Source: Jiangella mangrovi
GTDB lineage: Bacteria > Actinomycetota > Actinomycetes > Jiangellales > Jiangellaceae
Length of the DNA stretch: 64,000 nucleotides
Assembly (NCBI RefSeq): GCF_014204975.1
Contig: NZ_JACHMM010000001.1
Span: forward strand, 6,944,037 to 7,008,036
Reading direction: 5' to 3'
The position numbers were made by a program, and so were the translations under genes. Shown here piece by piece: positions 1 to 64,000 of the stretch (within the stretch, counting starts at the first letter, position 1; the number at the start of each line of letters is the position of its first letter). Under the pieces are notes generated by a model. It saw only the letters and a list, made by a program, of their open reading frames with translations, was not told the DNA's origin and did not search any database.

Positions 1-413
1 ACGACGCCGTCGGTGTAGTTGTCGACGTCCTCGCCCAGGTACCAGACGCCGCCGTCGTCATCCTGCGCGTAGTAGTCGAGCGCGACCTCGACGATGCGCC
101 CGGCCCGATAGGCGACGTACTGCGACACGACCGCCTCGATCCGCTGGTCCGCCCAGGTGACGGTGCGCGTCCGCGGCAGGGTCGTGACCTCGACCCGCAG
201 CGGCTCACCCTCCTCCTGGCCGAGCTGGATCACCTGACCGCCGGGCGGCACCGGGAACAGCGGGTTCGTGACCGCCGCCGGGTCCGTGAACGACGGCGTC
301 GCGGTGTCGACCCGGCGGGTGTCCTGGCTCGCGCCGCAGCCGGCCAACACGACGGCCAGCGCGACGGCCGCCACGACGCCCGCCGCGAGGACGACGGCTG
401 GGCGCGGGCGCAC
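1..413 (-). CDS. Secreted lipoprotein of unknown function, 3' end cut by window edge
   Basis: Reading the minus strand from a GTG at 413 gives an N-terminus with an arginine pair, a hydrophobic stretch and the lipobox VVLAGC (lipid-attachment Cys about residue 26), so a surface-anchored lipoprotein is expected. After a short polar linker the visible 137 residues contain a compact beta-rich segment with the motif VWYLGEDVDNY near the window edge. The C-terminus lies outside the window. I do not recognise an enzymatic family. The GTG is one base past the TGA of the PepSY gene (415-732), so the two genes are almost certainly one operon and translationally coupled. Start choice rests on this coupling and on the position of the signal peptide. 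Confidence 0.8.
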   Translation of the reverse strand, partial: MRPRPAVVLAAGVVAAVALAVVLAGCGASQDTRRVDTATPSFTDPAAVTNPLFPVPPGGQVIQLGQEEGEPLRVEVTTLPRTRTVTWADQRIEAVVSQYVAYRAGRIVEVALDYYAQDDDGGVWYLGEDVDNYTDGV

Positions 414-414
414 G

Positions 415-732
415 TCAGTCGCCGTCGTCGCCGGTGCCGTCGGACTCGTCGCCCAGCACGGCGAAGTCCTGGTCCAGGTGCACGTCGACCTGCGTACCGT
501 CGTCGAGGGTGACCTCGACCTCGTAGTACCCCTCCTCGTCGCCGACCTCGGTCCCGGTGACGGTGCCGCCGCCGGTGTCCTCGAGCGCCACCGCGCTCGC
601 CCGCTCCAGCGCGTCGCCGGTGATGGGCCGCTCCTCGTCGTGCCGCGCCGACGCCACGCCCATGGCCGCGATCGCTCCGGCCACCGCCACGGCCGCCGCA
701 CCGGCGCCGATCCACCGCTTCGGGTGCCTCAT
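415..732 (-). CDS. Secreted PepSY-domain protein
   Basis: 105-residue protein with an N-terminal signal segment (about residues 7-28) and a single PepSY-like domain (about residues 35-95, with the pattern ITGDALERA... followed by YYEVEVTLDDGTQVDV). PepSY domains are inhibitory or sensory modules often found next to two-component systems. A strong ribosome site (GGAAGGAGCGAGG) lies just before the ATG at 732. The C-terminal tail is Asp/Gly-rich. The gene is followed after 1 bp by the lipoprotein gene. A pair of GTTCAGC direct repeats lies 56-73 bp upstream, resembling sites seen upstream of the neighbouring response regulator, which suggests control by that regulator. Confidence 0.85.
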   Translation of the reverse strand: MRHPKRWIGAGAAAVAVAGAIAAMGVASARHDEERPITGDALERASAVALEDTGGGTVTGTEVGDEEGYYEVEVTLDDGTQVDVHLDQDFAVLGDESDGTGDDGD

Positions 733-787
733 GGTCCTCGCTCCTTCCGGGTGTTTGGCTCGGATGGATCGAGACTGCGCCCGGGGT

Positions 788-805
788 GCTGAACCTGCGC
801 TGAAC
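788..805 (-). promoter_or_regulatory. Candidate response-regulator box upstream of the PepSY operon
   Basis: On the minus strand two perfect GTTCAGC heptamers occur with an 11-bp period. OmpR/PhoP-type regulators typically bind tandem direct repeats with this period. A similar pair, GTTCGC twice with an 11-bp period, lies at 3638-3655 upstream of the response regulator gene. Assignment to that regulator is inference. Confidence 0.5.
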
Positions 806-826
806 GGTGGTTGGCTCCGACGTCGG

Positions 827-1293
827 GGGCTCCCCGTCCCCCTGCTGCCCATTCTCTTAGCCGCGGACACCCGCCTCAAGCGGACCGAATGGCGCTTCGC
901 GCGGAGGGGACCGCTTGACCCGGGCACCCGCGGCCTAAGAACGGGCCAGCTATCAGGGGGACGGGGAGACCCTGGGCACGCCTCGCCGCCTCCGTGCCCG
1001 TTTCGTCCCGCTTTTGGTGGGCTGTGGACAGCGATGATCATCAACGATCGCGTACATCACCACGATTACCCGAGCCCCAACACGATTGCAGGCGTGTCGA
1101 GGCTCGGGTAAGCATGGTGGGCGGCCCAGAAAACCCCCCGAAACCCCACATCCTGGACCGCCACAATGTGTCAGGAGGGAGTTCTCCCCGCTATAGCGAG
1201 GAAAGTCCCTCCCGACACCGCCCCAGCCGAAACCTCACCAACACCGACCGTCGCCAGCACGGAACGCCCCACCCGTCGCCAGACTCCCCCCGT
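827..1293. repeat. Composite intergenic repeat, copy 1
   Basis: Most of the 720-bp gap between the PepSY gene and the kinase gene. It is a diverged copy of 49598-50037 with the same order of parts: a long palindrome (831-967), a block with GTGGACAGCGA and GATCATCA, a 20-bp-stem hairpin (1065-1112), a conserved 40-bp segment containing CGCTATAGCG (1173-1213), and an end block GTCGCCAGACTCCCCCCGTC. No credible gene is seen in it. The part-by-part colinearity indicates a defined, formerly mobile or structured-RNA element rather than chance similarity. Confidence 0.85.
831..967. repeat. 137-bp imperfect palindrome (family 1, copy A)
   Basis: The arms begin TCCCCGTCCCCCTG and end CAGGGGGACGGGGA. 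The inner part has the core CTCAAGCGGACC paired with GGGACCGCTTGA around a GCGC-rich centre. Related to copies at 1288-1426, 43485-43613 and 49602-49741. Confidence 0.85.
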
Positions 1294-1426
1294 CCCCCTG
1301 ATAGCTGCCCGTTCTTAGGCCCCGGGCGGGCGGGTCAAGCGGACCCCCACGGCGCGAAGCGCCACCAGGGGTCCGCTTGAGGCGACCGTTCGGGGCTAAG
1401 AACGGGCAGCTATCAGGGGGACGGGG
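1288..1426. repeat. 139-bp palindrome with 31-bp perfect outer arms (family 1, copy B); probable terminator
   Basis: The outer arm CCCCGTCCCCCTGATAGCTG... (1288-1318) is perfectly complementary to 1396-1426. The inner core TCAAGCGGACC pairs with GGTCCGCTTGA. It lies directly downstream of the kinase stop codon (1455, minus strand), so whatever its origin it could stop transcription of the two-component operon. Confidence 0.9.
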
Positions 1427-1454
1427 CCACCCAACGCATCCACACGCGTCAGGG

Positions 1455-2804
1455 TCACCCGGCCGGCAGGCGAACGACCACCCGGGCCCCGCCAATCGAA
1501 CTCGAGCCCACCTCGACGGTGCCGCCGTGGGCGCGGACCAGCTCGTCGACGATGGCGAGGCCGAGGCCGGCGCCGCCGGCGTCGCGGTCGCGGGCCTCGT
1601 CGAGGCGGACGAAGCGGCGCAGCACCCGGTCGCGGTCCTCCACCGCGATGCCGGGCCCGTCGTCCTCGACCGTGACGACGACGGCGCCGTCGCGCGCGGC
1701 CACCGACAGCCCGACCACGCCGGCCGCGTGCCGGGCGGCGTTGTCGCCGAGGTTGCGCAGGACTCGCCGCAGCGCACCCGCGTCCCCCGTGACCCGGGCC
1801 GCCGCGATCCCCGTCGTGTCGATCCGCAGCCCGGAACCACCCGAACGCAGCCGGGCGGCCTCCTCGAGGACGAGGTCGTCGACGTCCACCGGCGCCGACG
1901 CGAGCCGCAGGCGGTGCTCGTCGGCGCGCGCGAGCAGCAGCAGGTCCTCGACCAGGCGCTGCACCCGCAGGTCCTCGGCGAGCACGGTGGCGGCGAGGTC
2001 GGGGACCGTGGTCCGCCCGGGATGGGCCAGCGCGACCTCGGCGTGCTGGCGGATCGACGCGACCGGTGAACGCAGCTCGTGCGAGGCGTCGGAGACGAAC
2101 TCGCGCTGCCGCGTCTGCGCGTGCTCCAGGCGGTCGAGCATGCGGTTCATGGTGCGGGCCAGCCGCGCGATCTCGTCGTGCCCGGCGTCGGGCACGCGGC
2201 GGTGCAGCTCGGCCGCGGAGATCGCGTCGACCTCCTCGCGCACGGCCTCGACGGGAGCGAGCGCCCGCCCCGCCGCCCACCAGGTCGTCACCGCCACGAC
2301 CGCGAGGAGGACCGGCAGACCCACGCCGAGCAGCCGGGTCACGACGGCGGTGGCCTCGCCGACGTCGTCGGTGGACTGCCCGGCCACGACGGTCCGGTCG
2401 CCGGCGGCCACGGCGACCGCCAGCATGTCCTCGCCCGGCACGATGTCGACGTGTGCGGTGTCGCCCGGCCGGAGGTCGACGGCGTCCGCTCCGGCCACGT
2501 TCGGCGTCGCCGCCACCACCCGCCCACCGGTGTCGATCACCTGCGCGAACCCGTCGTCGTCGGCGATCAGGTGCGGGTCGGCGGCCGCGACGGTCGCGGC
2601 CCTGGCGCGCGCGGCGTCGGTGACCTGCTCGAGCAGCACGGACCGCATGACCAGCACCAGCGCCACCCCGCCGAGCAGCAGCGCGAGCCCCGCGACCAGC
2701 ACCGCTCCCGCCGTCGTCCGCAGCCGGACCGAGCCCCGTCGACCGCGGCCGCCCGAACCAACCGGGCCGGAGTCATGCCCCGCCCCGGTAGGGAGGGTCC
2801 CCAC
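1455..2804 (-). CDS. Two-component sensor histidine kinase
   Basis: 449-residue membrane kinase. TM1 at about 33-53, extracytoplasmic sensor about 55-155, TM2 about 157-178, HAMP about 180-233, dimerisation/phosphoacceptor domain with SDASHELRSP (His242), then HATPase_c with N box NLGDNAARHA (351-360), G1 DDGPGI (381-386) and G2 GAGLGLAIV (411-419). All key residues are intact. I start at the GTG 2804, which lies 1 bp after the response-regulator stop; reading further upstream would run into that gene. The sensor loop has no recognisable ligand domain. Partner is the OmpR-type regulator encoded immediately upstream. Likely senses an envelope signal. Confidence 0.93.
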   Translation of the reverse strand: MGTLPTGAGHDSGPVGSGGRGRRGSVRLRTTAGAVLVAGLALLLGGVALVLVMRSVLLEQVTDAARARAATVAAADPHLIADDDGFAQVIDTGGRVVAATPNVAGADAVDLRPGDTAHVDIVPGEDMLAVAVAAGDRTVVAGQSTDDVGEATAVVTRLLGVGLPVLLAVVAVTTWWAAGRALAPVEAVREEVDAISAAELHRRVPDAGHDEIARLARTMNRMLDRLEHAQTRQREFVSDASHELRSPVASIRQHAEVALAHPGRTTVPDLAATVLAEDLRVQRLVEDLLLLARADEHRLRLASAPVDVDDLVLEEAARLRSGGSGLRIDTTGIAAARVTGDAGALRRVLRNLGDNAARHAAGVVGLSVAARDGAVVVTVEDDGPGIAVEDRDRVLRRFVRLDEARDRDAGGAGLGLAIVDELVRAHGGTVEVGSSSIGGARVVVRLPAG

Positions 2805-2805
2805 C

Positions 2806-3540
2806 CTACGGGCGGGCACCGACAGACCCTCTCGACGAGCCGCTGCCGGACCGCCCGCCCGGCGCGCCGCCGTCGGCGGCCAGCCGGTAGCCGGCGCCCC
2901 GGATCGTCTCGATCGCGGCCCGCCCGAACGGCCGGTCCAGCTTCGTGCGCAGGTGCCCAACGTAGACCTCGACGATGTTCGGGTCGCCGTCGAACGCCTC
3001 GTCCCACACGTGCCGCAGGATCTCCGTCTTCGACAGCACCTCGCCGCGGCGGCGGAGCAGGAACTCCAGCACCGAGAACTCGCGAGCTGTCAGCTCCACC
3101 TCCTGGTCGCCCCGCCAGGCACGCCGCGCGCCGGGGTCGGCCCGCAGGTCTCCCGCCGTCAGCACGACCGGCCGTTCACGCAGGTCGCGGCGGAGCAGCG
3201 CCCGCAGCCGGGCCACCAGCACGTGGTGCGAGAACGGCTTGGTCAGGTAGTCGTCGGCGCCGGTGTCGAGGGCCTCGACCTCGTCCCACTCGCCGTCCTT
3301 GGCGGTGAGCACGAGGATCGGGGTCCACACGCCGCGCGAGCGCAGCCGCGCGCACACCTGGTAGCCGTTGAGGCCGGGCAGCATGAGGTCGAGCACGATC
3401 GCGTCGTACGGGGTCTCGGTGGCGAGCCAGAGCCCGTCGGTGCCGGTGCGGGCGACGTCGACCGCGAAGCCCTCGGCCTCGAGGCCCGCGCGGATCCCCG
3501 CGGCCAGCCGCCGTTCGTCCTCGACCACCAGGATCCGCAT
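2806..3540 (-). CDS. OmpR/PhoP-family response regulator
   Basis: 244 residues. Receiver domain (1-115) with acidic pocket Glu7/Asp8, phospho-acceptor Asp51 (VLDLMLPG), switch Thr79 and conserved Lys101 (DYLTKPF), followed by a winged-helix trans_reg_C domain (about 128-228) with ELTAREFSVLEFLL and GAGYRL. First gene of the operon with the sensor kinase. The C-terminal tail is Gly/Ser-rich and non-conserved. The upstream region holds tandem GTTCGC repeats with an 11-bp period, consistent with autoregulation (inference). Confidence 0.95.
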   Translation of the reverse strand: MRILVVEDERRLAAGIRAGLEAEGFAVDVARTGTDGLWLATETPYDAIVLDLMLPGLNGYQVCARLRSRGVWTPILVLTAKDGEWDEVEALDTGADDYLTKPFSHHVLVARLRALLRRDLRERPVVLTAGDLRADPGARRAWRGDQEVELTAREFSVLEFLLRRRGEVLSKTEILRHVWDEAFDGDPNIVEVYVGHLRTKLDRPFGRAAIETIRGAGYRLAADGGAPGGRSGSGSSRGSVGARP

Positions 3541-3637
3541 CGCTCACCTCCGGACCCGCCCATCGGATCCAATCCTGCTCCTCCTGCGACCGGGTCGCAC
3601 CCCCGTCGCCGGGCAGTCGACGCCATGCCGTAGCCGG

Positions 3638-3655
3638 TGCGAACCCTGAGCGAAC
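3638..3655. promoter_or_regulatory. Candidate response-regulator box in divergent promoter region
   Basis: Two GCGAAC elements (GTTCGC on the minus strand) at 3639 and 3650, exactly 11 bp apart, lie between the divergent response-regulator gene and the HupE-like gene. They match the pattern of the 788-805 repeats. A weaker GAAC/GAAT pair follows at 3681-3694. Confidence 0.45.
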
Positions 3656-3742
3656 AACGGGCGACGACCATTGCCCGCGGGAACTCGGGCGAATCAGGGT
3701 GTTCCCGGCGGATGAAGGATCCCATTCGCCGGAAAGGTGCAC

Positions 3743-4897
3743 ATGTCGACGAGTCGGGTGGTTCGCGCGCTCGGAACCGGGGCCGTCGCGGCCCTCGTGG
3801 CGTCCGTCGCCGCGGTCCTCGTGCTCCTGACGGCCGCCGGCCCGGCCTCCGCTCACGTGCGCACGAGCGACGGCTGGTCGCAGGTGCGTTCCGACGGCGA
3901 CCACGTCGACTGGCGGCTCAGCCTCGAGTACGAGATCCTCGCCCGCGCCATCGGCATGGGCACGGAGGCGATCGAGGCGCCCGACGACAGCAGCCGCCGC
4001 GCCGAGCTCGAGGAGCACCACGACCTCATCGAGACCTACCTCACCGACCGCGTGCTGATCTTCGTCGACGAGGTCGAGTGCACGCTGACGCTCGACGGCA
4101 CCGACGTGGAGCAGCTGCCGGCCACCGACGCGACCGCGGAGGACATCCCGTACGCGGTGCTGCAGCTCGGCTTCGACTGCCACGGCGCCGCGTCGGGCCG
4201 GTACGCCGTCGACTACAGCGTCTTCTCCGGCGCCGGCTCCGATGCCGTCGTCGACGACCACACGAACACCGTCGACTACGACCTCGGCGGCGAGCGCGGC
4301 CGCGTCGTCCTCGACACCGCGCACCCCACCTTCAGCACCGGCGAGCAGTCCTTCGGCCAGTCCGCGCTGCGCTCCGTCGGTCTCGGCGCCGAGCGCATCC
4401 TCACCGGGCTGGACCACGCCCTGTTCGTCGCCGCGCTGGCGGTCGGCGCCACCGGCCTCGCGGCGCTGGCCCGCTCACTGGCCGTGTTCGCCGTCACCCA
4501 CTGCGTCGCGATGCTCGCCGCCGTCGCCGGCTGGGTGAGCCTGCCGGCGCAGGTCGTCGGGCCGCTGGTGGCGCTGTCCATCGTGTACGTCGCCGCCACG
4601 AACGTCGTCGGGCCGGAGTCGCGCTGGCGGCTGCCCGTGGTCGGCGTGTTCGGCCTGCTGCACGGCGTCGCGTTCGCCGGCGAGCTCCGGTTCGAGCACG
4701 GCCTGAGCTGGGATCTGGTGACGTCGTACGCCGGGTTCAACCTCGGCATCGAGTTCGGGGTGGCCGTCCTGGCCGCCCTGGTGTTCCCGCTGGCCACCGT
4801 TGCCCGGCGGTACGCGTGGTTCTCGCTGGCCCACGTGGTGGCGGCCGCAGCCGCCGCTGTGACCGGGCTGGCGTGGTTCGTGCAACGACTGCTCTGA
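3743..4897 (+). CDS. HupE/UreJ-like membrane protein
   Basis: 384 residues with signal peptide (about 1-35), a soluble extracytoplasmic N-terminal domain (about 36-205), then six to seven hydrophobic helices. The membrane part carries the HupE/UreJ_2 family signature: GLDHALFVAAL after an amphipathic stretch, FAVTHCVAMLAAV, and GLLHGVAFAGEL with conserved His residues, typical of putative metal/nickel permeases and related membrane proteins. I prefer the ATG at 3743 over an in-frame GTG at 3737 because GGAAAGG at 3731-3737 gives proper spacing only to the ATG. Divergent from the response regulator; transported substrate cannot be told. Confidence 0.85.
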   Translation: MSTSRVVRALGTGAVAALVASVAAVLVLLTAAGPASAHVRTSDGWSQVRSDGDHVDWRLSLEYEILARAIGMGTEAIEAPDDSSRRAELEEHHDLIETYLTDRVLIFVDEVECTLTLDGTDVEQLPATDATAEDIPYAVLQLGFDCHGAASGRYAVDYSVFSGAGSDAVVDDHTNTVDYDLGGERGRVVLDTAHPTFSTGEQSFGQSALRSVGLGAERILTGLDHALFVAALAVGATGLAALARSLAVFAVTHCVAMLAAVAGWVSLPAQVVGPLVALSIVYVAATNVVGPESRWRLPVVGVFGLLHGVAFAGELRFEHGLSWDLVTSYAGFNLGIEFGVAVLAALVFPLATVARRYAWFSLAHVVAAAAAAVTGLAWFVQRLL

Positions 4898-4935
4898 CCC
4901 CGCAGGTGCCATCCCACCCGTCGAATGGAGACGAA

Positions 4936-7900
4936 GTGAGAACGCTCAGCGAACGCCTTTCCCCGGAGGCGCTCGGCCGTTATCGCCGCCCGGTGGCCGC
5001 GACCGTCGCCCTGCTCGTGGGCGTCGCGGTCGTCGGCCCGGTCGCGACCGTGGTCGCCGAGACGATCGCCGCGAACGCCGCACAGGTCAGCGGCGTCGTG
5101 TTCGAGGACAAGAACGGCAACGGCACCCAGGACGCCGGCGAGCCCGGCGTCGCCGGCGTCACCGTGTCCGACGGCGTGGCGCTGCTCGAGACCGACGCCG
5201 AGGGCCGCTACGAGCTGGAGATGGACGTCGACCGCCGTCTGACGGACATGGTGTTCATCACCCAGCCGGCCGGCTACGTGGTGGGGACCGACCAGTTCAT
5301 GACGCCGAAGTTCTACCAGAGCTTCGGCCAGGTCGCGGCCGGCGAGACGCGGTCGGCGAACTTCGCGCTGACCCGCAAGCCCGGCAGCGAGGGCTCGGCG
5401 TTCTCGTTCGCCAACATCGCCGACCCGCACGTCAACCCGCAGCTGCCGGAGCAGATCCACGAGATCAACTCCACCTCGAACGACATCCCGTTCATCGCCG
5501 TCAGCGGTGACCTCACGAACAACGCCACCGACGCCGAGTTCACCACGTACAAGAACGCGACGGCCGGCTCCGAGATCCCGGTCTGGCCCGCGGTGGGCAA
5601 CCACGAGTACTTCTCCGGCGGCGGCACCACGTACGCCGCGCGCATCGACAACTACCGCCGTCACGTCGGCCCGGAGTGGTACTCCTTCGACTACGGCAAC
5701 CGGCACTTCCTGGTGCTCGAGAACAACGGCCAGGCGCCGTTCGACGAGCAGCTGAGCTGGATCCGCCGCGACCTCGAGGCCAACGTCGGCGACAAGGAGC
5801 TCGTCGTCCTGGCGCACCAGCCGATGAACGTGCCGTTCGGCTCGCCGTCGACCTACGACCAGTACGGCGACCTTTTCGAGCAGTACGACGCCGAGCTGAT
5901 GCTCGTCGGCCACGAGCACTCCAACGACGTCGAGCCGAACAGCGACTTCGCGTCGTCGGCCAAGCACATCCAGACGGTGTCGAGCTCGTACACGATCGAC
6001 AACGCGCCGCGCGGCTTCCGCTTCATCCACATGCGCGGCGACCAGTTCGAGAACCCGTTCCGCATGTACGGCGTCGACAAGGCGATCACGATCACCAGCC
6101 CGGCCCCGGGCAGCGAGGTCGGCGCCGACGGCAACCGCACCGGCTTCCCGGACATCCAGGTGAACGCCTACGACACCGCCGACGAGGTGACCCGCGTCCG
6201 GTACCGCATCGACAACGGCGCCTGGCGCCCGCTGAAGCCGTCGGGCGAGCTGACCTGGCACTCGGAGTTCATCGGCCGCGCCCCGGCACCCGGTGCGCAC
6301 ACCATCCAGGTCGAGGCGCTGAGCGAGGCCGGCGAGACCTGGACCGAGTCGGCGCAGTTCACCATGACGACCGAGCCGCTGGTGGCCCCGGTCGCCGGCG
6401 CCGACTGGAACCAGCACCACGGCGACTCCGGGCACTCCGGCGTGGCCTCCGACGTGGTCGACGCGGGCCTAGAGCTGGCGTGGAGCTACCGCACGCCGGG
6501 CACGTTCCTCACCGGCTCGCCCACCATCGTCGACGGCGTCATCTACGCCGGCACCCGCGACGAGAACGGTGACGGCAACGCCGCGCTGCACGCCGTCGAC
6601 CTGGCCACGGGCGAGAAGCTGTGGGAGTACGAGGTCCCGTCGTCGGTCGTCGGCACCCCGGCCGTCCTCGGCGACAAGGTCTTCGTCGGCACGCTGCGCG
6701 CGCAGCTGTTCGCCGTCGACCGCGCCACCGGCGAGCTGGTCTGGCAGCGCGACACCGAGCCGGGCCAGGGCGACTTCAACCAGCGCGCCTACGGCTACTA
6801 CTCCCCCGCCGTGGCCGACGGCAAGGTCTACTGGGCCTACCAGACCCGCTACGGCGCCGCGAACCGCGGCCTGCTCGTCGCGCTCGACCCCGAGGACGGC
6901 AGCGAGATCTGGGCGTCCGCGATGGCCGGCTCCACGATGAGCGACGGCACGCCGGCGATCGTCGACGGGAAGGTCTTCGTCGGCAGCCAGGACGCCGACG
7001 TCGTCCTCGCCTACGACGCCGAGACCGGCGCCCAGCAGTGGACGTCGGCGGCGACCCTCGGCGGCTGGCAGGACGGTGTCCCGTCCGCGGCCGACGGCCG
7101 GGTCTTCATCGGCGCGAACAACGGCATCATCGCCCGCGACGCCGAGACCGGCGCGACCCTGTGGAGCTACCGCAGCCCGCACGCCTCGCGGGTGTCCAGC
7201 GGCGCCACCCCGTCGGCTCCGGCCATCGACGGCGAGGTCGTCTACATGGGCTTCCCGAGCGGCGCGGTGACGGCGCTCAACGCCCGTACCGGCGCGGTGC
7301 TGTGGGATCGGCTGCTGCCGGGCGGCGGCACCTACACCGGCGGTGTGCTCTCCTCGCCGGTGGTCAGCGGCGAGACGGTCTTCGTCGGCGCCAACAACGG
7401 CTTCTTCTACGCGCTGGACAGCGTGACGGGGCAGCCGCTCTGGCAGTACGAGATCGGCACCTGGGTCGGCTCCGGCCCGGCGGTCAGCGGCAACACCGTC
7501 GTCGCCGGCGCCTGGGACGGCAACCTCTACGCCTTCACCCCGGGCGGCGAGGCGGCCGCGCGCTGGGCCCGCGTCAACGGCACGGTGACCGACGCCGGGA
7601 CCGGCGCGCCGATCGCCGACGCCCGGGTCGTCGCCACCAACGGCAGCACCTCGCTGTCGACGACCACCGACTCGCAGGGCCACTACGTCATGGGCCTGGC
7701 GCCGGGGTCGTACACGCTGTCGACCGCCAAGCGGGCCTTCCTGCCCACCGCCGGCTCGACCACGCCGATCACCGTCGGCGCCACCGGCACCCAGACCGCG
7801 AACCTCGAGCTCGCCGAGGTGACCGGGCCGACGGCGGGCATGTCCACCGTCCCGCCGGACTACGGCTCGGGCAGCCCGCGTACCGACGCGGTCGCCGGCC

Positions 7901-9666
7901 AGCCGTACCACTTCACGATGAACAAGCGGATCCAGGCCACGATCTCCTCGCAGGCCTCCGCCAACAACCAGCCCGGCACGCTCGCCAAGGGCAGCCTCGG
8001 CGACATCTTCCTGCTCGACGGCACCGCTCAGGAGACGCTGGACTGGAGCGAGCTCATGCTGTCGCGGACGGCCGGCGGCCCGGGCACCCCGGATTGGAAC
8101 CGTCCGAACGACTGGCTGAACATCACCGACATCGGCACCGACGGTGACGCCGTCGTCGCGTCCGGGTCGGCGAGGATCGACAGCAACCTCAAGACGACGC
8201 TGCGCTACCGCGCCCTCGGCGACGCGCCGGTCGTCAAGATCACGCTCGAGGTCGAGAACACCGGGGCGTCGGACTTCACCGGGTACTTCCAGTACCTGCT
8301 CGACCCGGACAGCGCCCAGGACGTCGCGTACGTCCCGGGCATCGCCGGGAACGACCCCGGCTACCGCACCTCCGGCTGGACCGACAACTTCGCCTACGTC
8401 GGCTCCACCACGGTGCGGCAGGTCCCGGCGCACGGCCTGGCCTGGCTCGAGGACGAACCGTACGCGATCAGCGGCTTCGGCTACGTCACCGGCACCTGGT
8501 TCGACGCGAGCGTCGGCGCCGGGGACACCAAGGAGATCAGCTGGTACCACATCACCGACTACCCGGGTGCCGGGCACTTCTCCTCGAACATCGCCGCGTG
8601 GGCCGACCAGCTCGACCTGCTCGACGACGAGGTGGCCGACAAGTCCCGCGTGGGCGGCACGGTGACCCAGGCCGACACCACCGCCCCGGCCGCGGGCGTG
8701 CTGGTCGAGGCGCTGAACGCCGGTGGCACCGTCGTCGGCTCGGCCCGGACCGCCGCCAACGGCAGCTACCTGATGGCGCTGGACCCCGGCACGTACACGC
8801 TGCGGGTGGCGACGCTGGGCTACGCGACGGCGTCCGTCCCGGCGACGGTGACCGACGGCGGCACGGCGACGGCGAACATCGCGCTCCAGCCGGTGAGCGT
8901 CCTCGCCAGCACCGGGCGGCAGATCTCCGGCGGCACCGTCGAAGGCGGGCTGCAGGACATCGTCATGGAGAACAGCAAGCTCGCCATCACCATCTCGAAG
9001 GTGTACAACGACGGCCAGCTGCCGAACTCCACCGTCGGCAAGCCGATCGACCTCGCCGTCCGCGGCCGGGCCGACCAGCTGGACTGGCTGAACCTGCCGT
9101 ACATCGTCAACGACGAGCCGACCGGCACCGAGGCCTGGCAGAAGACGACCGTCCGGAGCTCGAACGTCGAGATCGTCCAGGCGACGGGCGACTCGGCGGT
9201 CGTGCGCACCACCGGCACGTCCTCGGAGCACCCGGGCGTGAACATCTCGACCACGTACACGATCCGCCCCGGCCAGGAGTGGGTGCAGGCGTCGACGGTG
9301 TTCACCAACAACGGGACGTCGGACCTGAACGTCTGGGTCGGCGACGCCATGGACTGGGACGGCGCCGGCCAGCGCATCGGCGTCCCCGGCCACGGGGTCA
9401 TCACGACGCCGTACGAGAGCCCCGCCGAGTACGCTCCGGCCGGGCGGTGGATCGGTGCCGCCGGCAACGACCCGCAGACGTACGGGGTCATCTACGAGGG
9501 CGACGACGAGTTCTCGGCCTACGGCAACGGGAACTGGGTCATGAGCCGGTTCCAGGTCGAGATCCCGGCCGGGCAGAGCTACACGCTCGACCGGCGGGTG
9601 GTCGCGATCGCCAACGGCGGCGCCGCCAACCCGTTCGCCGTGCTCGACCAGCTGGCCGCGGAGTGA
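4936..9666 (+). CDS. Secreted calcineurin-like metallophosphatase fused to a PQQ-type beta-propeller
   Basis: 1576-residue exoprotein. Order: signal/anchor (about 15-45); MetallophosN/SdrD-B-like beta domain (about 53-145); calcineurin-like phosphoesterase (about 158-375) with metal ligands ADPHVN (Asp163, His165), GDLTNN (Asp192), GNHEY (Asn222/His223), LAHQP and VGHEHSND; Ig-like domain (about 380-480); PQQ-like beta-propeller (about 490-875, repeats of the type GxVYWAY and LWQYEIG); carboxypeptidase-regulatory-like domain (about 880-960); an unknown beta domain; a second carboxypeptidase-like domain (about 1240-1320); and a second copy of the unknown domain. The metallophosphatase site looks complete. 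GTG start at 4936 is preceded by GGAG with 5-nt spacing; the open frame extends upstream to 3637 but overlaps the HupE-like gene in another frame and has no signal sequence. It begins 38 bp after the HupE-like stop, so co-transcription is possible. Confidence 0.88.
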   Translation: MRTLSERLSPEALGRYRRPVAATVALLVGVAVVGPVATVVAETIAANAAQVSGVVFEDKNGNGTQDAGEPGVAGVTVSDGVALLETDAEGRYELEMDVDRRLTDMVFITQPAGYVVGTDQFMTPKFYQSFGQVAAGETRSANFALTRKPGSEGSAFSFANIADPHVNPQLPEQIHEINSTSNDIPFIAVSGDLTNNATDAEFTTYKNATAGSEIPVWPAVGNHEYFSGGGTTYAARIDNYRRHVGPEWYSFDYGNRHFLVLENNGQAPFDEQLSWIRRDLEANVGDKELVVLAHQPMNVPFGSPSTYDQYGDLFEQYDAELMLVGHEHSNDVEPNSDFASSAKHIQTVSSSYTIDNAPRGFRFIHMRGDQFENPFRMYGVDKAITITSPAPGSEVGADGNRTGFPDIQVNAYDTADEVTRVRYRIDNGAWRPLKPSGELTWHSEFIGRAPAPGAHTIQVEALSEAGETWTESAQFTMTTEPLVAPVAGADWNQHHGDSGHSGVASDVVDAGLELAWSYRTPGTFLTGSPTIVDGVIYAGTRDENGDGNAALHAVDLATGEKLWEYEVPSSVVGTPAVLGDKVFVGTLRAQLFAVDRATGELVWQRDTEPGQGDFNQRAYGYYSPAVADGKVYWAYQTRYGAANRGLLVALDPEDGSEIWASAMAGSTMSDGTPAIVDGKVFVGSQDADVVLAYDAETGAQQWTSAATLGGWQDGVPSAADGRVFIGANNGIIARDAETGATLWSYRSPHASRVSSGATPSAPAIDGEVVYMGFPSGAVTALNARTGAVLWDRLLPGGGTYTGGVLSSPVVSGETVFVGANNGFFYALDSVTGQPLWQYEIGTWVGSGPAVSGNTVVAGAWDGNLYAFTPGGEAAARWARVNGTVTDAGTGAPIADARVVATNGSTSLSTTTDSQGHYVMGLAPGSYTLSTAKRAFLPTAGSTTPITVGATGTQTANLELAEVTGPTAGMSTVPPDYGSGSPRTDAVAGQPYHFTMNKRIQATISSQASANNQPGTLAKGSLGDIFLLDGTAQETLDWSELMLSRTAGGPGTPDWNRPNDWLNITDIGTDGDAVVASGSARIDSNLKTTLRYRALGDAPVVKITLEVENTGASDFTGYFQYLLDPDSAQDVAYVPGIAGNDPGYRTSGWTDNFAYVGSTTVRQVPAHGLAWLEDEPYAISGFGYVTGTWFDASVGAGDTKEISWYHITDYPGAGHFSSNIAAWADQLDLLDDEVADKSRVGGTVTQADTTAPAAGVLVEALNAGGTVVGSARTAANGSYLMALDPGTYTLRVATLGYATASVPATVTDGGTATANIALQPVSVLASTGRQISGGTVEGGLQDIVMENSKLAITISKVYNDGQLPNSTVGKPIDLAVRGRADQLDWLNLPYIVNDEPTGTEAWQKTTVRSSNVEIVQATGDSAVVRTTGTSSEHPGVNISTTYTIRPGQEWVQASTVFTNNGTSDLNVWVGDAMDWDGAGQRIGVPGHGVITTPYESPAEYAPAGRWIGAAGNDPQTYGVIYEGDDEFSAYGNGNWVMSRFQVEIPAGQSYTLDRRVVAIANGGAANPFAVLDQLAAE

Positions 9667-9695
9667 CCCTCTGACGACCCGCTAGCGCGCATCAT

Positions 9696-9735
9696 CCGTC
9701 CCCGTCATCCGGCTCCGGCCGGGTGGCGGGGACGG
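9696..9735 (+). terminator. Stem-loop terminator after the metallophosphatase gene
   Basis: CCGTCCCCG (9696-9704) pairs with CGGGGACGG (9727-9735), with a further inner stem of 6 bp. No T-run, as is usual at this GC content. It lies 30 bp after the stop codon. Confidence 0.55.
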
Positions 9736-9919
9736 CCTCGTTCCGGGTCCGATTCGCCCCTTTGATGAGAGGGTCCCAGCCCTCCGATGAGGTCTCGATG
9801 AGAACGCTCTCAACAAGGGCTCCTGCGCTGGAATTCGGCCGCTGGCCAGGACAGATTGATGCTGAGCCCGGTCGGACGGGACCGGCTCGCAGGTCCACCC
9901 GACACGAGGGAGTTCAGCC

Positions 9920-10591
9920 ATGCGTTCCAGCAAGATCAGCCTCGCCGCGGCCCTCACCGCGGCCGCCGGCCTGACCGGCGCCGGGGTCGCGCTCGCGGCG
10001 CCCGCGACGGCGGCGGTCGACTCCGTGGTCGTCCAGACCGACGACGACGGCGGAGACGACGACGGGGGTGGCGACGACGACGGTGACGACGACGGCTCGG
10101 GCGACGACGGTGGCTCGGGCGACGACGACGGCGACGACGGTCACGGTGACGACGGTGCCGGCGACGACGACGGCGGCTCCGGCGGTGACGACGACGGTGG
10201 CGACGATGACGGCAACGGCGCCGGCGGGTCCGGTGACGACGACGGTCACGGAGACGACGACGGCAACGGCGGCTCGGGTGGTGCCGGCGGTGGCGGTGGC
10301 GCCGGTGGCGGCGGCGGTGACGACGACGGCAACGGTGGCGACGACGACGGTGACGACGGCCAGGCCCCGAGCGGCGGCGTGAACACCGGCGTCAGCACCA
10401 GCGACGACGACGGCGGTGACGATGACGGTGGCGACGACGACGGCGGCCAGGCGCCCAGCGGCGGCGTCGACACCGGCTCCGGCAGCACGTCCGGCAACGA
10501 CCTCGGCTGGCTGGCGCCGGGCGCGCTGGTCGGCCTCGCCACGATCGGCGGCGCCGGTCTGGTGTGGCGTCGCTTCCGGACCGAGAGCTGA
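9920..10591 (+). CDS. Asp/Gly-rich surface protein, probable sortase substrate
   Basis: 223 residues: signal peptide (about 1-32, ending ATAA), then about 130 residues of almost pure Asp/Gly/Ser repeats (GDDDG units), two copies of QAPSGGV[N/D]TG (about 153-162 and 175-184), and a C-terminal hydrophobic helix (GWLAPGALVGLATIGGAG) with an Arg-rich tail (RRFR). The end has the shape of a cell-wall sorting signal. The next gene is a class F sortase and overlaps it, which makes the pair likely enzyme and substrate. The acidic repeat could bind Ca2+ or simply form an acidic stalk; no fold is recognised. RBS GGGAG precedes the ATG. Confidence 0.8.
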   Translation: MRSSKISLAAALTAAAGLTGAGVALAAPATAAVDSVVVQTDDDGGDDDGGGDDDGDDDGSGDDGGSGDDDGDDGHGDDGAGDDDGGSGGDDDGGDDDGNGAGGSGDDDGHGDDDGNGGSGGAGGGGGAGGGGGDDDGNGGDDDGDDGQAPSGGVNTGVSTSDDDGGDDDGGDDDGGQAPSGGVDTGSGSTSGNDLGWLAPGALVGLATIGGAGLVWRRFRTES

Positions 10592-11283
10592 ACGGGACGG
10601 CTCCCGTTCTCCGCACCCGTGGTGACCGCCGGCTCGGGCGGCCGGCGGTCACCACGGCCCTCGCCGTCCTGACGGCGACGTGCCTGCTGACGGCCGGGTG
10701 CGGCGGCGCGGACCAGCCCTCCGCCGGCTCGACCACACCGGCGGCCGAGGTGTCGCCGTCGAGCGAGCCGACGACCCCGGCACCCACCCCGACCCCCACG
10801 CCCACCCCGACCCCGACGCTCACGCAGGCCGCGGCGCCCGAACTGGCCGACCCGGTCGCCGTCGCCGTCCCGGCCGTCGGCATCGACACGAACATCGTGC
10901 CGATCGCCGTCGACGCGCAGAACGTGCTCGTCCCGCCGCCGTACGGTGACGCCGGCTGGTGGCAGGAGGGCCCGGAGCCGGGCGAGCTCGGCGCCGCGGT
11001 GATCGCCGGTCATCTCGACAGCCGCGACGGGCCGGACGTGTTCTACCGGCTCGGCGAGGTCGCGCCGGGCGACGAGATCGTCGTGACCCTGGCCGACGGC
11101 GGCACGTCGGCGTTCCGGGTGGTCGACGTCGGTCAGTACTCGCAGGACGAGTTCCCGACGGAGGCGGTGTACGGCGGACCCGACGATCGTCCGCTGCTGC
11201 GCCTGATCACCTGCGGGGGCGAGTACGACCGCGGGCTCGGCCGCTACCGCGACAACGTGGTGGTCTTCGCCGAGCCGGCCTGA
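10564..11283 (+). CDS. Class F sortase, lipoprotein-anchored
   Basis: 239 residues. N-terminal signal with lipobox LTAGC (Cys46), Pro/Thr-rich linker (about 70-86, PTPT repeats), then a sortase beta-barrel (about 97-237). Catalytic His150 lies in IAGHLDS and Cys217 in LITCGGEYD; an Arg in the following DRGLGRYR segment (223-229) is the likely third residue. The family cleaves a sorting motif and joins proteins to the envelope. The GTG start overlaps the Asp/Gly-rich gene by 28 bp; there is no better in-frame start before the signal peptide, so translation is probably coupled. Cys-anchoring of a sortase by lipid rather than by a TM helix is a prediction. Confidence 0.88.
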   Translation: MASLPDRELNGTAPVLRTRGDRRLGRPAVTTALAVLTATCLLTAGCGGADQPSAGSTTPAAEVSPSSEPTTPAPTPTPTPTPTPTLTQAAAPELADPVAVAVPAVGIDTNIVPIAVDAQNVLVPPPYGDAGWWQEGPEPGELGAAVIAGHLDSRDGPDVFYRLGEVAPGDEIVVTLADGGTSAFRVVDVGQYSQDEFPTEAVYGGPDDRPLLRLITCGGEYDRGLGRYRDNVVVFAEPA

Positions 11284-11289
11284 CCGATC

Positions 11290-11315
11290 GCCGGGCGCGC
11301 ACCGTCGCGCCCGGC
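11290..11315 (+). terminator. Perfect 10-bp stem-loop after sortase gene
   Basis: GCCGGGCGCG and CGCGCCCGGC with a 6-nt loop, starting 7 bp after the sortase stop. No T-tract. Confidence 0.6.
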
Positions 11316-11361
11316 GCTCGGCCGCTCTAGGATTGGGACAATCCACTCGGGGGAGGCCACC

Positions 11362-11823
11362 ATGCGGGTGCGCGCACTGGTCGTCCTGCTCGCTTCGACG
11401 GCTGCGGCCACCGGCTGCGGCGCCAGCGCCACCGGGCCGTCCACCAGCGACGGCGAGGCCGCCTGCGCCGCACCGTTCACCACGGTCGACGAGCCCACGG
11501 TCGCACCCGGCCAGACCGTCGAGGTCACTGCCGAGGGTCTCTGGTCCAGCTGTCGCGACCACGGCGCGAGCGCCGAGGACGGTCCCGTCGTCTACTCCGA
11601 CCCCGAGCCCACGCCGCTCACCGCACAAGTGGTGCGGTTCACCCAGGGCGGCACGGACGTCGAGCTGGCCGTCGTCGACACCGGCACAGACGCCTCGATC
11701 GAGGTCGACGTCACCATCCCGGCCGATGCCGAGCCCGGGCCGGCCGAGATCGCCGTCGGCCGTGCGGATCCGGCAGCCGTCACCGTCGGCCCCGGGGCAG
11801 CGTCGCCGCGTACATCTGGGTGA
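11362..11823 (+). CDS. Small secreted lipoprotein, unknown function
   Basis: 153 residues with a short signal and the lipobox-like ATGC (Cys19), followed by one predicted Ig-like beta-sandwich: APGQTVEVTAEGLW early and VDVTIPADAEPGPAEI near the end, the pattern of bacterial extracellular beta domains. A strong RBS (GGGGAGG) precedes the ATG. Its last 44 bp overlap the 3' end of the convergent TetR gene. No catalytic motif is seen. Confidence 0.75.
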   Translation: MRVRALVVLLASTAAATGCGASATGPSTSDGEAACAAPFTTVDEPTVAPGQTVEVTAEGLWSSCRDHGASAEDGPVVYSDPEPTPLTAQVVRFTQGGTDVELAVVDTGTDASIEVDVTIPADAEPGPAEIAVGRADPAAVTVGPGAASPRTSG

Positions 11824-12358
11824 ACCGCTCCATCGCGGCGTCCACGCCGGCGCGGTCGCCGGTGGCGAGCAGGTCGAGCAGCAGCCCGCGGGCGACGGCC
11901 AGGCCCAGCCGCGCCTGCGACCGGGCGGCCTCGGGCGCGAACCCGAGCTGCTCCAGCGGCTGAGCGAGCGCCGTCACCCAGGTGTCGACGATGCCGTCGA
12001 GCAGCGGCAGCGCGGCCGGGTCACCCTGCAGTGCGCGGCCGTAGAGCTCGAAGAAGAGCCGCTCGTGCGGCCACAGCTCGGGGTCGGCGAGCCGGGCCCA
12101 GAACCGGCGCGCCGCCTCGATGGGGTCGCCCTCGACCGCCGTCAGCTCGGCCAGAAGGTCGCGCTGCCGGTCCTCCATGGTGCGGACGACCTCGACGAAC
12201 AGCCCCTCCTTCGAGCCGAAGTGGTAGATCAGCATGCGGTGGCTGGTGCCGAGCGCCGCCGCGATCTCGCGCAGGCTCCGCTCGCCGACCCCGTTCGCCG
12301 CCACGTAGTCGACCGCCGCCCGCAGCAGCCGCTCCTTGCCGCCACCCGCCTCCGCCAT
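11780..12358 (-). CDS. TetR-family transcriptional repressor
   Basis: 192 residues. N-terminal TetR helix-turn-helix (about 8-55: LRAAVDYVAANG, LREIAAALGTSHRMLIYHFGSKEGLF) followed by a helical ligand-binding domain without a recognisable subfamily motif. It is divergent from the SRPBCC gene, and a perfect inverted repeat sits between the two start codons, so it very probably represses both genes. Its 3' end overlaps the convergent lipoprotein gene. Confidence 0.93.
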   Translation of the reverse strand: MAEAGGGKERLLRAAVDYVAANGVGERSLREIAAALGTSHRMLIYHFGSKEGLFVEVVRTMEDRQRDLLAELTAVEGDPIEAARRFWARLADPELWPHERLFFELYGRALQGDPAALPLLDGIVDTWVTALAQPLEQLGFAPEAARSQARLGLAVARGLLLDLLATGDRAGVDAAMERFTQMYAATLPRGRR

Positions 12359-12372
12359 GCTCCGATCCTAGC

Positions 12373-12388
12373 TGTACCATTTGGTACA
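12373..12388. promoter_or_regulatory. TetR operator palindrome overlapping the SRPBCC start codon
   Basis: TGTACCATTTGGTACA: 7-bp perfect arms around TT. It lies 14 bp before the TetR ATG and its last base is the A of the SRPBCC ATG (12388-12390). Repressor binding would block both start regions, and the SRPBCC mRNA may be leaderless. Confidence 0.75.
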
Positions 12389-12843
12389 TGGGTGTCCAAC
12401 GCATTGACGTCTCCGCTACCACGACGGCTCCGGCCGCCCTCGTCCACGCCCTGCTGCGCGACGGTGCCAGCTGGCCCACGTGGTCCCCCATCGGCTCCTT
12501 CGAGCTCGAGTCGCCCGGCCCCGACGGCGGCGAGTCGGTCGGAGCGGTCCGAGTGTTCCGCACCGGCCGGGTCACCAGCCGCGAGCGGATCGCCGAGGTG
12601 GTCCCGGACCGGCGGTTCAGCTACACGCTGGTGTCGGGCCTCGCCACCAAGGACTACCGCGCCGACATCGACCTCACCGAGGGCCCCGGCGGCACGACGG
12701 TGCGCTGGCACTCGTCGTTCCGCGCCAAGGTTCCCGGCCTCGGCGGGGTCTACCGCCGCTCCCTCACGTCCTTCATCCGGCAGTGCGTAGACGGCCTGGC
12801 CGCCCACGCCACCGCACAGGCGGAGGCGCACCCTCGGCCGTGA
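12388..12843 (+). CDS. SRPBCC-family protein (START-like fold)
   Basis: 151 residues with the pattern of polyketide-cyclase/SRPBCC ligand-binding proteins: an N-terminal beta strand (QRIDVSATTTAPA), WPTWSPIG helix region, a middle antiparallel sheet (RVTSRERIAEVVPDRRFSY) and a long C-terminal helix. Binds a hydrophobic small molecule or acts in its conversion. Divergent from TetR, which may sense the same ligand. There is no room for a Shine-Dalgarno after the operator, so leaderless translation is likely. Confidence 0.85.
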   Translation: MGVQRIDVSATTTAPAALVHALLRDGASWPTWSPIGSFELESPGPDGGESVGAVRVFRTGRVTSRERIAEVVPDRRFSYTLVSGLATKDYRADIDLTEGPGGTTVRWHSSFRAKVPGLGGVYRRSLTSFIRQCVDGLAAHATAQAEAHPRP

Positions 12844-12956
12844 CGTATTCCCGTCACGTCCGGTTCTCGCCACCTCCCGGACGGTGACCGCGCGCGGGGG
12901 CGGGCCCGACACTGATCCGGACCACCCGACACCGCGAGCACCCCCGGGAGTCCGTG

Positions 12957-15900
12957 ATGCGCCGCCGCCCGCCCACCGCCGCACTCCTCGCCGTCGCACT
13001 GCCCGGGGTGCTGGCGCTGTCGCCGGCCGCGGCGACGCCGGCCGCCTCCCCCGCGCCCGTCGCCCCGCCGGTACTCGCGAGCGCGCCCGTCGCCCGCACC
13101 ACGACCGCCGACCTCACGCTGCTCACCGGCCACGTGATCCGGGTCGGCCGGGCGCCGGACGGCCAGCAGTCCGCGACGGTACTGAGTGTCCCCGAGGGCG
13201 CGGACGGGAACGTGCTGACCTTCACCGACGACAGCGACCTGCACGTCGTTCCCCGCGAGGCGCTGCCGCTGCTGCACGCCGACCGGCTGGACGGCCGGCT
13301 GTTCAACGTCACGGACCTGGTCGCCGACGGGTACACCGACGCCGATCGTGACGGCATCCCGCTGCTGGTCGGCGGCTCGAACACGGCCACCTCGGCCACC
13401 GCGGCCACCGCGGCGACCGCCCGGGCGACCGCCGGCGTCAGCGGCGTCCAGGTCTTCGACAGCGCCGGCGTCACGGCCCTGACCGTCGGCAAGGACGAGG
13501 CCGCGGCGTTCTGGCAGGCGGCCATCGATGGCCCCGCCACGCTGGCCGCGGGCGGGAAGATCTGGCTCGACGGTCCCGTGCGGGCGCGGCTGGACCGCAG
13601 CGTCCCACTGGTGCGCGCGCCCGAGGCGTGGGCCCAGGGGTACGACGGCGACGGCGTCACCGTCGCGGTGCTCGACACCGGGTACGACCCCGCACACCCC
13701 GACCTCGCCGGACTGGTCGCCGAGGCGCGGAGCTTCGACGAGACGGGCTCGGCGGTCGACGGGCACGGGCACGGCACCCACGTGGCGGCCACCGTCGCGG
13801 GCAGCGGCGCGGCCTCGGACGGCACCCGCCGCGGCGTCGCGCCTGGCGCCCGGCTGCTGGTCGGCAAGGTGCTCGACGACTCCGGCCAGGGCCAGGAGTC
13901 GTGGCTGCTGGCCGGCATGCAGTGGGCCGCGCGCAGCGGTGCCGACATCGTGAACATGAGCCTCGGCGGCGGTCCGAGCGACGGCAGCGACCCGCTCAGC
14001 CAGGCCGTGAACGACCTCACCGCCGAGACCGGCGCGCTGTTCGTCGTCGCCGCCGGCAACTCGGGGCCGTCGGCCGGCACCGTCGACACCCCGGGAGCCG
14101 CCGACGCCGCGCTCACCGTCGGCAACACGACGCTCGACGACGTCGTGAACGAGGGCTCGAGCCGCGGCCCACGCCTCGGCGACCACGCCGTGAAGCCGGA
14201 GCTGGCCGCGCCGGGCACCGACATCGTCGCGGCGCGGGCGGCCGGCACCTCACTGGGCGCCCCCGTCGACGAGCACTACACCTCGGTCACGGGGACCTCG
14301 ATGGCCACGCCGCACGTCGCCGGCGCGGCCGCCATCGTGGCCCAGCGGCACCCGGACTGGACGCCCGCCCGGCTGAAGGCGGCGCTCGTCGGCCACGCCC
14401 ATCCGCTGCCGGGCGGGACGGTGTTCGACCGCGGCGCCGGGCGGCTCGACGTCGCGGCCGCGCTGGAGGCCACCGTCACCGCCGAGCCGAGCACGCTGGC
14501 GTTCGGGTTCCTATCCTGGCCGAACGAGGGCGCGGCGCCGATCGTGCGCACCGTCACCTACCGCAACGAGGGCAGTGCGGCGGCGACGCTCGACCTCGCC
14601 GTCGACGGCGGCGCCGCAGCGGTCACCGTCGAGCCGGAAGCGCTCACCGTCCCGCCTGGCGGCACCGCATCCGCCGTCGTCACCGTCGATCCCGAGCTGG
14701 TCGGACCCGGCGACCTCGGCGGCCTGCTCCTCGCCACGATGGGCGACGGCGACACCGTCCGCACCCCGTGGTCGTACGGCGAGGAGAGCGAGCACTACAC
14801 GCTCACCCTCGACGCCACCGGCCGCGACGGCGAGCGCTCGGCCGGCTGGGCGATGCTGTGGAGCGAGGCGATGGGCTTCTACTACTACGGCGTCTCGCTC
14901 GACGGGACCGGGCCCGAGCAGGTGCGGCTGCCCGCCGACGACTACATGGTCATCGGTGCGTCGACGGTGTACGAGGACGGCTACCGGGTGGTCGAGGAGA
15001 CGCTCGGCGGCGATCCCGAGCTGTCGCTGACCGCGGACACCACGCTCACGTTCGACGCCCGCGACGGCGACCCGCTCGTGTTCGACACGCCGCGCCCGTC
15101 GACGCCCGCGCAGGTGCAGCTGGGCTGGACCCGCTGGTACGAGAGCGGCGCGAGCATGGACGGCTGGGCGCACTACGACAACGGCGTGCCGAAGCTGGCG
15201 ATCGCTTCCAGCGAGCCGGTGACCGAGGGCCGGTTCGAGTTCGTGGCCGGCGGGCGGCTGACCGCCCCGGGCACGCCGGTCGAGCGGACGCCCTACCTGT
15301 ACGACCTGCTGCTGCCGACCCAGGACCGACTGCCGGCGTCCGGGACGTTCACGGTGGACTCCGGCGACCTGGCGCGCATCGACACGACGTTCGTCGGCGT
15401 CGGCTCCGAGGGGCGTGCGTCGTACGAGGTCCGCGAGGGCTTCTCGGCGCTGGCGACCAGCCGGGTCAAGGGCGTGAACATGGTCCATGCGGCCGGGCCG
15501 CGCACCGACTGGGTCTCCGCCAACGGGACCGCCTGGCAGTCGATGGTGACGCTGCCGCACGACGGCGGCCTCGAGGTCCCCGTCATGTTCGACAACCACC
15601 GCACGTACGCGCCCGGGAGCCGGCACGACACCCGCTGGTGGGGCGCGCCGTACTCGGCCGGCACCGACTCGGTCTTCTCCATCACCGATGCCTACCGCAG
15701 CGGCGACGAGCTCAACGTGCTGCTGCGCGACTACCAGGACGGCGAGGCCGACCACTGGGGCGACTCGTACCTCAACGAGGACGGGCTGGCGTCGGTCCGC
15801 AGCCGCCTCTACGCCGACGGCGTCCTGCTCGCCGACGAGCCGCGCGGCAGCCTGACCGTGAGCGGCCTGTCACCGGAGCCGGCGACGTACCGGCTCGTGC

Positions 15901-16340
15901 ACAGCGTCGCGCGCACCGGCCCGACGTGGACCAGCTCCGCGTACAGCGAGTCGGACTGGACGTTTCGCTCCGCTCACTCTCCGGCGGGCGAGTGGCCGCC
16001 GGCCGGCATCCCGCTGCTGGACGTCAACTGGACGGTGCCGACGGACGCGCAGAACGTGGCGCCCGGAGGCTCGAGGTTCACGGTGGAGCTGCACGCCCGG
16101 CACGTGCGCGACCTCCCCGCGGCCCCGATCGAGGACGTCCGCGTCTCCGTCTCCTACGACGACGGCGCCACCTGGAAGCGGGTGCCGCTCCTTCCCCGCC
16201 GCGGCGACCACTACACGGCGATCCTCGTGCACCCGGCGGCCACCCGGACCAGCGGTTGGGTCTCCCTGCGAGCGGAGGTGACCGACGCCGACGGCGCGAC
16301 GCTGAAGCAGACGACGATCCGCGCCTACGCCCTCGACTGA
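12957..16340 (+). CDS. Secreted S8 (subtilisin-like) serine protease
   Basis: 1127 residues. Signal peptide about 1-27, propeptide-like region with an Ala/Thr-rich stretch (about 145-160), S8 catalytic domain about 225-505 with the full triad Asp240 (VAVLDTGYD), His272 (GHGHGTHVA) and Ser448 (GTSMATPHVAG), plus AAGNSG for the oxyanion Asn. About 600 residues of beta-rich C-terminal domains follow, unrecognised apart from an Ig-like segment near 540-590. The length and architecture match large actinobacterial extracellular S8 proteases. ATG at 12957 preferred to the adjoining GTG at 12954. Confidence 0.93.
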   Translation: MRRRPPTAALLAVALPGVLALSPAAATPAASPAPVAPPVLASAPVARTTTADLTLLTGHVIRVGRAPDGQQSATVLSVPEGADGNVLTFTDDSDLHVVPREALPLLHADRLDGRLFNVTDLVADGYTDADRDGIPLLVGGSNTATSATAATAATARATAGVSGVQVFDSAGVTALTVGKDEAAAFWQAAIDGPATLAAGGKIWLDGPVRARLDRSVPLVRAPEAWAQGYDGDGVTVAVLDTGYDPAHPDLAGLVAEARSFDETGSAVDGHGHGTHVAATVAGSGAASDGTRRGVAPGARLLVGKVLDDSGQGQESWLLAGMQWAARSGADIVNMSLGGGPSDGSDPLSQAVNDLTAETGALFVVAAGNSGPSAGTVDTPGAADAALTVGNTTLDDVVNEGSSRGPRLGDHAVKPELAAPGTDIVAARAAGTSLGAPVDEHYTSVTGTSMATPHVAGAAAIVAQRHPDWTPARLKAALVGHAHPLPGGTVFDRGAGRLDVAAALEATVTAEPSTLAFGFLSWPNEGAAPIVRTVTYRNEGSAAATLDLAVDGGAAAVTVEPEALTVPPGGTASAVVTVDPELVGPGDLGGLLLATMGDGDTVRTPWSYGEESEHYTLTLDATGRDGERSAGWAMLWSEAMGFYYYGVSLDGTGPEQVRLPADDYMVIGASTVYEDGYRVVEETLGGDPELSLTADTTLTFDARDGDPLVFDTPRPSTPAQVQLGWTRWYESGASMDGWAHYDNGVPKLAIASSEPVTEGRFEFVAGGRLTAPGTPVERTPYLYDLLLPTQDRLPASGTFTVDSGDLARIDTTFVGVGSEGRASYEVREGFSALATSRVKGVNMVHAAGPRTDWVSANGTAWQSMVTLPHDGGLEVPVMFDNHRTYAPGSRHDTRWWGAPYSAGTDSVFSITDAYRSGDELNVLLRDYQDGEADHWGDSYLNEDGLASVRSRLYADGVLLADEPRGSLTVSGLSPEPATYRLVHSVARTGPTWTSSAYSESDWTFRSAHSPAGEWPPAGIPLLDVNWTVPTDAQNVAPGGSRFTVELHARHVRDLPAAPIEDVRVSVSYDDGATWKRVPLLPRRGDHYTAILVHPAATRTSGWVSLRAEVTDADGATLKQTTIRAYALD

Positions 16341-16364
16341 CCGGCTCCCCGGCGCGACCCGGCC

Positions 16365-16449
16365 CCCAAGTTGATCTCGGAGTTTTCGGGTTATCTATCG
16401 GACAATTCGCCGGCCCGCAATTGCCCCGAAACTCCAAGATCAACTTGGG
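16365..16449. repeat. Long inverted repeat (family 2) between convergent genes, probable bidirectional terminator
   Basis: CCCAAGTTGATCT (16365-16377) pairs with AGATCAACTTGGG (16437-16449); the inner arms GGAGTTTTCGGG and CCCGAAACTCC pair with one bulge. It lies between the protease stop and the stop of the minus-strand gene. Shares the outer CCCAAGTTGATC with an inverted repeat at 43301-43366. Confidence 0.8.
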
Positions 16450-16494
16450 CGTAGGCGTGGTGCGGGGCGGGGAACGAGCCGCCCGGCGAAGCGG

Positions 16495-16971
16495 CTACTC
16501 GACCTCGTTGCGGACCAGGGCGACGGCGGCGTCGACGCGGGCCTTGGTCTCGGGGTCGCGCAGGTCGAGGCCGGAGTCGACGGCGGCGGTCCAGACGATC
16601 TCGTCGGCCGCGGTGCGGCGGCCCGTCACCCGGACACCGCGGCGGCCGTCGACGGCGATGTGGCGGCTGATGATGACGCTCTGGGTGACCTGTTCGCGCA
16701 CGACGTCGACGAGGCGTTGCGGGGACTCGAGCGCCACCCGGTGCCGCGCACGACGCCCGCGCGCGTCGGGGACCTCGGTGACGACGAGCAGTTCGGCGTC
16801 GCCGTCCCAGGAGGCGGTCTCGACGCGGCTCCACTCGACCGCAGTGTCGCGCAGCCGCAACCGGTGCGTCGTCGCGACGACCTCGCCGTCGGGGCCGGCG
16901 GCCGCGGCGAGCACGCGCTCGCCCTTCTCGAGGCCGTCGATCTGACCGGGTCCACGCCGCCGCAGCTTCAC
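16495..16971 (-). CDS. Conserved hypothetical protein
   Basis: 158 residues, no signal peptide or TM. Predicted beta-rich N-terminal half (ERVLAAAAGPDGEVVATTHRL...) resembling a PH-like or bacterial-PH fold, then a helical C-terminus (KARVDAAVALVRNEVE). Function unknown. I start at GTG 16971, 14 bp after the sigma-factor stop, because longer readings run into the sigma gene. Probably transcribed with the sigma factor gene; this order is seen in actinobacteria but I cannot assign a role. Confidence 0.72.
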   Translation of the reverse strand: MKLRRRGPGQIDGLEKGERVLAAAAGPDGEVVATTHRLRLRDTAVEWSRVETASWDGDAELLVVTEVPDARGRRARHRVALESPQRLVDVVREQVTQSVIISRHIAVDGRRGVRVTGRRTAADEIVWTAAVDSGLDLRDPETKARVDAAVALVRNEVE

Positions 16972-16985
16972 GCCCCCAAGCCTAG

Positions 16986-18113
16986 TCAGCCGAGGTAGTC
17001 GCGCAGCTCGCTGGCCCACTCGTTGCGCCGCAGCTTGGTGAGGGTGCGGTGCTCGATCTGCCGGACCCGCTCGCGGGTGACACCGAACTCGCGGCCGACC
17101 TCTTCGAGGGTGCGGGTGCGGCCGTCGTGCAGGCCGTAGCGGAGCCGCACCACCATCTTCTCGCGCTCGCTGAGACCGTCGAGGACCTGCTCGACCTGGT
17201 CGCGCAGGAGGAGCTGGGCGACCAGCTCCTCGGGGCTCAGCTCGTCGGTGTCCTCGACGAAGTCGCCGAACACGTTCTCGGCCGACTCGCCGACCGGGAG
17301 CTGCAGGCTGACCGGCTCCTCGGCGTACGAGAGCAGCTCGACGACGCGGTCGGCGGTCAGCGAGGTGGCGGCGGCCAGCTCCTCGACGGACGGGTCGCGA
17401 GCCTGTGACTGCGACATGGCCCGCAGCACCCGCAGCACCCGGTTGAGCTCGTCGACGACGTGGACGGGGAGGCGGATGGTGCGGCCCTGCTCGGCCAGCG
17501 CCCGGCTGATGGCCTGGCGGATCCACCAGGTGGCGTACGTGGAGAACTTGAAGCCGCGTGCGTGGTCGAACCGTTCTACGGCGCGAATGAGGCCGACGTT
17601 GCCCTCCTGGATGAGGTCGAGCAGCGGCAGTCCGCGCCGGGTGTAGCGGCGGGCGATCGAGACGACGAGGCGCAGGTTGGCCTCGATGAGGGCGCCCTTG
17701 GCCTGCCGGCCGAGCCGCACGAGCTCGACCAGGGCCTCGTGGTCGGGCCCAGGCGCAGGCCCGGGACCGGGGCCTGGGCCGGACGTGAGCCGGTCCTCGG
17801 CCAGCAGCCCGGCCTCGACGGCCCGCGCGAGCCGGACCTCGTCGGTGGCGCTGAGCAGCGGGATGCGGCCGATCTCGCGGAGGTAGCGGCGGGTGAGGTC
17901 GGTGCCGCCACCGTCGTCGTACGAGGTCCGCCGCAGCGGCGGGACGGGTGGCTCGTCGTCGTCGACGACGGCTGCGGGCGCAGCATCGCCCGGTCTGCTG
18001 GTCTCAGGAAGATCGCCGTCCGGCCGCCCACGCTGGGACGGCAGTGCGCGACCCTCCGCCCTCGATCGGACCACCGGCACCACCTCGGTCCACCAAGTGT
18101 GCCCTGCCGACAC
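16986..18113 (-). CDS. RNA polymerase sigma-70 factor, group 1/2 (HrdB/SigB-like)
   Basis: 375 residues. Region 1.2 about 70-105 ([19 protein letters not shown]), region 2 about 138-215 with [32 protein letters not shown] and [17 protein letters not shown], region 3 about 225-300, region 4 about 312-370 with the [23 protein letters not shown]. No long N-terminal region 1.1, so probably an alternative/primary-like group 2 factor. A Gly-Pro repeat of about 12 residues lies between regions 1.2 and 2.1. The 5' end is uncertain: GTG 18113 gives a long disordered leader. Confidence 0.9.
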
Positions 18114-18144
18114 GGCCCGCAGCTACCCTTTCGCCGAGACGAAT

Positions 18145-18194
18145 GATCAACGGGGAGTGACGATCCCGGACCGGACCGCCACTCCCCGTCGATC
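18145..18194 (-). terminator. Stem-loop terminator of the ebo-type operon
   Basis: ACGGGGAGTG (18150-18159) pairs with CACTCCCCGT (18180-18189), extended by GATC/GATC beyond one mismatch. It lies just after the stop of the Tat-exported isomerase gene, at the end of the long minus-strand operon. Confidence 0.65.
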
Positions 18195-18211
18195 GCAGGG
18201 CGTCTGCCGCC

Positions 18212-19171
18212 TCAGCGCATGCGCAGCTCGCTGAGGTACCGGTAGCCGACCTCCGCCGTCTGCAGCGGGGTGACGTCCGGGGTGTCGTTCTCGACGATGT
18301 ACTCCAGCACGCGGTGCGCGCGGAAGATCTTCGCGAAGTCGATGTGCCCGGTGCCGAGGTCGGCCATGTCGCCGCCGTTCAGGTGCCGGTCCTTGACGTG
18401 GTACTGCAGCGTGCGCTGCCGTGCCTCGTCGATGACGTCGATGGCGAACTGCTCGGACTGCGCGACCGGGACGCCGCTGTTGATGCCGCCGGTCACCGCC
18501 CAGTAGAGGTCGACCTCGAGGTGGACCAGCTTCGGGTCCAGCTCCGACGTCAGCACCTCCCACGGGGTCACGCCGCCGCCGAGGTCGGTCGTGAACTCGT
18601 GGGCGTGGTTGTGGTAGCCGTAGCGCAGGCCGTACCGCCGCGCCAGCGCCGCCTCCTCGTTCATCTGCTCGGCCCACAGCTGCCAGTCGGACAGGCTGTC
18701 CGACTGCAGGAACGGGACGACGATGAACCGCTGCCCCAGCGTGGCGGCGTTCTCGAGCTTCGTCTCCAGCGACGCGCGGTCGGGGCTGATGCCGTCGTGG
18801 CTCGACGAGCACGAGATGCCGATCTCGTCGTAGAAGTCGCGCAGCTGCTCGGCGGTGCGGCCGAAGTAGCCGAGCGCCTGCTCGACCTTGGTGTAGCCGT
18901 AGTCGGCGATGGAGCGCAGCGTGGAGTCGAACAGCGCACCGGGGGCCAGCGCGTCACGCACCGTCCACAGCTGGATGCTGATCGCGCCGCGCGGCACGAT
19001 CTTGCGGCCCGTGGGCCTGGCGTCGGCCGAGGCGGGCACCGCGCCGGCGAGACCGCCGGCCAGCACACCGCCGGCCGCGGCGGCGGCGCCGAGCAGGAAG
19101 CGGCGCCGGCCCAGACCGCGCCGGGCCAGCGAGTCGTCCAGGGCCCGGTCGCCGTCGTATCCGTAACACAT
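18212..19171 (-). CDS. Tat-exported sugar phosphate isomerase/epimerase-like TIM barrel
   Basis: 319 residues. N-terminus carries a Tat signal (RRGLGRRRFLLGAAAAA, about 17-33) with Ala-rich h-region and ASA cleavage region. The mature part is an AP-endonuclease-2/xylose-isomerase-like barrel (about 60-315) with GAISIQLWTVRDAL, YGYHNHAHEF and HLEVDLYWAV, the typical metal-site surroundings. Such exported barrels act on sugars or cyclitols outside the membrane. Last gene of the operon, 46 bp after the preceding isomerase gene. Relative of 47081-48028. Confidence 0.88.
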   Translation of the reverse strand: MCYGYDGDRALDDSLARRGLGRRRFLLGAAAAAGGVLAGGLAGAVPASADARPTGRKIVPRGAISIQLWTVRDALAPGALFDSTLRSIADYGYTKVEQALGYFGRTAEQLRDFYDEIGISCSSSHDGISPDRASLETKLENAATLGQRFIVVPFLQSDSLSDWQLWAEQMNEEAALARRYGLRYGYHNHAHEFTTDLGGGVTPWEVLTSELDPKLVHLEVDLYWAVTGGINSGVPVAQSEQFAIDVIDEARQRTLQYHVKDRHLNGGDMADLGTGHIDFAKIFRAHRVLEYIVENDTPDVTPLQTAEVGYRYLSELRMR

Positions 19172-19217
19172 CGTCGTGCTCCTTTCCGGGGGGATGGTGC
19201 GGTACTGCTGCGGAGGT

Positions 19218-20225
19218 CTAGTCCGTGGAGCTGAAGGCCGCGTCGAACGCCGCCTCGGGGGCGTCGAACAGGCGGGACTTCACGAACTCGAGGGCCTCGG
19301 GGGCGCCCCGGAGCCGGTCCATGCCCGCGTCCTCCCACTCGACGGAGATGGGGCCGTCGTAGCCGATGGCGTTGAGCATCCGGAACGACTGCTCCCACGG
19401 AACGTCGCCGTGGCCGGTGGAGACGAAGTCCCAGCCGCGCCGCGGGTCCGCCCACGGCAGGTGCGAGCTGAGCCGGCCGTTGCGGCCGTTGCCGAGCTGC
19501 TTCTTCGTGTCCTTGCAGTCGACGTGGTAGATGCGGTCGCGGAAGTCCCACAGGAACGCGACGGGGTCGAGGTCCTGCCACACCATGTGGCTGGGGTCCC
19601 AGTTGAGGCCGAACGCCTCGCGGTGCCCGATGGCCTCGAGCGTCTTCACCGTCGTCCAGTAGTCGTAGGCGATCTCCGACGGGTGGACCTCGTGGGCGAA
19701 CCGCACGCCGACCTCGTCGTACACGTCGAGGATCGGGTTCCAGCGGTCGGCGAAGTCGCGGTACCCGGCCTCGATCATGTCGTCCGACGCCGGCGGGAAC
19801 ATGGCGACGTACTTCCAGATGGCCGAGCCGGTGAAGCCGACGACGGTGTTCACGCCGAGCCGGGCGGCCGCGCGCGCCGTCACCTTCATCTCCTCGGCGG
19901 CGCGCTGGCGCACGCCCTCGGGCTCACCGTCGCCCCAGATGCGGTCCGGCAGGATCGCCCGGTGCCGCTGGTCGATGGGGTCGTCGCAGACGGCCTGCCC
20001 CTTGAGGTGGTTGGAGATCGTCCAGACCTTCAGACCGTTCTTCTCGAGGATGTCCTGCCGCGACTTCACATACGCGTCGTCCTCGGCGGCGCGCCAGACG
20101 TCGAGGTGGTCGCCCCAGCAGGCGATCTCGAGGCCGTCGTAGCCCCACTCGCCGGCCAGCCGGGCCACCTCCTCGAACGGCAGGTCGGCCCACTGCCCGG
20201 TGAAGAGGGTGATCGGTCGTGCCAT
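19218..20225 (-). CDS. Sugar phosphate isomerase/epimerase-like TIM barrel
   Basis: 335 residues, no signal peptide. Metal-ligand segments of the xylose-isomerase-like superfamily are all visible: AHEVHP (Glu), NWDPSHM (Asp/His), HVDCKD (His/Asp) and SVEWED (Glu). The insert with [17 protein letters not shown] is seen in the group often paired with Gfo/Idh oxidoreductases. RBS AAGGAGA before the ATG; 39 bp after the EboF-like stop. Substrate unknown; likely a sugar or 3-keto sugar. Confidence 0.9.
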
Positions 20226-20264
20226 CGTGTGTCTCCTTCGTGCGTCGGTGCGGTGCGCGCTCGG

Positions 20265-21644
20265 TCAGTTCCGTGCGGGGGTGCCGATGCCGGCGAGCTC
20301 GAGCATGAGGTCGCGGACGTCGGTGGCGGCCAGCTGGTCGCGGGAGGCCGACGGGTCGCTGCACAGCAGCACGGGCCCGTCGGCGGGGTCGTCGGGGAGC
20401 CGTCCGTGGGTGCCGCGGACCCACTGGCCGTCCAGCGGCACGACGTTCATCGCGTAGCGCAGCCCGAGCTTCTTCTTCGCCAGGTTCGCGCCCGCGCGCA
20501 GCTTGACCCGCGGGTCGGCGGGGTCGAGGAACAGTTCGGCGGGGTCATAGCCGGGCTTGCGGTGGATCTCGACGCCGCGGGCGAAGTCGGGTGCGCGCTC
20601 GTCGTGCAGCCAGTAGTAGTAGGTGAACCAGGCGCCGAGGTCGGCCACCAGCACCAGCTCGCCGCAGCGCTCGTGGTCCAGGCCGAACTCGCGTTGCGCC
20701 TCCTTGTCGAGGACGAGGTCGACGCCCGGCAGCGCCTCGCACCGCTCGCGGACGGCCTCGAGGTCGGCGGGGTCACGCACGTAGACGTGTGCCACCTGGT
20801 GGTCGGCGACGGCGAACGCGCGCGACGCCCACGGGTCGAGGTACTCCATACCGGCCTGGGTGTAGACGTCGAGCAGCCCGGCCTGGCGCAGCATCCGGTT
20901 GACGTGCACGGGGCGGCTGGCCGGGCCGATGCCGTACTCGCTGAGGGCGACGACGGTGACGCCCTGGTTCCGCGCGTCGGTGAGCAGCGGCCCGAGCACG
21001 CGGTCGACGTCGCGGGCGGCGGTGACGGCCTGCGGGCTGTGCGGGCCGAAGCGCTGCAGGTCGTAGTCGAGGTGCGGGACGTAGGCGAGCGTGAGGTCGG
21101 CGGCCGGCATCAGCTTGCGGGTGGCCTGCACGATCCACTCGCTGGACCTGATCGACGCCGTCGGGCCCCAGTACTGGAACAGCGGGAAGTCGCCCAGCGC
21201 GCCGGTCAGCTCGTCGTGCAGCGCCGGCGGGCGGGTGTAGCAGTCCGGCGACTTGCGCCCGTCGGCGTGGTAGATCGGCCGCGGCGTCACGGTCCAGTCG
21301 GTGTCGGCGCCCATGGCGTACCACCAGCACACGTTCGCCACGGTGTACCCGGGCTGCGCGCGGCGGGCGGTGTCCCAGACCTTCTCGCCCTGGACCAGCC
21401 GGTTGTGCTGGCGCCACAGGAAGACCTCGCCGAGGTCGCGGAAGTACCAGCCGTTGCCGACGATGCCGTGGTCGCGCGGCATGGCGCCGGTGAGGAACGT
21501 CGACTGCACCGAGCAGGTCACCGCCGGCAGGACGGTGCCCAGCGAGGCCTGCCAGCCCTCCCCGGCGATCGCCCGCAGGTTCGGGGTGTGCTCCAGCAGC
21601 CGCGGCGTCAGGCCGACGACGTCGAGCACGAGCAGCTTGTTCAC
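20265..21644 (-). CDS. eboF: EboF-like alkaline phosphatase-superfamily hydrolase
   Basis: 459 residues of the type-I phosphodiesterase/nucleotide pyrophosphatase fold. N-terminal LVLDVVGLTPRLL carries the first metal Asp, AVTCSVQSTFLTG the nucleophile Thr, PHLDYDLQRFGP the second metal Asp/His cluster, and SEYGIGP the later acidic segment. The gene starts at GTG 21644 with GGAGGAG well spaced; GTG and the EboE TGA overlap by 4 bp. In ebo clusters this protein is the phosphate/phosphodiester hydrolase. It is likely cytoplasmic, as no signal was seen. Confidence 0.85.
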   Translation of the reverse strand: MNKLLVLDVVGLTPRLLEHTPNLRAIAGEGWQASLGTVLPAVTCSVQSTFLTGAMPRDHGIVGNGWYFRDLGEVFLWRQHNRLVQGEKVWDTARRAQPGYTVANVCWWYAMGADTDWTVTPRPIYHADGRKSPDCYTRPPALHDELTGALGDFPLFQYWGPTASIRSSEWIVQATRKLMPAADLTLAYVPHLDYDLQRFGPHSPQAVTAARDVDRVLGPLLTDARNQGVTVVALSEYGIGPASRPVHVNRMLRQAGLLDVYTQAGMEYLDPWASRAFAVADHQVAHVYVRDPADLEAVRERCEALPGVDLVLDKEAQREFGLDHERCGELVLVADLGAWFTYYYWLHDERAPDFARGVEIHRKPGYDPAELFLDPADPRVKLRAGANLAKKKLGLRYAMNVVPLDGQWVRGTHGRLPDDPADGPVLLCSDPSASRDQLAATDVRDLMLELAGIGTPARN

Positions 21645-22816
21645 GAAATCTCCTCCATACCGATCTCGGCCATCCGGTCGGCGACCCAGCGCAGCTCCGC
21701 CGCCAGCCCGGCCACCAGCCCGTCCGGGCCGTCCGGCCGGCGCCCCGCGGGGAGCACCGACCACGTGTACGTCTCGACCTCGACGTGGTCCGTCACGGCC
21801 CGCGCACCGCCGAACAGCCCGCGCAGCGTCGCCGTCAGGTGGTCCTGGGTGGCGGCCAGCGGCGGCTCGGGCTGCTCGTGCACCGGGACGTGGAAGTGCA
21901 CCCGCCACGGCCCGTCGTCGGGGAACGCGGCCGACGACAGCGCGGCGGGCAGGTCGTCGGCGCTGACGACGCGGCCGCCCGAGAACGCCCGGGTCTGGTG
22001 CAGGAACCGGTCCTCGGCGTACGCCGCGAGCGCCCGGCGGGCCGCGGGGTCGGCCGGGTCGCGCACCTCCAGGGCCGCCGACGCCTGGGTCTTGACGACG
22101 GGGAGCCCTGCGGCTGCGAGGGTGGCCAGTGCCTGCTCGGGCTCCTCGAACTGCGTCGCCAGATGGCAGGCGTCGAGGCAGACGCCGATGCGGTCGGTGT
22201 CGACGGCGCTCAGCTGGGCCGCCGCGCCCTCGATGGTCTCGACGACGCAGCCCGGCTCCGGTTCCAGCGCGACCCGGACCGTCCGCCCGGTCTCGGCCTC
22301 GAGCTTGGCCAGCCCCTCGGCCAGCCGGGCCAGCCGGTCGGCCGCGAGCCCGCGCCGTGCGTCGTCCCACGGCGTGCGCCAGGCCAGCGGCAGGCTCGAC
22401 ACGCTGCCGCGGACGGCGTCGTCGGGCAGCAGCGCCGCCAGCACGCGGGCGCAGTCGAGCGTGTAGGCGAGCCGCTCCGCCGTCAGCCAGTCGGGGTGGT
22501 AGACGGCCAGCTTGACCCGCGGGTCGTGGAAGCCCTGGTACGGGAAGGCGTTGAGGGTCACGACCTCGAGGCCGCCGGCCGCCAGCGCCGTGCGCAGCCG
22601 GTCGAGGTCGGCGCGGCCGGACTCCGACGCAAGCCGTGCGACCACCGGCGCCGGTAGCCAGAGGCCCAGCCCCAGCCGGGACACGCCCAGCCGCGCCCGG
22701 GCGCCGGCGCCGTACCGGCCGACCTGGTCCAGCAGCGCCTCGACGTTCTCGGTCGGGTGGACGTTCGTGCAGTACGCGAGGTGGACGACGGTGCCGTCGG
22801 CGTGGCGGAACCGCAT
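21641..22816 (-). CDS. eboE: EboE, metabolite traffic TIM-barrel protein
   Basis: 391 residues. HLAYCTNVHPTENVEAL is the family hallmark at the N-terminus; then LGLGLWLPAPVVARL, LNAFPYQGFHD, LEPEPGC, CLDACHLAT and VHFHVPVH spread through the barrel, including the acidic/His metal ligands. I take the ATG at 22816; a GTG at 22819 is also possible but leaves only 1 nt to GGAGG. The ATG overlaps the TatD TGA (TGATG). Predicted isomerase/epimerase-like role in the ebo metabolite pathway. Confidence 0.88.
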   Translation of the reverse strand: MRFRHADGTVVHLAYCTNVHPTENVEALLDQVGRYGAGARARLGVSRLGLGLWLPAPVVARLASESGRADLDRLRTALAAGGLEVVTLNAFPYQGFHDPRVKLAVYHPDWLTAERLAYTLDCARVLAALLPDDAVRGSVSSLPLAWRTPWDDARRGLAADRLARLAEGLAKLEAETGRTVRVALEPEPGCVVETIEGAAAQLSAVDTDRIGVCLDACHLATQFEEPEQALATLAAAGLPVVKTQASAALEVRDPADPAARRALAAYAEDRFLHQTRAFSGGRVVSADDLPAALSSAAFPDDGPWRVHFHVPVHEQPEPPLAATQDHLTATLRGLFGGARAVTDHVEVETYTWSVLPAGRRPDGPDGLVAGLAAELRWVADRMAEIGMEEIS

Positions 22817-23691
22817 CACGCCTCCGGGCGCTGGCCGCGCAGGATGGAATTGCCCTCGTAGGTCGCCGTCCGCCCGCCCGTCCCGGCGAGGTCGACCTCG
22901 TCGAGCAGCAGCCGGCCGCTCTGGCCGTAGAACTCGACCGGGTTCTGCCAGAGGACCTTGTCGACGTCCTCGGCGCTGAACTCCTCGGCGAGCATGGCCC
23001 GGCCGGTCTTGACCGTCTTCAGCGGGTCGCTGTGCCCCCAGTCGGCGGCGGAGTTGACGATCATCCGGTCCAGCCCGCGGTCGGCCAGGATGCGCACCAT
23101 GCGGTGCTCGTCCATCTTGGTGTCCGGGTAGATCGAGAAGCCCATCCAGCAGCCGGAGTCGGCGACCATGCCGACGGTGGTCTCGTTGAGGTGGTCGACG
23201 AGCACCCGCTCCGGCGGCAGCCCGCTCGCGGCGACCAGCTCCAGCGTCCGCTTGGTGCCGGCGGCCTTGTCGCGGTGCGGCGTGTGCACGAGCACGGGCA
23301 GGTCGTGCTCGCCGGCCAGCTCGAGCTGGCGGACGAACACCTTCTCCTCGTCGTCGGTCATCGAGTCGAAGCCCAGCTCCCCGACCGCGACGACGCCGTC
23401 CTTGGCGAGGTAGCGCGGCAGCACCTCGAGCACGCCGTGGCAGCGCGGGTCGTTGGCCTCCTTGGGGTTCAGCGCGATGGTGCAGTGGTGCCGGATGCCG
23501 AACTGCGCGGCCCGGAACCGCTCCCAGCCGACCAGCGCGTCGAAGTAGTCGACGAACGAGCCGACGTTGGTGCGCGGCTGGCCCAGCCAGAACGCCGGCT
23601 CAGTGATCGCCCGCACGCCGGCGGCGTACATGCGCTGGTAGTCGTCGGTGGTGCGCGAGGTCATGTGGATGTGGGGGTCGAAGATGCGCAT
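22816..23691 (-). CDS. eboB: EboB, TatD-family metal-dependent hydrolase
   Basis: 291 residues. Binuclear metal site residues of TatD are in place: DPHIHM, VGELGFD, LVHTPH, VDHLNE and NSAADWG. The ATG at 23691 follows the EboA stop by 2 bp. In this operon it stands at the EboB position. The exact substrate is unknown in the family. Confidence 0.88.
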   Translation of the reverse strand: MRIFDPHIHMTSRTTDDYQRMYAAGVRAITEPAFWLGQPRTNVGSFVDYFDALVGWERFRAAQFGIRHHCTIALNPKEANDPRCHGVLEVLPRYLAKDGVVAVGELGFDSMTDDEEKVFVRQLELAGEHDLPVLVHTPHRDKAAGTKRTLELVAASGLPPERVLVDHLNETTVGMVADSGCWMGFSIYPDTKMDEHRMVRILADRGLDRMIVNSAADWGHSDPLKTVKTGRAMLAEEFSAEDVDKVLWQNPVEFYGQSGRLLLDEVDLAGTGGRTATYEGNSILRGQRPEA

Positions 23692-23693
23692 CG

Positions 23694-24377
23694 TCAGGCC
23701 TCCTCGGCACCGGATTCGGACGGGACGGGGAAGCGGCCGGCCACGGCCTCGGGGTGGCGGCCGAGGATGCGCCACGCATCGGTGGGGACGGACCGCCCGG
23801 CCGCGACCCGCTCGTTGCCGTAGTCGGCGACCATGCGGGCCAGCTCCTCGTCGGTGCGGGCGTCGAGGTCGGCGACGGCGTCCAACGGCACCCCGACGAA
23901 CAGGCACTTCAGGACGCCCTGCCGCCAGGCCGCGGCGTCGAGGTGACGGGCGGCGTACGGCCCGAGCGCCGCGGCGACCAGCCGGACGTCGTTGGTGCGC
24001 AGCGCGTCGGCCACCAGCGGCAGCCCCGCGTCGGCGAGGTCGAGCTGCGGCAGCGCCCGCAGTACGGCCCGCTTCTCGTCGGCGTCGCCGAACCGGTAGA
24101 GCTGGCCGACCTCGTCGATCAGCTTCCCGGGCTCGTCGCTCCAGCCGGTCGCGGCCGCGACCAGCAGCGTCGCCCGGGCCTCGTCCTCGAGCCGCGGGCT
24201 GCGCAGCCCGTCGGGGTCGGCCGGGTTCGACGGCCCCCGGGCCACCGTGCGGCCGACGGCGGGAAACAGGACCGAGATGCGGGCCGGGTCCGCCTCGACC
24301 TCGGCGACCAGCGCGGCCAGCCGGGCCCGGGCGTCGTCGTCGAGGTGTGGCGCCGTGCGTTCGATCGTCGCGCTCAT
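23694..24377 (-). CDS. eboA: EboA-domain protein
   Basis: 227 residues, all helical. WSDEPGKLIDEVGQLYRFGDADEKRAVLRALP followed by ALGPYAARHLDAAAWRQGVLKCLFVGVPL is the EboA signature: an armadillo-like helical repeat protein of unknown biochemical role. ATGA overlap (4 bp) with the preceding isomerase gene. Confidence 0.85.
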   Translation of the reverse strand: MSATIERTAPHLDDDARARLAALVAEVEADPARISVLFPAVGRTVARGPSNPADPDGLRSPRLEDEARATLLVAAATGWSDEPGKLIDEVGQLYRFGDADEKRAVLRALPQLDLADAGLPLVADALRTNDVRLVAAALGPYAARHLDAAAWRQGVLKCLFVGVPLDAVADLDARTDEELARMVADYGNERVAAGRSVPTDAWRILGRHPEAVAGRFPVPSESGAEEA

Positions 24378-25261
24378 GAGGTTCCCTCCTCCACTCCCCC
24401 GTGTGCGGTCCCCCGTGCAGCCAGCGCCTGCGCCTCGGCGGCGCGCAGCGCGTCCAGCGATCTCCGTGCGACGGCGGGCGCTGCGTGCCCGTGCCGCGGC
24501 AGCTCGACGGCGGCCAGCCCGCCGTAGCCGACGTCGAGCAGCGCCCCCAGCGCCGCAGGCAGGTCGACCTCGCCCTCACCGAACTCGAGGTGCTCGTGCA
24601 CGCCCTCGACCATGTCGTCGACCTGCACGTTCGCCAGCAGGTCCCCGGCCTGGTGGGCGCAGTCGGCGACGGTGCCCGCCTCGTTCGCGACGACGTGCCC
24701 GATGTCCAGCGTCACCCGCAGCCCTTCGGGGTCGCCGAGCCGTTTGCGCAGCTCGAGCACGCCGCCGACGGTGTCGATGAACATCCCCGGCTCCGGCTCG
24801 AACGCGCAGAGCATGCCCCGCTTGTCCGCCTCTTCCAGCACCGCCGCGACCCCGGACGTCACGCGCCGCCAGCCCTCGTCGGCACTGACGCCGTCGGGCA
24901 GGGTGCCGGACCAGAACGACACCGCCTCGGCACCCAGCTCGGCGCCGATGCGCACCGCCCGGCAGAGCAGGTCGACCCGGCGCTCCCGCCCGGCGTCGGA
25001 CACCAGGTTCGGCTCGTGCTTGCGCCACGGGTCGAGCACGTACCGCGCGCCGGTCTCGATGACGACGGCGAGGTCCAGCTCGGCGAGGCGCTGCCCGACG
25101 GCGACCGTGCGGGCGGACAGGTTCGGCGCGTACGGGTCGAGGTGCGGGTGGTCGACGGTGAGGGCGACGCCGTCGTACCCCAGTCCCGCGATGACGGCGA
25201 GCGCGTCGTCCAGCCGGTGGCTGCCGAACCCGTTGGTTCCATAGCCGAATCGGAGAGTCAT
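24374..25261 (-). CDS. Sugar phosphate isomerase/epimerase-like protein in ebo operon
   Basis: 295 residues. LRFGYGTNGFGSHRLDDAL at the N-terminus, then GYDGVALTVDHPH, CAFEPEPGMFIDT, LDIGHVVANE, VQVDDMVEGVHEHLEFGEG and AVELPRHGH give the metal and substrate residues of the xylose-isomerase-like fold. ATG 25261 overlaps the prenyltransferase TGA by 4 bp. Second TIM barrel of the operon besides EboE; both act presumably on the cyclitol or its derivative. Confidence 0.87.
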   Translation of the reverse strand: MTLRFGYGTNGFGSHRLDDALAVIAGLGYDGVALTVDHPHLDPYAPNLSARTVAVGQRLAELDLAVVIETGARYVLDPWRKHEPNLVSDAGRERRVDLLCRAVRIGAELGAEAVSFWSGTLPDGVSADEGWRRVTSGVAAVLEEADKRGMLCAFEPEPGMFIDTVGGVLELRKRLGDPEGLRVTLDIGHVVANEAGTVADCAHQAGDLLANVQVDDMVEGVHEHLEFGEGEVDLPAALGALLDVGYGGLAAVELPRHGHAAPAVARRSLDALRAAEAQALAARGTAHGGVEEGTS

Positions 25262-26259
25262 GTCGGCGACACCACCTTCGACAGCGCCCGGACCGCCGGC
25301 CCGATCCCGACGACGGCGGCAGCGAGCGCGACCGCGCCGGACCTGGCCAGCAGCGCCGACTGCAGCGGGATGACGCCGCGCACCCCCACCCCGGTCGCCG
25401 AGCGCACGGTGGCGGCGTCGGGGTTCTGAGCCGCGCCCAGCTGCGCCCGCCCCACGGTCGCCGCGTAGACGGCCGCGAATCCGGTGGCGGCCAGCCCGCG
25501 GGCGGGCAAACCCGCAGGTAGGCGACGTCGGTTGCCCCGCTGGAGGTCTGCTGTCGGAAGTGACAGCAGACCTCGAACGCGCGTTGGAGCTTTGCTGTCG
25601 GAAGTGACAGCAGAGCTCCAGCGCGCGGAACGGTCCAGAGGGGCGGACAGGGCTGGGCGAACCGCGGGCAGGGCGGCGGCCGCGGCGGTCGCCGTCGCTC
25701 CCAACGCGACCCGCGCCGACGACGCGGACCCGCCGTGGACCTCGCCACGGCTCAGGACGGTGACGCCGGCGGTGTGGGTGGCTACCGCCAGCGCCGGCAG
25801 TGCGGCCGCCCGTTCGCGGCCGCCGGCGCCGAGCAGCACGTCCAGCCCGCGCGCGGCCGCCATGACGACGGGGCCCGCGGGCGTCGGCTTGGCCAGCAGG
25901 TCGTATGTCCACACCGTCGCCGCCAGTGGGACCGCGACCCGCAGCGCCCGCCGTCCGCCGGCGACCGCCGCCAGCCCGAGGCCGGCCGCCGTCAGCCCGG
26001 CCGCGAGACCCAGCGCCTCGGACGGCGTGACCCGGCCGGACGGGATGGGCCGCTCCGGCCGCTCCTGCTTGTCCAGGTCGCGGTCGGCGTAGTCGTTGAG
26101 GGCCATGCCGGCCCAGTAGAGGCAGGCCGAGGCGAGCGGCGCGACCGCGGTCCGGGCCCCGTACGGGAACCCGGCCGCGGCCGCGCCGGCCAGCGAGTCG
26201 CCCGGCACGGTGAGCGCCGCGGGCGCCCGTACCAGTTCGACGACGTCGCGGAACCTCAT
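25258..26259 (-). CDS. eboC: EboC-like UbiA-family prenyltransferase (SCO3242 type) with in-frame palindrome insert
   Basis: 333 residues, about eight hydrophobic helices. First Asp-rich motif NDYADRDLD and following RPIPSGRV bind prenyl diphosphate/Mg; second region YDLLAKPTPAGPVVM is the family's replacement of the usual DxxxD. Family transfers a prenyl group to a small hydroxylated acceptor. Between PALSAPLD and LPAGLPARG the protein has an insert of about 35-40 hydrophilic residues (SAVTSDSKAPT..., SLPTADLQRG) coded by two tandem palindromes at 25543-25619. The frame stays open, the last helices follow normally. ATG 26259 overlaps the INO1-like stop by 4 bp. Activity may be changed by the insert. 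Confidence 0.88.
   Translation of the reverse strand: MRFRDVVELVRAPAALTVPGDSLAGAAAAGFPYGARTAVAPLASACLYWAGMALNDYADRDLDKQERPERPIPSGRVTPSEALGLAAGLTAAGLGLAAVAGGRRALRVAVPLAATVWTYDLLAKPTPAGPVVMAAARGLDVLLGAGGRERAAALPALAVATHTAGVTVLSRGEVHGGSASSARVALGATATAAAAALPAVRPALSAPLDRSARWSSAVTSDSKAPTRVRGLLSLPTADLQRGNRRRLPAGLPARGLAATGFAAVYAATVGRAQLGAAQNPDAATVRSATGVGVRGVIPLQSALLARSGAVALAAAVVGIGPAVRALSKVVSPT
25539..25623. repeat. Two tandem hairpins inside the prenyltransferase gene
   Basis: GAGGTCTGCTGTC/GACAGCAGACCTC (25543-25555, 25562-25574) and GGAGCTTTGCTGTC/GACAGCAGAGCTCC with one mismatch (25586-25599, 25606-25619), both with the loop GGAAGT. The outer flanks CGCTGGAG and CTCCAGCG also pair. Looks like an inserted palindromic repeat, not normal coding sequence. 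Confidence 0.85.
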
Positions 26260-27413
26260 AGGGAGCCCTGGCCCGCCCGAGCGCACCAGTCCGCCAGCGC
26301 CGCCCACTGCGCGCTCAGCGCGTGCACGTCGCTGCCGGCGGGGTCCTTGAAGAAGAACCCGAACTCCTCGACCGGCCCGGCGGCGCCCAGCTCGTGCGCC
26401 CGCGCGACCAGCCGGACGAGATCCAGGACCAGCGGCGCGGCCAGCGAGGAGTCGCAGCCGGACCAGGTGAACTGCATGGTCATGCGGGTGCCGAGGAAGC
26501 CCTCGAAGGACACCAGGTCCCAGGCGGTCTTCCAGTCGCCCAGGTCGGGCACGTAGTCGATGTGCAGCGGCCCGTCGACCGGGTGGCCGAGGATCGACTC
26601 GAGGCCGTTGGCCTTCGTGGCGATCTTGCTGGCCGCGTTGGTCGGGTCGGCGAGCGTCTGCCCGTCGCCGCCGCCCAGCAGGTTGACCGACGACCACGAG
26701 CGCACCTTCAGGGCGCGCATCGCGAACATCGGCCCGAGCACGGTCTTGACCAGCGTCTCGCCGGTCTTGGCGTCGGACCCGGCCCACGGCACACCGTTGT
26801 CCAGCGCCAGCGCGAGCAGCGCCGGGACGCGTGGCCCCGGGCTCGGGGTGAACGCGACGTACGGGCAGCCGGCCCTGAACGCCGCGTACGCGTAGAGCGA
26901 GCTGCCGGGCAGCGGCGCCTCGCCCGCGTCCAGGGCGGCTTCCAGCGCCTCGAGCGTCGCCAGCGCCGGCTCGTCGCCGCCGACCGGCGGCTCGGTGCTG
27001 GAGACGTCGACGACGACCACGCGGTCCAGGCCGTGCTCGTCACGGAACGCCCGCAGCTCGGCCTCGACCCGGTCCGCCGCCGCGCGCTGTGTGCCGTGCC
27101 CGGCGACGACGCCCGGCCGGATCCGCTCGTCGGCCGCGGCGAGGTCGCCGGCCAGGACGGTGGCCAGCGCGGGCGGGAAGACCCCGCCCGCGCTCAGCTC
27201 CTCGGCCCGCTTGCCCAGCGTGCCCTCGGCGACCTCGTGGCCGCCGATGACGACGCCGTCGAGCGACGCGAGCCCGGCCGCCGCGACCTCCGGCAGCTCC
27301 GACACCATGCCGGTGTGCCCGGCCAGCCGGGACCGGATGGCCAGCAGCCCCACGGTGGTCGTGGTGGCCACGGAGCCACGGGCCCCGACGAACCAGATGC
27401 CGACCCCGCTCAT
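26256..27413 (-). CDS. Inositol-3-phosphate synthase-like protein (cyclitol-forming gene of the ebo operon)
   Basis: 385 residues. N-terminal NAD-binding Rossmann motif GIWFVGARGSVATT, GSDAKTGETLVKTVL, LLGGGDGQTLADP and ASKIATKANG with the conserved Lys residues, and the DYVPDLGDWKTAWD and FTWSGCDSSLAAPLVLDLV segments of the myo-inositol-1-phosphate synthase family. It converts a hexose 6-phosphate to a cyclitol phosphate with NAD if family activity holds. In many ebo clusters the cyclase is a 3-dehydroquinate synthase homologue (EboD); none is present here, so this protein is likely its functional counterpart. It is a divergent paralogue, not necessarily the housekeeping Ino1. ATGA overlap with the small upstream frame. 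Confidence 0.87.
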   Translation of the reverse strand: MSGVGIWFVGARGSVATTTTVGLLAIRSRLAGHTGMVSELPEVAAAGLASLDGVVIGGHEVAEGTLGKRAEELSAGGVFPPALATVLAGDLAAADERIRPGVVAGHGTQRAAADRVEAELRAFRDEHGLDRVVVVDVSSTEPPVGGDEPALATLEALEAALDAGEAPLPGSSLYAYAAFRAGCPYVAFTPSPGPRVPALLALALDNGVPWAGSDAKTGETLVKTVLGPMFAMRALKVRSWSSVNLLGGGDGQTLADPTNAASKIATKANGLESILGHPVDGPLHIDYVPDLGDWKTAWDLVSFEGFLGTRMTMQFTWSGCDSSLAAPLVLDLVRLVARAHELGAAGPVEEFGFFFKDPAGSDVHALSAQWAALADWCARAGQGSL

Positions 27414-27628
27414 GCCAGGACCCCCTCGACCCGAGCGGCCGAAGCCGCAGGGGTGGCGCCCCGGTGCCGGCGCGGAGCGCGTCGCTCCGGCACCGGGGCC
27501 GGGAACCGGCTGCTGCCGGCTCCCCGTCGACCACGAGAGCCCGGCCCGACGATCCGGGGCAGGGCCGAGGTGCCCTGGTCGCGGGTTCCGTTCCGGCGCG
27601 GTGCGCCGGGCGGCAGGTGAACTCTCAT
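27410..27628 (-). CDS. Possible small Arg/Pro-rich protein leading the ebo operon
   Basis: 72-codon frame with a strong RBS (GAGGAGACGTCACC then ATG) and a stop overlapping the next ATG (ATGA). The protein is Arg, Pro and Gly-rich with no recognised domain. It contains a 13-bp perfect hairpin (27458-27499), so it may instead be an upstream translated leader that controls the operon, or a remnant. Its RBS and position 39 bp after a ThuA-type gene match those of the membrane protein gene at 50820. Confidence 0.45.
   Translation of the reverse strand: MRVHLPPGAPRRNGTRDQGTSALPRIVGPGSRGRRGAGSSRFPAPVPERRAPRRHRGATPAASAARVEGVLA
27458..27499 (-). other. Stem-loop in operon leader
   Basis: GCCCCGGTGCCGG (27458-27470) pairs perfectly with CCGGCACCGGGGC (27487-27499); the loop holds a second small hairpin GAGCG/CGCTC. 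It lies 45 nt before the inositol-phosphate synthase start on the transcript. Could be an attenuator or internal terminator. Confidence 0.5.
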
Positions 27629-27667
27629 GGTGACGTCTCCTCTTTCAGGGGGTGGGGAGGACGGTGA

Positions 27668-30600
27668 CTACTCGGTGGCGGGCAACTCCTTGCCCTCTGT
27701 ACGGACGGGATCGCCGTCGAGACGTCCCGTTCCGGCCAGATCTTCACCGCCATTGGCCCGGACGCCCGCGGCCGCCTGCCGTGGGGTGCCGCCGAGCCGG
27801 ATGATCATCGCGTCGGCGTCGCGCAGCAGGGTGTTCTTGACCCCCGCGTCGGTCACCTTGGCGTTGACGGTGCTCTTGAACGACTCCAGCGCGATCACGG
27901 CCCGGTCCTCGCGGCCCATGCCCTCCTGGCGGCGGGCGGTGGCCAGCGACTTCTGCAGGTCCTTGGCCACCTGCGACGTGATCGTGCCGGCCGTCTGGAA
28001 CTGGGTGATCAGGCTCTCCATGTCGGCGAACGACGTGGTGGAGAAGAACACCACTTCCTGGACGGTGCTGTTGCCGGCCGAGTCGGTCGCCTCGACGACC
28101 AGCTCGTGCAGGCCCAGCGGGATGGCGTGCAGCCGGACCACGGCACCGGACTGGATGGCCGCGCCGTCGAGCGTCCCGGTGACGGTCACCGGTCCGTTGT
28201 CGGTCGCCGTCCAGGTGACGGTCAGGTTCTGGCTGTCGCCGTAGAGCTGGCCGTGCGCGATGCCGCTGACCACCAGGACCGGCGCGGACCCGTCGACGGT
28301 CACGGTGACCGCCTTGGTATCCTCGACGTTGCCCGCGGCGTCGGTCGAGCGGTACAGCAGCTCGTGCTCGCCGTCGCCGCTGACCGTGACCGGCCCGTCG
28401 TACGCGGTCCAGTCGCCGCCGTCGAGCGCCCACTCGGTGACCTCGACGCCGGAGGTGGCGTCGGTGGCCGCGAGCGTGACGTCCACGGAGCTGCCGGCGC
28501 CGTCGCCGAGGGTGGCGGTGGTGACCGGCGGGGTGGCGTCCTTCTTCACGGTGGCCGCGACGGGCTCGGAGACGTTGCCGTCCCCGTCGGTGCCGCGGAA
28601 CTCCAGGGCGTGCTCGCCGTCGGCGTCGACCACGACCGCGCCGGTGTACGGCGTCCAGTCGCCGCCGCCGATGCGGTACTCGAGCGCCACCTCGCCGCCG
28701 CCGTCGTCGGTCCCGACCGCCGCAACCGAGACCGGGCCGGTCCACCAGCCGTTCTGGCCGGTCGGCTCGGCCGGGTCGAGGGTGACCTCGACCGTCGGCG
28801 CCGTCTCGTCGACGAGCTCCTGGATGCGGATGTTGCGGAAGTAGTTCTGGTCCGCCGCACCGTGGTTCTGGATGCCGATGTAGCTGGGCTGGCTCATCCG
28901 GTTCGGGTCGGTGTCGGTGTAGTCGTTGATCAGCTCACCGTTGAGGTACACCCGGATCCGGTCGCCCTGGACCACGATCTCGTACTCGTTCCACTCGCCC
29001 GGCGGGTTCAGCGCCGCGTCGCGAGCGGCCTGGTCGGCGCCCTGGAACGCGTAGATCGCACCGGTGGTGCGGTCGGCAGCGTCCGTGGCGTCGATCTGGA
29101 TCTCGTGGCCCTGGTTGACGGCGACCCACGGGTCGTCGCCCGGGTCCGGGAACCCGACGAAGACGCCGGAGTTGTCGTCGCCCGGCATCATCCAGTCCAG
29201 CTTGAGGCTGTAGTCCTCGTAGGCGTCGGCCGAGTACCAGTACAGGCCCATGCCACCCTCGGACAGCAGCGTGCAGTCCTCGGTCAGCGTGAACCCGCCG
29301 GGACCGGCCATCTCCCAGCCGTCGAGGCTGCCCTCGGTGCCGTCGAAGAGGCTGGTGTAGCCCTCCTCGGGCGCCGTCGGCTCGCACACCTCCTGGCCGC
29401 CGGTGACGCGGAAGTACTCGTACGTCACGGTCTGCGGCTGCGACTGCGAGGTGCCGATGGCGAACAGGCCGACCTTCACGTCGCCGGACGACAGCGCCGT
29501 GTTGGTGACCGCCTCGCCCAGCTCGGTCCAGGTCTGGCCGTCGGCGCTGTAGGCGCCGGTGTAGGTGTCGCCAGACCGGGACAGCCGCAGGTGCCACACG
29601 CCCTGGGTGAGCCCCGTGACCTGGGGCTGCGGGTCCTGGATGACGGCGTCGACCTCGCTGCGCAGCTCGATGCGGCGCGCCACCGGCTGACCGGCGGGGT
29701 TGTCGACCACGAAGTCGAACTTGACGTAGTTGTCGTCGTCGCCGTGGACGATCAGGCCGCCCTGCTGGTACTGCTCGACCAGCGCGGACGCGTCGACCTG
29801 CGTCTCGATCGTCCACTCGTCGCCCGCGGGCGCCGGCTGGAGCATGAAGTTCCCCGGCAGCGGGTTGGTGTTGCCGGTGTAGATGTCGCCGTTCGGCGTG
29901 TCGATCTCGAGCTTGCCGTTCGCGAGCCGGTAGCCCGCTTCGTCGGGCCGCAGCACGGTCCAGCGGCAGCCGTCCAGGACGCTGCCGGCGAACTCGTCGT
30001 TCGGCTCCGGTGCGGTGGCGGTGTCGTCGGGCGTGATGTGGAACGAGTCGAACTGCACCTCGGTGACCGGCTGACCGGTGCCGGCCAGAGCGACCAGGCC
30101 GATCTTCGGGTTCTCGATGCCGGCCAGGCTCTTCGTCTGCGGCATCTCGGTGAAGTTCACGCCGTCGGCGCTGTACGCGGCGCGCAGGTTGCTGCCGTCG
30201 CTGATGTAGCGCACCCAGACAGTGTCGGGGTAGGCCGCGCCCAGGTTGGCGGTGTTGCTTTCGCCGACCTCGTTGGGCGCCCCGTTCTCCTCGCGGATGA
30301 ACTGGAAGATGCGCGCGGCCGGGTTGGTGGTGCCGGTGTCGCGGCCCTCGAGCACCATCTTGGCGTAGTTGTCGTCGTCGCCGTAGATGATCAGGCCGGC
30401 CTGCTGGTAGGCCCGGTAGGCCTGCATGGTCAGCTTCGCGGTCGCCGTGAACGGCCCGTCCGGCAGGTCCTGCAGGACGATGTTCGGCGTGTCGGTGTTG
30501 TTGGTGCCGTAGATGTCGGTGCTCGTGGTCGGCAGCACCAGGTGACCGTCCTCGATCACGAGGTCCTGGTTCTCACGGACCACCGTCGTCCAGCGGTCGC

Positions 30601-33600
30601 GGTTCAGCGACGTGCCGTCGAACCCGTCGGAGCGCCCGTTCAGGCAGACCGGCGGCTCCGAGACGTCCGGCTCGACCTCGATGGTGACGTGCTCGGTCGC
30701 CGCGGCGCCGCGAGCGTCGGTCACCGTCACGGAGGCGTCGTAGGTGCCCGCCTCGGTGTAGATGTGCGTCGCGTTCGCGGTGGTCGCCGAGCCGCCGTCG
30801 CCGAAGACCCACGCGTACGTGAGCGGGTCGTCGCCCTCGGGGTCGGTGGCGCTGGTCTCGAAGTCGACCTCGAGCGGTACGGTGCCGCTGGTCGGGGTCG
30901 CGGTGACCTCGACGTCGGGCCGCTGGTTGTCGGTGACACCCTGGCCGTTGAAGTCGATCCAGTTGACGTTGAGCTGCCCGGAGATGTTGACGAAGTACAG
31001 CGGGCCGCTGTCGTCGGCGGTCTCGCCGCTGACGTCGGCACTGAAGTAGTCGTACACCTGCCAGTCGCCCGTGGGCTGGACGGTGATGGTGGCCACCGTC
31101 GGGCCGTCCGGCGAGCCCGTGCGCACCTCGACCGTCGACGCGCCCGTCGGCGTCGCCGCCCGCAGCGTGATGCTGTCGATGTTGGTGAGGTTCATCGGGT
31201 CCCAGGCCCACCAGTCGCCCGGCTCGATGAAGCCGATGTTCTGACTGCCGCCCAGGACGTCGCCAGTGGTCTCGCGCTGGACGCCCGGGTCGCCGCCCGA
31301 CGTGGACCCGGACAGCCGGCCGGTGAGGTCGAAGTGCTCGGCCTCGCGCCGCTTCGGCTGCAGGATCAGGACCTCCTGGCCGGTCAGCGGGCTGACGTTC
31401 GGCGCGCCGTCGTCGGTGTACGTGACGGTGACGGTGCCGAAGATGTTCGCGCCGACGTGGCCCTCGTCGCCGGGCAGCGGGAACACGCCCTCGCAGCCGA
31501 AGTACTCGGCGTACTCGTGCGAGTGCTCGTCGTGCCCGAGCGCCGGCTGGGTGACGATGCGCGGGCACTCGGCCTGGCCGTCCTCGGCGTCGGTGGCGCC
31601 CACCTCGTAGCGGATGGTGTCGCCGAAGTCGAAGAACCCGCCGTTCGGCGGCCACGCGACCTGGACGTCGGGCGCGGTGTTGCCGGCCGCGATCTCGACG
31701 TTCGCGACGTCCTGCAGGCCGTCGCCGTCGGTGACGGTGAGCGCGACGGTGTAGTCGCCGGCCGTCGTGTAGGTGTACGACGCCTCGGGCTCCGTGGAGT
31801 CGACGGTGCCGTCGCCGTCGAAGTCCCAGGCGTAGGTGATCGGACCGCCCTCGGGGTCGATCGACGCGGTGCCGTCGAAGTCGACCTCGAGCGGCAGCGG
31901 ACCGGAGGTCGCGCTGGCGTCGATGCGGGCCACCGGCGCGCGGGTGCCCTGGACGTAGTCGATGCGGTAGACGCCGGAGTCGGTGTTGTTGCCGCCGAAG
32001 CCGCCACCCCACTCGATCATGTAGAGGGCGCCGTCGGGACCCCACTGCAGCGCGTGCGGCCGCAGGATCGCCCAGTCCGGGAAGACCGCGTTGATGTCGG
32101 TGACGTTCGTCCCGGCGTCGTTGAGCTGGAACGAGTACAGGTTGCCCTGGTTCCACTCACCGAAGATCGCCTTGCCGTCCCAGTACGCCGGCCACTTGCG
32201 CTCCGACACCAGGTCCGGGTCGTAGCGGTAGACGCCGCCCGCCATGGGCGCGCCGCCGCCGCCGATCTCCGGGTACAGCGGGTTGGTCTGGTAGCCGTAC
32301 CAGACCTCCGCCTCGATGGCGGCCGGCAGCTGGGTCAGGCCGGTGTTGTTCGGCGAGTTGTTCACCGGGGCGCCACAGTCGAACGCCGCGCCGGAGGCGT
32401 TGGTGGCGAAGTCGAAGTCGATGTACGGCGTGTTGTTGCCGACGCAGTACGGCCACCCGTAGAAGCCGGGCTGGTCGACGATGTTCCACTCGACCCGGCC
32501 GTCGGGGCCGCGGCTGGGGTTGGCGCTGCCGGCGTCGGGACCGTAGTCGGCGACCATGAGCTTGTTCGTCGCCGGGTCCAGGCCGATGCGGAACGGGTTG
32601 CGGAAGCCCATCGCGAAGATCTCGGGCCGGGTCTGCGCGGTGCCCGGCGGGAACAGGTTGCCCGCGGGGATCGAGTACCCGCCCGCGTCCAGCGGGGTGA
32701 TGCGCAGCACCTTGCCGCTCAGGCTGTTGGTGTTGGCCGAGGTGCGCTGGGCGTCCCAGAGCTCGCGGCCGGGCCGCTCGTCGATGGGCGCGTAGCCGCT
32801 GGAGGCGAACGGGTTCGTGTTGTCGCCGGTGGTGAGGTACAGGTTGCCGTCGGTGTCGAACTCCAGCGCGCCGCCCGCGTGGCAGCACTCGACCCGGTTG
32901 GTCGGGTACTCGAGGATGACGGTCTCGCTCGCCAGGTCCAGCGTCTCGCCGGTGAGGGTGAACCTCGCCACCCGGTCGATCGCGGCGCTCCCCGTCGGGG
33001 CGTAGGTGAGGTAGATCCAGCCGTTCGTGGTGAAGTCCGGATCGAGGGCGATGCCCATGAGGCCGAACTCCTGGCCGGTGTACACGCTCAGCGTGCCGAC
33101 GGTGGTGGCCGAGCCGTCCGGCCGGACCAGGCGCACGGCGCCGTTGCGGTCGATGTAGAAGACCCGGCCGTCGTCGGCGACCGCCAGCTCCATCGGGTTG
33201 CTGGTGGTGTCGTCGAGGGTGACCTTCTCGAAGCTGTCCGGCTTGCTCGCCGCGCAGTCGGCCGGGGTGACGCCCGCGGCGGTCTCGATGCCGCCGAGCA
33301 GCATCTGCAGGAACGCCGGCTCGGAGTAGGACTCCTGGGTGTGGCCGAGGCCGGTGTACCAGGAGCGCCCGCCGTCGTAGTCCTGGCACCAGGTGATCGG
33401 GTGGTCGGCCCCCATGGCGCCGTTGCCCGGCGAGTAGGACTTCTCGTCCAGCGACGTCAGCACGTGCACGTCGCCGCGCGGGTTGTCCTGGTAGTTGTAC
33501 CACTCGTCGAAGCGCGACCAGAGTGGGTCGAGGTGCTGGGTCGACGGGTGCGCCGGGTCCTCCACCTTGACCGTCGCGGTCTGGTTCTGCGGGTGGCTGG

Positions 33601-34060
33601 CGAAGTAGGCGCCGACCAGCCCGCCGTACCACGGCCAGCTGTACTCGGTGTCGGACGCGGAGTGGATGCCCGCGTAGCCGCCGCCGTTCTGGATGTAGCG
33701 CTCGAACGCCGCCTGCTGGTCGGCGTTGAGGACGTCACCGGTGGTCGACAACCAGATGACGGCGTCGTACTGGGCGAGGTTCTCGTCCGTGAACGCCGCG
33801 GAGTCCTCGGTCGCGGTGACGTCGAACTCGTGCTGGGTGCCGAGCTGCTGGATCGCCGCGATGCCCGCGGGGATCGAGTCGTGCCGGAACCCCGCCGTCT
33901 TCGAGAACACCAGGACCGAGTAGCCGCCGTGGCCCGGGTGGGCCGCCGCCGGGGGCGCCATCGCGGCGACCGCCAGCGGCACCGCCGTCACGACGGCGAC
34001 ACCTGCAGCCAATAATCGCCGCGCCCATCTGCGGGCGCGTTGCGCGGGATGACTCACCAC
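27668..34060 (-). CDS. Giant secreted ThuA + GSDH propeller + DUF1080 multidomain protein
   Basis: 2130 residues. Signal peptide 1-41; ThuA glutamine-amidotransferase-like domain about 46-265 (VFSKTAGFRHDSI, GGGYAGIHSASD); GSDH-type six-blade propeller about 275-705 with GLMGIALDPDF, ECCHAGGALEF, TGDNTNPF, NTNSLSGKVLRI, AMGFRNPFRIG; PKD 708-793; Ig-like 793-905; CBM6-like 907-1030; second PKD 1040-1130; two ConA-like (DUF1349/GH43 C-terminal type) domains 1137-1345 and 1350-1560; DUF1080 (3-keto-disaccharide hydrolase-type) 1563-1750; Ig-like repeats 1753-2000; FIMAH-like helical domain 2010-2085. Start is GTG 34060 (a second GTG follows) with AGGAG upstream. Predicted to bind and oxidise/cleave carbohydrate outside the cell. 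Catalysis by the propeller is inferred from the family only. Next gene starts 39 bp downstream. Confidence 0.88.
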   Translation of the reverse strand: MVSHPAQRARRWARRLLAAGVAVVTAVPLAVAAMAPPAAAHPGHGGYSVLVFSKTAGFRHDSIPAGIAAIQQLGTQHEFDVTATEDSAAFTDENLAQYDAVIWLSTTGDVLNADQQAAFERYIQNGGGYAGIHSASDTEYSWPWYGGLVGAYFASHPQNQTATVKVEDPAHPSTQHLDPLWSRFDEWYNYQDNPRGDVHVLTSLDEKSYSPGNGAMGADHPITWCQDYDGGRSWYTGLGHTQESYSEPAFLQMLLGGIETAAGVTPADCAASKPDSFEKVTLDDTTSNPMELAVADDGRVFYIDRNGAVRLVRPDGSATTVGTLSVYTGQEFGLMGIALDPDFTTNGWIYLTYAPTGSAAIDRVARFTLTGETLDLASETVILEYPTNRVECCHAGGALEFDTDGNLYLTTGDNTNPFASSGYAPIDERPGRELWDAQRTSANTNSLSGKVLRITPLDAGGYSIPAGNLFPPGTAQTRPEIFAMGFRNPFRIGLDPATNKLMVADYGPDAGSANPSRGPDGRVEWNIVDQPGFYGWPYCVGNNTPYIDFDFATNASGAAFDCGAPVNNSPNNTGLTQLPAAIEAEVWYGYQTNPLYPEIGGGGAPMAGGVYRYDPDLVSERKWPAYWDGKAIFGEWNQGNLYSFQLNDAGTNVTDINAVFPDWAILRPHALQWGPDGALYMIEWGGGFGGNNTDSGVYRIDYVQGTRAPVARIDASATSGPLPLEVDFDGTASIDPEGGPITYAWDFDGDGTVDSTEPEASYTYTTAGDYTVALTVTDGDGLQDVANVEIAAGNTAPDVQVAWPPNGGFFDFGDTIRYEVGATDAEDGQAECPRIVTQPALGHDEHSHEYAEYFGCEGVFPLPGDEGHVGANIFGTVTVTYTDDGAPNVSPLTGQEVLILQPKRREAEHFDLTGRLSGSTSGGDPGVQRETTGDVLGGSQNIGFIEPGDWWAWDPMNLTNIDSITLRAATPTGASTVEVRTGSPDGPTVATITVQPTGDWQVYDYFSADVSGETADDSGPLYFVNISGQLNVNWIDFNGQGVTDNQRPDVEVTATPTSGTVPLEVDFETSATDPEGDDPLTYAWVFGDGGSATTANATHIYTEAGTYDASVTVTDARGAAATEHVTIEVEPDVSEPPVCLNGRSDGFDGTSLNRDRWTTVVRENQDLVIEDGHLVLPTTSTDIYGTNNTDTPNIVLQDLPDGPFTATAKLTMQAYRAYQQAGLIIYGDDDNYAKMVLEGRDTGTTNPAARIFQFIREENGAPNEVGESNTANLGAAYPDTVWVRYISDGSNLRAAYSADGVNFTEMPQTKSLAGIENPKIGLVALAGTGQPVTEVQFDSFHITPDDTATAPEPNDEFAGSVLDGCRWTVLRPDEAGYRLANGKLEIDTPNGDIYTGNTNPLPGNFMLQPAPAGDEWTIETQVDASALVEQYQQGGLIVHGDDDNYVKFDFVVDNPAGQPVARRIELRSEVDAVIQDPQPQVTGLTQGVWHLRLSRSGDTYTGAYSADGQTWTELGEAVTNTALSSGDVKVGLFAIGTSQSQPQTVTYEYFRVTGGQEVCEPTAPEEGYTSLFDGTEGSLDGWEMAGPGGFTLTEDCTLLSEGGMGLYWYSADAYEDYSLKLDWMMPGDDNSGVFVGFPDPGDDPWVAVNQGHEIQIDATDAADRTTGAIYAFQGADQAARDAALNPPGEWNEYEIVVQGDRIRVYLNGELINDYTDTDPNRMSQPSYIGIQNHGAADQNYFRNIRIQELVDETAPTVEVTLDPAEPTGQNGWWTGPVSVAAVGTDDGGGEVALEYRIGGGDWTPYTGAVVVDADGEHALEFRGTDGDGNVSEPVAATVKKDATPPVTTATLGDGAGSSVDVTLAATDATSGVEVTEWALDGGDWTAYDGPVTVSGDGEHELLYRSTDAAGNVEDTKAVTVTVDGSAPVLVVSGIAHGQLYGDSQNLTVTWTATDNGPVTVTGTLDGAAIQSGAVVRLHAIPLGLHELVVEATDSAGNSTVQEVVFFSTTSFADMESLITQFQTAGTITSQVAKDLQKSLATARRQEGMGREDRAVIALESFKSTVNAKVTDAGVKNTLLRDADAMIIRLGGTPRQAAAGVRANGGEDLAGTGRLDGDPVRTEGKELPATE

Positions 34061-34196
34061 AGTCTCCTCTGACTGTCGGGAACGGGATGTGCGCTCCGTG
34101 CCGGGGAATCCCCCGTGGTACTCGGCCCTCGCAAAGCTGCGGGTGGTGCGTGTCGTGCGGCGGTGCTCAGTGGTGCTCGGTGACGTTCGGCGGCGC

Positions 34197-35390
34197 TCAG
34201 GCGGGTGCGGGCACCTCCGTCCAGGCGCTCCCGGCTGCGGCGCTGTCCTCGACGGCGGCCAGGATGCGCTGCACGTTCAGGCCGTCGGCGAACGACGGCT
34301 CCGGGTCGCGGCGCTCGGCGATCGCCGTCAGCAGGTCGACCGCCTGGTGCGTGAAGGCGTGCTCGTAGCCGAGGCCGTGACCCGCGGGCCACCAGGCGCT
34401 CACGTACGGGTGGCTGGGCTCGGTGACCAGCACCCGCTTGAAGCCGGCCACCCGAGCGTCCTCGGTGTGGTCGTAGACGTTCAGGACGTTCATGTCCTCG
34501 AAGTCGAACGCCAGGCTGCCGTTCGACCCGTTGATCTCGATGCGGATGGCGTTCTTGCGCCCCGTCGCGAACCGGGTCGCCTCGTACGTCGCCACCGCTC
34601 CCCCGGTGAACCGGGCCAGGAAGACCGCGGTGTCGTCGACGGTGACAGGCCCCAGCTCGGCCGCGACCGGCGCACTGCCGGCGAGGCCGGTGAACGACTC
34701 GGGCACCGGGCGCTCCTTGACGAACGTCTCGAGGATCGCGCTGACACCGGTGATGCGCTCGCCGGTGATGTACTGCGTCAGGTCGATGATGTGCGCCCCG
34801 ATGTCGCCCAGCGCGCCGGAGCCGGCCTTGTCCTTCTGCAGCCGCCACGACAGCGGCGCGTCGGGGTCGGCGATCCAGTCCTGCAGGTACTGGGCGCGGA
34901 CGTGGCGGATCTGGCCGACGCGGCCCTCGGCCACCAGCTGCCGGGCCAGCGCGATGGCCGGGACCCGCCGGTAGGTGAAGCCGACCAGGCTGCGCACGCC
35001 CGACTCCGCCGCCTTCTCCGCGGCCGCCACCATGGCCTCGGCCTCGGCGACGGTGTTGGCCAGCGGCTTCTCGCAGAGCACGTGTTTGCCGGCCTCGAGG
35101 GCCGCGATCGCGATCTCGGCGTGGGTGTCGCCGGGCGTGCAGACGTCGACGAGTCCCACGTCGTCGCGCGCGACGAGCTGCCGCCAGTCGGTCTCGACAC
35201 TCTCCCAGCCGAAGCGTCTGGCGACGTCGCCGGCCGCTTCGGCGTTCCGGCCGCCCAGCGCGACGAGGCGCGGGACGAGCGGAACGTCGAAGAAGCTGTA
35301 GGCGTTGCGCCAGGCCTGGGAGTGGGCCGCCCCCATGAACGCGTAGCCCACCATGCCGATGCCGAGTGCCGGCGTGTCGTCAACCGTCAT
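34197..35390 (-). CDS. Gfo/Idh/MocA-family NAD(P)-dependent oxidoreductase
   Basis: 397 residues. N-terminal Rossmann domain GIGMVGYAFMG, DVCTPGDTHAE and the diagnostic HVLCEKPLA near residue 105-113; C-terminal sheet domain with GGAVATYEATRFATGR and GYEHAFTHQAVDLL. Family members include ThuB, which oxidises disaccharide C3 to the 3-keto form. It lies beside ThuA- and DUF1080-containing genes, so glycoside 3-oxidation is the leading guess. RBS AGGAAAGG before the ATG. It follows a strong terminator, so it has its own promoter. Confidence 0.9.
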   Translation of the reverse strand: MTVDDTPALGIGMVGYAFMGAAHSQAWRNAYSFFDVPLVPRLVALGGRNAEAAGDVARRFGWESVETDWRQLVARDDVGLVDVCTPGDTHAEIAIAALEAGKHVLCEKPLANTVAEAEAMVAAAEKAAESGVRSLVGFTYRRVPAIALARQLVAEGRVGQIRHVRAQYLQDWIADPDAPLSWRLQKDKAGSGALGDIGAHIIDLTQYITGERITGVSAILETFVKERPVPESFTGLAGSAPVAAELGPVTVDDTAVFLARFTGGAVATYEATRFATGRKNAIRIEINGSNGSLAFDFEDMNVLNVYDHTEDARVAGFKRVLVTEPSHPYVSAWWPAGHGLGYEHAFTHQAVDLLTAIAERRDPEPSFADGLNVQRILAAVEDSAAAGSAWTEVPAPA

Positions 35391-35430
35391 GTGCGTTGCC
35401 TTTCCTGTCAGTGCCCCCGTTGGTGACGGC

Positions 35431-35478
35431 GAGGAGGTGTGGCGGGGTCGGCGCCGACCCCGCCACCACCTACTCCTC
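35431..35478 (-). terminator. Strong terminator of the ROK/ABC operon
   Basis: GTGGCGGGGTCGGC and GCCGACCCCGCCAC (35439-35466) form a perfect 14-bp inverted repeat without spacer, extended by GAGGAG/CTCCTC beyond a mismatch. It sits after the solute-binding protein stop (35520, minus strand). Confidence 0.7.
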
Positions 35479-35519
35479 GTTCCGTCCTGGATCCGTACCC
35501 GAGCCTGTCCCCGTCCCCG

Positions 35520-36593
35520 TCAGGAGTCGAAGCCCAGGTGCAGGTAGTCCTCGACATTGTCGGCGTTGACCACCGGGGCGTTCAGCACGATGCGCCGCGG
35601 CACCTCGACCTGGACCAGGTCGGACATGCCCTTGTTCTGCGCGATCAGCCGGGCGAGGCGGATGCCGTCGGCCGCCTGGGTCGGCGGGTAGAGGATGGTC
35701 GCCTCCATCTCGCCGTCCTGGATCCACTGCATCGCGTTCGAGGAGCCGGCGCCGCCGATGAAGAAGAACTCGTCACGGCCGGCGTTGTCGAACGCCTGCT
35801 TCACGCCGACGCCCTGGTCGTCGTCGTGGTTCCAGATGATGTCGATCTGCGGCGCGGCCTGCAGCAGGTTCGCGGCCTGCTCCTCACCGGACTCGACGGT
35901 GAACTCGGCGGCGACGCGGTTGTCGACCGTCTGGCCGCAGGCCTCGAGCGCCTCGGCGAAGCCCGCGGAGCGGTCCTGCGTCAGCGGCAGCGCGTCGATG
36001 CCGGCGATCTCGGCGATGACCGGGTCCTGGATGTCGTTGTCCTCGATGAGCTGGCAGGCGTAGGTGCCGGCCGAGATGCCCATGCCGTGGTTGTCGCCGA
36101 GGATCGTGGCGCGGGCGGCGAACGGGCTGGAGAACTCGCGGTCGACGTTGACGACCGGGATCCCGGCCTCCATGGCGCGGATGGCCACCTCGGTGAGCTG
36201 GGCGCCGTCGGTCGGCAGCAGCACGATCGCGTCGACGCCCTCGTTGATGAACGTCTCGATCTGGCTGATCTGCAGGTTGGCGTCGTTGGTGCCCTCGGCG
36301 GTGCGCAGCTCGACGTCCTCGTAGCTCTCGGCCTCGGCGATGGCGGAGTCGTTGACGGCGGCCAGCCAGCCGTGGTCGGCCTCCGGGCCGGAGAAGCCGA
36401 TGACGACGGTCTCGCCCGGCTCGTCGTTGCCGCTGCCTGCGCCGGCGTCGTCGCCGCCCCCGGTCTCGGCCGCAGGCGCCTCCTCCTCTTCCGGCTCGTT
36501 GCTGGTGCAGCCCACTACGAAGGCCCCGGCCGCGAACACGGCGGCCATGGAGGTCAGCAACCGGCGTCGCGGCCGATTCGTGCGTACGGACAT
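35520..36593 (-). CDS. Sugar ABC transporter solute-binding lipoprotein
   Basis: 357 residues. Signal with twin Arg and lipobox VVGC (Cys29), an acidic linker, then a Peripla_BP_4/ribose-type (class I) fold: VVIGFSGPEADHGWLAAVND, ISQIETFINEGVDAIVLLP, VVNVDREFSS and DIIWNHDDDQGVGV. Extracellular receptor of the transporter encoded by the two genes upstream; ligand not deducible, but the family binds pentoses, hexoses and related compounds. Confidence 0.93.
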   Translation of the reverse strand: MSVRTNRPRRRLLTSMAAVFAAGAFVVGCTSNEPEEEEAPAAETGGGDDAGAGSGNDEPGETVVIGFSGPEADHGWLAAVNDSAIAEAESYEDVELRTAEGTNDANLQISQIETFINEGVDAIVLLPTDGAQLTEVAIRAMEAGIPVVNVDREFSSPFAARATILGDNHGMGISAGTYACQLIEDNDIQDPVIAEIAGIDALPLTQDRSAGFAEALEACGQTVDNRVAAEFTVESGEEQAANLLQAAPQIDIIWNHDDDQGVGVKQAFDNAGRDEFFFIGGAGSSNAMQWIQDGEMEATILYPPTQAADGIRLARLIAQNKGMSDLVQVEVPRRIVLNAPVVNADNVEDYLHLGFDS

Positions 36594-36673
36594 GGGTCTC
36601 TCCTCGTCATCGGTTCGGTTCCCGGACTGCCCGTCCGGCGGGTGCGCTCTCTGGGGGTGGGATCGGGGATGAC

Positions 36674-36698
36674 GGGGGCCGCGCGGGCGGCGGCCCCC
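36674..36698 (-). other. Intercistronic hairpin between permease and binding-protein genes
   Basis: GGGGGCCGC and GCGGCCCCC form a 9-bp stem in the 110-bp gap between the permease stop and the binding-protein start. Such stem-loops often protect mRNA ends or attenuate transcription, allowing unequal expression of the subunits. Confidence 0.55.
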
Positions 36699-36703
36699 GC
36701 ACG

Positions 36704-37789
36704 TCAGCTCGAGTCTGCGCTCCGGACCGACACCCGCTGCTGCAGCAGGACGGCGATGACGATGATCGCGCCCTTGGCGACGGCCTGGGTGGAGCTGTCG
36801 AGGTTGTTGAGGGTGAACACGTTGGTCAGCGTGGTGAAGATCAGGACGCCGATGATCGTGCCGACGATGGTGCCGCGGCCGCCGGTGAGCAGCGTCCCGC
36901 CGATGACCACCGCGGCGATGGCGTCCAGCTCGTACAGCTGGCCGTGGGTCGCGCTGCCGGTGCCGGTGCGGGCGGTCAGCATGATCCCGGCGATGCCGCA
37001 GGCCAGGCCCAGCACCACGTACAGCAGAACGGTGTGCCGCTTGACCGCGATGCCGGCGAGGCGGGCCGCCGTCGCGTTGCCGCCGACGGCGATGGTGCGC
37101 CGGCCGAACGTGGTGCGGTTGAGCAGCACCCAGCCGATGGCGCTGACCACGGCGAAGATCCAGATCAGCACCGAGATGCCGAGGAACTCGCCGTTGATGG
37201 TGTCGACCAGCCCGCGGACGTCCACGAGCTGCGTGCGCTTCTCGGAGATGATCTCGGCCAGACCCCGGGCGGCGGCGAACATCGCCAGCGTGGCGATGAA
37301 CGGCGCCATGCGCCCGTACGCCACGAGAACGCCGTTGACCAGCCCGCAGCCGACACCGACGGCGCAGGCGACGAACACCATGAGCAGCCAGTGGGTGTCC
37401 TCGGCCATGGTCTGCGTGGCCAGCGTGGTGGCCCAGACCGACGAGAGCGCGACGATGGCGCCGACCGACAGGTCGATGCCGCCGCCGATGATCACGAAGG
37501 TCATGCCGATGCTGACCACGCCGATGATGGAGGCGAATCGCAGGATCGTCACCATGTTGTCGGCATCGACGAAGCGGTCGCCGGCGGTGATGGCGCCGAC
37601 GACGCACAGCACGAGCAGCGCGACGACGAGGCCGAGGTTCCGGCCGAACGGGCTGCTCATGAACCGGACGAAGCCGGACTGGGTCTCGCCCTCGCCCGCC
37701 GCGGCCGCCTCGATGCGGCGGTGCTCGTCGGCGGGTGGTGTGGTGGCTGTCGCGCCCGTCGGCGGCGACGCCGGCGTCTGGTCGCTCAC
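36704..37789 (-). CDS. Sugar ABC transporter permease (BPD_transp_2 type)
   Basis: 361 residues. About 9-10 TM helices after a 60-residue cytoplasmic leader; carries the ribose-type signatures GGGIDLSVGAIVALS and ATLAMFAAARGLAEII, GRRTIAVGGNATAARLAGI and GGTLLTGGRGTIVG. GTG start overlaps the ATPase TGA by 4 bp. Confidence 0.93.
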   Translation of the reverse strand: MSDQTPASPPTGATATTPPADEHRRIEAAAAGEGETQSGFVRFMSSPFGRNLGLVVALLVLCVVGAITAGDRFVDADNMVTILRFASIIGVVSIGMTFVIIGGGIDLSVGAIVALSSVWATTLATQTMAEDTHWLLMVFVACAVGVGCGLVNGVLVAYGRMAPFIATLAMFAAARGLAEIISEKRTQLVDVRGLVDTINGEFLGISVLIWIFAVVSAIGWVLLNRTTFGRRTIAVGGNATAARLAGIAVKRHTVLLYVVLGLACGIAGIMLTARTGTGSATHGQLYELDAIAAVVIGGTLLTGGRGTIVGTIIGVLIFTTLTNVFTLNNLDSSTQAVAKGAIIVIAVLLQQRVSVRSADSS

Positions 37790-39291
37790 GCTGCGCTCCC
37801 TTCCATCACCAGGTCGAGGACCCGGTGCTCGTCGATGTCGTCGGCCGGCCCGGTGTGCACGACGACGCCCTCCCGCAGGACCAGCACCCGGTCGGCGAGG
37901 CCGAGTACCTCGGGAATCTCGCTGCTGACCAGGACGACGGCGACGCCCTCGTCCGCGAGCCGGCGGACGAGCGCGTAGATCTCGCTGCGCGCCCCCACGT
38001 CGACCCCTCGGGTCGGCTCGTCGAGCAGCAGCACCCGGCACTCCCGGAGCAGCCACCTGGCGAGGACGACCTTCTGCTGGTTGCCGCCCGACAGCGTGCG
38101 GACGGCCCGCTCGATGCCCGTGGGGCGCACGTCGAGCGACTTCACGTGTTCACCGGCGGCGCGCTTCTCGCCGCCGCGGTCGAGGAAGCCGCCGCGGGCG
38201 AACCGCCCGATGGAGGCCAGGCTGACGTTGCGGTAGACCGCCTCGTCGAGCAGCAGCCCCTGGCTCTTGCGCTCCTCGGGGCAGAGCCCGACGCCGGCGC
38301 CGACCGCCGCCCGCACGTGCCCGTTGCGCAGCTGCTTGCCGTCGACGGTGACCGTGCCGGAGCTCGCCTTGCGGGCGCCGTAGATGGTCTCGAGGATCTC
38401 GGACCGGCCGGAGCCGACGAGGCCCGCCAGCCCGACGATCTCGCCGGCCCGGACCTCGAAGTCGACGCCGCTGAACGCGCGGCCGGACGCCAGCTCGCTG
38501 ACCGCCAGCACGACCGCGCCGTCGCCGTCGCGCGAGGTCCTCGGCGGGAAGACGTACTCGATGTCGCGGCCGGTCATCAGCCGGGTGAGCTCGCGGGTCG
38601 GGGTGTCGCGGGCCGGCAGGCCGGTGGCGACGGTGCGGCCGTCCTTGAGGACGGTGACGCGGTCGCCGATCTGGCGGATCTCTTCGAGCCGGTGCGAGAT
38701 GTAGACGACGGCGACGCCCTCGGACTGCAGGTCCCGGATGACCTTGAACAGCCGGGCGACCTCCTCCTGGTCGAGGACCGCCGACGGCTCGTCCATGATG
38801 ATCAGCTTGACGTCGTGCGAGAGGGCCCGCGCCATGCTGACGATCTGCTTGCCCGCGGCGGACAGGGTGCCGAGCTCGCGCTTCGGCGAGATCTCGGGGT
38901 GGCCGAGCCGAGTCAGCAGGGCCGCGGCCTGCTTCTGCGTCTCGCCGCGGTGGGCGAACCCGGCCGAGGCCAGCTCGTGGCCGAGGTAGATGTTCTCGGC
39001 GACGGAGAGACCGTCGACGAGGTCGAGCTCCTGGTAGATGGTCGCGATGCCGTTCTTCATGGCCGCCATCGGCGTCGTGAGCCGGATCTCCTCGCCCTGC
39101 CAGCGGATCTCGCCCTCGTCGGGCTGGTGCGCGCCGGCCAGGACCTTGATGAGCGTCGACTTGCCGGCGCCGTTCTGGCCGAGCAGGCAGTGCACCTCGC
39201 CCGCGCGCACCTCGAGGTCGACGCCGTCGAGGGCTCGCACGCCGGGGAAGACCTTGACGATGCCGGTCATCTGGAGCAGCGGGTCGCTCAC
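37786..39291 (-). CDS. Sugar ABC transporter ATP-binding protein (duplicated cassette)
   Basis: 501 residues with two ABC domains. First: Walker A GQNGAGKST, signature LSAAGKQIVSMARAL, Walker B LIIMDEPSA. Second: degenerate Walker A GLVGSGRSE, signature LSGGNQQKVVLARWLL, Walker B VLLLDEPTRGVD. One intact and one degenerate P-loop is typical of RbsA-type ATPases. GTG start overlaps the ROK stop by 4 bp. Confidence 0.95.
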   Translation of the reverse strand: MSDPLLQMTGIVKVFPGVRALDGVDLEVRAGEVHCLLGQNGAGKSTLIKVLAGAHQPDEGEIRWQGEEIRLTTPMAAMKNGIATIYQELDLVDGLSVAENIYLGHELASAGFAHRGETQKQAAALLTRLGHPEISPKRELGTLSAAGKQIVSMARALSHDVKLIIMDEPSAVLDQEEVARLFKVIRDLQSEGVAVVYISHRLEEIRQIGDRVTVLKDGRTVATGLPARDTPTRELTRLMTGRDIEYVFPPRTSRDGDGAVVLAVSELASGRAFSGVDFEVRAGEIVGLAGLVGSGRSEILETIYGARKASSGTVTVDGKQLRNGHVRAAVGAGVGLCPEERKSQGLLLDEAVYRNVSLASIGRFARGGFLDRGGEKRAAGEHVKSLDVRPTGIERAVRTLSGGNQQKVVLARWLLRECRVLLLDEPTRGVDVGARSEIYALVRRLADEGVAVVLVSSEIPEVLGLADRVLVLREGVVVHTGPADDIDEHRVLDLVMEGSAA

Positions 39292-40544
39292 GCCATACCT
39301 CCGGGTAGTGGGGCGGGGACGGGGTCGGCGGCCACTGACGCCGGGTCGGTGAAGACCGCCTCGAGCGCGACGTGCGCGCCGCCGCGGCAGGCGGCCGTGA
39401 AACCCAGCGCCGACAGCTCGATGCGGCAGCCGCCGCGGGCCGGGGCGACGACACGCTTGTCCAGCTCGGTCTCCATGGCCGGCAGGAAGAACTCGCCCAG
39501 CTCGGCGAAGTAGCCGCCGAGCACGATGACCCGCGGGTTGAACAGGTTGACCAGGATGGCCGCGCCGAGCCCGAGGCCGGTGCCGACCGCCTCGATGCCG
39601 CGCAGCGTGCGGCCGTCGCCCAGCGCGGCGCGGCGGCGGATCTCGGCCAGCCGCACCTCGAGGTCGACGGACGGGTCGGTGACGGGGTCGTCGGGGTCGG
39701 CGACCTCGCGCAGCAGCGCCGCCAGCCCGACGGACGTCTCCCAGCAGCCGACCTTGCCGCAGCCGCAGCGGTGGGCGGGGTCGCCGATGGGCATGTGCCC
39801 GATCTCGCCGCCGTAGCCCTCGGTGCCGCGCAGCAGCACGCCGTCGGAGATGACGCCGCCGCCGACGCCGGTCTCGCCGGTGACGTAGACGAGGTCGGGG
39901 GTGCCGGCCGACGTGCCCATGGCGTACTCGGCCAGCGCGCTCAGGTTGGCGTCGTTGTCGACCCGGATGGTCGCGGCCGGGCCGGCGAGACGCGTGGCGA
40001 GCTCGTCGGCGATGCGCACCTCGCGCCAGCCGACGTTGGGGGCGTGGCGCAGGACGCCCGGCGCGGTCTCGACCATGCCCGGGATGCCGACGGTGATGCC
40101 GGCGACGTCGTGGCCCCCGGCCGCGGCCTCGTCGACGGCGGAGGCGATGGCCGCCGCCAGCTCGTCCAGGGTCTTCTCCACACCCAGGCGCGGGACGTCC
40201 AGCGGGGTGCGGACGTAGCGGACCTCCTCGCCGCGCAGGTCGAGCACGAGGACCGCGACGTAGTCGACGTTGACCTCGGCGCCCAGGCCGCAGATGCGCC
40301 CGTCGATCTCGACGGTCTGCCCGGGCCGGCCGACCCCGCCGCCGCGCTCGACGACGCCGTCGCGCACGAGGCCCAGCTCGGCCAGCTCGGCGACCAGGCT
40401 GGAGACGGTGGCCTTGTTGAGCCCGGTGTCGGCCGCGATGCGCGCGCGCGAGCGCGGGCCCGCGTCGCGCAGGTCACGCAGCACCATGGCGAGGTTGTGG
40501 CGGCGGAGGAACACCTGATCGGCGGGCGCGGACGTGTCGCTCAC
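39288..40544 (-). CDS. ROK-family transcriptional regulator of the ABC operon
   Basis: 418 residues. N-terminal winged HTH (about 25-75: SRARIAADTGLNKATVSSLVAELAELGLV), then the sugar-kinase-like ROK domain with GVGGGVISDG, GHMPIGDP and the zinc motif CGCGKVGCWE. Regulators of this type bind a sugar or phospho-sugar and leave the DNA. It is the first gene of the operon with the ABC ATPase, permease and binding protein, so it is likely the autorepressor of this transporter. GTG start 40544 has a GAGAGGGGGC upstream. Confidence 0.92.
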   Translation of the reverse strand: MSDTSAPADQVFLRRHNLAMVLRDLRDAGPRSRARIAADTGLNKATVSSLVAELAELGLVRDGVVERGGGVGRPGQTVEIDGRICGLGAEVNVDYVAVLVLDLRGEEVRYVRTPLDVPRLGVEKTLDELAAAIASAVDEAAAGGHDVAGITVGIPGMVETAPGVLRHAPNVGWREVRIADELATRLAGPAATIRVDNDANLSALAEYAMGTSAGTPDLVYVTGETGVGGGVISDGVLLRGTEGYGGEIGHMPIGDPAHRCGCGKVGCWETSVGLAALLREVADPDDPVTDPSVDLEVRLAEIRRRAALGDGRTLRGIEAVGTGLGLGAAILVNLFNPRVIVLGGYFAELGEFFLPAMETELDKRVVAPARGGCRIELSALGFTAACRGGAHVALEAVFTDPASVAADPVPAPLPGGMA

Positions 40545-40563
40545 GGGCGCCCCCTCTCGTGGC

Positions 40564-40577
40564 GTGACCTGGGTCAC
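40564..40577. promoter_or_regulatory. Inverted repeat in the ROK operon leader
   Basis: GTGACC TG GGTCAC, a perfect 6-bp palindrome 20 bp upstream of the GTG start and downstream of the predicted promoter. A third half-site, GTGACC, lies at 40654. Candidate ROK operator; assignment is inference. Confidence 0.45.
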
Positions 40578-40600
40578 GAGCGTTCGTCGGTTGGGACAAC

Positions 40601-40630
40601 AAACTAGGAAGCGCGGCCAGCCAAGGTCAA
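40601..40630 (-). promoter_or_regulatory. Predicted promoter of the ROK/ABC operon
   Basis: On the minus strand TTGACC (40630-40625), 18-bp spacer, TAGTTT (40606-40601), about 55 bp before the start codon. An identical pair of hexamers with the same spacing occurs at 48176-48205. The rest of the gap 40545-41023 (about 480 bp) holds this region and a terminator of the next gene; no further gene seen. Confidence 0.5.
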
Positions 40631-40959
40631 GAGTTACGAACGAGTTTCTTCGGGTGACCAGCCGATGACGGGACGGTGCCGCCGTCGGGCCGCAGGCAGG
40701 GCCGGACGGTCCGACGATCCGGTTCATACCAGGAGAAATGCCCACTGAGCTGCAGTTTGTCCAGGCAGGGCAACGAACTCCGGATCGGGCGGGAACGCTC
40801 ACATCCGGGAGGTCACGGTTCGGCAACATCCGGCGGCCGGGCGACAGAAGGGTCAGCAGCAAATCCGGGTTTCACGCATCGCAGTTGCGAACTTCCGATT
40901 TTCACTGGACAAAGTAGAACCGTTTCAAGGGCCGCGACGGACGGTTCCGCAGACGCGGA

Positions 40960-40998
40960 CCGGCCGGGTTCCCGCCCCGTGGACGGGAACCCGGCCGG
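40960..40998 (-). terminator. Perfect 15-bp stem-loop after the GSDH gene
   Basis: CCGGCCGGGTTCCCG and CGGGAACCCGGCCGG with a 9-nt loop, 26 bp beyond the stop at 41024. Confidence 0.75.
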
Positions 40999-41023
40999 CG
41001 TGTGCGTGCGGATGATGAGGGCA

Positions 41024-43150
41024 TCAGCCCTCCGGGGTGAGCACCACCTCCGCGCTGTCGCTCAGCGCGGGAACGCCCTCGCCGGGATCGTCGGTGTACG
41101 TGACGTTGAAGACGCCGGTCAGGCCGTCACCGGGGTCGTGGCCGCCCGGCAGCGTGGTGAGCAGCGTGCCGCTGCAGCCGAGCGCCGTCGTCTGCGGGTG
41201 GCCGTGCTCGTCGTGACCCAGGATGTAGGTCACGCGGACCCGCGAGCAGTCGACCGGCTGGTCGTCGGTCACCTGCACCTCGAACGGCACCTGGTCGCCG
41301 AACGCGAACGTGTCGCCCGTCTGCGGCGTCACGAACTCGACCTGCGGCGTCGTGTTGCCGACGATCACGTCGACCTCGGCCGACGCCGTCTTGTGCCGGT
41401 GCTTGCCGCCGAGGTCGGTGACCCGGAGCGTCGCGTGGTACAGGCCGTTCTCCTCGTAGGTGAACGAGGGGTTGCGCACCCGCGAGTCGACCTTGCCGTC
41501 GCCGTCGAAGTCCCACTCGTAGCGCAGCCGGTCGCCGTCGGGGTCGGCCGTGCCGTCGCTGGAGAACTGCACCGCCAGCGGCGCGAGGCCCTCGGTGACG
41601 TCGGCCGTCACCTTCGGGACCGGCGAGTGGTTGCCACCCACGCCGATGTAGTCGATGCGCGACAGCTGCGCGTCGGGGTTCTCGGCGAAGTAGCCGTCGC
41701 CGTACTCGAGGACGTAGAGCGCGCCGTCGGGGCCGAACTCCATGTCCATCGGGTTGTCGACGACGATCGACGGGATGACGTCCTCGATCGCCTCGACGGT
41801 GCCGTCGTCGCCCAGGTGGATGCCCTTGATCCAGTCGCGGGTCCACTCGTACGCGAGCGGGATGCCGTCGTAGTGCTCCGGCCAGGCGATCGGGGCGCGG
41901 CCACGGGTAGTGCGGGGGTCGAAGTCGTAGGCCGGGCCGCCCATCGGGCCGATGCCGCCGGTGCCCAGTTCGGGGAACTCCGCCGACTCGTCGTAGCCGT
42001 ACCAGATGTCCGGCTGCGTCACCGGCGGCAGCTCCGTCAGGCCGGTGTTGTGCGGCGACTCGTTCACCGGTGCCGCGCAGTCGAACGGCTCGCCGGAGGC
42101 CTCGGTGCCGAAGTCGTAGTCGACGTAGGGCAGCTCCGCCGTCGCGCAGTACGGCCAGCCGTAGTTGGCCGGCTCGCGCACGACCGTCCACTTGCCCTGG
42201 CCGGCCGGGCCACGTGCCGGGTCGGGCTCACCCGCGTCGGGCGAGTAGTCGCCGACGTAGACCTCGCCGGTCTCGGGCTGCACCTCGATGCGGAACGGGT
42301 TGCGCAGGCCCATGGCGTAGATCTCGGGCCGGGTGCCCTCGGTGCCGGGCGGGAACAGGTTGCCCTCGGGGACGGTGTAGCCGCCGTCCTCGCCGACCGT
42401 GATGCGCAGGACCTTGCCGCGCAGGTCGTTGGTGTTCGCCGACGTGCGCTGCGCGTCGAACGCCGGGTTGCGGGTCGTCCGCTCGTCGATCGGCGCGAAC
42501 CCGTCGGACTCGAACGGGTTGGTGTCGTCGCCGGTGCCCAGGTACAGGTGGCCGGCGTCGTCGAAGGCGATGTCGCCGCCGACGTGGCAGCAGATGCCGC
42601 GGTCGACCGGGACGTCCATGATGTGCTGCTCGGTCGACAGGTCGATCTGGTCACCGACCAGCTCGAACCGCGCCAGCGTGATGTGCCCCTCGAACGGCTC
42701 CCAGTCCGCGGGCTCGCCGTCGAACAGGGCGTCGCCCTCGTTGACCGTGGGCGTGTCGGGGTCGTCGAGCGGGGTGTCCAGCGGCGGCGAGTAGTACAGG
42801 TAGATCCAGTCATTGGTCTTCCCGAACCCGGGGTCGACCGCGATGCTCTGCAACCCCTCCTCGTCGTGCTCATAGACGTCGAGCTCCGCGGCCAGCGTGT
42901 TCAGCCGCGTGTCGGGATCGTGCAGCCAGACCTCGCCGGCGCGCGTGGTGTGCAGCACCCGGCCGTCCGGCAGGACCACGAGGTCCATCGGCTCACCGGG
43001 CGTGTCGTTCAGTGTGACCTTGTCGAACGCCGAATCCGGCGGTGCCACTTCTGGGGCCGCGGCGGGTGCTCCGGACGCCGCCATCCCCGGTGCCGCGACG
43101 AGCGTGGACGCGACGAGCGTCCCCGCCGCCATGAGTACGGCTTTGCGCAT
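41024..43150 (-). CDS. Secreted GSDH-type (PQQ sugar dehydrogenase-like) propeller protein with PKD domain
   Basis: 708 residues. Signal about 1-24; GSDH propeller about 40-480 with EGLQSIAVDPGF, GICCHVGGDIAF, TGDDTNPFES, NTNDLRGKVLRI and YAMGLRNPFRIE; PKD domain about 495-590; Ig-like domain about 595-700. The smallest of the five propeller proteins: no ThuA, CBM or DUF1080. RBS GGAGGG before the ATG. A recognisable promoter with a likely LacI-type operator lies upstream. Probably oxidises or binds a sugar outside the cell. Confidence 0.9.
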   Translation of the reverse strand: MRKAVLMAAGTLVASTLVAAPGMAASGAPAAAPEVAPPDSAFDKVTLNDTPGEPMDLVVLPDGRVLHTTRAGEVWLHDPDTRLNTLAAELDVYEHDEEGLQSIAVDPGFGKTNDWIYLYYSPPLDTPLDDPDTPTVNEGDALFDGEPADWEPFEGHITLARFELVGDQIDLSTEQHIMDVPVDRGICCHVGGDIAFDDAGHLYLGTGDDTNPFESDGFAPIDERTTRNPAFDAQRTSANTNDLRGKVLRITVGEDGGYTVPEGNLFPPGTEGTRPEIYAMGLRNPFRIEVQPETGEVYVGDYSPDAGEPDPARGPAGQGKWTVVREPANYGWPYCATAELPYVDYDFGTEASGEPFDCAAPVNESPHNTGLTELPPVTQPDIWYGYDESAEFPELGTGGIGPMGGPAYDFDPRTTRGRAPIAWPEHYDGIPLAYEWTRDWIKGIHLGDDGTVEAIEDVIPSIVVDNPMDMEFGPDGALYVLEYGDGYFAENPDAQLSRIDYIGVGGNHSPVPKVTADVTEGLAPLAVQFSSDGTADPDGDRLRYEWDFDGDGKVDSRVRNPSFTYEENGLYHATLRVTDLGGKHRHKTASAEVDVIVGNTTPQVEFVTPQTGDTFAFGDQVPFEVQVTDDQPVDCSRVRVTYILGHDEHGHPQTTALGCSGTLLTTLPGGHDPGDGLTGVFNVTYTDDPGEGVPALSDSAEVVLTPEG

Positions 43151-43181
43151 GCTGCCCTCCGATCACGGTTCGGAAGGCCTC

Positions 43182-43210
43182 AGATAAACGTCCTGTTTCC
43201 ACTATGTCAA
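43182..43210 (-). promoter_or_regulatory. Predicted sigma-70-type promoter of the 708-aa GSDH gene
   Basis: Minus strand TTGACA (43210-43205), 17-bp spacer, TTATCT (43187-43182). It lies about 35 bp before the ATG. A perfect -35 box and correct spacing make it the best promoter in the window. Confidence 0.65.
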
Positions 43211-43217
43211 GACGTTT

Positions 43218-43228
43218 GAAACCGTTTC
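43218..43228. promoter_or_regulatory. LacI-like operator next to the -35 box
   Basis: GAAACCGTTTC, a 5-bp palindrome around one base, adjacent to the TTGACA box. It resembles operators of LacI/GalR regulators, which often have GAAAC...GTTTC arms. No LacI-type gene is present in the window. Confidence 0.5.
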
Positions 43229-43300
43229 GTCGGAAAGCGTGCAATCTCAGCGCCGAGTTGGCGAAAGTGGACGCCGAGCGGTCGCCCACCGCCCACCCCA

Positions 43301-43366
43301 CCCAAGTTGATCATGGAGAAGGTCGCCTTCGGAGCGGCCGGAAAGCCGCTCTTCTCCATGATCAAC
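43301..43366. repeat. Inverted repeat (family 2, second copy)
   Basis: GTTGATCATGGAGAAG (43306-43321) pairs perfectly with CTTCTCCATGATCAAC (43351-43366); an inner AGCGGC/GCCGCT stem adds a cloverleaf-like centre. Starts with the same CCCAAGTTGATC as 16365. Part of the 574-bp gap 43151-43724 that holds a promoter, this repeat, the palindrome at 43485-43613 and a terminator but no gene. Confidence 0.8.
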
Positions 43367-43484
43367 AGCGACCGGCCGGCGGAACTGGACCACAGCGAGA
43401 CCAATGGCCGAACCCCACAGCGAAGCCGCCAGCGGCCAGCGCAACCCAAGACACAGCGGGTCCGAGGGCCGGGTCCATTCCGGG

Positions 43485-43613
43485 GAGGGGGCCCTGGTGC
43501 TGTTGAAGGCGAGGGCGCGGCGGCGCGGGTCAAGCGGTCCTCTTCGCGCGAAGCGCCATCGGTCCGCTTGAGGCGCGCCGCCGCGCCCTCGACAATGAAA
43601 GACAGCAGGGCCC
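43485..43613. repeat. About 129-bp imperfect palindrome (family 1, copy)
   Basis: GGGCCCTGGTG (left) pairs with the right-end CAGCAGGGCCC, then GAGGGCGCGGCGGCGCG pairs with CGCGCCGCCGCGCCCTC, then TCAAGCGGTCC pairs with GGTCCGCTTGA around a GCGC centre. Same TCAAGCGG core as the palindromes at 831, 1288 and 49602 but with different outer arms. Confidence 0.8.
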
Positions 43614-43676
43614 GACCCACGTCAGCACCCCACCGCCGAACCTCGAAACCCGCAAAACCTCGGGACACAGTGAAGT

Positions 43677-43708
43677 GCCGGTGGGCCGGTCCGCGCCGGC
43701 CCACCGGC
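43677..43708 (-). terminator. 13-bp stem-loop terminator of the 1110-aa GSDH gene
   Basis: GCCGGTGGGCCGG and CCGGCCCACCGGC with a 6-nt loop, 17 bp beyond the stop at 43725. Confidence 0.7.
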
Positions 43709-43724
43709 TGCCTTTCTCCCTGCC

Positions 43725-46700
43725 TCAGCTGCTCAGCTGGGCGACCAGGACCTCCCCGTGGTGGGTGAGGGCGGCTCGCGCACCGGCGTCGGTGACGAAC
43801 GTCGAGCTGCGCGCGGCCGTGAGGAACTGGCCGAGCGACCGGGCGGCGCTGTCGTCGCGCCCGGCGTCGGCGTGGCGGATGGCAGCCTCGAGGTGCAGCC
43901 GCAGCCGGCTCTCACCGGCCGAGGTCAGCGCCCCCGCGGCGTCGTAGTGGTCGACGATCGCGGCGAGGTCGGCCAGCGACGTCGTCACCGTGAACGACAC
44001 GGTCGCCGTGCCCTGCCGCCCGGCCACGTCGGTCGCCGTCGCGACCAGCGTGTGCGACCCGACCGGCAGCGTCCACAGCTGCACCGTCGATCCCGACGCC
44101 AGCGCCGCCCCGTCGAGCGTCCCCGTCACCGAGGCCAGTCCGGAGACGGCGTCGGAGCCGGTGAACGACGGCGTGAGCGTGCCGCTGGCCGCATGGCTGG
44201 ACCCGTCGGCCACCCCGCCGATCGACGCGACCGGAGGGGTCTTGTCGATCCGCACGGTCACCGAGCCGACGGCGGACACGTTGCCGCCGTTGTCGGTGGC
44301 CCGGTAGTGCACCGTGGTGGCGCCCTCGGCGGTGATGGTCAGCGGGTTGTTGGCGTTCGACCAGGTCGCCCCGCCGTCCAGCGAGCGCTGCCGGCTCGCG
44401 ACCGTGCCGTTGTCGGTCGCATTGACGGTCAGCGAGACGTCGCCGGTGTACCAGCCGTTCTGGCCGGTCGGCGCCGCCGGGTTGAGCGTGTGCGACACCG
44501 TCGGCGGGGTCACGTCGGCCACGCCGTCGCCGACGAAGCGCAGCTCGTCGAGGTCGAACCCGCTGGTCGACGTGACGTAGAGCCGCCCCGTCCCCGTCGG
44601 CGCGTTGGTCAGGGCCTGCTCGACCTCGAACCAGCCGGTGCGGTTGCGGAACGAGAGCTGCGCGAACGGCGGCGCCTTCGGGTCGTTCCAGCGCAGGTGC
44701 AGCGTGCCCCGGCCCCAGGCGCGGGCGACGACGCTGTCGATGTTCGCGAGGCTGACCGGGTCGAAGGCGATCCAGTCGGCCGCGTCGAACGACGTCACCT
44801 TGCGCAGGCCGCGCGCCGTCGCGTCGTCGGTGATCTCGACGCCCTTGCTGTCGTCGAACCACTCCCCCTGTTGCGTCTTCGGGTTGAGCAGCAGCGACGC
44901 CTCGCCGCGGGCCGGCGGGACGCCCAGGTGGCCGCCGTCGGTGTAGCCGACGACCAGCGCGCCGTAGATGTTCTCGGTCTCGCCGTGCTCTGGTGCGTCG
45001 GCCGGCGTCGGGATGCCGAACGTGCAGCCGGTGCCCTGGCTGAGCGGGTGGGCGTGCAGGTCGTGGCCCAGCCCGAACGCCCAGGTCGCGCGCGAGCAGA
45101 CCGGTGTGGTGCCGTCCTCGGGATCGTCGACGGAGACCGAGACGGCGACCGCCTGGCCCCAGTCGAAGAACCCGCCGTCCGGCGTGTCCAGCGAGACGGC
45201 CGGCGCGACGTTGCCGACGGTGATCTGCGTCGCCCGCGCGCCGAACTTGCCCGACGGGTCGGTCACGCGCAGCGCGGCGTCGTACTGGCCGAGCTCGGTG
45301 TAGGTGTGCGACGCGGTGACGCCGGTGGCGTCGAAGGTGCCGTCGCCGTCGAAGTCCCACTCGTAGGTCAGCGCGGCACCCTCGGGGTCGGCCGACTCCG
45401 AGGCGTCGAACGACACCGTCAGCGGCGCCTCGCTGCTGGAGATCGGGTCGGCGCTGAACCGCGCCTGCGGCGACTTGTTGCCCTCGGCGTAGTCGACGCG
45501 GTACAGCCCGGCGTCGGGGTTCTGCCGGAAGAAGCCGTCACCGTACTCGAGCACGTACAGCGAGCCGTCCGGGCCGAACTCCATGTCCATGACGTTGTCC
45601 CAGATGGGCTGGCCGACGTGGCTCAGGTGCGCGTTGGGCAGGAAGTCCGTGATCGCCGTGACGGGGCCGCTGGTGGCGAGGTCCATGGTCAGCGCGACGA
45701 CGTAGTCCTGGGAGAACTCGGCGAAGAACGGGTGGCCGTCCCAGAGCTGCGGGAACTTCGCCGGCGACGGGTTGTCCGCGTCGTAGCGGTACACCGGCCC
45801 GCCCATGGGGCCCTGGCCGCCGCCGCCGAGGTCGGTCAGCTCCGGCCACGGCTGGTGACTGGCGTTGTCGCCGTAGTACAGGTGCGGCGCGGTGGCCGGC
45901 GGCACGACGTCGAGGCCGGTGTTCCAGCGCGAGTTGTTCTCCGCGCCCGCCTCGCAGTCGAACCAGACGCCGGGCGTCGCCGTCGCGTAGTCCCACTCGT
46001 TGTAGTTCGCGTTCGGGCCGTGGCAGTAGGGCCAGCCGCCGTTGATCGGCGCGCGGGTGCTCTGCCACTCGACGTAGCCCATGGGACCGCGGTCCGGGTT
46101 CGGGGCGCCGGCGTCGGGCCCGTAGTCGCCCCAGACCAGCGCGCCGGCCTGCACGTCGTAGTCGATGCGGAACGGGTTGCGCACGCCCATGACGTAGATC
46201 TCGGGCCGGGTCTGCGCGGTGCCGGGCGCGAACAGGTTGCCCTCGGGGATCGTGTACGACCCGTCCTCCTGGACGGTGATCCGCAGGATCTTGCCGCGCA
46301 GGTCGTTGGTGTTGCCCGCGCCGCGGCGCGCGTCGAGGCCCGGGTTCATGCCCGGGGCGTCGTTGTTCGGCGCCATCCCGTTGGCGCCCGGCGTGCTGGC
46401 CGGGGTGTTGTCGCCGGTGGACAGGTAGAGGTTGCCGTCCGCGTCCCAGGCCATGTCGCCGGCGACGTGGCAGCACTGGCCGCGCTGCGCCTCGACCTTG
46501 ATGATCTGCTGCTCCGTGGACAGGTCGAGGGAGTCGGTGGCCTCGTCCCACTTGAACCGGGACAGGACGTTGTAGCCCTTCCAGCGCTCCCAGTAGGACG
46601 CGGTCTCGCCAGCCGGCAGCGAGTTCGGCGCGCTGCCCGACGGCGTCGTCTCCGGGTACGGCGCCTCCATGACGCGCGGCGCGTAGAGCAGGTACACCCA

Positions 46701-47057
46701 CTGGTTGGTCGCGAAGTCCGGGTCGATCGCGATGGTCTGCAGGCCGTCCTCGGAGTTCGAGTAGACGTCGATGGTGTTGACGGTGCGGGTGATGCCGGTG
46801 GCGGGGTCGGTGAGCCGCACGGCGCCGTTGCGGGCGGTGTGCAGGACCCGCGAGTCGGGCAGGACCGCGAGGTCGATCGGCTCGCCGGTCTCCTTGCTGA
46901 GCAGGATCTTTTCGTAGTTGTCCCAGTCGAGTGCGGGGTCGTCGGCCTCGTGGTCGCCCTCGTGCGCGACCGCGCTGCTGCCCGTGACCGCGAGGGCGGC
47001 GACGGGCAGCAGAGCGGCGGCGAGGACGGTGGTCAGCGTGCTGCGGATGCGACGCAT
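43725..47057 (-). CDS. Secreted GSDH-type propeller protein with PKD, CBM-like and FIMAH-like domains
   Basis: 1110 residues. Signal about 1-32; GSDH propeller about 55-500 (EDGLQTIAIDPDF, GQCCHVAGDMAW, STGDNTPAS, NTNDLRGKILRI, YVMGVRNPFRID); PKD about 505-590; Ig-like about 590-690; CBM-like about 690-805; Ig-like repeats about 815-1000; FIMAH-like helical domain about 1030-1105. No ThuA or DUF1080. ATG 47057 is chosen because of the signal peptide and AAAGGA; reading further upstream overlaps the Tat-isomerase gene, whose stop is only 23 bp away, so the two genes are one operon. Confidence 0.88.
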   Translation of the reverse strand: MRRIRSTLTTVLAAALLPVAALAVTGSSAVAHEGDHEADDPALDWDNYEKILLSKETGEPIDLAVLPDSRVLHTARNGAVRLTDPATGITRTVNTIDVYSNSEDGLQTIAIDPDFATNQWVYLLYAPRVMEAPYPETTPSGSAPNSLPAGETASYWERWKGYNVLSRFKWDEATDSLDLSTEQQIIKVEAQRGQCCHVAGDMAWDADGNLYLSTGDNTPASTPGANGMAPNNDAPGMNPGLDARRGAGNTNDLRGKILRITVQEDGSYTIPEGNLFAPGTAQTRPEIYVMGVRNPFRIDYDVQAGALVWGDYGPDAGAPNPDRGPMGYVEWQSTRAPINGGWPYCHGPNANYNEWDYATATPGVWFDCEAGAENNSRWNTGLDVVPPATAPHLYYGDNASHQPWPELTDLGGGGQGPMGGPVYRYDADNPSPAKFPQLWDGHPFFAEFSQDYVVALTMDLATSGPVTAITDFLPNAHLSHVGQPIWDNVMDMEFGPDGSLYVLEYGDGFFRQNPDAGLYRVDYAEGNKSPQARFSADPISSSEAPLTVSFDASESADPEGAALTYEWDFDGDGTFDATGVTASHTYTELGQYDAALRVTDPSGKFGARATQITVGNVAPAVSLDTPDGGFFDWGQAVAVSVSVDDPEDGTTPVCSRATWAFGLGHDLHAHPLSQGTGCTFGIPTPADAPEHGETENIYGALVVGYTDGGHLGVPPARGEASLLLNPKTQQGEWFDDSKGVEITDDATARGLRKVTSFDAADWIAFDPVSLANIDSVVARAWGRGTLHLRWNDPKAPPFAQLSFRNRTGWFEVEQALTNAPTGTGRLYVTSTSGFDLDELRFVGDGVADVTPPTVSHTLNPAAPTGQNGWYTGDVSLTVNATDNGTVASRQRSLDGGATWSNANNPLTITAEGATTVHYRATDNGGNVSAVGSVTVRIDKTPPVASIGGVADGSSHAASGTLTPSFTGSDAVSGLASVTGTLDGAALASGSTVQLWTLPVGSHTLVATATDVAGRQGTATVSFTVTTSLADLAAIVDHYDAAGALTSAGESRLRLHLEAAIRHADAGRDDSAARSLGQFLTAARSSTFVTDAGARAALTHHGEVLVAQLSS

Positions 47058-47080
47058 GTGGGTCCTTTCGTAGGCCGCGG

Positions 47081-48028
47081 TCAGCCGCGCAGCTCGTAGA
47101 TGGCGTCGTAGCTGCGCTCGGCGGCGCCCGCGGCACCGCCCTGGGCCGGTGGCGTGTTCGGCGCGTTGTCCTGCTCGTACAGCGACCAGTGCCGGCCGCG
47201 CGAGCCGATGGCGCTGTAGAAGCGCTGGAAGTCGATGTCGCCGGCGCCGAACTCGACGATGTCGTAGCCGTTCGCCGACGTGGACCGGCGGCCGTCCTTG
47301 GCGTGGAACAGCGGGTAGCGCAGCCGGTTGCCGACGACGTAGTCGATGGGGTCGAACCCGGGCGCGATGTGCTGCCCGACGTAGGCCCAGTAGATGTCCA
47401 TCTCGAGGTAGACGAGCTTCGGGTCGGTCTCGGCGAGGAGCACGTCGTAGAGGCGCACGGACGGGTCGTCGGCGGCCATGCGGAACTCGTTCTGGTGGTT
47501 GTGCTGGTACCAGCGCAGCCCGCGGGCCTGCGCCGCGGCGCCGAAGGCGTTGAACTCCGCCGCGGCGGCCTGGTAGCCGGCGACCGTGCGGTTGGCCGCC
47601 GTCACCGGCTCGTTCGCGGTGCCGACGAACGGCAGGCCCAGGATCTCGGCCCGGTCGAGCTCGAGCTGCAGGTTGGTGCGGAAGGCGTTCAGGCCGACGT
47701 GGCTGCCGATGCCGGTGAGCCCGTTGTCGTCGAGCAGCTGCTTGATCTGCTGCACCGTGATGCCCGGCTCCGCCGGCGAGGTGTACCCGGCGAACTCGAC
47801 GTTCTTGTAGCCGATGCGGGCCAGTTCCTCGAAGACCACCCGGAAGCCGAGCGAGGAGACCAGGTTGCGGATCGTGAACAGCTGGATGCCGATCTTGCCG
47901 GGCGGCACCAGCATGCCCTTCGCGGCGCCGGCGGCGGACGGGGCGGCCAGACCGGCCGCGGCCACCGCCATGGTGGTGCCGGCTACGGCGCCGAGGAACC
48001 GGCGCCGGTCGATCTCGGGACGTGCCAT
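47081..48028 (-). CDS. Tat-exported sugar phosphate isomerase/epimerase-like TIM barrel
   Basis: 315 residues. Tat signal DRRRFLGAVAGTTMAVAAAG (about 7-27) with ASA-like end; mature barrel with GKIGIQLFTIRNL, YQHNHQNEFRM and YLEMDIYWAYVG as the metal-site regions, then LFHAKDGRR. RBS GAGGAGAACGAG before ATG 48028. First gene of the operon whose second gene encodes a GSDH protein, so an exported isomerase and an exported dehydrogenase-like protein are co-expressed. Paralogue of 18212-19171. Confidence 0.88.
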   Translation of the reverse strand: MARPEIDRRRFLGAVAGTTMAVAAAGLAAPSAAGAAKGMLVPPGKIGIQLFTIRNLVSSLGFRVVFEELARIGYKNVEFAGYTSPAEPGITVQQIKQLLDDNGLTGIGSHVGLNAFRTNLQLELDRAEILGLPFVGTANEPVTAANRTVAGYQAAAAEFNAFGAAAQARGLRWYQHNHQNEFRMAADDPSVRLYDVLLAETDPKLVYLEMDIYWAYVGQHIAPGFDPIDYVVGNRLRYPLFHAKDGRRSTSANGYDIVEFGAGDIDFQRFYSAIGSRGRHWSLYEQDNAPNTPPAQGGAAGAAERSYDAIYELRG

Positions 48029-48175
48029 CTCGTTCTCCTCGTTGAGCCGGTCGACCCGCGGGGTGGCGGGGACCGTGACGGGATGGGCGCGCGCGACGTG
48101 GCGAGGCCCCCTCCCTCCCGGCACCCACCCGTACGAACGCGCAGACAACGACCGGAACCGGCCGTTGATCACGCA

Positions 48176-48205
48176 AAACTAGACGTCTCGGGAAACCGCG
48201 GTCAA
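48176..48205 (-). promoter_or_regulatory. Predicted promoter of the isomerase/GSDH operon
   Basis: Minus strand TTGACC (48205-48200), 18-bp spacer, TAGTTT (48181-48176): the same hexamers and spacing as at 40601-40630. Leader to ATG 48028 would be about 140 nt. Confidence 0.5.
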
Positions 48206-48220
48206 CCGTTCACGCCGTAC

Positions 48221-48228
48221 TTTCGAAA
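48221..48228. promoter_or_regulatory. TTTCGAAA palindrome beside the -35 box
   Basis: An 8-bp palindrome (ACTTTCGAAACT context) lying 16 bp upstream of the -35 hexamer, in the same position relative to the promoter as the GAAACCGTTTC site at 43218. Candidate operator; regulator unknown, the ROK gene at 48304-49497 is a possible partner. Confidence 0.35.
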
Positions 48229-48303
48229 CTTGACGCGCTAAGTAACGAAGTTCTCATCGAATACGGCGTGAGCTGCGCCTTCAGGCGCGTTTCAGGGTCA
48301 CCC

Positions 48304-49497
48304 TCAGGGAGCGGCGAAGATCGCGTCGCTGATGAGGGCCGCGGCGCCGACCACGCCGGCGTCGTCGCCCATCTCGCTGAGGACGACGGGCAGGTTGCCG
48401 GTGGCCAGCGGCAGCGAGCGGCGGTAGACGACGCCGCGGATCTCGGCGAGCAGCGGATGCCCGAGCCGGGCCACACGTCCGCCGATGACGATCAGGCCGG
48501 GGTTGAAGAACGAGACCAGGCTCGCCAGCACCCAGCCGACGCGGTGGCCGCCGTCGCGGATCATCTGGACGGTGTACGGGTCGCCCATGGCGACCGCCGA
48601 CGCGACGTCGGCGCCGGTGAGCTCGCCCTTCTCGGCCAGCAACGACGCCAGCGCCGGCGACCGGCCGCCGCGGGCCGCCGCCAGGGCGTCGCGGGCCAGC
48701 GCCGCGCCGCCGAAGAACGCCTCGAGGCAGCCGGTGTTGCCGCACGCGCACGTGGGGCCGAACTCCTCGACCCGGATGTGCCCGATGTCGCCCGCGCACC
48801 CGTCGACGCCCCGGTACAACTGCCCGTCGACGACGATGCCGCAGCCGATGCCCGTCCCGATCTTCACGAACAGGAAGTCGCGGGCCGCCTTCGCGACGCC
48901 CGAGTGCTGCTCGCCCAGCGCCATGACGTTGACGTCGTTGTCGAGCAGCACGGGGCAGCCCAGCTCGCGCGCCAGGGCGTCGCGGACCGGGTAGCCGTCC
49001 CAGCCCGGCATGATCGGCGGCGAGACCGGCATGCCGCCGTGGAAGTCGACCGGGCCCGGCACGCCCACACCGACGCCGGCCGGGCGGGTGACGCCGTGCT
49101 CGGCGAGCACCTTGTGGGTCAGTTCGAGGGCGCGGGCCAGCACCGGCTCCGGGCCCAGGCGCACGTCCATGTCGACCGAGCGCTGGCCGAGCACCGTCAG
49201 CCGCCCGTCGGTCAGCGCCACGGACACCGTCGTCGCCCCGATGGCCACCCCGACGAACCGCACGTCCGACGACAGGTCGACGAGGGTCGAACGCCGGCCG
49301 CCCCTGCTGGCCGCGGGACCTGCTCCTTCGGCGAGCCCGAGCTCGGTGAGCCGGCTGACCTCGCTGGCCATGGTGGTACGCGAGACACCCAGCCGGTCGG
49401 CGAGCTCCACCCGCGACAGCGGGCCCTCGTCGCGCAGCAGCTTCAGGACTTTCGCCTGGGTCGCGGTTTCCGGACGACCGGCGAGCGTGTGCGCCAT
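48304..49497 (-). CDS. ROK-family transcriptional regulator
   Basis: 397 residues. N-terminal HTH (about 12-65: VLKLLRDEGPLSRVELADRLGVSRTTMASEVSRL), then ROK domain with VKIGTGIGCGIVVDG, AGDIGHIRVEE and the zinc motif CACGNTGCLE. The gene is between the isomerase/GSDH operon and the composite repeat and is transcribed towards that operon. Probable repressor of the neighbouring carbohydrate genes. Confidence 0.93.
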   Translation of the reverse strand: MAHTLAGRPETATQAKVLKLLRDEGPLSRVELADRLGVSRTTMASEVSRLTELGLAEGAGPAASRGGRRSTLVDLSSDVRFVGVAIGATTVSVALTDGRLTVLGQRSVDMDVRLGPEPVLARALELTHKVLAEHGVTRPAGVGVGVPGPVDFHGGMPVSPPIMPGWDGYPVRDALARELGCPVLLDNDVNVMALGEQHSGVAKAARDFLFVKIGTGIGCGIVVDGQLYRGVDGCAGDIGHIRVEEFGPTCACGNTGCLEAFFGGAALARDALAAARGGRSPALASLLAEKGELTGADVASAVAMGDPYTVQMIRDGGHRVGWVLASLVSFFNPGLIVIGGRVARLGHPLLAEIRGVVYRRSLPLATGNLPVVLSEMGDDAGVVGAAALISDAIFAAP

Positions 49498-49514
49498 GGA
49501 TCTATCGTGCCACG

Positions 49515-49537
49515 CTTTCGCCGCCGCACCGCGAAAG
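49515..49537. promoter_or_regulatory. Possible autoregulatory inverted repeat of the ROK gene
   Basis: CTTTCGC (49515-49521) and GCGAAAG (49531-49537), 18 bp upstream of the ATG at 49497. The half-site CTTTCG resembles TTTCGAAA at 48221. Confidence 0.35.
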
Positions 49538-49597
49538 TGTCTCCCATGTCGAACACGATCGTCTCAAGATGTCGCCAGTTCTGCCGGGTGAAGAGGT

Positions 49598-50037
49598 GGG
49601 CTCCCCGTCCCCCTGCTGCCCATTCTCTTAGCCGCGGAACCGCGCCTCGAGCGGACCGATCGGGGCGCTCCGCGCCGGAGGGGACCGCTTGACCCGCGGT
49701 CCCGCGGCCAAGAACTCTGGCAGCTATCAGGGGGACGGGGAGACCCTGGGCACGCCTCGCCGCGTTCTTGCGGCCCGCCGGGGTTGTGGACAGCGAAGAT
49801 CATCAAGGATCGCGCACATCACGAGGATTACCCGAGCCTCGACACGATTGCAGGCGTGTTGAGGCTCGGGTAATCGTGGTGGGCGGCCCAGAGACTCGCC
49901 GAAATCCCACATCGCGGACGCGAACAGTCGTCGAGGGCGCCCGCCAGGAGGGAGTTCTCCCCGCTATAGCGAGGAAAAGTCCCTCCCGATGACGCAAGGG
50001 CCGCCGCGACCACCTGCCCGTCGCCAGACTCCCCCCG
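49598..50037. repeat. Composite intergenic repeat, copy 2
   Basis: Fills the gap between the ROK gene and the membrane-protein gene and is colinear with 827-1293: palindrome (49602-49741), a GTGGACAGCGAAG block, a 21-bp hairpin (49826-49875, one G-T pair), the conserved CGCTATAGCG segment (49947-49986) and the GTCGCCAGACTCCCCCCGTC end. No gene seen. Confidence 0.85.
49602..49741. repeat. 140-bp imperfect palindrome (family 1, copy C)
   Basis: Left end TCCCCGTCCCCCTG pairs with right end CAGGGGGACGGGGA; inner core TCGAGCGGACC with GGGACCGCTTGA. Closest relative of the palindrome at 831. Confidence 0.85.
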
Positions 50038-50820
50038 TCAGTTGTGGTTCGTGTGGTCCTCCGGTTTGGGTTCGAAGCCGACGCCGCCGTGGGGGTCGAC
50101 CTCTTCGCCGGGGCGGGCGGGCAGGGTGATGTGGGCGTGGCCGTAGCCGGCGTCGATGTTGAGGACGTCGAGCTGGGTGGCGGCCACGGACCAGGCGGCC
50201 ACCGCCTGGTCGCGCAGCCGTCCGGCCAGCTCGAGCAGCTCGTCCTGTTGGGGGCCGGCCGGGGCGGCGACGGCGGATTCGTAGGCCGTCGTCGCGGAGC
50301 CCAGGAGGTCGATGGCCAGCAGGAGGCCGTTGCGGGCGGTGTTGAACTCCGTCGATCCCGAGGGCGGGTCGCCGAAGGTGCCGATGGCGGCGCCGACGGC
50401 GCTGTGCCAGGAGGCCGGGGTGGCGGCCGGCGACACCACCGCCTGGCCGCCGGACGGGACCACGGTGTGCAGCCCCTCGATGACGGGGAGCAGCCCGCTG
50501 TGGGCGGCCGTAGTCTGCTGGGTCAGCTCGGCCACGAGCTCGACCTGGCGGGCCTCCTCCTGCGCCTCCAGGTCGGCCACGCGGCCGGCCACCGGGTCGC
50601 CGTCGTCGCCACCGCTGAGGATCAGGGTGGCCAGCACGATGTTGACGGCGGCGAGGATCACCGCGACGGCGATCCAGAAGCCCCGGCGCCGGGGCGGGTT
50701 CTGCTGCCCCGGCGCCGGGGACGAGGACCGGCCGGCACCGGTCCCCCGTCCGCCGCGCGCACTCGGTCTCCGTGACTCGTCGCGTCGGTTCGCCACGTTC
50801 GCAGGACGTTGAGCTTGCAC
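50038..50820 (-). CDS. Membrane-anchored protein of unknown function
   Basis: 260 residues. Arg/Pro/Gly-rich cytoplasmic N-terminus (1-45), one TM helix (about 46-69: GFWIAVAVILAAVNIVLATLIL), then a helical extracytoplasmic domain (about 75-230) and a His-rich tail. No known domain recognised. GTG start with AAGGAGACGTCACC, 40 bp after the large ThuA-type gene, so probably co-transcribed. The RBS context equals that of the 72-codon frame at 27628. Confidence 0.78.
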   Translation of the reverse strand: MQAQRPANVANRRDESRRPSARGGRGTGAGRSSSPAPGQQNPPRRRGFWIAVAVILAAVNIVLATLILSGGDDGDPVAGRVADLEAQEEARQVELVAELTQQTTAAHSGLLPVIEGLHTVVPSGGQAVVSPAATPASWHSAVGAAIGTFGDPPSGSTEFNTARNGLLLAIDLLGSATTAYESAVAAPAGPQQDELLELAGRLRDQAVAAWSVAATQLDVLNIDAGYGHAHITLPARPGEEVDPHGGVGFEPKPEDHTNHN

Positions 50821-50860
50821 GGTGACGTCTCCTTACCTCTGGGTGGTTACGGCAGCGTGG

Positions 50861-53800
50861 TCACAGCCGAGCCCGCAGGGCATCGCCCATGCGGAGCAAC
50901 TCGGCGCGAACCGCCTCGTCCTGGACATCCGATGCCACGGCACCATAACGGTCCAGCGACCGCTCCGCCTGCGCCGTCTGACCGTCGTCGGCCAGTCGCG
51001 AGGCCATGGACAGGTGCTGCAACAGCAGCCGCTCCTGCTGCCGGTTGAGGGCCCCGGCCGCGTAGTGGTCCTCGACGAGCGTCGTCGCCGACGAGAACGT
51101 GAACTCCTGGACGCGGACGTTGCGGAAGTACACGTCGTCGCCGTTGCCGTGGTTCTGGATGCCGACGAAGCTCGGCTGGTTCATCCGGTTCGGGTCGGTG
51201 TCGGTGTAGTCGTTGATCAGCTCACCGTTCAGGTACACCCGGATCCGGTCCCCTTGCACCACGATCTCGTACTGGTTCCACTCGCCGGGCGGCCTCAAAG
51301 CAGCGTCCCGAGCCTCGACGTCGGCGCTCTGGAACGCATAGATCGCACCCGTGGTGCGGTCCGGCGCGTCCGTCGCGTCGATCTGGATCTCGTGGCCCTG
51401 GTTCACGGCCAGCCAGGGGTCGGTGCCGGGGTCGGGGAACCCGACGAAGACGCCGGAGTTGTCGTCGCCGGGCATCATCCAGTCCAGCTTCAGCGAGTAG
51501 TCGGTGAGGGCCCGGTCGTACCAGTAGAGCCCCAGCCCGCCGTACGAGACCAGCTCGCAGCCGGCGTGCAGGAACCCGCCGGGCCCGGCCATGCGCCAAC
51601 CGTCCAGGCTGGCCGCCGTCCCGTCGAACAGGCTCTGGTAGCCCGCCCCCGGGTCGGTCGGGTCGCACTGCTCGACCGGTGCCGGACCGAACGTGAAGTG
51701 CTCGAACGTCGCGGGCTGCCCCACCCCGTTGTAGGCTGCCAGGCCCACCCGCGGCGACGGGAGGTCCGACGTCGGACGCGGGCGCCCGAACGCGGTCCAC
51801 TCCTCGCCGTCGGCCGACCAGAACGCCGTCAGCGTGGCGCCGTTGCTCACGATCTTCACGTGGGCGTTGGACTCGATGCCTGCCGGCAGCGGCCCGGACC
51901 TGTCCAGCGCCGGGTCGAAGACCGCCTGCCCGCCCTGGTTGAGGCCGAACTCGAACCGCCAGCCCTCACCGGGGATGTTGATGAGGACGGCCTTGGCGAA
52001 GTTCCGGTCGCCGGCGTGCACCAGCAGACCCGCCTGCTCGAAGTCGCCGCCGGCCGGCAGCGCCAGCTGGGTCGACGCCTCGAAGCCGGCCGCGGGGTCG
52101 GCGATCGGCTGCAGGACGACGTTGGCGGCGGTGGTGTTGCCGCCGAACATGTCGCCCTCGACGGCGTCGATCCGCAGCTTGCCATCGGCCACGCCGACGC
52201 CCGACGGGTTCGGCCGCAGGATCGTCGTCCACCGGCAGCGGTCCAGCGACGAACCGTCGAACGAGTCGCTCGGCTCCACCGGAGCGCCCGGGTCCTCGCA
52301 GGCCGCCGCGTCACTGCTGAATGTGAACGCGTCGATGTCCATCAGCCCGCCGCCGTTGCCCTGGAACACCAGGAACAGCTCACCGGTTCCGGCGCCCGTG
52401 TCGACGACCGGGACCGGGTCGAGGTCGACGTAGTTGTCCGGGCTGCCGGTGTGCGGCACCTCCACCGTCGCCGCGAGCGGGCCGTCGGGAGCGCCCGTGC
52501 GGACCTCGACGGTGCCGCCGTTGCCGCCGGCCGACACCCGCAACTGCACCGACTTCGCGCCGGCGAGATCGTACGGCGAGAACGAGATCCAGTCGCCGGG
52601 GTCGATGTAGCCGACCCGGGCACCGCCCTCGGCCCCGCCGTGGCTGACCACCTGGACGCCGCTCTGCGCCGAGAAGTGCTCGGCCTGACGGTGCCGCGGC
52701 TGCAGCACGAGCTCGGCGGACCCCGTCACCGGGACGGTGTCCGGCGACGGCGGCGTGTCGGTGTACTCGGCGAGCAGCAGCCCGAAGATGTTGTCGTCGG
52801 TGCCGTGCGAGCCGTCGGTGCCGGTGCCGATCGTGCCGGAGCAGCCGGTGACCGACTCGCCGCCGTGGGTGTGCTGGTCGTGGCCGAGCGCGAACGTCAC
52901 CTCGACGTCCTCGCAGTCGACCGGCTGGCCGTCGGGGTCGGTGACGCTGACCTCGAACGCGACCTCCTCGCCGAACGTGAACAGGCCACCGTTGGGCGGC
53001 GACACGAACTCGATGACCGGCGCGGTGTTGCCCACGACGACGTGCGCCGTCGCCACGCCCTCGTTCCCGGCCGAGTCGGTGACGGTGAGCGTCGCGGTGT
53101 ACTCGCCGTTGGTCGTGTAGGTGAACGACGCCGAAGGCTCGGTCGAGTCCACGACGCCGTCGGACTGGAAGTCCCACGCGTAGGTCAGCACGTCACCCGG
53201 GTCCGGGTCCGTGGATCCCTCGGACGAGAACGCCACCTCCAGCGGCGCCAGGCCCGACGTCGGGGTCGCGGTGGCGACGGCCGACGGCGAGCGGGTGCCG
53301 GCGACGTAGTCGATGCGGTAGAGCGCGGAGTTCTCGTCGCCGTTGAAGAACCCGGTGCCGTAGTCGAGCACGTAGAGCGAGCCCTCCGGGCCGAACTCCA
53401 GGTCCATCAGCTGGGTGTTCTGCATGAAGTCCGAGAACGGGCCGATGTGCAGCAGCCCGCCGTCGCCGTCGACCGACATGTTCTTGATCCAGCGGCGGCC
53501 GAACTCGTAGGCGAAGAACTGCCCGTCGTAGTACTCGGGGAACTTCGTCTCCGACTCCAGCGCCGGGTCGTAGCGGTACACGGGGCCGGCCATCGGCGAC
53601 TCGCTGCCGCTGCCCAGCTCCGGCACCGAGCCGCCGTCGTACGGCAGCCAGGCGGCGACCGCGGGCGGCACCGTCGGCAGGCCGGTGTTCAGCGCCGAGT
53701 CGTTCGCCGCCCCGCCGGCGCAGTCGAACTTCGCCCCCACCGGGTCGTTGTCGCCGGTGTTCGGGTCCGGCTGGCCGGTGTTCGGGTCGATGCCGTAGTA

Positions 53801-55567
53801 GGAGGTGAACGAACGGTCCGCGTAGGTCTCCGCCGCCGTGTTCAGGCCTGTGCAGTACGGCCAGCCGAAGTTGCCCGGCTCGGTGACGCGGTTGAACTCG
53901 ACCTGGCCGCCGGGGCCGTACTGGTTCGGCCCGCCGGAGTCCGGGCCGTAGTCGCCGACCCACACGTCACCGGTCTCCTGGTCGACGCTGATGCGGAACG
54001 GGTTGCGGAAGCCCATGGCGTAGATCTCCGGCCGGGTCAGCTCCGGGTCCGAGGTCTCGGGCGGGAACAGGTTACCGGACGGGATCGTGTACGACCCGTC
54101 GTCCTGGACGGTGATCCGCAGGATCTTGCCGCGCAGGTCGTTGGTGTTGCCGGACGTGCGGCGGGCGTCGAACTGCGGCGCCCGCGTCGTGCGGTCGTCG
54201 ATCGGCGCGTACCCGTTGGACTCGAACGGGTCGGTGTCGTCACCCGTCGACAGGTAGAGGTTGCCCTCGGCGTCGAAGTCGATCTCGCCGCCGTGGTGGC
54301 AGCAGTTGCCGCGGTCCTGCGGCACCTCGAGCACCACCTGCTCGGACTCCAGGTCCAGCACGCCGTCGGCGAAGCGGAACCGGGACAGGTTGTTGTGGCC
54401 CTCGTAGGCCTCCCAGGTCGACGGGTCCAGGCTCGAGTGCGCGACCTCCCCGGGCGGCGTCGAGAGCGGCGGCGAGTAGTAGAGGTACACCCAGCCGTTG
54501 GTCGCGAAGTCCGGGTCGAGGGCGATGCCCTGCATGCCGTCCTCGCGGAAGTCGTACACCGGCACGTCCGCCGCCAGCGACGTCTGGCCGGCCGCGGCGG
54601 TGTAGAAGACCCGGCCGTCGCGCGACGTGTGCAGCGCGCTGCCGTCGGGCAGGACGGCGACGCCCATCGGCTCGCCCATCTCCTGCGGGCCGCGCGCGAG
54701 CGTCACCTGGTCGAAGTTCTCCTCGACGGTGGCGCCGCAGTCGGCGTCGGCGACGCCCGCGGCGGTCTCGATGCCGCCGGCCAGGTGCGCGCGGAACTCC
54801 GGCTCGTCGTAGGACTCCTGGGTGTGCCCGCCGCCGGTGTACCAGGACCGGCCGCCGGCGTAGTCGTGGCACCAGGCGATCGGGTGGTCCGCGCCCATGA
54901 CGTCGCCGGTGTAGCTGTCGGCGTCGAGCGAGGCCAGCACGTGCACGTCGCCGCGCGGGCTGGCGCGGTAGTCGTACCACTCGTCGGTGCGCTCCCACCG
55001 GTCCGGCAGCCCCTGAGTCGAGGGGTGGACGCGGTCCTCGACGACGACGGTGGCCGGCTGGATCTGCGGGTGCGACTGGAAGTACGCCCCGACCAGCCCG
55101 CCGTACCAGGCCCAGTCGTACTCGGTGTCGGCCGCCGCGTGCACGCCGGCGTAGCCGCCGCCGTCGGCGATGTAGGCCTCGAACGCGGCCTGCTGCTCGT
55201 CGTTGAGGACGTCACCCGTGGTCGACAGCCAGACGACGACGTCGTACTGGGCGAGGTTCTCCGCGGTGAACGCGGTCGCGTCCTCGGTGGCGGTGACCTC
55301 CCAGCCGTTCTCGGTGCCGAGCTCCTGGATGGTCGCGATGCCGGTGGGGATGGAGTCGTGCCGGAACCCGGCCGTCTTGCTGAACACGAGGACGTGCGCG
55401 CCCTCGTGCATGATCTCGAACTCGCCCTGAGCGGCGGCAGCGGAGTCGACGACGGGGTCGGCTGCGGCCGGGGCCGTGGTCACCGCGAGCGGGGCCAGCA
55501 GGGCGCCGGCCGCGGCGAGCGCGGCGGATCTGAGCAGGGGTCGTGGGCTTCTCGTATGGCGTGGCAC
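50861..55567 (-). CDS. Secreted ThuA + GSDH propeller + DUF1080 multidomain protein
   Basis: 1568 residues. Signal about 1-36; ThuA about 50-262 (VFSKTAGFRHDSI, GGGYAGVHAAADTEYDW); GSDH propeller about 282-755 (DGMQGIALDPDF, GNCCHHGGEIDF, TGDDTDPFES, NTNDLRGKILRI); PKD about 758-845; Ig-like 845-955; CBM6-like 958-1080; one ConA-like domain about 1092-1292; DUF1080 about 1300-1490 (DDNSGVFVGFPDPG, NQGHEIQIDATDA); short FIMAH-like end about 1492-1567. GTG 55567 with GAGGAGG is chosen; further upstream the frame crosses the preceding terminator. Same architecture as 27668-34060 minus a PKD, one ConA-like module and the Ig repeats. Confidence 0.88.
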   Translation of the reverse strand: MPRHTRSPRPLLRSAALAAAGALLAPLAVTTAPAAADPVVDSAAAAQGEFEIMHEGAHVLVFSKTAGFRHDSIPTGIATIQELGTENGWEVTATEDATAFTAENLAQYDVVVWLSTTGDVLNDEQQAAFEAYIADGGGYAGVHAAADTEYDWAWYGGLVGAYFQSHPQIQPATVVVEDRVHPSTQGLPDRWERTDEWYDYRASPRGDVHVLASLDADSYTGDVMGADHPIAWCHDYAGGRSWYTGGGHTQESYDEPEFRAHLAGGIETAAGVADADCGATVEENFDQVTLARGPQEMGEPMGVAVLPDGSALHTSRDGRVFYTAAAGQTSLAADVPVYDFREDGMQGIALDPDFATNGWVYLYYSPPLSTPPGEVAHSSLDPSTWEAYEGHNNLSRFRFADGVLDLESEQVVLEVPQDRGNCCHHGGEIDFDAEGNLYLSTGDDTDPFESNGYAPIDDRTTRAPQFDARRTSGNTNDLRGKILRITVQDDGSYTIPSGNLFPPETSDPELTRPEIYAMGFRNPFRISVDQETGDVWVGDYGPDSGGPNQYGPGGQVEFNRVTEPGNFGWPYCTGLNTAAETYADRSFTSYYGIDPNTGQPDPNTGDNDPVGAKFDCAGGAANDSALNTGLPTVPPAVAAWLPYDGGSVPELGSGSESPMAGPVYRYDPALESETKFPEYYDGQFFAYEFGRRWIKNMSVDGDGGLLHIGPFSDFMQNTQLMDLEFGPEGSLYVLDYGTGFFNGDENSALYRIDYVAGTRSPSAVATATPTSGLAPLEVAFSSEGSTDPDPGDVLTYAWDFQSDGVVDSTEPSASFTYTTNGEYTATLTVTDSAGNEGVATAHVVVGNTAPVIEFVSPPNGGLFTFGEEVAFEVSVTDPDGQPVDCEDVEVTFALGHDQHTHGGESVTGCSGTIGTGTDGSHGTDDNIFGLLLAEYTDTPPSPDTVPVTGSAELVLQPRHRQAEHFSAQSGVQVVSHGGAEGGARVGYIDPGDWISFSPYDLAGAKSVQLRVSAGGNGGTVEVRTGAPDGPLAATVEVPHTGSPDNYVDLDPVPVVDTGAGTGELFLVFQGNGGGLMDIDAFTFSSDAAACEDPGAPVEPSDSFDGSSLDRCRWTTILRPNPSGVGVADGKLRIDAVEGDMFGGNTTAANVVLQPIADPAAGFEASTQLALPAGGDFEQAGLLVHAGDRNFAKAVLINIPGEGWRFEFGLNQGGQAVFDPALDRSGPLPAGIESNAHVKIVSNGATLTAFWSADGEEWTAFGRPRPTSDLPSPRVGLAAYNGVGQPATFEHFTFGPAPVEQCDPTDPGAGYQSLFDGTAASLDGWRMAGPGGFLHAGCELVSYGGLGLYWYDRALTDYSLKLDWMMPGDDNSGVFVGFPDPGTDPWLAVNQGHEIQIDATDAPDRTTGAIYAFQSADVEARDAALRPPGEWNQYEIVVQGDRIRVYLNGELINDYTDTDPNRMNQPSFVGIQNHGNGDDVYFRNVRVQEFTFSSATTLVEDHYAAGALNRQQERLLLQHLSMASRLADDGQTAQAERSLDRYGAVASDVQDEAVRAELLRMGDALRARL

Positions 55568-55642
55568 GGTGCCTCCTCGCAACGTGGAACGTGCGCCCTT
55601 TGCAACCCCCGTCACCCGCCTCGGCCGCGAGTGTGGTGCTGG

Positions 55643-55682
55643 GTGCCGGGCGGCGGTGACGATGACCACCGCCGCCCGGCAC
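55643..55682 (-). terminator. Perfect 16-bp stem-loop after the 1920-aa protein gene
   Basis: GTGCCGGGCGGCGGTG and CACCGCCGCCCGGCAC with an 8-nt loop, just beyond the stop at 55700. Confidence 0.75.
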
Positions 55683-55699
55683 GTCCTCACTGCTGAGTG

Positions 55700-58600
55700 C
55701 TACAGCTGAGCCCGCAGCGCGTCGGCGTACGCCAGCAGCCAGCCGCGCGCGGTCTCGTCCGTCACCCCCTCGGCCAGCGCCTCGTACCGGTCCAGCGACG
55801 TGGCCGCACCGGATGTGCCCTGCCCGGCCAGCCGCTCGGCGTTGGCCAGGTGGGTGTCCATCTGGACCGCCACGGACCGCTGCACGGTCCCGTCGGCCCG
55901 GTACCGCTGCACCAGAGCCTGGGCGCCGTCGAACGTGGCGACGACCTCGAAGGCGACGGTCGTCTCGGCGGCGTTGCCCGCCTCGTCGGTGGCCGTCGCG
56001 ACCAGGGTGTGCTCGCCCAGCTCCGGGGTGACGGTGACAGGGTTTGCCACCGCCTCGCCGTCGAGGGTGAGCGCCACCGCGACGTCGCCGGACACGTCGT
56101 CCGTGGCCGTCGCGCTCAGCTCCAGCGCCGTCGCCAGGTCCACGCCGGCGCCGTCGGCGACCCCGTCGACCGTGATGACCGGCGGCGTGGTGTCCGGCTG
56201 CTCCGTCGTGACCCGGAAGTAGTCGAACGCCACGGTGACCGGCTGGCTCTGCTGGGGGCCGATGGCCATGAGGCCGAACGAGGTGAGCTCGGCGTCGTTG
56301 GTCACCGGGTCGCCCAGCGAGGTCCAGTTGACCCCGCCGTCGCTGATCTCGGCCGCGTAGGTGTCACCGCTCCTCGTCAGCCGGAGGTAGAACCAGCCGC
56401 TCTCGCTGGTCTCCGCGATGTCGATGTTGCGGTTGCCGCCGTTGCCGAACTGGCCGCCCTTCTCCGACACGAGCTCGGCGTGCAGGTTCTTCGCCGCGCC
56501 CGGGGTGTTCTGGGCCACGACGTCGAACTTGACGTAGTCGTCGTCGCCGCCGTAGACGATGAACCCGGCCAGCTGCCACTGGTGCAGCATCGACGGCGTC
56601 AGCCGCGTCTCGATCGTCCAGTCCCCTTCGGGCACGTCCTGGAGGATGAAGTTGCGCGGGTCCTCGTTGGCGTCGCCGTTGATGTCGCCCGGCTGGGTCT
56701 GGATGCGCAACTGCCCGTCGGCCACGGAGACCTTCGTCGAGTCGTAGCGCACCACCGAGTTCCACCGGCAGCCGTCGATCGCGCTGCCGTCGAACTCGTC
56801 GGACGGCTCACGCTGGCCGTCGTCCTCGACGTCCGGCGTGATGGTGAAGTGGTCGAACACGGCGTTCACCGCGTGCGCCCCGGTGTCACCGGCCGCCACC
56901 AGGCCGATCGTCGCGTCCTCGACGACCTCCGCCGCACCGCTCAGCGCGGTCCACGCCGACCCGTCGGCCGAGTACGCCGCCGTCACCTGCTCCCCGTCGC
57001 TGATCAGCCGCAGGTGCGCCGTCGACGGGAAGTCCGTCGGCAGCGTGACGTTGGCGTGCCAGGTGCGGGTGCCGCCGGCCTCGGTCTGGAACTCGAGGAT
57101 CCGGCTGCCGGAGTTGGTGCGGGTGAACGCCAGCTTGACGTAGTCGTCGTCGGTGCCGTGCATCAGCAGGCCGGCGTGCTGCCACTCGCGGGTGTGCGCC
57201 AGCGAGACCTCGGTCTCGACGGTCCACTCCCCGTCACGGGCGGGCTGGCCGACGTAGCTGATGGCGCCCTCGACGTCCTCGTTGATGTCGCCGTTGGTGA
57301 CCGGCAGCACCAGTCCGCCGTCGGCGACCGAGACCGGCAGGCCGTCGGCGCTGCGCACCGTCGTCCACCGCTGCTCGTTCAGAGCGTCGCCGTCGAAGGG
57401 ATCGGACCCGGTGATGAGGCAGACCGGGGGCTCCTCCGGCTCCGGGTCCGGGCCGGGCAGCCCGTCCTCGAAGACGAAGTCCGAGAACACCGCCGTCGTG
57501 CGGGCGCTGCTGCTGTGCGCGGTGACGGCCAGGCCGATGTCCTGGACGTCGGCCGCGCCGCTCAGCGTCACCGGCGGGCCTACCGCGGTGAACGTCTCGC
57601 CGTCGCGGCTCCAGTACGACGTGTACTGGTCGCCGTCGCGGACGATCCGCACCCACGCCGGGTACCCGTGCTGGCCCGCGCCGGTGCTGGCGTCGAGCTG
57701 GCCGTTCCCGTCGCTGTCGCGGAGCCACTCGAAGCTGCTGCCCGCGCGCATCGTCATCGCCGCGTAGCCCGGCGAGACGCCCGGCTGCGTGACGTCGTTG
57801 CGCACGATCAGCCCCGCCTTGGCGGAGTTGTTCGAGTTGGTCTGGCTGACCACCCGGGCGGTCGCGGTCCACTGCTCGCCCGAGGCGGCGCCCGGCAGGT
57901 ACACGGCGCTGTACTCGTCCGTCCCCTGCCACATGTTGCCGCCGCCGGACTCGATCGACCACGTGTTGTTGTCCGGACGGTCGAACGTGCCGTTCGCGTT
58001 CGCGTGCGAGAACGTCAGCCAGTCGCCGAACAGGTCGCCGACCTCCACCTGCACGATCCGCGACGTCGAGCTGACGCCGAGGTCGTTGGTGGCGACCGCG
58101 GTCAGCTGGTATCGCTGCTCCTCGGTCACGGTCCAGGTGGCCTCGTACGGAGCCGACGTGTCGACGCCGATGGACTCGTCGCCGGCGAAGAACTCGACCT
58201 GCGTGATCGTGTTCTCCGCGTCGCTCGCCGTCGCCGCCACCGCGATCTCGCCCGGCTCCAGCTCGTCGGCCGGCGTCGGGGTGGTGATGGCGACCTTCGG
58301 CTTCGTCGTCGTGGCCGCGCCCTTGCCGTCGGCCTCGATGAAGTTGAGCCGCCGCTCGCCGGCGCCCGGGAAGACCACGTAGAGCGTGAAGCTCTCGCCC
58401 GGGTCGTCGACCTCGACCGCCACGTCGGCGTACGACCCCGTGCCCGTCGCCGGGACCTGGCCGGTGCCCAGCAGCGGGCCGTCCGGGGCGTCGCGGCGCA
58501 GCTCGATCGGCCCGCCGGCCGCCGACGATGCCCGCAGCACGAGCGCGTCGACGTTCAGCAGGTTGACCGGGTCGTACGACGCCCACGCGCCGTCCTGGCC

Positions 58601-61462
58601 GGCGATCGCGGTGCCGTGCCCCTCGACGTCACGGCCGGGACCGGTCGTCACGCCCTCGGCGTCGTCGTGGAACTCCGCCTCGCGCTGCCGCGGGAACAGC
58701 AGCGACGTGTCCTCCCCGGCCAGCGCGGGGATGCCGCCGGCGCCACCGCTGTCGGTGTAGCGGGCGTTGAGGATGTAGAAGACGTTCATGTCCTCGCTGT
58801 GACCGCCGCCGAGCGCCGTCTGCACCTGGCCGGTCCGCCCGCTGAGCGGGTCGGCGGGGTGCGGGTGCTCGTCGTGGCCCAGCGCCGGCTGGATGATGAC
58901 GTCCTCGTCGGCGATCTCGGCGTCCTCGGCGTCGGTGACGGAGACGTCCCACGCCACGGTGTCGCCGAAGTCGAAGAACGCGCCGTCCGGCGGCAGGTCG
59001 AACTCGACCTCCGGGCGGGTGTTGCCGACGGTGATCGGCACCGTGGTGGTGCCGGTCTTGCCTGCCGGGTCGGTCACCGTGAGGCGGGCGTCGTAGACCC
59101 CGTCCTCCGTGTAGGTGAACTCCGCCGTGGCCGATGTCGCGTCGACGGTGCCGTCGTTGGTGAAGTCCCACGCGTACGTGAGCGTCTCGTTCTCCGGGTC
59201 GGTGCTGCCGGAGCCGTCGAACTGGACGGTCAGCGGCGCCGTACCGGAGTCCGGCGTGGCCGTCGCGTGCGCCACCGGCGAGCGCGATCCGGACACGTAG
59301 TCGACGCGGTACAGGCCCGAGTTCGGGTTGTCGCGGCCGAAGCCGCCGCCCCAGTCGAGGACGTACATCGAGCCCTCGGGGCCGAACTTCGAGTCGATGG
59401 GCGCCATCCACTGCTCGCTCGGCGGCGGCAGGAACGGGTTCACCTTCTCGACGTCGCCGGTCTCCTCGTTCAGGTCGATCGAGTAGAGCCGGTTCTTCGC
59501 CCACTCGTAGAAGAACGGCTTGCCGTCGTAGGACTCGGGGAACTTGGTGTCGGACTCCAGCTCCGGGTCGTACTGGTAGAACGGGCCGCCCATGGGGGCC
59601 AGGCCGCCGCCGGCCGGGATGACGCCCGGCACCGACGAGGTCTGGTAGCCGTAGTACATCTGCGGCTCCTGCACCGGCGGCAGCTCGGTCAGGCCGGTGT
59701 TGCGGACGGAGTCGTTGACGGGGTTGTCGCAGTCGAAGTAGTCGCCGACGGTGACCGGGTTGGTCCGGTAGTCGACGTCGCGGTACGGCTCGTTCGGCCC
59801 GATGCACAGCGGCCAGCCGTAGTTGCCGGGCTCCTTGATGAGGTTCCACTCGACGATGCCGGCCGGGCCGCGGTTGGCGTTGGCGCTGCCGTTGTCGGGG
59901 CCGTAGTCGGCCAGGCCCACCCAGCCGGTCTCCGGGTCGACGGAGAACCGGAACGGGTTGCGGAAGCCCATGGCGTAGATCTCCGGGCGGGTCTTCTCGG
60001 TCCCCGGCGGGAACAGGTTGCCCTCGGGGATCGTGTAGGTGCCGTCCGGCTGCGGGGTGATGCGCAGCAGCTTGCCGCGCAGGTCGTTGGTGTTGGACGA
60101 CGTCTCGCGCGCGTCGTGGAAGGTGCCGTCGCGCTCGGACAGCGGGGCGTAGCCGCCCGACGGCTCCGAGTGCGGGTTGACGTCGTCACCGACGGACAGG
60201 AACAGGTTGCCGTCGGGGCCGAACGCCAGGCCGCCGCCGGTGTGGCCGGGCTCGTCCGGGAGCCGGCGGGCCGGCACCTCGAGGACGACGACCTCGGACG
60301 CGGGGTCGATCTGCGAGTTCGGGCCGACCGTGTACCGCGACAGCGTGCTGAAGAAGTTCGCCGGATCGGACTCGTTCGCGCTGGCCTTGGAGTGGTAGAC
60401 GAACAGATGGCCGTTGGTCTCGAAGTCCGGGTCCAGCGCGATGCCGAGCAGGCCGTCCTCACCGCCGGAGTACACCGGAATGGTGATGGCCGTCGACGTG
60501 GTCTGGGTCGCCGGGTCGTAGACGCGGATCTGCCCGCGCACCAGCTCGGTGAAGAAGACCCGGCCGTCGGGGGCGACGTCGATGGCGAACGGCGCGCTGG
60601 TGTTCTGGTCCAGCGGCACCTTCTCGTACTGGTCCCACACGGTGCCGCCGCAGTCGCCCTCGGTGACGCCCGCGGCCCACTGCACGCCGCCGACGATGTG
60701 CTGGACGAAGTCCGGCTCCTGTGTGTAGTGCGCGCCGAAGTGGCCCATGGCCGTCACCCAGGCGCGGCCGCCGTCGTACGGCTTGCACCACGAGATCGGG
60801 TGGTCGTAGCCCTGGGCGTTGCCGCCCGCGTCGTACGTCGTCTCGTCCATGGTCGCGAGCACGTGCGCCGTGCCGCGGACGTTGGTCGAGAAGTTGTACC
60901 ACTCGTCGGCGCGGTTCCAGCGCTGCGGCAGGTGCGTCGTCGACGGGTGGGTGCCATCCTCGATGCGGACGGTGCCGGGCAGGCCCGGGCTGGTGCCGGT
61001 GGCCGCGTGGCCGGGCATCAGCGAGCCGATCAGGGTGTCCCACCAGGCGTAGTTGCCGCGCATGTCCGCGGCGTTGTGGATGGCGACGATGCCGCCGCCG
61101 GCCTGCTGGTAGCGCTCCATGGCGGCCTTCTCTGCCGCCGTCCACGGGTCGCCCGACGCCTGGAACATGATCAGCGCGTCGAAGTGGGAGAGGTCCTCGT
61201 CATTGAAGATCGAGGAGTCCTCGGTGTGCTCCGAGGTGATGCCGGCCGCCTCGAAGGCCGCCTGCAGCACGGGCACGCCCTGCGTGATCGCCTCGGTGTG
61301 CCGGAACTGGGTGGTCTTGGTGAAGATGAGGACGTGTGCCTCGTCGCCGTGCTCGCCTTCGTGAGCCGACGACGGGAGTGCGGTCAGGAGTGGTATCGCT
61401 AACACGGCGGCGAGTGCCACGGCCAGGAGCCGGGCCCATCGCTGGCGTAGTGCCACGTGCAT
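55700..61462 (-). CDS. Giant secreted ThuA + GSDH propeller + triple ConA-like protein
   Basis: 1920 residues. Signal about 1-34; ThuA about 40-257 (IFTKTTQFRHTEAI, GGGIVAIHNAAD); GSDH propeller about 274-727 (EDGLLGIALDPDF, GHTGGGLAFGPDG, NTNDLRGKLLRI, YAMGFRNPFRFS); PKD 727-813; Ig-like 815-923; CBM-like 924-1050; Ig/Big-type 1050-1144; three ConA-like (DUF1349 type) modules 1145-1340, 1348-1544, 1548-1752; Ig-like 1758-1843; FIMAH-like 1844-1919. It lacks DUF1080. The propeller has PGHTGGG where the other four have CCH-GG/AG. ATG 61462 chosen for the signal peptide and GGAGGA. Confidence 0.88.
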   Translation of the reverse strand: MHVALRQRWARLLAVALAAVLAIPLLTALPSSAHEGEHGDEAHVLIFTKTTQFRHTEAITQGVPVLQAAFEAAGITSEHTEDSSIFNDEDLSHFDALIMFQASGDPWTAAEKAAMERYQQAGGGIVAIHNAADMRGNYAWWDTLIGSLMPGHAATGTSPGLPGTVRIEDGTHPSTTHLPQRWNRADEWYNFSTNVRGTAHVLATMDETTYDAGGNAQGYDHPISWCKPYDGGRAWVTAMGHFGAHYTQEPDFVQHIVGGVQWAAGVTEGDCGGTVWDQYEKVPLDQNTSAPFAIDVAPDGRVFFTELVRGQIRVYDPATQTTSTAITIPVYSGGEDGLLGIALDPDFETNGHLFVYHSKASANESDPANFFSTLSRYTVGPNSQIDPASEVVVLEVPARRLPDEPGHTGGGLAFGPDGNLFLSVGDDVNPHSEPSGGYAPLSERDGTFHDARETSSNTNDLRGKLLRITPQPDGTYTIPEGNLFPPGTEKTRPEIYAMGFRNPFRFSVDPETGWVGLADYGPDNGSANANRGPAGIVEWNLIKEPGNYGWPLCIGPNEPYRDVDYRTNPVTVGDYFDCDNPVNDSVRNTGLTELPPVQEPQMYYGYQTSSVPGVIPAGGGLAPMGGPFYQYDPELESDTKFPESYDGKPFFYEWAKNRLYSIDLNEETGDVEKVNPFLPPPSEQWMAPIDSKFGPEGSMYVLDWGGGFGRDNPNSGLYRVDYVSGSRSPVAHATATPDSGTAPLTVQFDGSGSTDPENETLTYAWDFTNDGTVDATSATAEFTYTEDGVYDARLTVTDPAGKTGTTTVPITVGNTRPEVEFDLPPDGAFFDFGDTVAWDVSVTDAEDAEIADEDVIIQPALGHDEHPHPADPLSGRTGQVQTALGGGHSEDMNVFYILNARYTDSGGAGGIPALAGEDTSLLFPRQREAEFHDDAEGVTTGPGRDVEGHGTAIAGQDGAWASYDPVNLLNVDALVLRASSAAGGPIELRRDAPDGPLLGTGQVPATGTGSYADVAVEVDDPGESFTLYVVFPGAGERRLNFIEADGKGAATTTKPKVAITTPTPADELEPGEIAVAATASDAENTITQVEFFAGDESIGVDTSAPYEATWTVTEEQRYQLTAVATNDLGVSSTSRIVQVEVGDLFGDWLTFSHANANGTFDRPDNNTWSIESGGGNMWQGTDEYSAVYLPGAASGEQWTATARVVSQTNSNNSAKAGLIVRNDVTQPGVSPGYAAMTMRAGSSFEWLRDSDGNGQLDASTGAGQHGYPAWVRIVRDGDQYTSYWSRDGETFTAVGPPVTLSGAADVQDIGLAVTAHSSSARTTAVFSDFVFEDGLPGPDPEPEEPPVCLITGSDPFDGDALNEQRWTTVRSADGLPVSVADGGLVLPVTNGDINEDVEGAISYVGQPARDGEWTVETEVSLAHTREWQHAGLLMHGTDDDYVKLAFTRTNSGSRILEFQTEAGGTRTWHANVTLPTDFPSTAHLRLISDGEQVTAAYSADGSAWTALSGAAEVVEDATIGLVAAGDTGAHAVNAVFDHFTITPDVEDDGQREPSDEFDGSAIDGCRWNSVVRYDSTKVSVADGQLRIQTQPGDINGDANEDPRNFILQDVPEGDWTIETRLTPSMLHQWQLAGFIVYGGDDDYVKFDVVAQNTPGAAKNLHAELVSEKGGQFGNGGNRNIDIAETSESGWFYLRLTRSGDTYAAEISDGGVNWTSLGDPVTNDAELTSFGLMAIGPQQSQPVTVAFDYFRVTTEQPDTTPPVITVDGVADGAGVDLATALELSATATDDVSGDVAVALTLDGEAVANPVTVTPELGEHTLVATATDEAGNAAETTVAFEVVATFDGAQALVQRYRADGTVQRSVAVQMDTHLANAERLAGQGTSGAATSLDRYEALAEGVTDETARGWLLAYADALRAQL

Positions 61463-61547
61463 GAGGGGTTCCTCCAGGGAATGAGCGACATTGCTTCTCG
61501 AAACCCCGCGGCGTGCCGGCGCCTGCGGTCGGTCCAACGACTGCTGA

Positions 61548-62411
61548 TCAGGCGGGCTGCGGCACCACTCCTCTCAGGAAGGACAGGCCGTCAACGGCGA
61601 TCGCGTCCTGACTCGCGGCGAGCGGCCGCCAGATGGAGGCCGCCGTCGCGATCGTCGCGTTGTCGGCGGTGAAGGACTCGATGACGAGCGGGCCGGTGTA
61701 GCCCGCGGCATCGAGCGCGGCGACGATCGCCGGCCAGTCGAGGTGGTCCGCGCCCGGCGCGCCGCGGTCGTTGGCGCACACCTGCACGTGCGCGATGCGG
61801 CCGGCCGCCCGCGCGATCGCGCCGGTGACGGACTGCTCCTCGATGTTCATGTGGTAGACGTCCAGCGCCAGGCCGATGCCTTCGGCCGGGAGCCCGTCGA
61901 TCGCCTCGAGCGCCTGGTCGACGGTGTTGATCAGGCTGGTCTCGTAACGATTCAGCGGCTCTACGGCGACGGTGACGCCAGTGGCGCGCGCGTGCTCGAC
62001 GACCGGGGCCAGGCCCTCGCGCAGCTCGGCGTACCGGTCCGCCCGCTCGGCCGGCGTCATCCGCCAGGTCCGCCCGACCGACGCGTAGGCCGGCCCGGCG
62101 ATGGCCGGCGCGCCCACGGTCGCGGCGACGTCGACGACGTGGCGCAGGTAGTCGCGGGTCCGGGCGACGGTGTCCGCGTCAGTGGCGACCAGCTCGCGGC
62201 CGTCGCCCATGACCAGCGCGACCGCCGCCGAGAGGCCGTGGTCGCCCAGGACCTTCGCCGCCCGGGCGGGATCCCAGTCGCCGGGGTTCTCGACCGGCAG
62301 CTCGACGACGTCGAACCCCCAGTCGCGGATCCGCGGCGCCAGCTCGGCGAGGGTGGCGTCGGTGAGCGGCGACGTCCACACCCAGGTGTTGACCCCGAAG
62401 CGTCGGGTCAT
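61548..62411 (-). CDS. Sugar epimerase/isomerase (D-tagatose/psicose 3-epimerase-like)
   Basis: 287 residues, cytoplasmic. FGVNTWVWTSPLTD at the N-terminus, then WGFDVVELPVE, AVEPLNRYETS, LALDVYHMNIEE, HVQVCANDRGAPG and LVIESF give the metal ligands (Glu, Asp, His, Glu) and the ketose 3-epimerase-like character. Strong RBS GAGGAG before the ATG. It lies between the solute-binding protein and a ThuA-type exoprotein gene. Confidence 0.9.
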   Translation of the reverse strand: MTRRFGVNTWVWTSPLTDATLAELAPRIRDWGFDVVELPVENPGDWDPARAAKVLGDHGLSAAVALVMGDGRELVATDADTVARTRDYLRHVVDVAATVGAPAIAGPAYASVGRTWRMTPAERADRYAELREGLAPVVEHARATGVTVAVEPLNRYETSLINTVDQALEAIDGLPAEGIGLALDVYHMNIEEQSVTGAIARAAGRIAHVQVCANDRGAPGADHLDWPAIVAALDAAGYTGPLVIESFTADNATIATAASIWRPLAASQDAIAVDGLSFLRGVVPQPA

Positions 62412-62436
62412 CGGTCGGGTCTCCTCTCCCCCGAGC

Positions 62437-62480
62437 CCCGCCGATCACCGGCACGCTGCGGCGTACCGGTGATCGGCGGG
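62437..62480 (-). terminator. 15-bp stem-loop after the solute-binding protein gene
   Basis: CCCGCCGATCACCGG and CCGGTGATCGGCGGG perfectly complementary; the 14-nt loop can add ACGC/GCGT pairs. It lies 22 bp beyond the stop at 62502. Confidence 0.7.
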
Positions 62481-62501
62481 TGACCGGGTGCGGTCAGCGG
62501 G

Positions 62502-63737
62502 TCAGCGGTCCTGCCAGGCCGCCGGGAAGCCCGGCAGGTCCTCGCCGCCGAACTTGGCGTAGTGCAGGGCGGGCATGTCGGCGTTGCGCTCGAGGTAGTC
62601 GTCGCGCTCGGCCTCGGTGATCTCGTCCTGCGGGAGCACCCACTCCGAGGGCACCTGCTCGCCGGCCCAGATCATGGTCGCGGCGAGGATCGGGGTGCGC
62701 CACTGGAAGTTCGAGTAGACCGGAGCGACGGCGGTCATGCCGGTCTCCTGCCACTTGCGCATGAAGCTCAGCTCGTCCTCGCCGGCCATGACCGGGTAGT
62801 CGTTGCCGGTGTCCTCGAACGCCTCGATGGCCGCGACGGCGCCGTCACCGGCGTCCATCCAGATGCCGTCGACCTCGCCGCGCTGCAGGTACTGCGTGAC
62901 GATGTTCTTGATCTCCGCGCCGTCGCCGCCGGTGAACTCGTCGCCGAGCACCTCCAGCTCGCTGTCGGCGAAGATCTCCTGCGCCGCCGCCCAGCGATTC
63001 TCCAGCACGTCGACACCCGGCAGGATGCGCAGCGCCAGCACCGTCGAGCCCGGCTCGAGGTTGTCGACCAGGAACTCCGCCGCGTCGGCGCCGTACGCGT
63101 AGCCGCCGATCGGGTGGATGAACGTCACCATGCAGTCGGTGTTGACGCCGCGGTCGAACACGATGACCGGCACGCCGCTCGCGCAGGCCGCCTCGACGGC
63201 CGGAGTGAGCGTCGCCGTCGTCGACGGCGAGATGATGATCGCGTTGCAGTCGCCGGCGTCGATGAACGCCTGGATGTCGGAGATCTGCTGGTTGTCGTCG
63301 TCGGCGGCGTCGGACACCCGGAACTCGCCGATCAGGCCCTGCTGCTGCAGCACCTCGACCTGCTGCTGCATGGTGATCCAGCCGGTGACGCGCCACGGGT
63401 TGCTGACCGAGGCGTTGGAGAAGCAGAGCGTGTTGCCGTCCTGCGCGAACTCCGCGGTGTCGACGTACTCGGGCTCGATCGCCTGCAGCCACGGCGTGGC
63501 CGGGTCACCTTCGGGCTCGATGTCACGCTGGGCGAGCTGGCGCTCGAAGTCGGCGCGGACGAAGAACTCGCCGTCCGCCGTCTCCTGCTCCGGCTCCTCC
63601 TCGCCCTCGGCGCCCGGGTCCTCGGCGGCCGCGGACTCGTCGGGTGCCGCGGTGTCGGCCGGCTCGTCGGTGGTGCAGGCCGCGAGCATCAGGGCCGCGG
63701 CAGCCGCTGCCGCCAGTAGAGCGCGCGTAGTGCGCAT
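62502..63737 (-). CDS. Sugar ABC transporter solute-binding lipoprotein
   Basis: 411 residues. Signal with lipobox LMLAAC (Cys21), a long acidic linker (DEPADT..., EDPGAEGEEEPEQ), then a class-I periplasmic binding fold: NTLCFSNASVSNPWRVTGW, ISDIQAFIDAGDCNAIIISPS, VPVIVFDRGVNTD, and GIWMDAGDGAVAAIEAF. Larger than the binding protein at 35520 and not closely related. ATG 63737 with AAGGAGGGGG. Follows the permease gene by 34 bp. Confidence 0.92.
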   Translation of the reverse strand: MRTTRALLAAAAAAALMLAACTTDEPADTAAPDESAAAEDPGAEGEEEPEQETADGEFFVRADFERQLAQRDIEPEGDPATPWLQAIEPEYVDTAEFAQDGNTLCFSNASVSNPWRVTGWITMQQQVEVLQQQGLIGEFRVSDAADDDNQQISDIQAFIDAGDCNAIIISPSTTATLTPAVEAACASGVPVIVFDRGVNTDCMVTFIHPIGGYAYGADAAEFLVDNLEPGSTVLALRILPGVDVLENRWAAAQEIFADSELEVLGDEFTGGDGAEIKNIVTQYLQRGEVDGIWMDAGDGAVAAIEAFEDTGNDYPVMAGEDELSFMRKWQETGMTAVAPVYSNFQWRTPILAATMIWAGEQVPSEWVLPQDEITEAERDDYLERNADMPALHYAKFGGEDLPGFPAAWQDR

Positions 63738-63771
63738 CGTTCCCCCTCCTTGGGTGACGATCACAAATGGG

Positions 63772-64000
63772 TCAGGACTGCGTTGCGGGTTGGGGTTGGG
63801 TCGGGACTTCCTGGTGGTGCCGGGGACGCGCCCTCTCACGGGCCGCATAGGCGACAGCCGCGATGATGATCACGCCTTGGACCGCCGGCCTGATGGTCGA
63901 CGGCAAGCTCAGCTGGTTGAACAGGACGAACAGCGCCTCGAGCGTGAGCGCACCGGCCATGGCGGCGATGACGGAGCCCTTGCCGCCGCCGAGCACGACA
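63772..64000 (-). CDS. Sugar ABC transporter permease, C-terminal end only
   Basis: Only the last 76 codons are inside the window. VVLGGGKGSVIAAMAGALTL is the C-terminal conserved loop of ribose-type permeases (BPD_transp_2), followed by a final TM helix (RPAVQGVIIIAAVAYAA) and a polar tail. Upstream partner of the solute-binding protein. Confidence 0.88.
   Translation of the reverse strand, partial: VVLGGGKGSVIAAMAGALTLEALFVLFNQLSLPSTIRPAVQGVIIIAAVAYAARERARPRHHQEVPTQPQPATQS

Follow-up and report, generated by a model that had tools for sequence, protein, structure and literature searches.

An ebo-type operon without EboD

What does an inositol-phosphate synthase do at the head of an ebo-type operon? 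The locus that raises this question resides on the minus strand of the genome of the soil bacterium Jiangella, within a 64,000-nucleotide stretch of DNA that was analysed as a whole and is referred to here as the window. Its genes are arranged in the order Ino-PT-TIM3-EboA-EboB-EboE-EboF, followed by two further TIM barrels, TIMi and TIMt (Table 1). An earlier note on this DNA had described EboA, EboB, EboE and EboF together with a leading Ino1-like gene, an assignment that is borne out by profile scores and coordinates, and its extra TIM barrels are also present, with a twin-arginine motif in the one for which a Tat signal had been claimed. The chain of 4-bp overlaps that it reported exists at five of the six junctions (Ino/PT, PT/TIM3, TIM3/EboA, EboB/EboE and EboE/EboF). 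At EboA/EboB there is instead a 2 bp gap, where position 23697 is CTG and the first ATG is at 23691, which rules out a chain across all six. The overlap between EboB and EboE is 4 bp with the GTG start of EboE and 1 bp with the next-codon ATG (22816), and that between EboE and EboF is likewise counted with a GTG start. Downstream, 39 bp separate EboF from TIMi and 46 bp separate TIMi from TIMt.

Table 1. Positions of the operon genes and adjoining features within the window
Feature	Position	Strand	Basis
Ino1-like, 385 aa, operon's first gene	26256..27413	-	PF07994 148.5 bits, PF01658 110.7 bits
UbiA-superfamily prenyltransferase (PT), SCO3242 family, EboC position	25258..26259	-	NF045897 378.8 bits (cut-off 260)
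TIM3, xylose-isomerase-like TIM barrel (AP_endonuc_2)	24374..25261	-	PF01261 118.2 bits
EboA	23694..24377	-	NF035938 173 bits (cut-off 50)
EboB, TatD-like metallohydrolase	22816..23691	-	PF01026 55.9 bits (cut-off 27)
EboE TIM barrel, GTG start, ATG at 22816 possible	21641..22819	-	NF035939 411.8 bits (cut-off 250)
EboF, type I phosphodiesterase / nucleotide pyrophosphatase	20265..21644	-	PF01663 228.8 bits (cut-off 23)
TIMi, TIM barrel	19218..20225	-	584 bits to 2zds, 138.7 bits to 8ro4
TIMt, TIM barrel with twin-arginine (Tat) motif RRRFLLG near N-terminus	18212..19171	-	PF01261 51.6 bits
Two adjacent palindromic 44-bp units inside prenyltransferase gene	25538..25625	.	reading frame kept
Structured leader RNA directly 5′ of Ino	27441..27639	-	R1 model match; three-way junction and two long hairpins
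2130-aa ThuA / glucose-sorbosone dehydrogenase / 3-keto-disaccharide hydrolase protein, signal-like N-terminus	27668..34060	-	domain content
Gfo/Idh/MocA oxidoreductase, sugar-type substrate-binding protein, permease, ABC ATPase	34197..39291	-	upstream, same strand

The available text of the papers on eboABCDEF (Bacteroidetes, Cyanobacteria and eustigmatophyte plastids; PMC5133447, PMC6282210, PMC6092422) describes EboA, a TatD-like EboB, a UbiA prenyltransferase, EboE and a PF01663-type EboF, all of which are shared with the Jiangella operon. The latter differs in lacking EboD, in containing Ino1 and TIM3, in its SCO3242-family prenyltransferase and in its gene order. That prenyltransferase, which displays the motif NDYADRDLD, had been called EboC-like; its position and UbiA membership agree with this label, but it belongs to NF045897 rather than to the EboC equivalog NF035940, against which it scores 132.6 bits (cut-off 250). 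An insert resembling its 44-bp palindromic units occurs in loci L010, L014 and L018 and is absent from L011 and L013. EboA falls below the family model NF035937 (87.9 bits versus 320) and passes the domain model, while EboB, compared with its counterparts in EboD clusters, has a best-piece identity of 52-58% (L053, L055, L056) or 39% (L054). TIMi, a close match to 2zds and a relative of 2-hydroxy-3-keto-glucal hydratase (8ro4), shows weak similarity to IolE (TIGR04379, 42.7 bits versus 290).

The operon Ino1 is distinct from the mycothiol synthase

Both myo-inositol-phosphate synthase Pfam domains and the catalytic lysines are present in the operon Ino1. Its nearest PDB match is the A. fulgidus MIPS 1u1i (237.5 bits, residues 6-378), with which it shares homology over nearly the whole length as well as these lysines; the operon context differs, and the function is predicted from this homology. 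Lysines K216, K263, K267, K295 and K356, which include both positions altered in 3qvw and 3qvx, are invariant in 55/55 ebo-Ino and 3/3 haloarchaeal sequences, an invariance that, in the sequences at hand, extends to every Ino class compared and so is no marker of the ebo-Ino group. The Ino of G051 is reported with one in-frame TGA.

The mycothiol Ino1 belongs to the same superfamily, but the operon protein is not a member of its model TIGR03450 (28.4 bits, cut-off 638). A separate mycothiol-type Ino1 lies elsewhere in the Jiangella genome, and a comparison of 74 Ino sequences, all distinct, sets the ebo-Ino group apart from the mycothiol group. A role as the mycothiol or housekeeping synthase is rejected on these grounds. 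The clade apart from housekeeping Ino1 that the earlier note anticipated is seen, and the contrary case that it named, of this gene being the only Ino1 in the genome, does not hold.

It is likewise extremely improbable that a housekeeping synthase has come to lie near ebo genes by chance. A mycothiol Ino1 is found in 20 of the 24 other ebo-bearing genomes (18 over the TIGR03450 cut-off, the other two scoring 606 and 603 bits), another Ino class is present in three of the four genomes left, and the recurrence of the same gene order in 54/55 loci is a distribution that already disfavours chance. The single case in its favour is G268, in which the TIGR03450 search of those 24 genomes left the ebo-type Ino as the sole Ino1; because it is the only one found there, the ebo-Ino of G268 may also do housekeeping.

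A conserved module in which Ino and EboD do not co-occur

Among 65 loci located by their EboE, 55 bear Ino, and 54 of these keep all seven genes in the same order and on a single strand; in the same proportion Ino accompanies the prenyltransferase at the EboC position, as had been predicted. The prenyltransferase is present in 64/65 loci, the remaining one being truncated by a contig end. TIM3 is found in 59/65 and is fused to EboA in six; the xylose-isomerase-like domains fused to actinobacterial EboA that were reported in the 2016 ebo paper are probably these same fusions. EboE exceeds its cut-off in 13 of 296 Actinomycetota genomes, and exactly the same 13, the Jiangella genome included, hold the ebo Ino class, taken as at least 470 bits (next class, 349 bits) with at most six Ino candidates scored per genome. 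The cluster also occurs on one Gemmatimonadota plasmid, and haloarchaeal plasmids carry a related, more distant form. Ino-ebo is thus a conserved module, and its wide spread offers many strains for a compound search. Two observations touch on its margins: the haloarchaeal Ino of L175 belongs to the same branch and has no ebo neighbours, and the S. fungicidicus match sits at the end of its record.

Ino occurs in 55 of the 65 loci and EboD in four, with no locus containing both. Another four loci of the EboD type are likewise without Ino and TIM3, so that TIM3 is seen in 0/8, and no Ino match turned up anywhere on the plasmids that carry the initial four. These eight, drawn from 15 such plasmid records, are from other phyla, and because they are few and phylogenetically removed the exclusivity may partly be a lineage effect. 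In Jiangella, PF01761 matches one gene, a 533-codon frame 2.6 Mb from the cluster, in agreement with the claim that the cluster has no EboD. A hidden EboD elsewhere in this genome, belonging to the cluster, is rejected as far as a PF01761 search reaches. In all 24 of the other ebo-bearing genomes, PF01761 matches also lie away from the ebo genes, on other contigs or at least 93 kb distant on the same contig.

A local Ino is truly absent from three loci. L040 has a 33-codon remnant in place and an intact copy on another contig, L077 is the second ebo copy of G128, whose Ino is elsewhere in the genome, and L089 has an Ino and TIM3 pair of another Ino class on another contig. Loci L012, L015 and L046 are truncated by contig ends. 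Ino is also missing from three Streptomyces plasmids whose ebo sets are incomplete: L180 and L181 contain EboB-EboE-EboF only, and L179 has EboE alone, embedded within a PKS cluster of type II. In the Ino-YcaO-TIM clusters (L176 of Roseomonas, L177 of Hymenobacter, L145 and L148), Ino1 is likewise accompanied by a TIM3-like barrel; these clusters differ in containing YcaO with a glycosyltransferase, a deacetylase or Gfo/Idh/MocA and in having an Ino of another branch; no ebo-gene matches were found in these four stretches.

Predicted pathway and product

Taken together, the conserved module, the exclusivity of Ino and EboD, the invariant catalytic lysines and the related haloarchaeal cluster suggest that Ino1 most likely replaces EboD as the cyclitol-forming enzyme. 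The other genes of the module would be retained while EboD gives way to an enzyme of a different family whose chemistry is comparable, an NAD-dependent closure of a sugar phosphate into a ring. A cyclitol product, and a prenylated cyclitol for ebo in general, have already been proposed, the former for the EboD version (PMC5133447, PMC6092422); the substitution would provide independent comparative evidence for this published idea of a cyclitol-first pathway and points to hexose phosphate as the substrate class. As judged by the open-access literature, bioRxiv excluded, the ebo operon and the cyclitol proposal are known and the Ino1 and TIM3 version without EboD is new. The same literature yielded no link between an SCO3242-type prenyltransferase, an inositol phosphate synthase and ebo, and the word “inositol” is absent from the main text of the 2016 ebo paper.

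In the predicted pathway, Ino1 would produce an inositol phosphate by cyclising glucose-6-phosphate, or a closely similar hexose phosphate, through NAD/lysine chemistry, as its fold and invariant residues suggest. TIM3 and EboE could then act on the cyclitol as isomerases or dehydratases, and EboB and EboF could take off a phosphate or a blocking group. The membrane prenyltransferase would join an isoprenoid to the cyclitol-derived acceptor. By analogy with ebo, which has been tied to export of the scytonemin monomer and read as an export module (PMC6282210), the membrane-held product may help to export a partner metabolite or to complete it outside the cell, a role that fits the secreted-type oxidising enzymes often neighbouring the module. 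There is roughly an even chance that this account is correct in full, that is, an ebo-type operon with Ino1 and TIM3 in the place of EboD, giving a prenylated cyclitol-derived membrane product for such export or finishing.

UbiA enzymes mostly act on aromatic acceptors, and the operon encodes four AP_endonuc_2 TIM barrels. Conceivably, these barrels oxidise and dehydrate the Ino1 product, by way of an inosose, to a polyhydroxybenzene, the ring of which would be prenylated to a quinol-like lipid and possible electron carrier for exported sugar dehydrogenases. Glucose/sorbosone dehydrogenase and Gfo/Idh/MocA genes are nearby, and a PQQ-dependent sugar dehydrogenase adjoins the haloarchaeal cluster L174. 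This reading is nonetheless unlikely, as the seven conserved genes include no inositol dehydrogenase, and the one characterised comparison cuts both ways: Ubi-297, a flavobacterial EboC homologue, farnesylates aromatic acids of the quinoline type, whereas phenols and catechols gave no product in the described assays, in which only aromatic acceptors were tried (PMC9235831). Since quinoline-type acceptors are farnesylated by this homologue, the prenyl acceptor of the operon may itself be aromatic.

Another doubtful possibility is that the Ebo proteins together make up a machine that exports varying metabolites, and that Ino1 provides inositol phosphate to be attached to the cargo as its headgroup or handle. 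The differing genes beside ino-ebo in L051, L052 and L059 are consistent with this, as is the lone EboE of the PKS cluster. In S. coelicolor, the consecutively numbered SCO3242 and SCO3243, a transferase and a myo-inositol phosphate synthase that resemble the operon genes by name, are counted with the CDA cluster, which also speaks for this reading; the accessible text makes no link to ebo (PMC3610822). Such a machine, however, leaves the mutual exclusion of Ino and EboD and the constancy of the prenyltransferase unexplained.

The surroundings of the Jiangella operon could also suggest an appendage of the adjoining 3-keto-glycoside-type locus (ABC uptake, Gfo/Idh/MocA, ThuA/3-keto-disaccharide hydrolase and TIMi) devoted to the breakdown of sugar or inositol. 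ThuA, 3-keto-disaccharide hydrolase and Gfo/Idh domains do adjoin it, TIMi has its hydratase relative, and matches to the ThuA and TIMi queries occur in 43/65 and 33/65 loci, respectively. But the seven-gene order persists where such neighbours were not found, for example in L051, L052 and L058, and it is hard to see what a prenyltransferase would do in sugar breakdown, which makes this explanation very unlikely.

The prenylated cyclitol that the earlier note proposed as the product is still an inference. A more ambitious scheme, which seems quite unlikely in its entirety, would be a pathway spanning Actinomycetota, Gemmatimonadota and haloarchaea, in which glucose-6-phosphate is converted via inositol phosphate to a new isoprenoid-cyclitol or inositol-derived quinol membrane lipid that, in concert with ThuA and PQQ-type sugar dehydrogenases secreted by the cell, carries a metabolite or electrons across the membrane. 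EboD and Ino1 would then be unrelated answers to one need, a ring made from sugar phosphate.

A structured leader RNA 5′ of Ino

The segment between the ThuA gene and Ino matches a structured RNA model, R1. No Rfam match reaches its gathering score in the window, and the highest-scoring match below threshold on the strand of the leader (23.3 bits versus 80) is rejected as an identity. The leader occurs in 14 of 22 Jiangellaceae genomes and, under stricter filters, in nine of 148 genomes of the class, all nine of them Jiangellaceae; because it was seen only in this family, it is not regarded as a general ebo feature. A frame across the segment is open in 7/7 sequences, yet six comparisons with the window, of 57 codons each and not independent, show 46 non-synonymous and 12 synonymous codon differences. 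In an alignment fitted to R1 (27 rows, 22 distinct, including two reverse-strand matches), 17 of 66 pairs have changes on both sides, amounting to 52 such cells, a level reached in 0/500 shuffles. Because the changes are mostly non-synonymous while base-pairing is kept, a protein gene is disfavoured and a leader RNA is preferred.

Operon architecture and gene families

The minus strand of the window, part of a 7.16-Mb single-contig genome whose proteins have their nearest named relatives in Jiangella species such as J. ureilytica (95% identity in Ino1, 94% in EboE), carries seven genes in the order inositol-phosphate-synthase-like (Ino1), SCO3242-type prenyltransferase, AP_endonuc_2 TIM barrel (TIM3), EboA, TatD-like EboB, EboE and EboF. 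The chain of 4-bp overlaps described in the earlier note is borne out by a start-codon check at five of six junctions, with GTG starts taken for EboE and EboF, but at EboA/EboB the genes are separated by 2 bp, because the EboB frame has a non-start CTG ahead of its first ATG. As that note also held, further TIM barrels belong to the operon: two follow EboF, the last with a twin-arginine motif. One of them, TIMi, matches 2zds (584 bits) and the 2-hydroxy-3-keto-glucal hydratase 8ro4 (138.7 bits).

The Ino1-like protein contains both MIPS domains, reaches just 28.4 of the 638 bits required by the mycothiol Ino1 model and has the Archaeoglobus fulgidus synthase 1u1i as its best solved relative (237.5 bits); its K267 and K356 align with residues altered in entries 3qvw and 3qvx. 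The prenyltransferase reported as EboC-like is present, but it passes the SCO3242 model and fails that of EboC. Two of the features that define the six-gene ebo operon, EboD (the 3-dehydroquinate synthase-like cyclase) and an EboC equivalog, are missing here, so the window operon is classed as a variant of ebo that probably works like it. Within the prenyltransferase gene is a palindromic in-frame insert of two 44-bp units, with 14 overlapping matches at four sites across the genome; similar inserts occur in the prenyltransferases of L010, L014 and L018 and were not found in those of L011 and L013. It resembles a palindromic element tolerated within a protein loop.

The absence of EboD from the operon stands, as the only member of its family (PF01761) in the genome lies 2.6 Mb away, and a separate mycothiol Ino1 is encoded elsewhere. 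Therefore this genome holds neither a displaced EboD belonging to the cluster nor an operon Ino1 that is the sole copy, the two situations named beforehand as contrary to the proposal. The search was extended to a further 24 genomes with ebo genes, 13 from the phylum draw (G279 included) and 11 reached via loci. In these, a TIGR03450 member exceeds the cut-off in 18 and comes near it in two (606 and 603 bits); none was found in G051, G075 and G097, which carry another Ino class, or in G268, where the sole Ino1 found is ebo-type. PF01761 matches in these 24 lie on a different contig from the ebo genes or at least 93 kb away.

Coordinates of features in the window, its genome and other loci
Feature	Location	Remark
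CTG in EboB frame	window 23697	non-start
First ATG of EboB	window 23691	
Palindromic insert	window 25538-25625	inside prenyltransferase gene
ROK regulators, two	window 39288-40862 and 48304-49497	upstream of operon
GSDH/PKD protein	window 41024-43150	upstream of operon
AP_endonuc_2 TIM barrel with RRRFLG motif	window 47081-48172	upstream of operon
Second leader copy	window 50663-50831, - strand	about 23 kb upstream
ThuA/GSDH/3-keto-disaccharide-hydrolase paralogue	window 50861..55690	before second leader copy
Mycothiol Ino1	C1:1858453-1859502	692 bits, over cut-off
33-codon Ino remnant	L040 6302-6988 (Microbispora rosea)	directly 5' of prenyltransferase gene
ScyD/ScyE-family gene, ino-ebo, multicopper oxidase	L052 2966-14606 (Streptomyces plasmid)	first directly before, last shortly after the ino-ebo cluster

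Conservation across loci

In a genome_contigs scan EboE matched at 41 loci, from Jiangella, Haloactinopolyspora, Streptomyces, Amycolatopsis, Prauserella, Saccharomonospora, Actinophytocola, Sphaerisporangium, Microbispora, Phycicoccus, Micromonospora and a single unassigned MAG. The addition of nine plasmid loci, 14 stretches of further genomes and the window itself made 65, which were tabulated by tblastn. EboB, EboE and EboF occur in all 65 (EboE by construction, since every locus was found through it), the prenyltransferase in 64, EboA in 63, TIM3 in 59, Ino in 55 and EboD in four; no locus contains both Ino and EboD. Ten loci lack Ino: contig ends truncate three (L012, L015, L046), four (L053-L056) are EboD clusters, and in the other three the local absence is genuine. 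Of the last, L040 retains an Ino remnant, with an intact ebo-type Ino adjoining a TIMi gene on another contig; L077 is the second ebo copy of a genome, G128, whose other copy has Ino; and L089 has EboE in two frames and, on a different contig, a TIM3 gene paired with an Ino of another class. In 54 of the 55 Ino loci all seven genes keep exactly this order on a single strand, the Gemmatirosa plasmid L057 being the exception; Ino1 adjoins the prenyltransferase in 54, where the earlier note expected constant adjacency. In six loci (L041, L042, L046, L047, L058, L087) TIM3 and EboA are fused in one open frame without an intervening stop, which probably accounts for the hybrid EboA proteins that a passage of PMC5133447 mentions for Actinobacteria.

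EboE exceeds its cut-off in 13 of 296 sampled Actinomycetota genomes, the window's own included, and a fourteenth, G279, has it as two sub-threshold pieces. With at most six candidates scored per genome, the Ino model A1 reaches at least 470 bits in the same 13 genomes and in no other, scores elsewhere staying at or below 349 bits.

EboE was also found in 48 plasmid records, 32 actinobacterial and 16 not. Nine of the latter were opened, and in eight (L053-L056, L182-L185) EboD, annotated as 3-dehydroquinate synthase, is next to or near EboE; these loci gave no Ino or TIM3 match by tblastn, nor did the whole records of L053-L056 give one for Ino. Another annotated sugar phosphate isomerase is close to the EboD cluster of L056. 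In the ninth, from Gemmatirosa, the locus contains Ino and TIM3 and gave no EboD match. Ino is likewise present in 28 of the 32 actinobacterial records; the remaining four are L179, L180 and L181, the last two limited to EboB-EboE-EboF, and a match at the end of a record. Overall, ino-ebo is a real, conserved ebo variant, so far unreported in the literature searched, in which the module genes are kept and the predicted ring-forming enzyme is exchanged. The Streptomyces record L179 has a lone EboE among type II PKS cluster genes with FAD monooxygenases.

Phylogeny and residues of Ino

In a 40-row tree, a 100/100 branch separates 20 actinobacterial ebo-Ino proteins, three haloarchaeal Ino proteins plus L175, and Gemmatirosa from a nine-row class that takes in the YcaO clusters (YcaO itself demonstrated in L145, L148, L176 and L177) and from another class of six. 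The separate Ino1 group anticipated in the earlier note is recovered in a 74-row tree, where actinobacterial ebo-Ino is distinct from mycothiol Ino1 and the remaining classes, and the single Gemmatirosa row, flagged as a long branch, is placed elsewhere; the roots of both trees are arbitrary. All 55 ebo-Ino proteins and all three haloarchaeal ones have the catalytic residues D214, K216, K263, K267, K295, D321 and K356, which are invariant in the other Ino classes too. Ring-closing chemistry is thus likely to be kept, and the residues are uninformative as to which cyclitol would be made.

The four YcaO loci combine Ino1, YcaO and a TIM3-like barrel. Such clusters, which span Actinomycetota, Alphaproteobacteria and Bacteroidota, differ in which further genes they add (glycosyltransferase, PIG-L deacetylase or Gfo/Idh/MocA); glycosyltransferase plus deacetylase is reminiscent of mycothiol-type logic, with YcaO as an extra.

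Haloarchaeal relatives

The Ino search of plasmids also matched haloarchaea. In Halocatena (L172), Halobaculum (L173) and Natronococcus (L174), Ino is clustered with TatD-like, UbiA, two xylose-isomerase-like TIM barrel and PF01663-type genes. In L172, the one cluster covered by the family scan, the UbiA protein falls below both cut-offs (EboC 178.2 bits, SCO3242 164.5 bits), and identity to the window is 47% for EboB and 45% for Ino. Because no EboA or EboD match was found and the TIM barrels of L172 score just 27 and 20.6 bits on the EboE model, this type of cluster is classed as related, outside ebo membership. BMP-type ABC transport genes neighbor L172, with ThuA, and L174, with a PQQ-dependent sugar dehydrogenase. 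A fourth archaeal Ino, L175, resides among glycosyltransferases in a stretch with no ebo matches, and the control in the EboE search, Haloferax volcanii, matched below cut-off.

Proposed pathway

A prenylated cyclitol was previously proposed, in passages of PMC5133447 and PMC6092422, for EboD-containing ebo. In the present operon Ino1 would form the ring, TIM3, EboE, EboB and EboF could modify it, the prenyltransferase would attach an isoprenoid and the final product might act in membrane traffic. The main doubt in this mechanism concerns the acceptor of the prenyltransferase, given the results excerpted from PMC9235831: Ubi-297 of Maribacter farnesylated six of 14 aromatic acceptors, 8-hydroxyquinoline-2-carboxylic acid being the best, and did not farnesylate phenols and catechols. 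The acceptor may be an inositol-derived aromatic.

Leader RNA and neighboring genes

The same strand carries, upstream of the operon, ABC transport genes, a Gfo/Idh/MocA oxidoreductase gene and the gene for a ThuA/glucose-sorbosone dehydrogenase (GSDH)/3-keto-disaccharide-hydrolase protein of 2130 aa. Between this last gene and Ino is a leader of 199 model positions and 66 pairs, which matched no Rfam family at gathering score. In an alignment fitted to the model (27 rows, two of them reverse-strand matches), 96.5% of cells pair across 22 distinct rows and 17 pairs are changed on both sides, a number reached by none of 500 shuffles. A second, diverged copy overlaps the start of a 260-aa gene without a Pfam match; it is found in 11 of 12 Jiangella genomes with model R1 and in the twelfth, G307, with model R2, and in ten of the 12 both copies lie on one contig, 21-25 kb apart. 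ThuA/GSDH paralogues (48% identity over 1077 aligned positions) precede both leaders, so the simple reading is that gene and leader were duplicated together long ago.

Queries for ThuA, TIMi and TIMt, the other TIM barrel after EboF, matched 43, 33 and 31 of the 65 loci, some of which may be general-family matches. Partner genes differ between other ino-ebo loci, and ino-ebo is read here as a possible module with a varying partner, like the scytonemin export model as outlined in part of PMC6282210. The ScyD/ScyE-family and multicopper oxidase genes of L052 recall the scytonemin setting. Genes at window 39288-48172 resemble those around ino-ebo.
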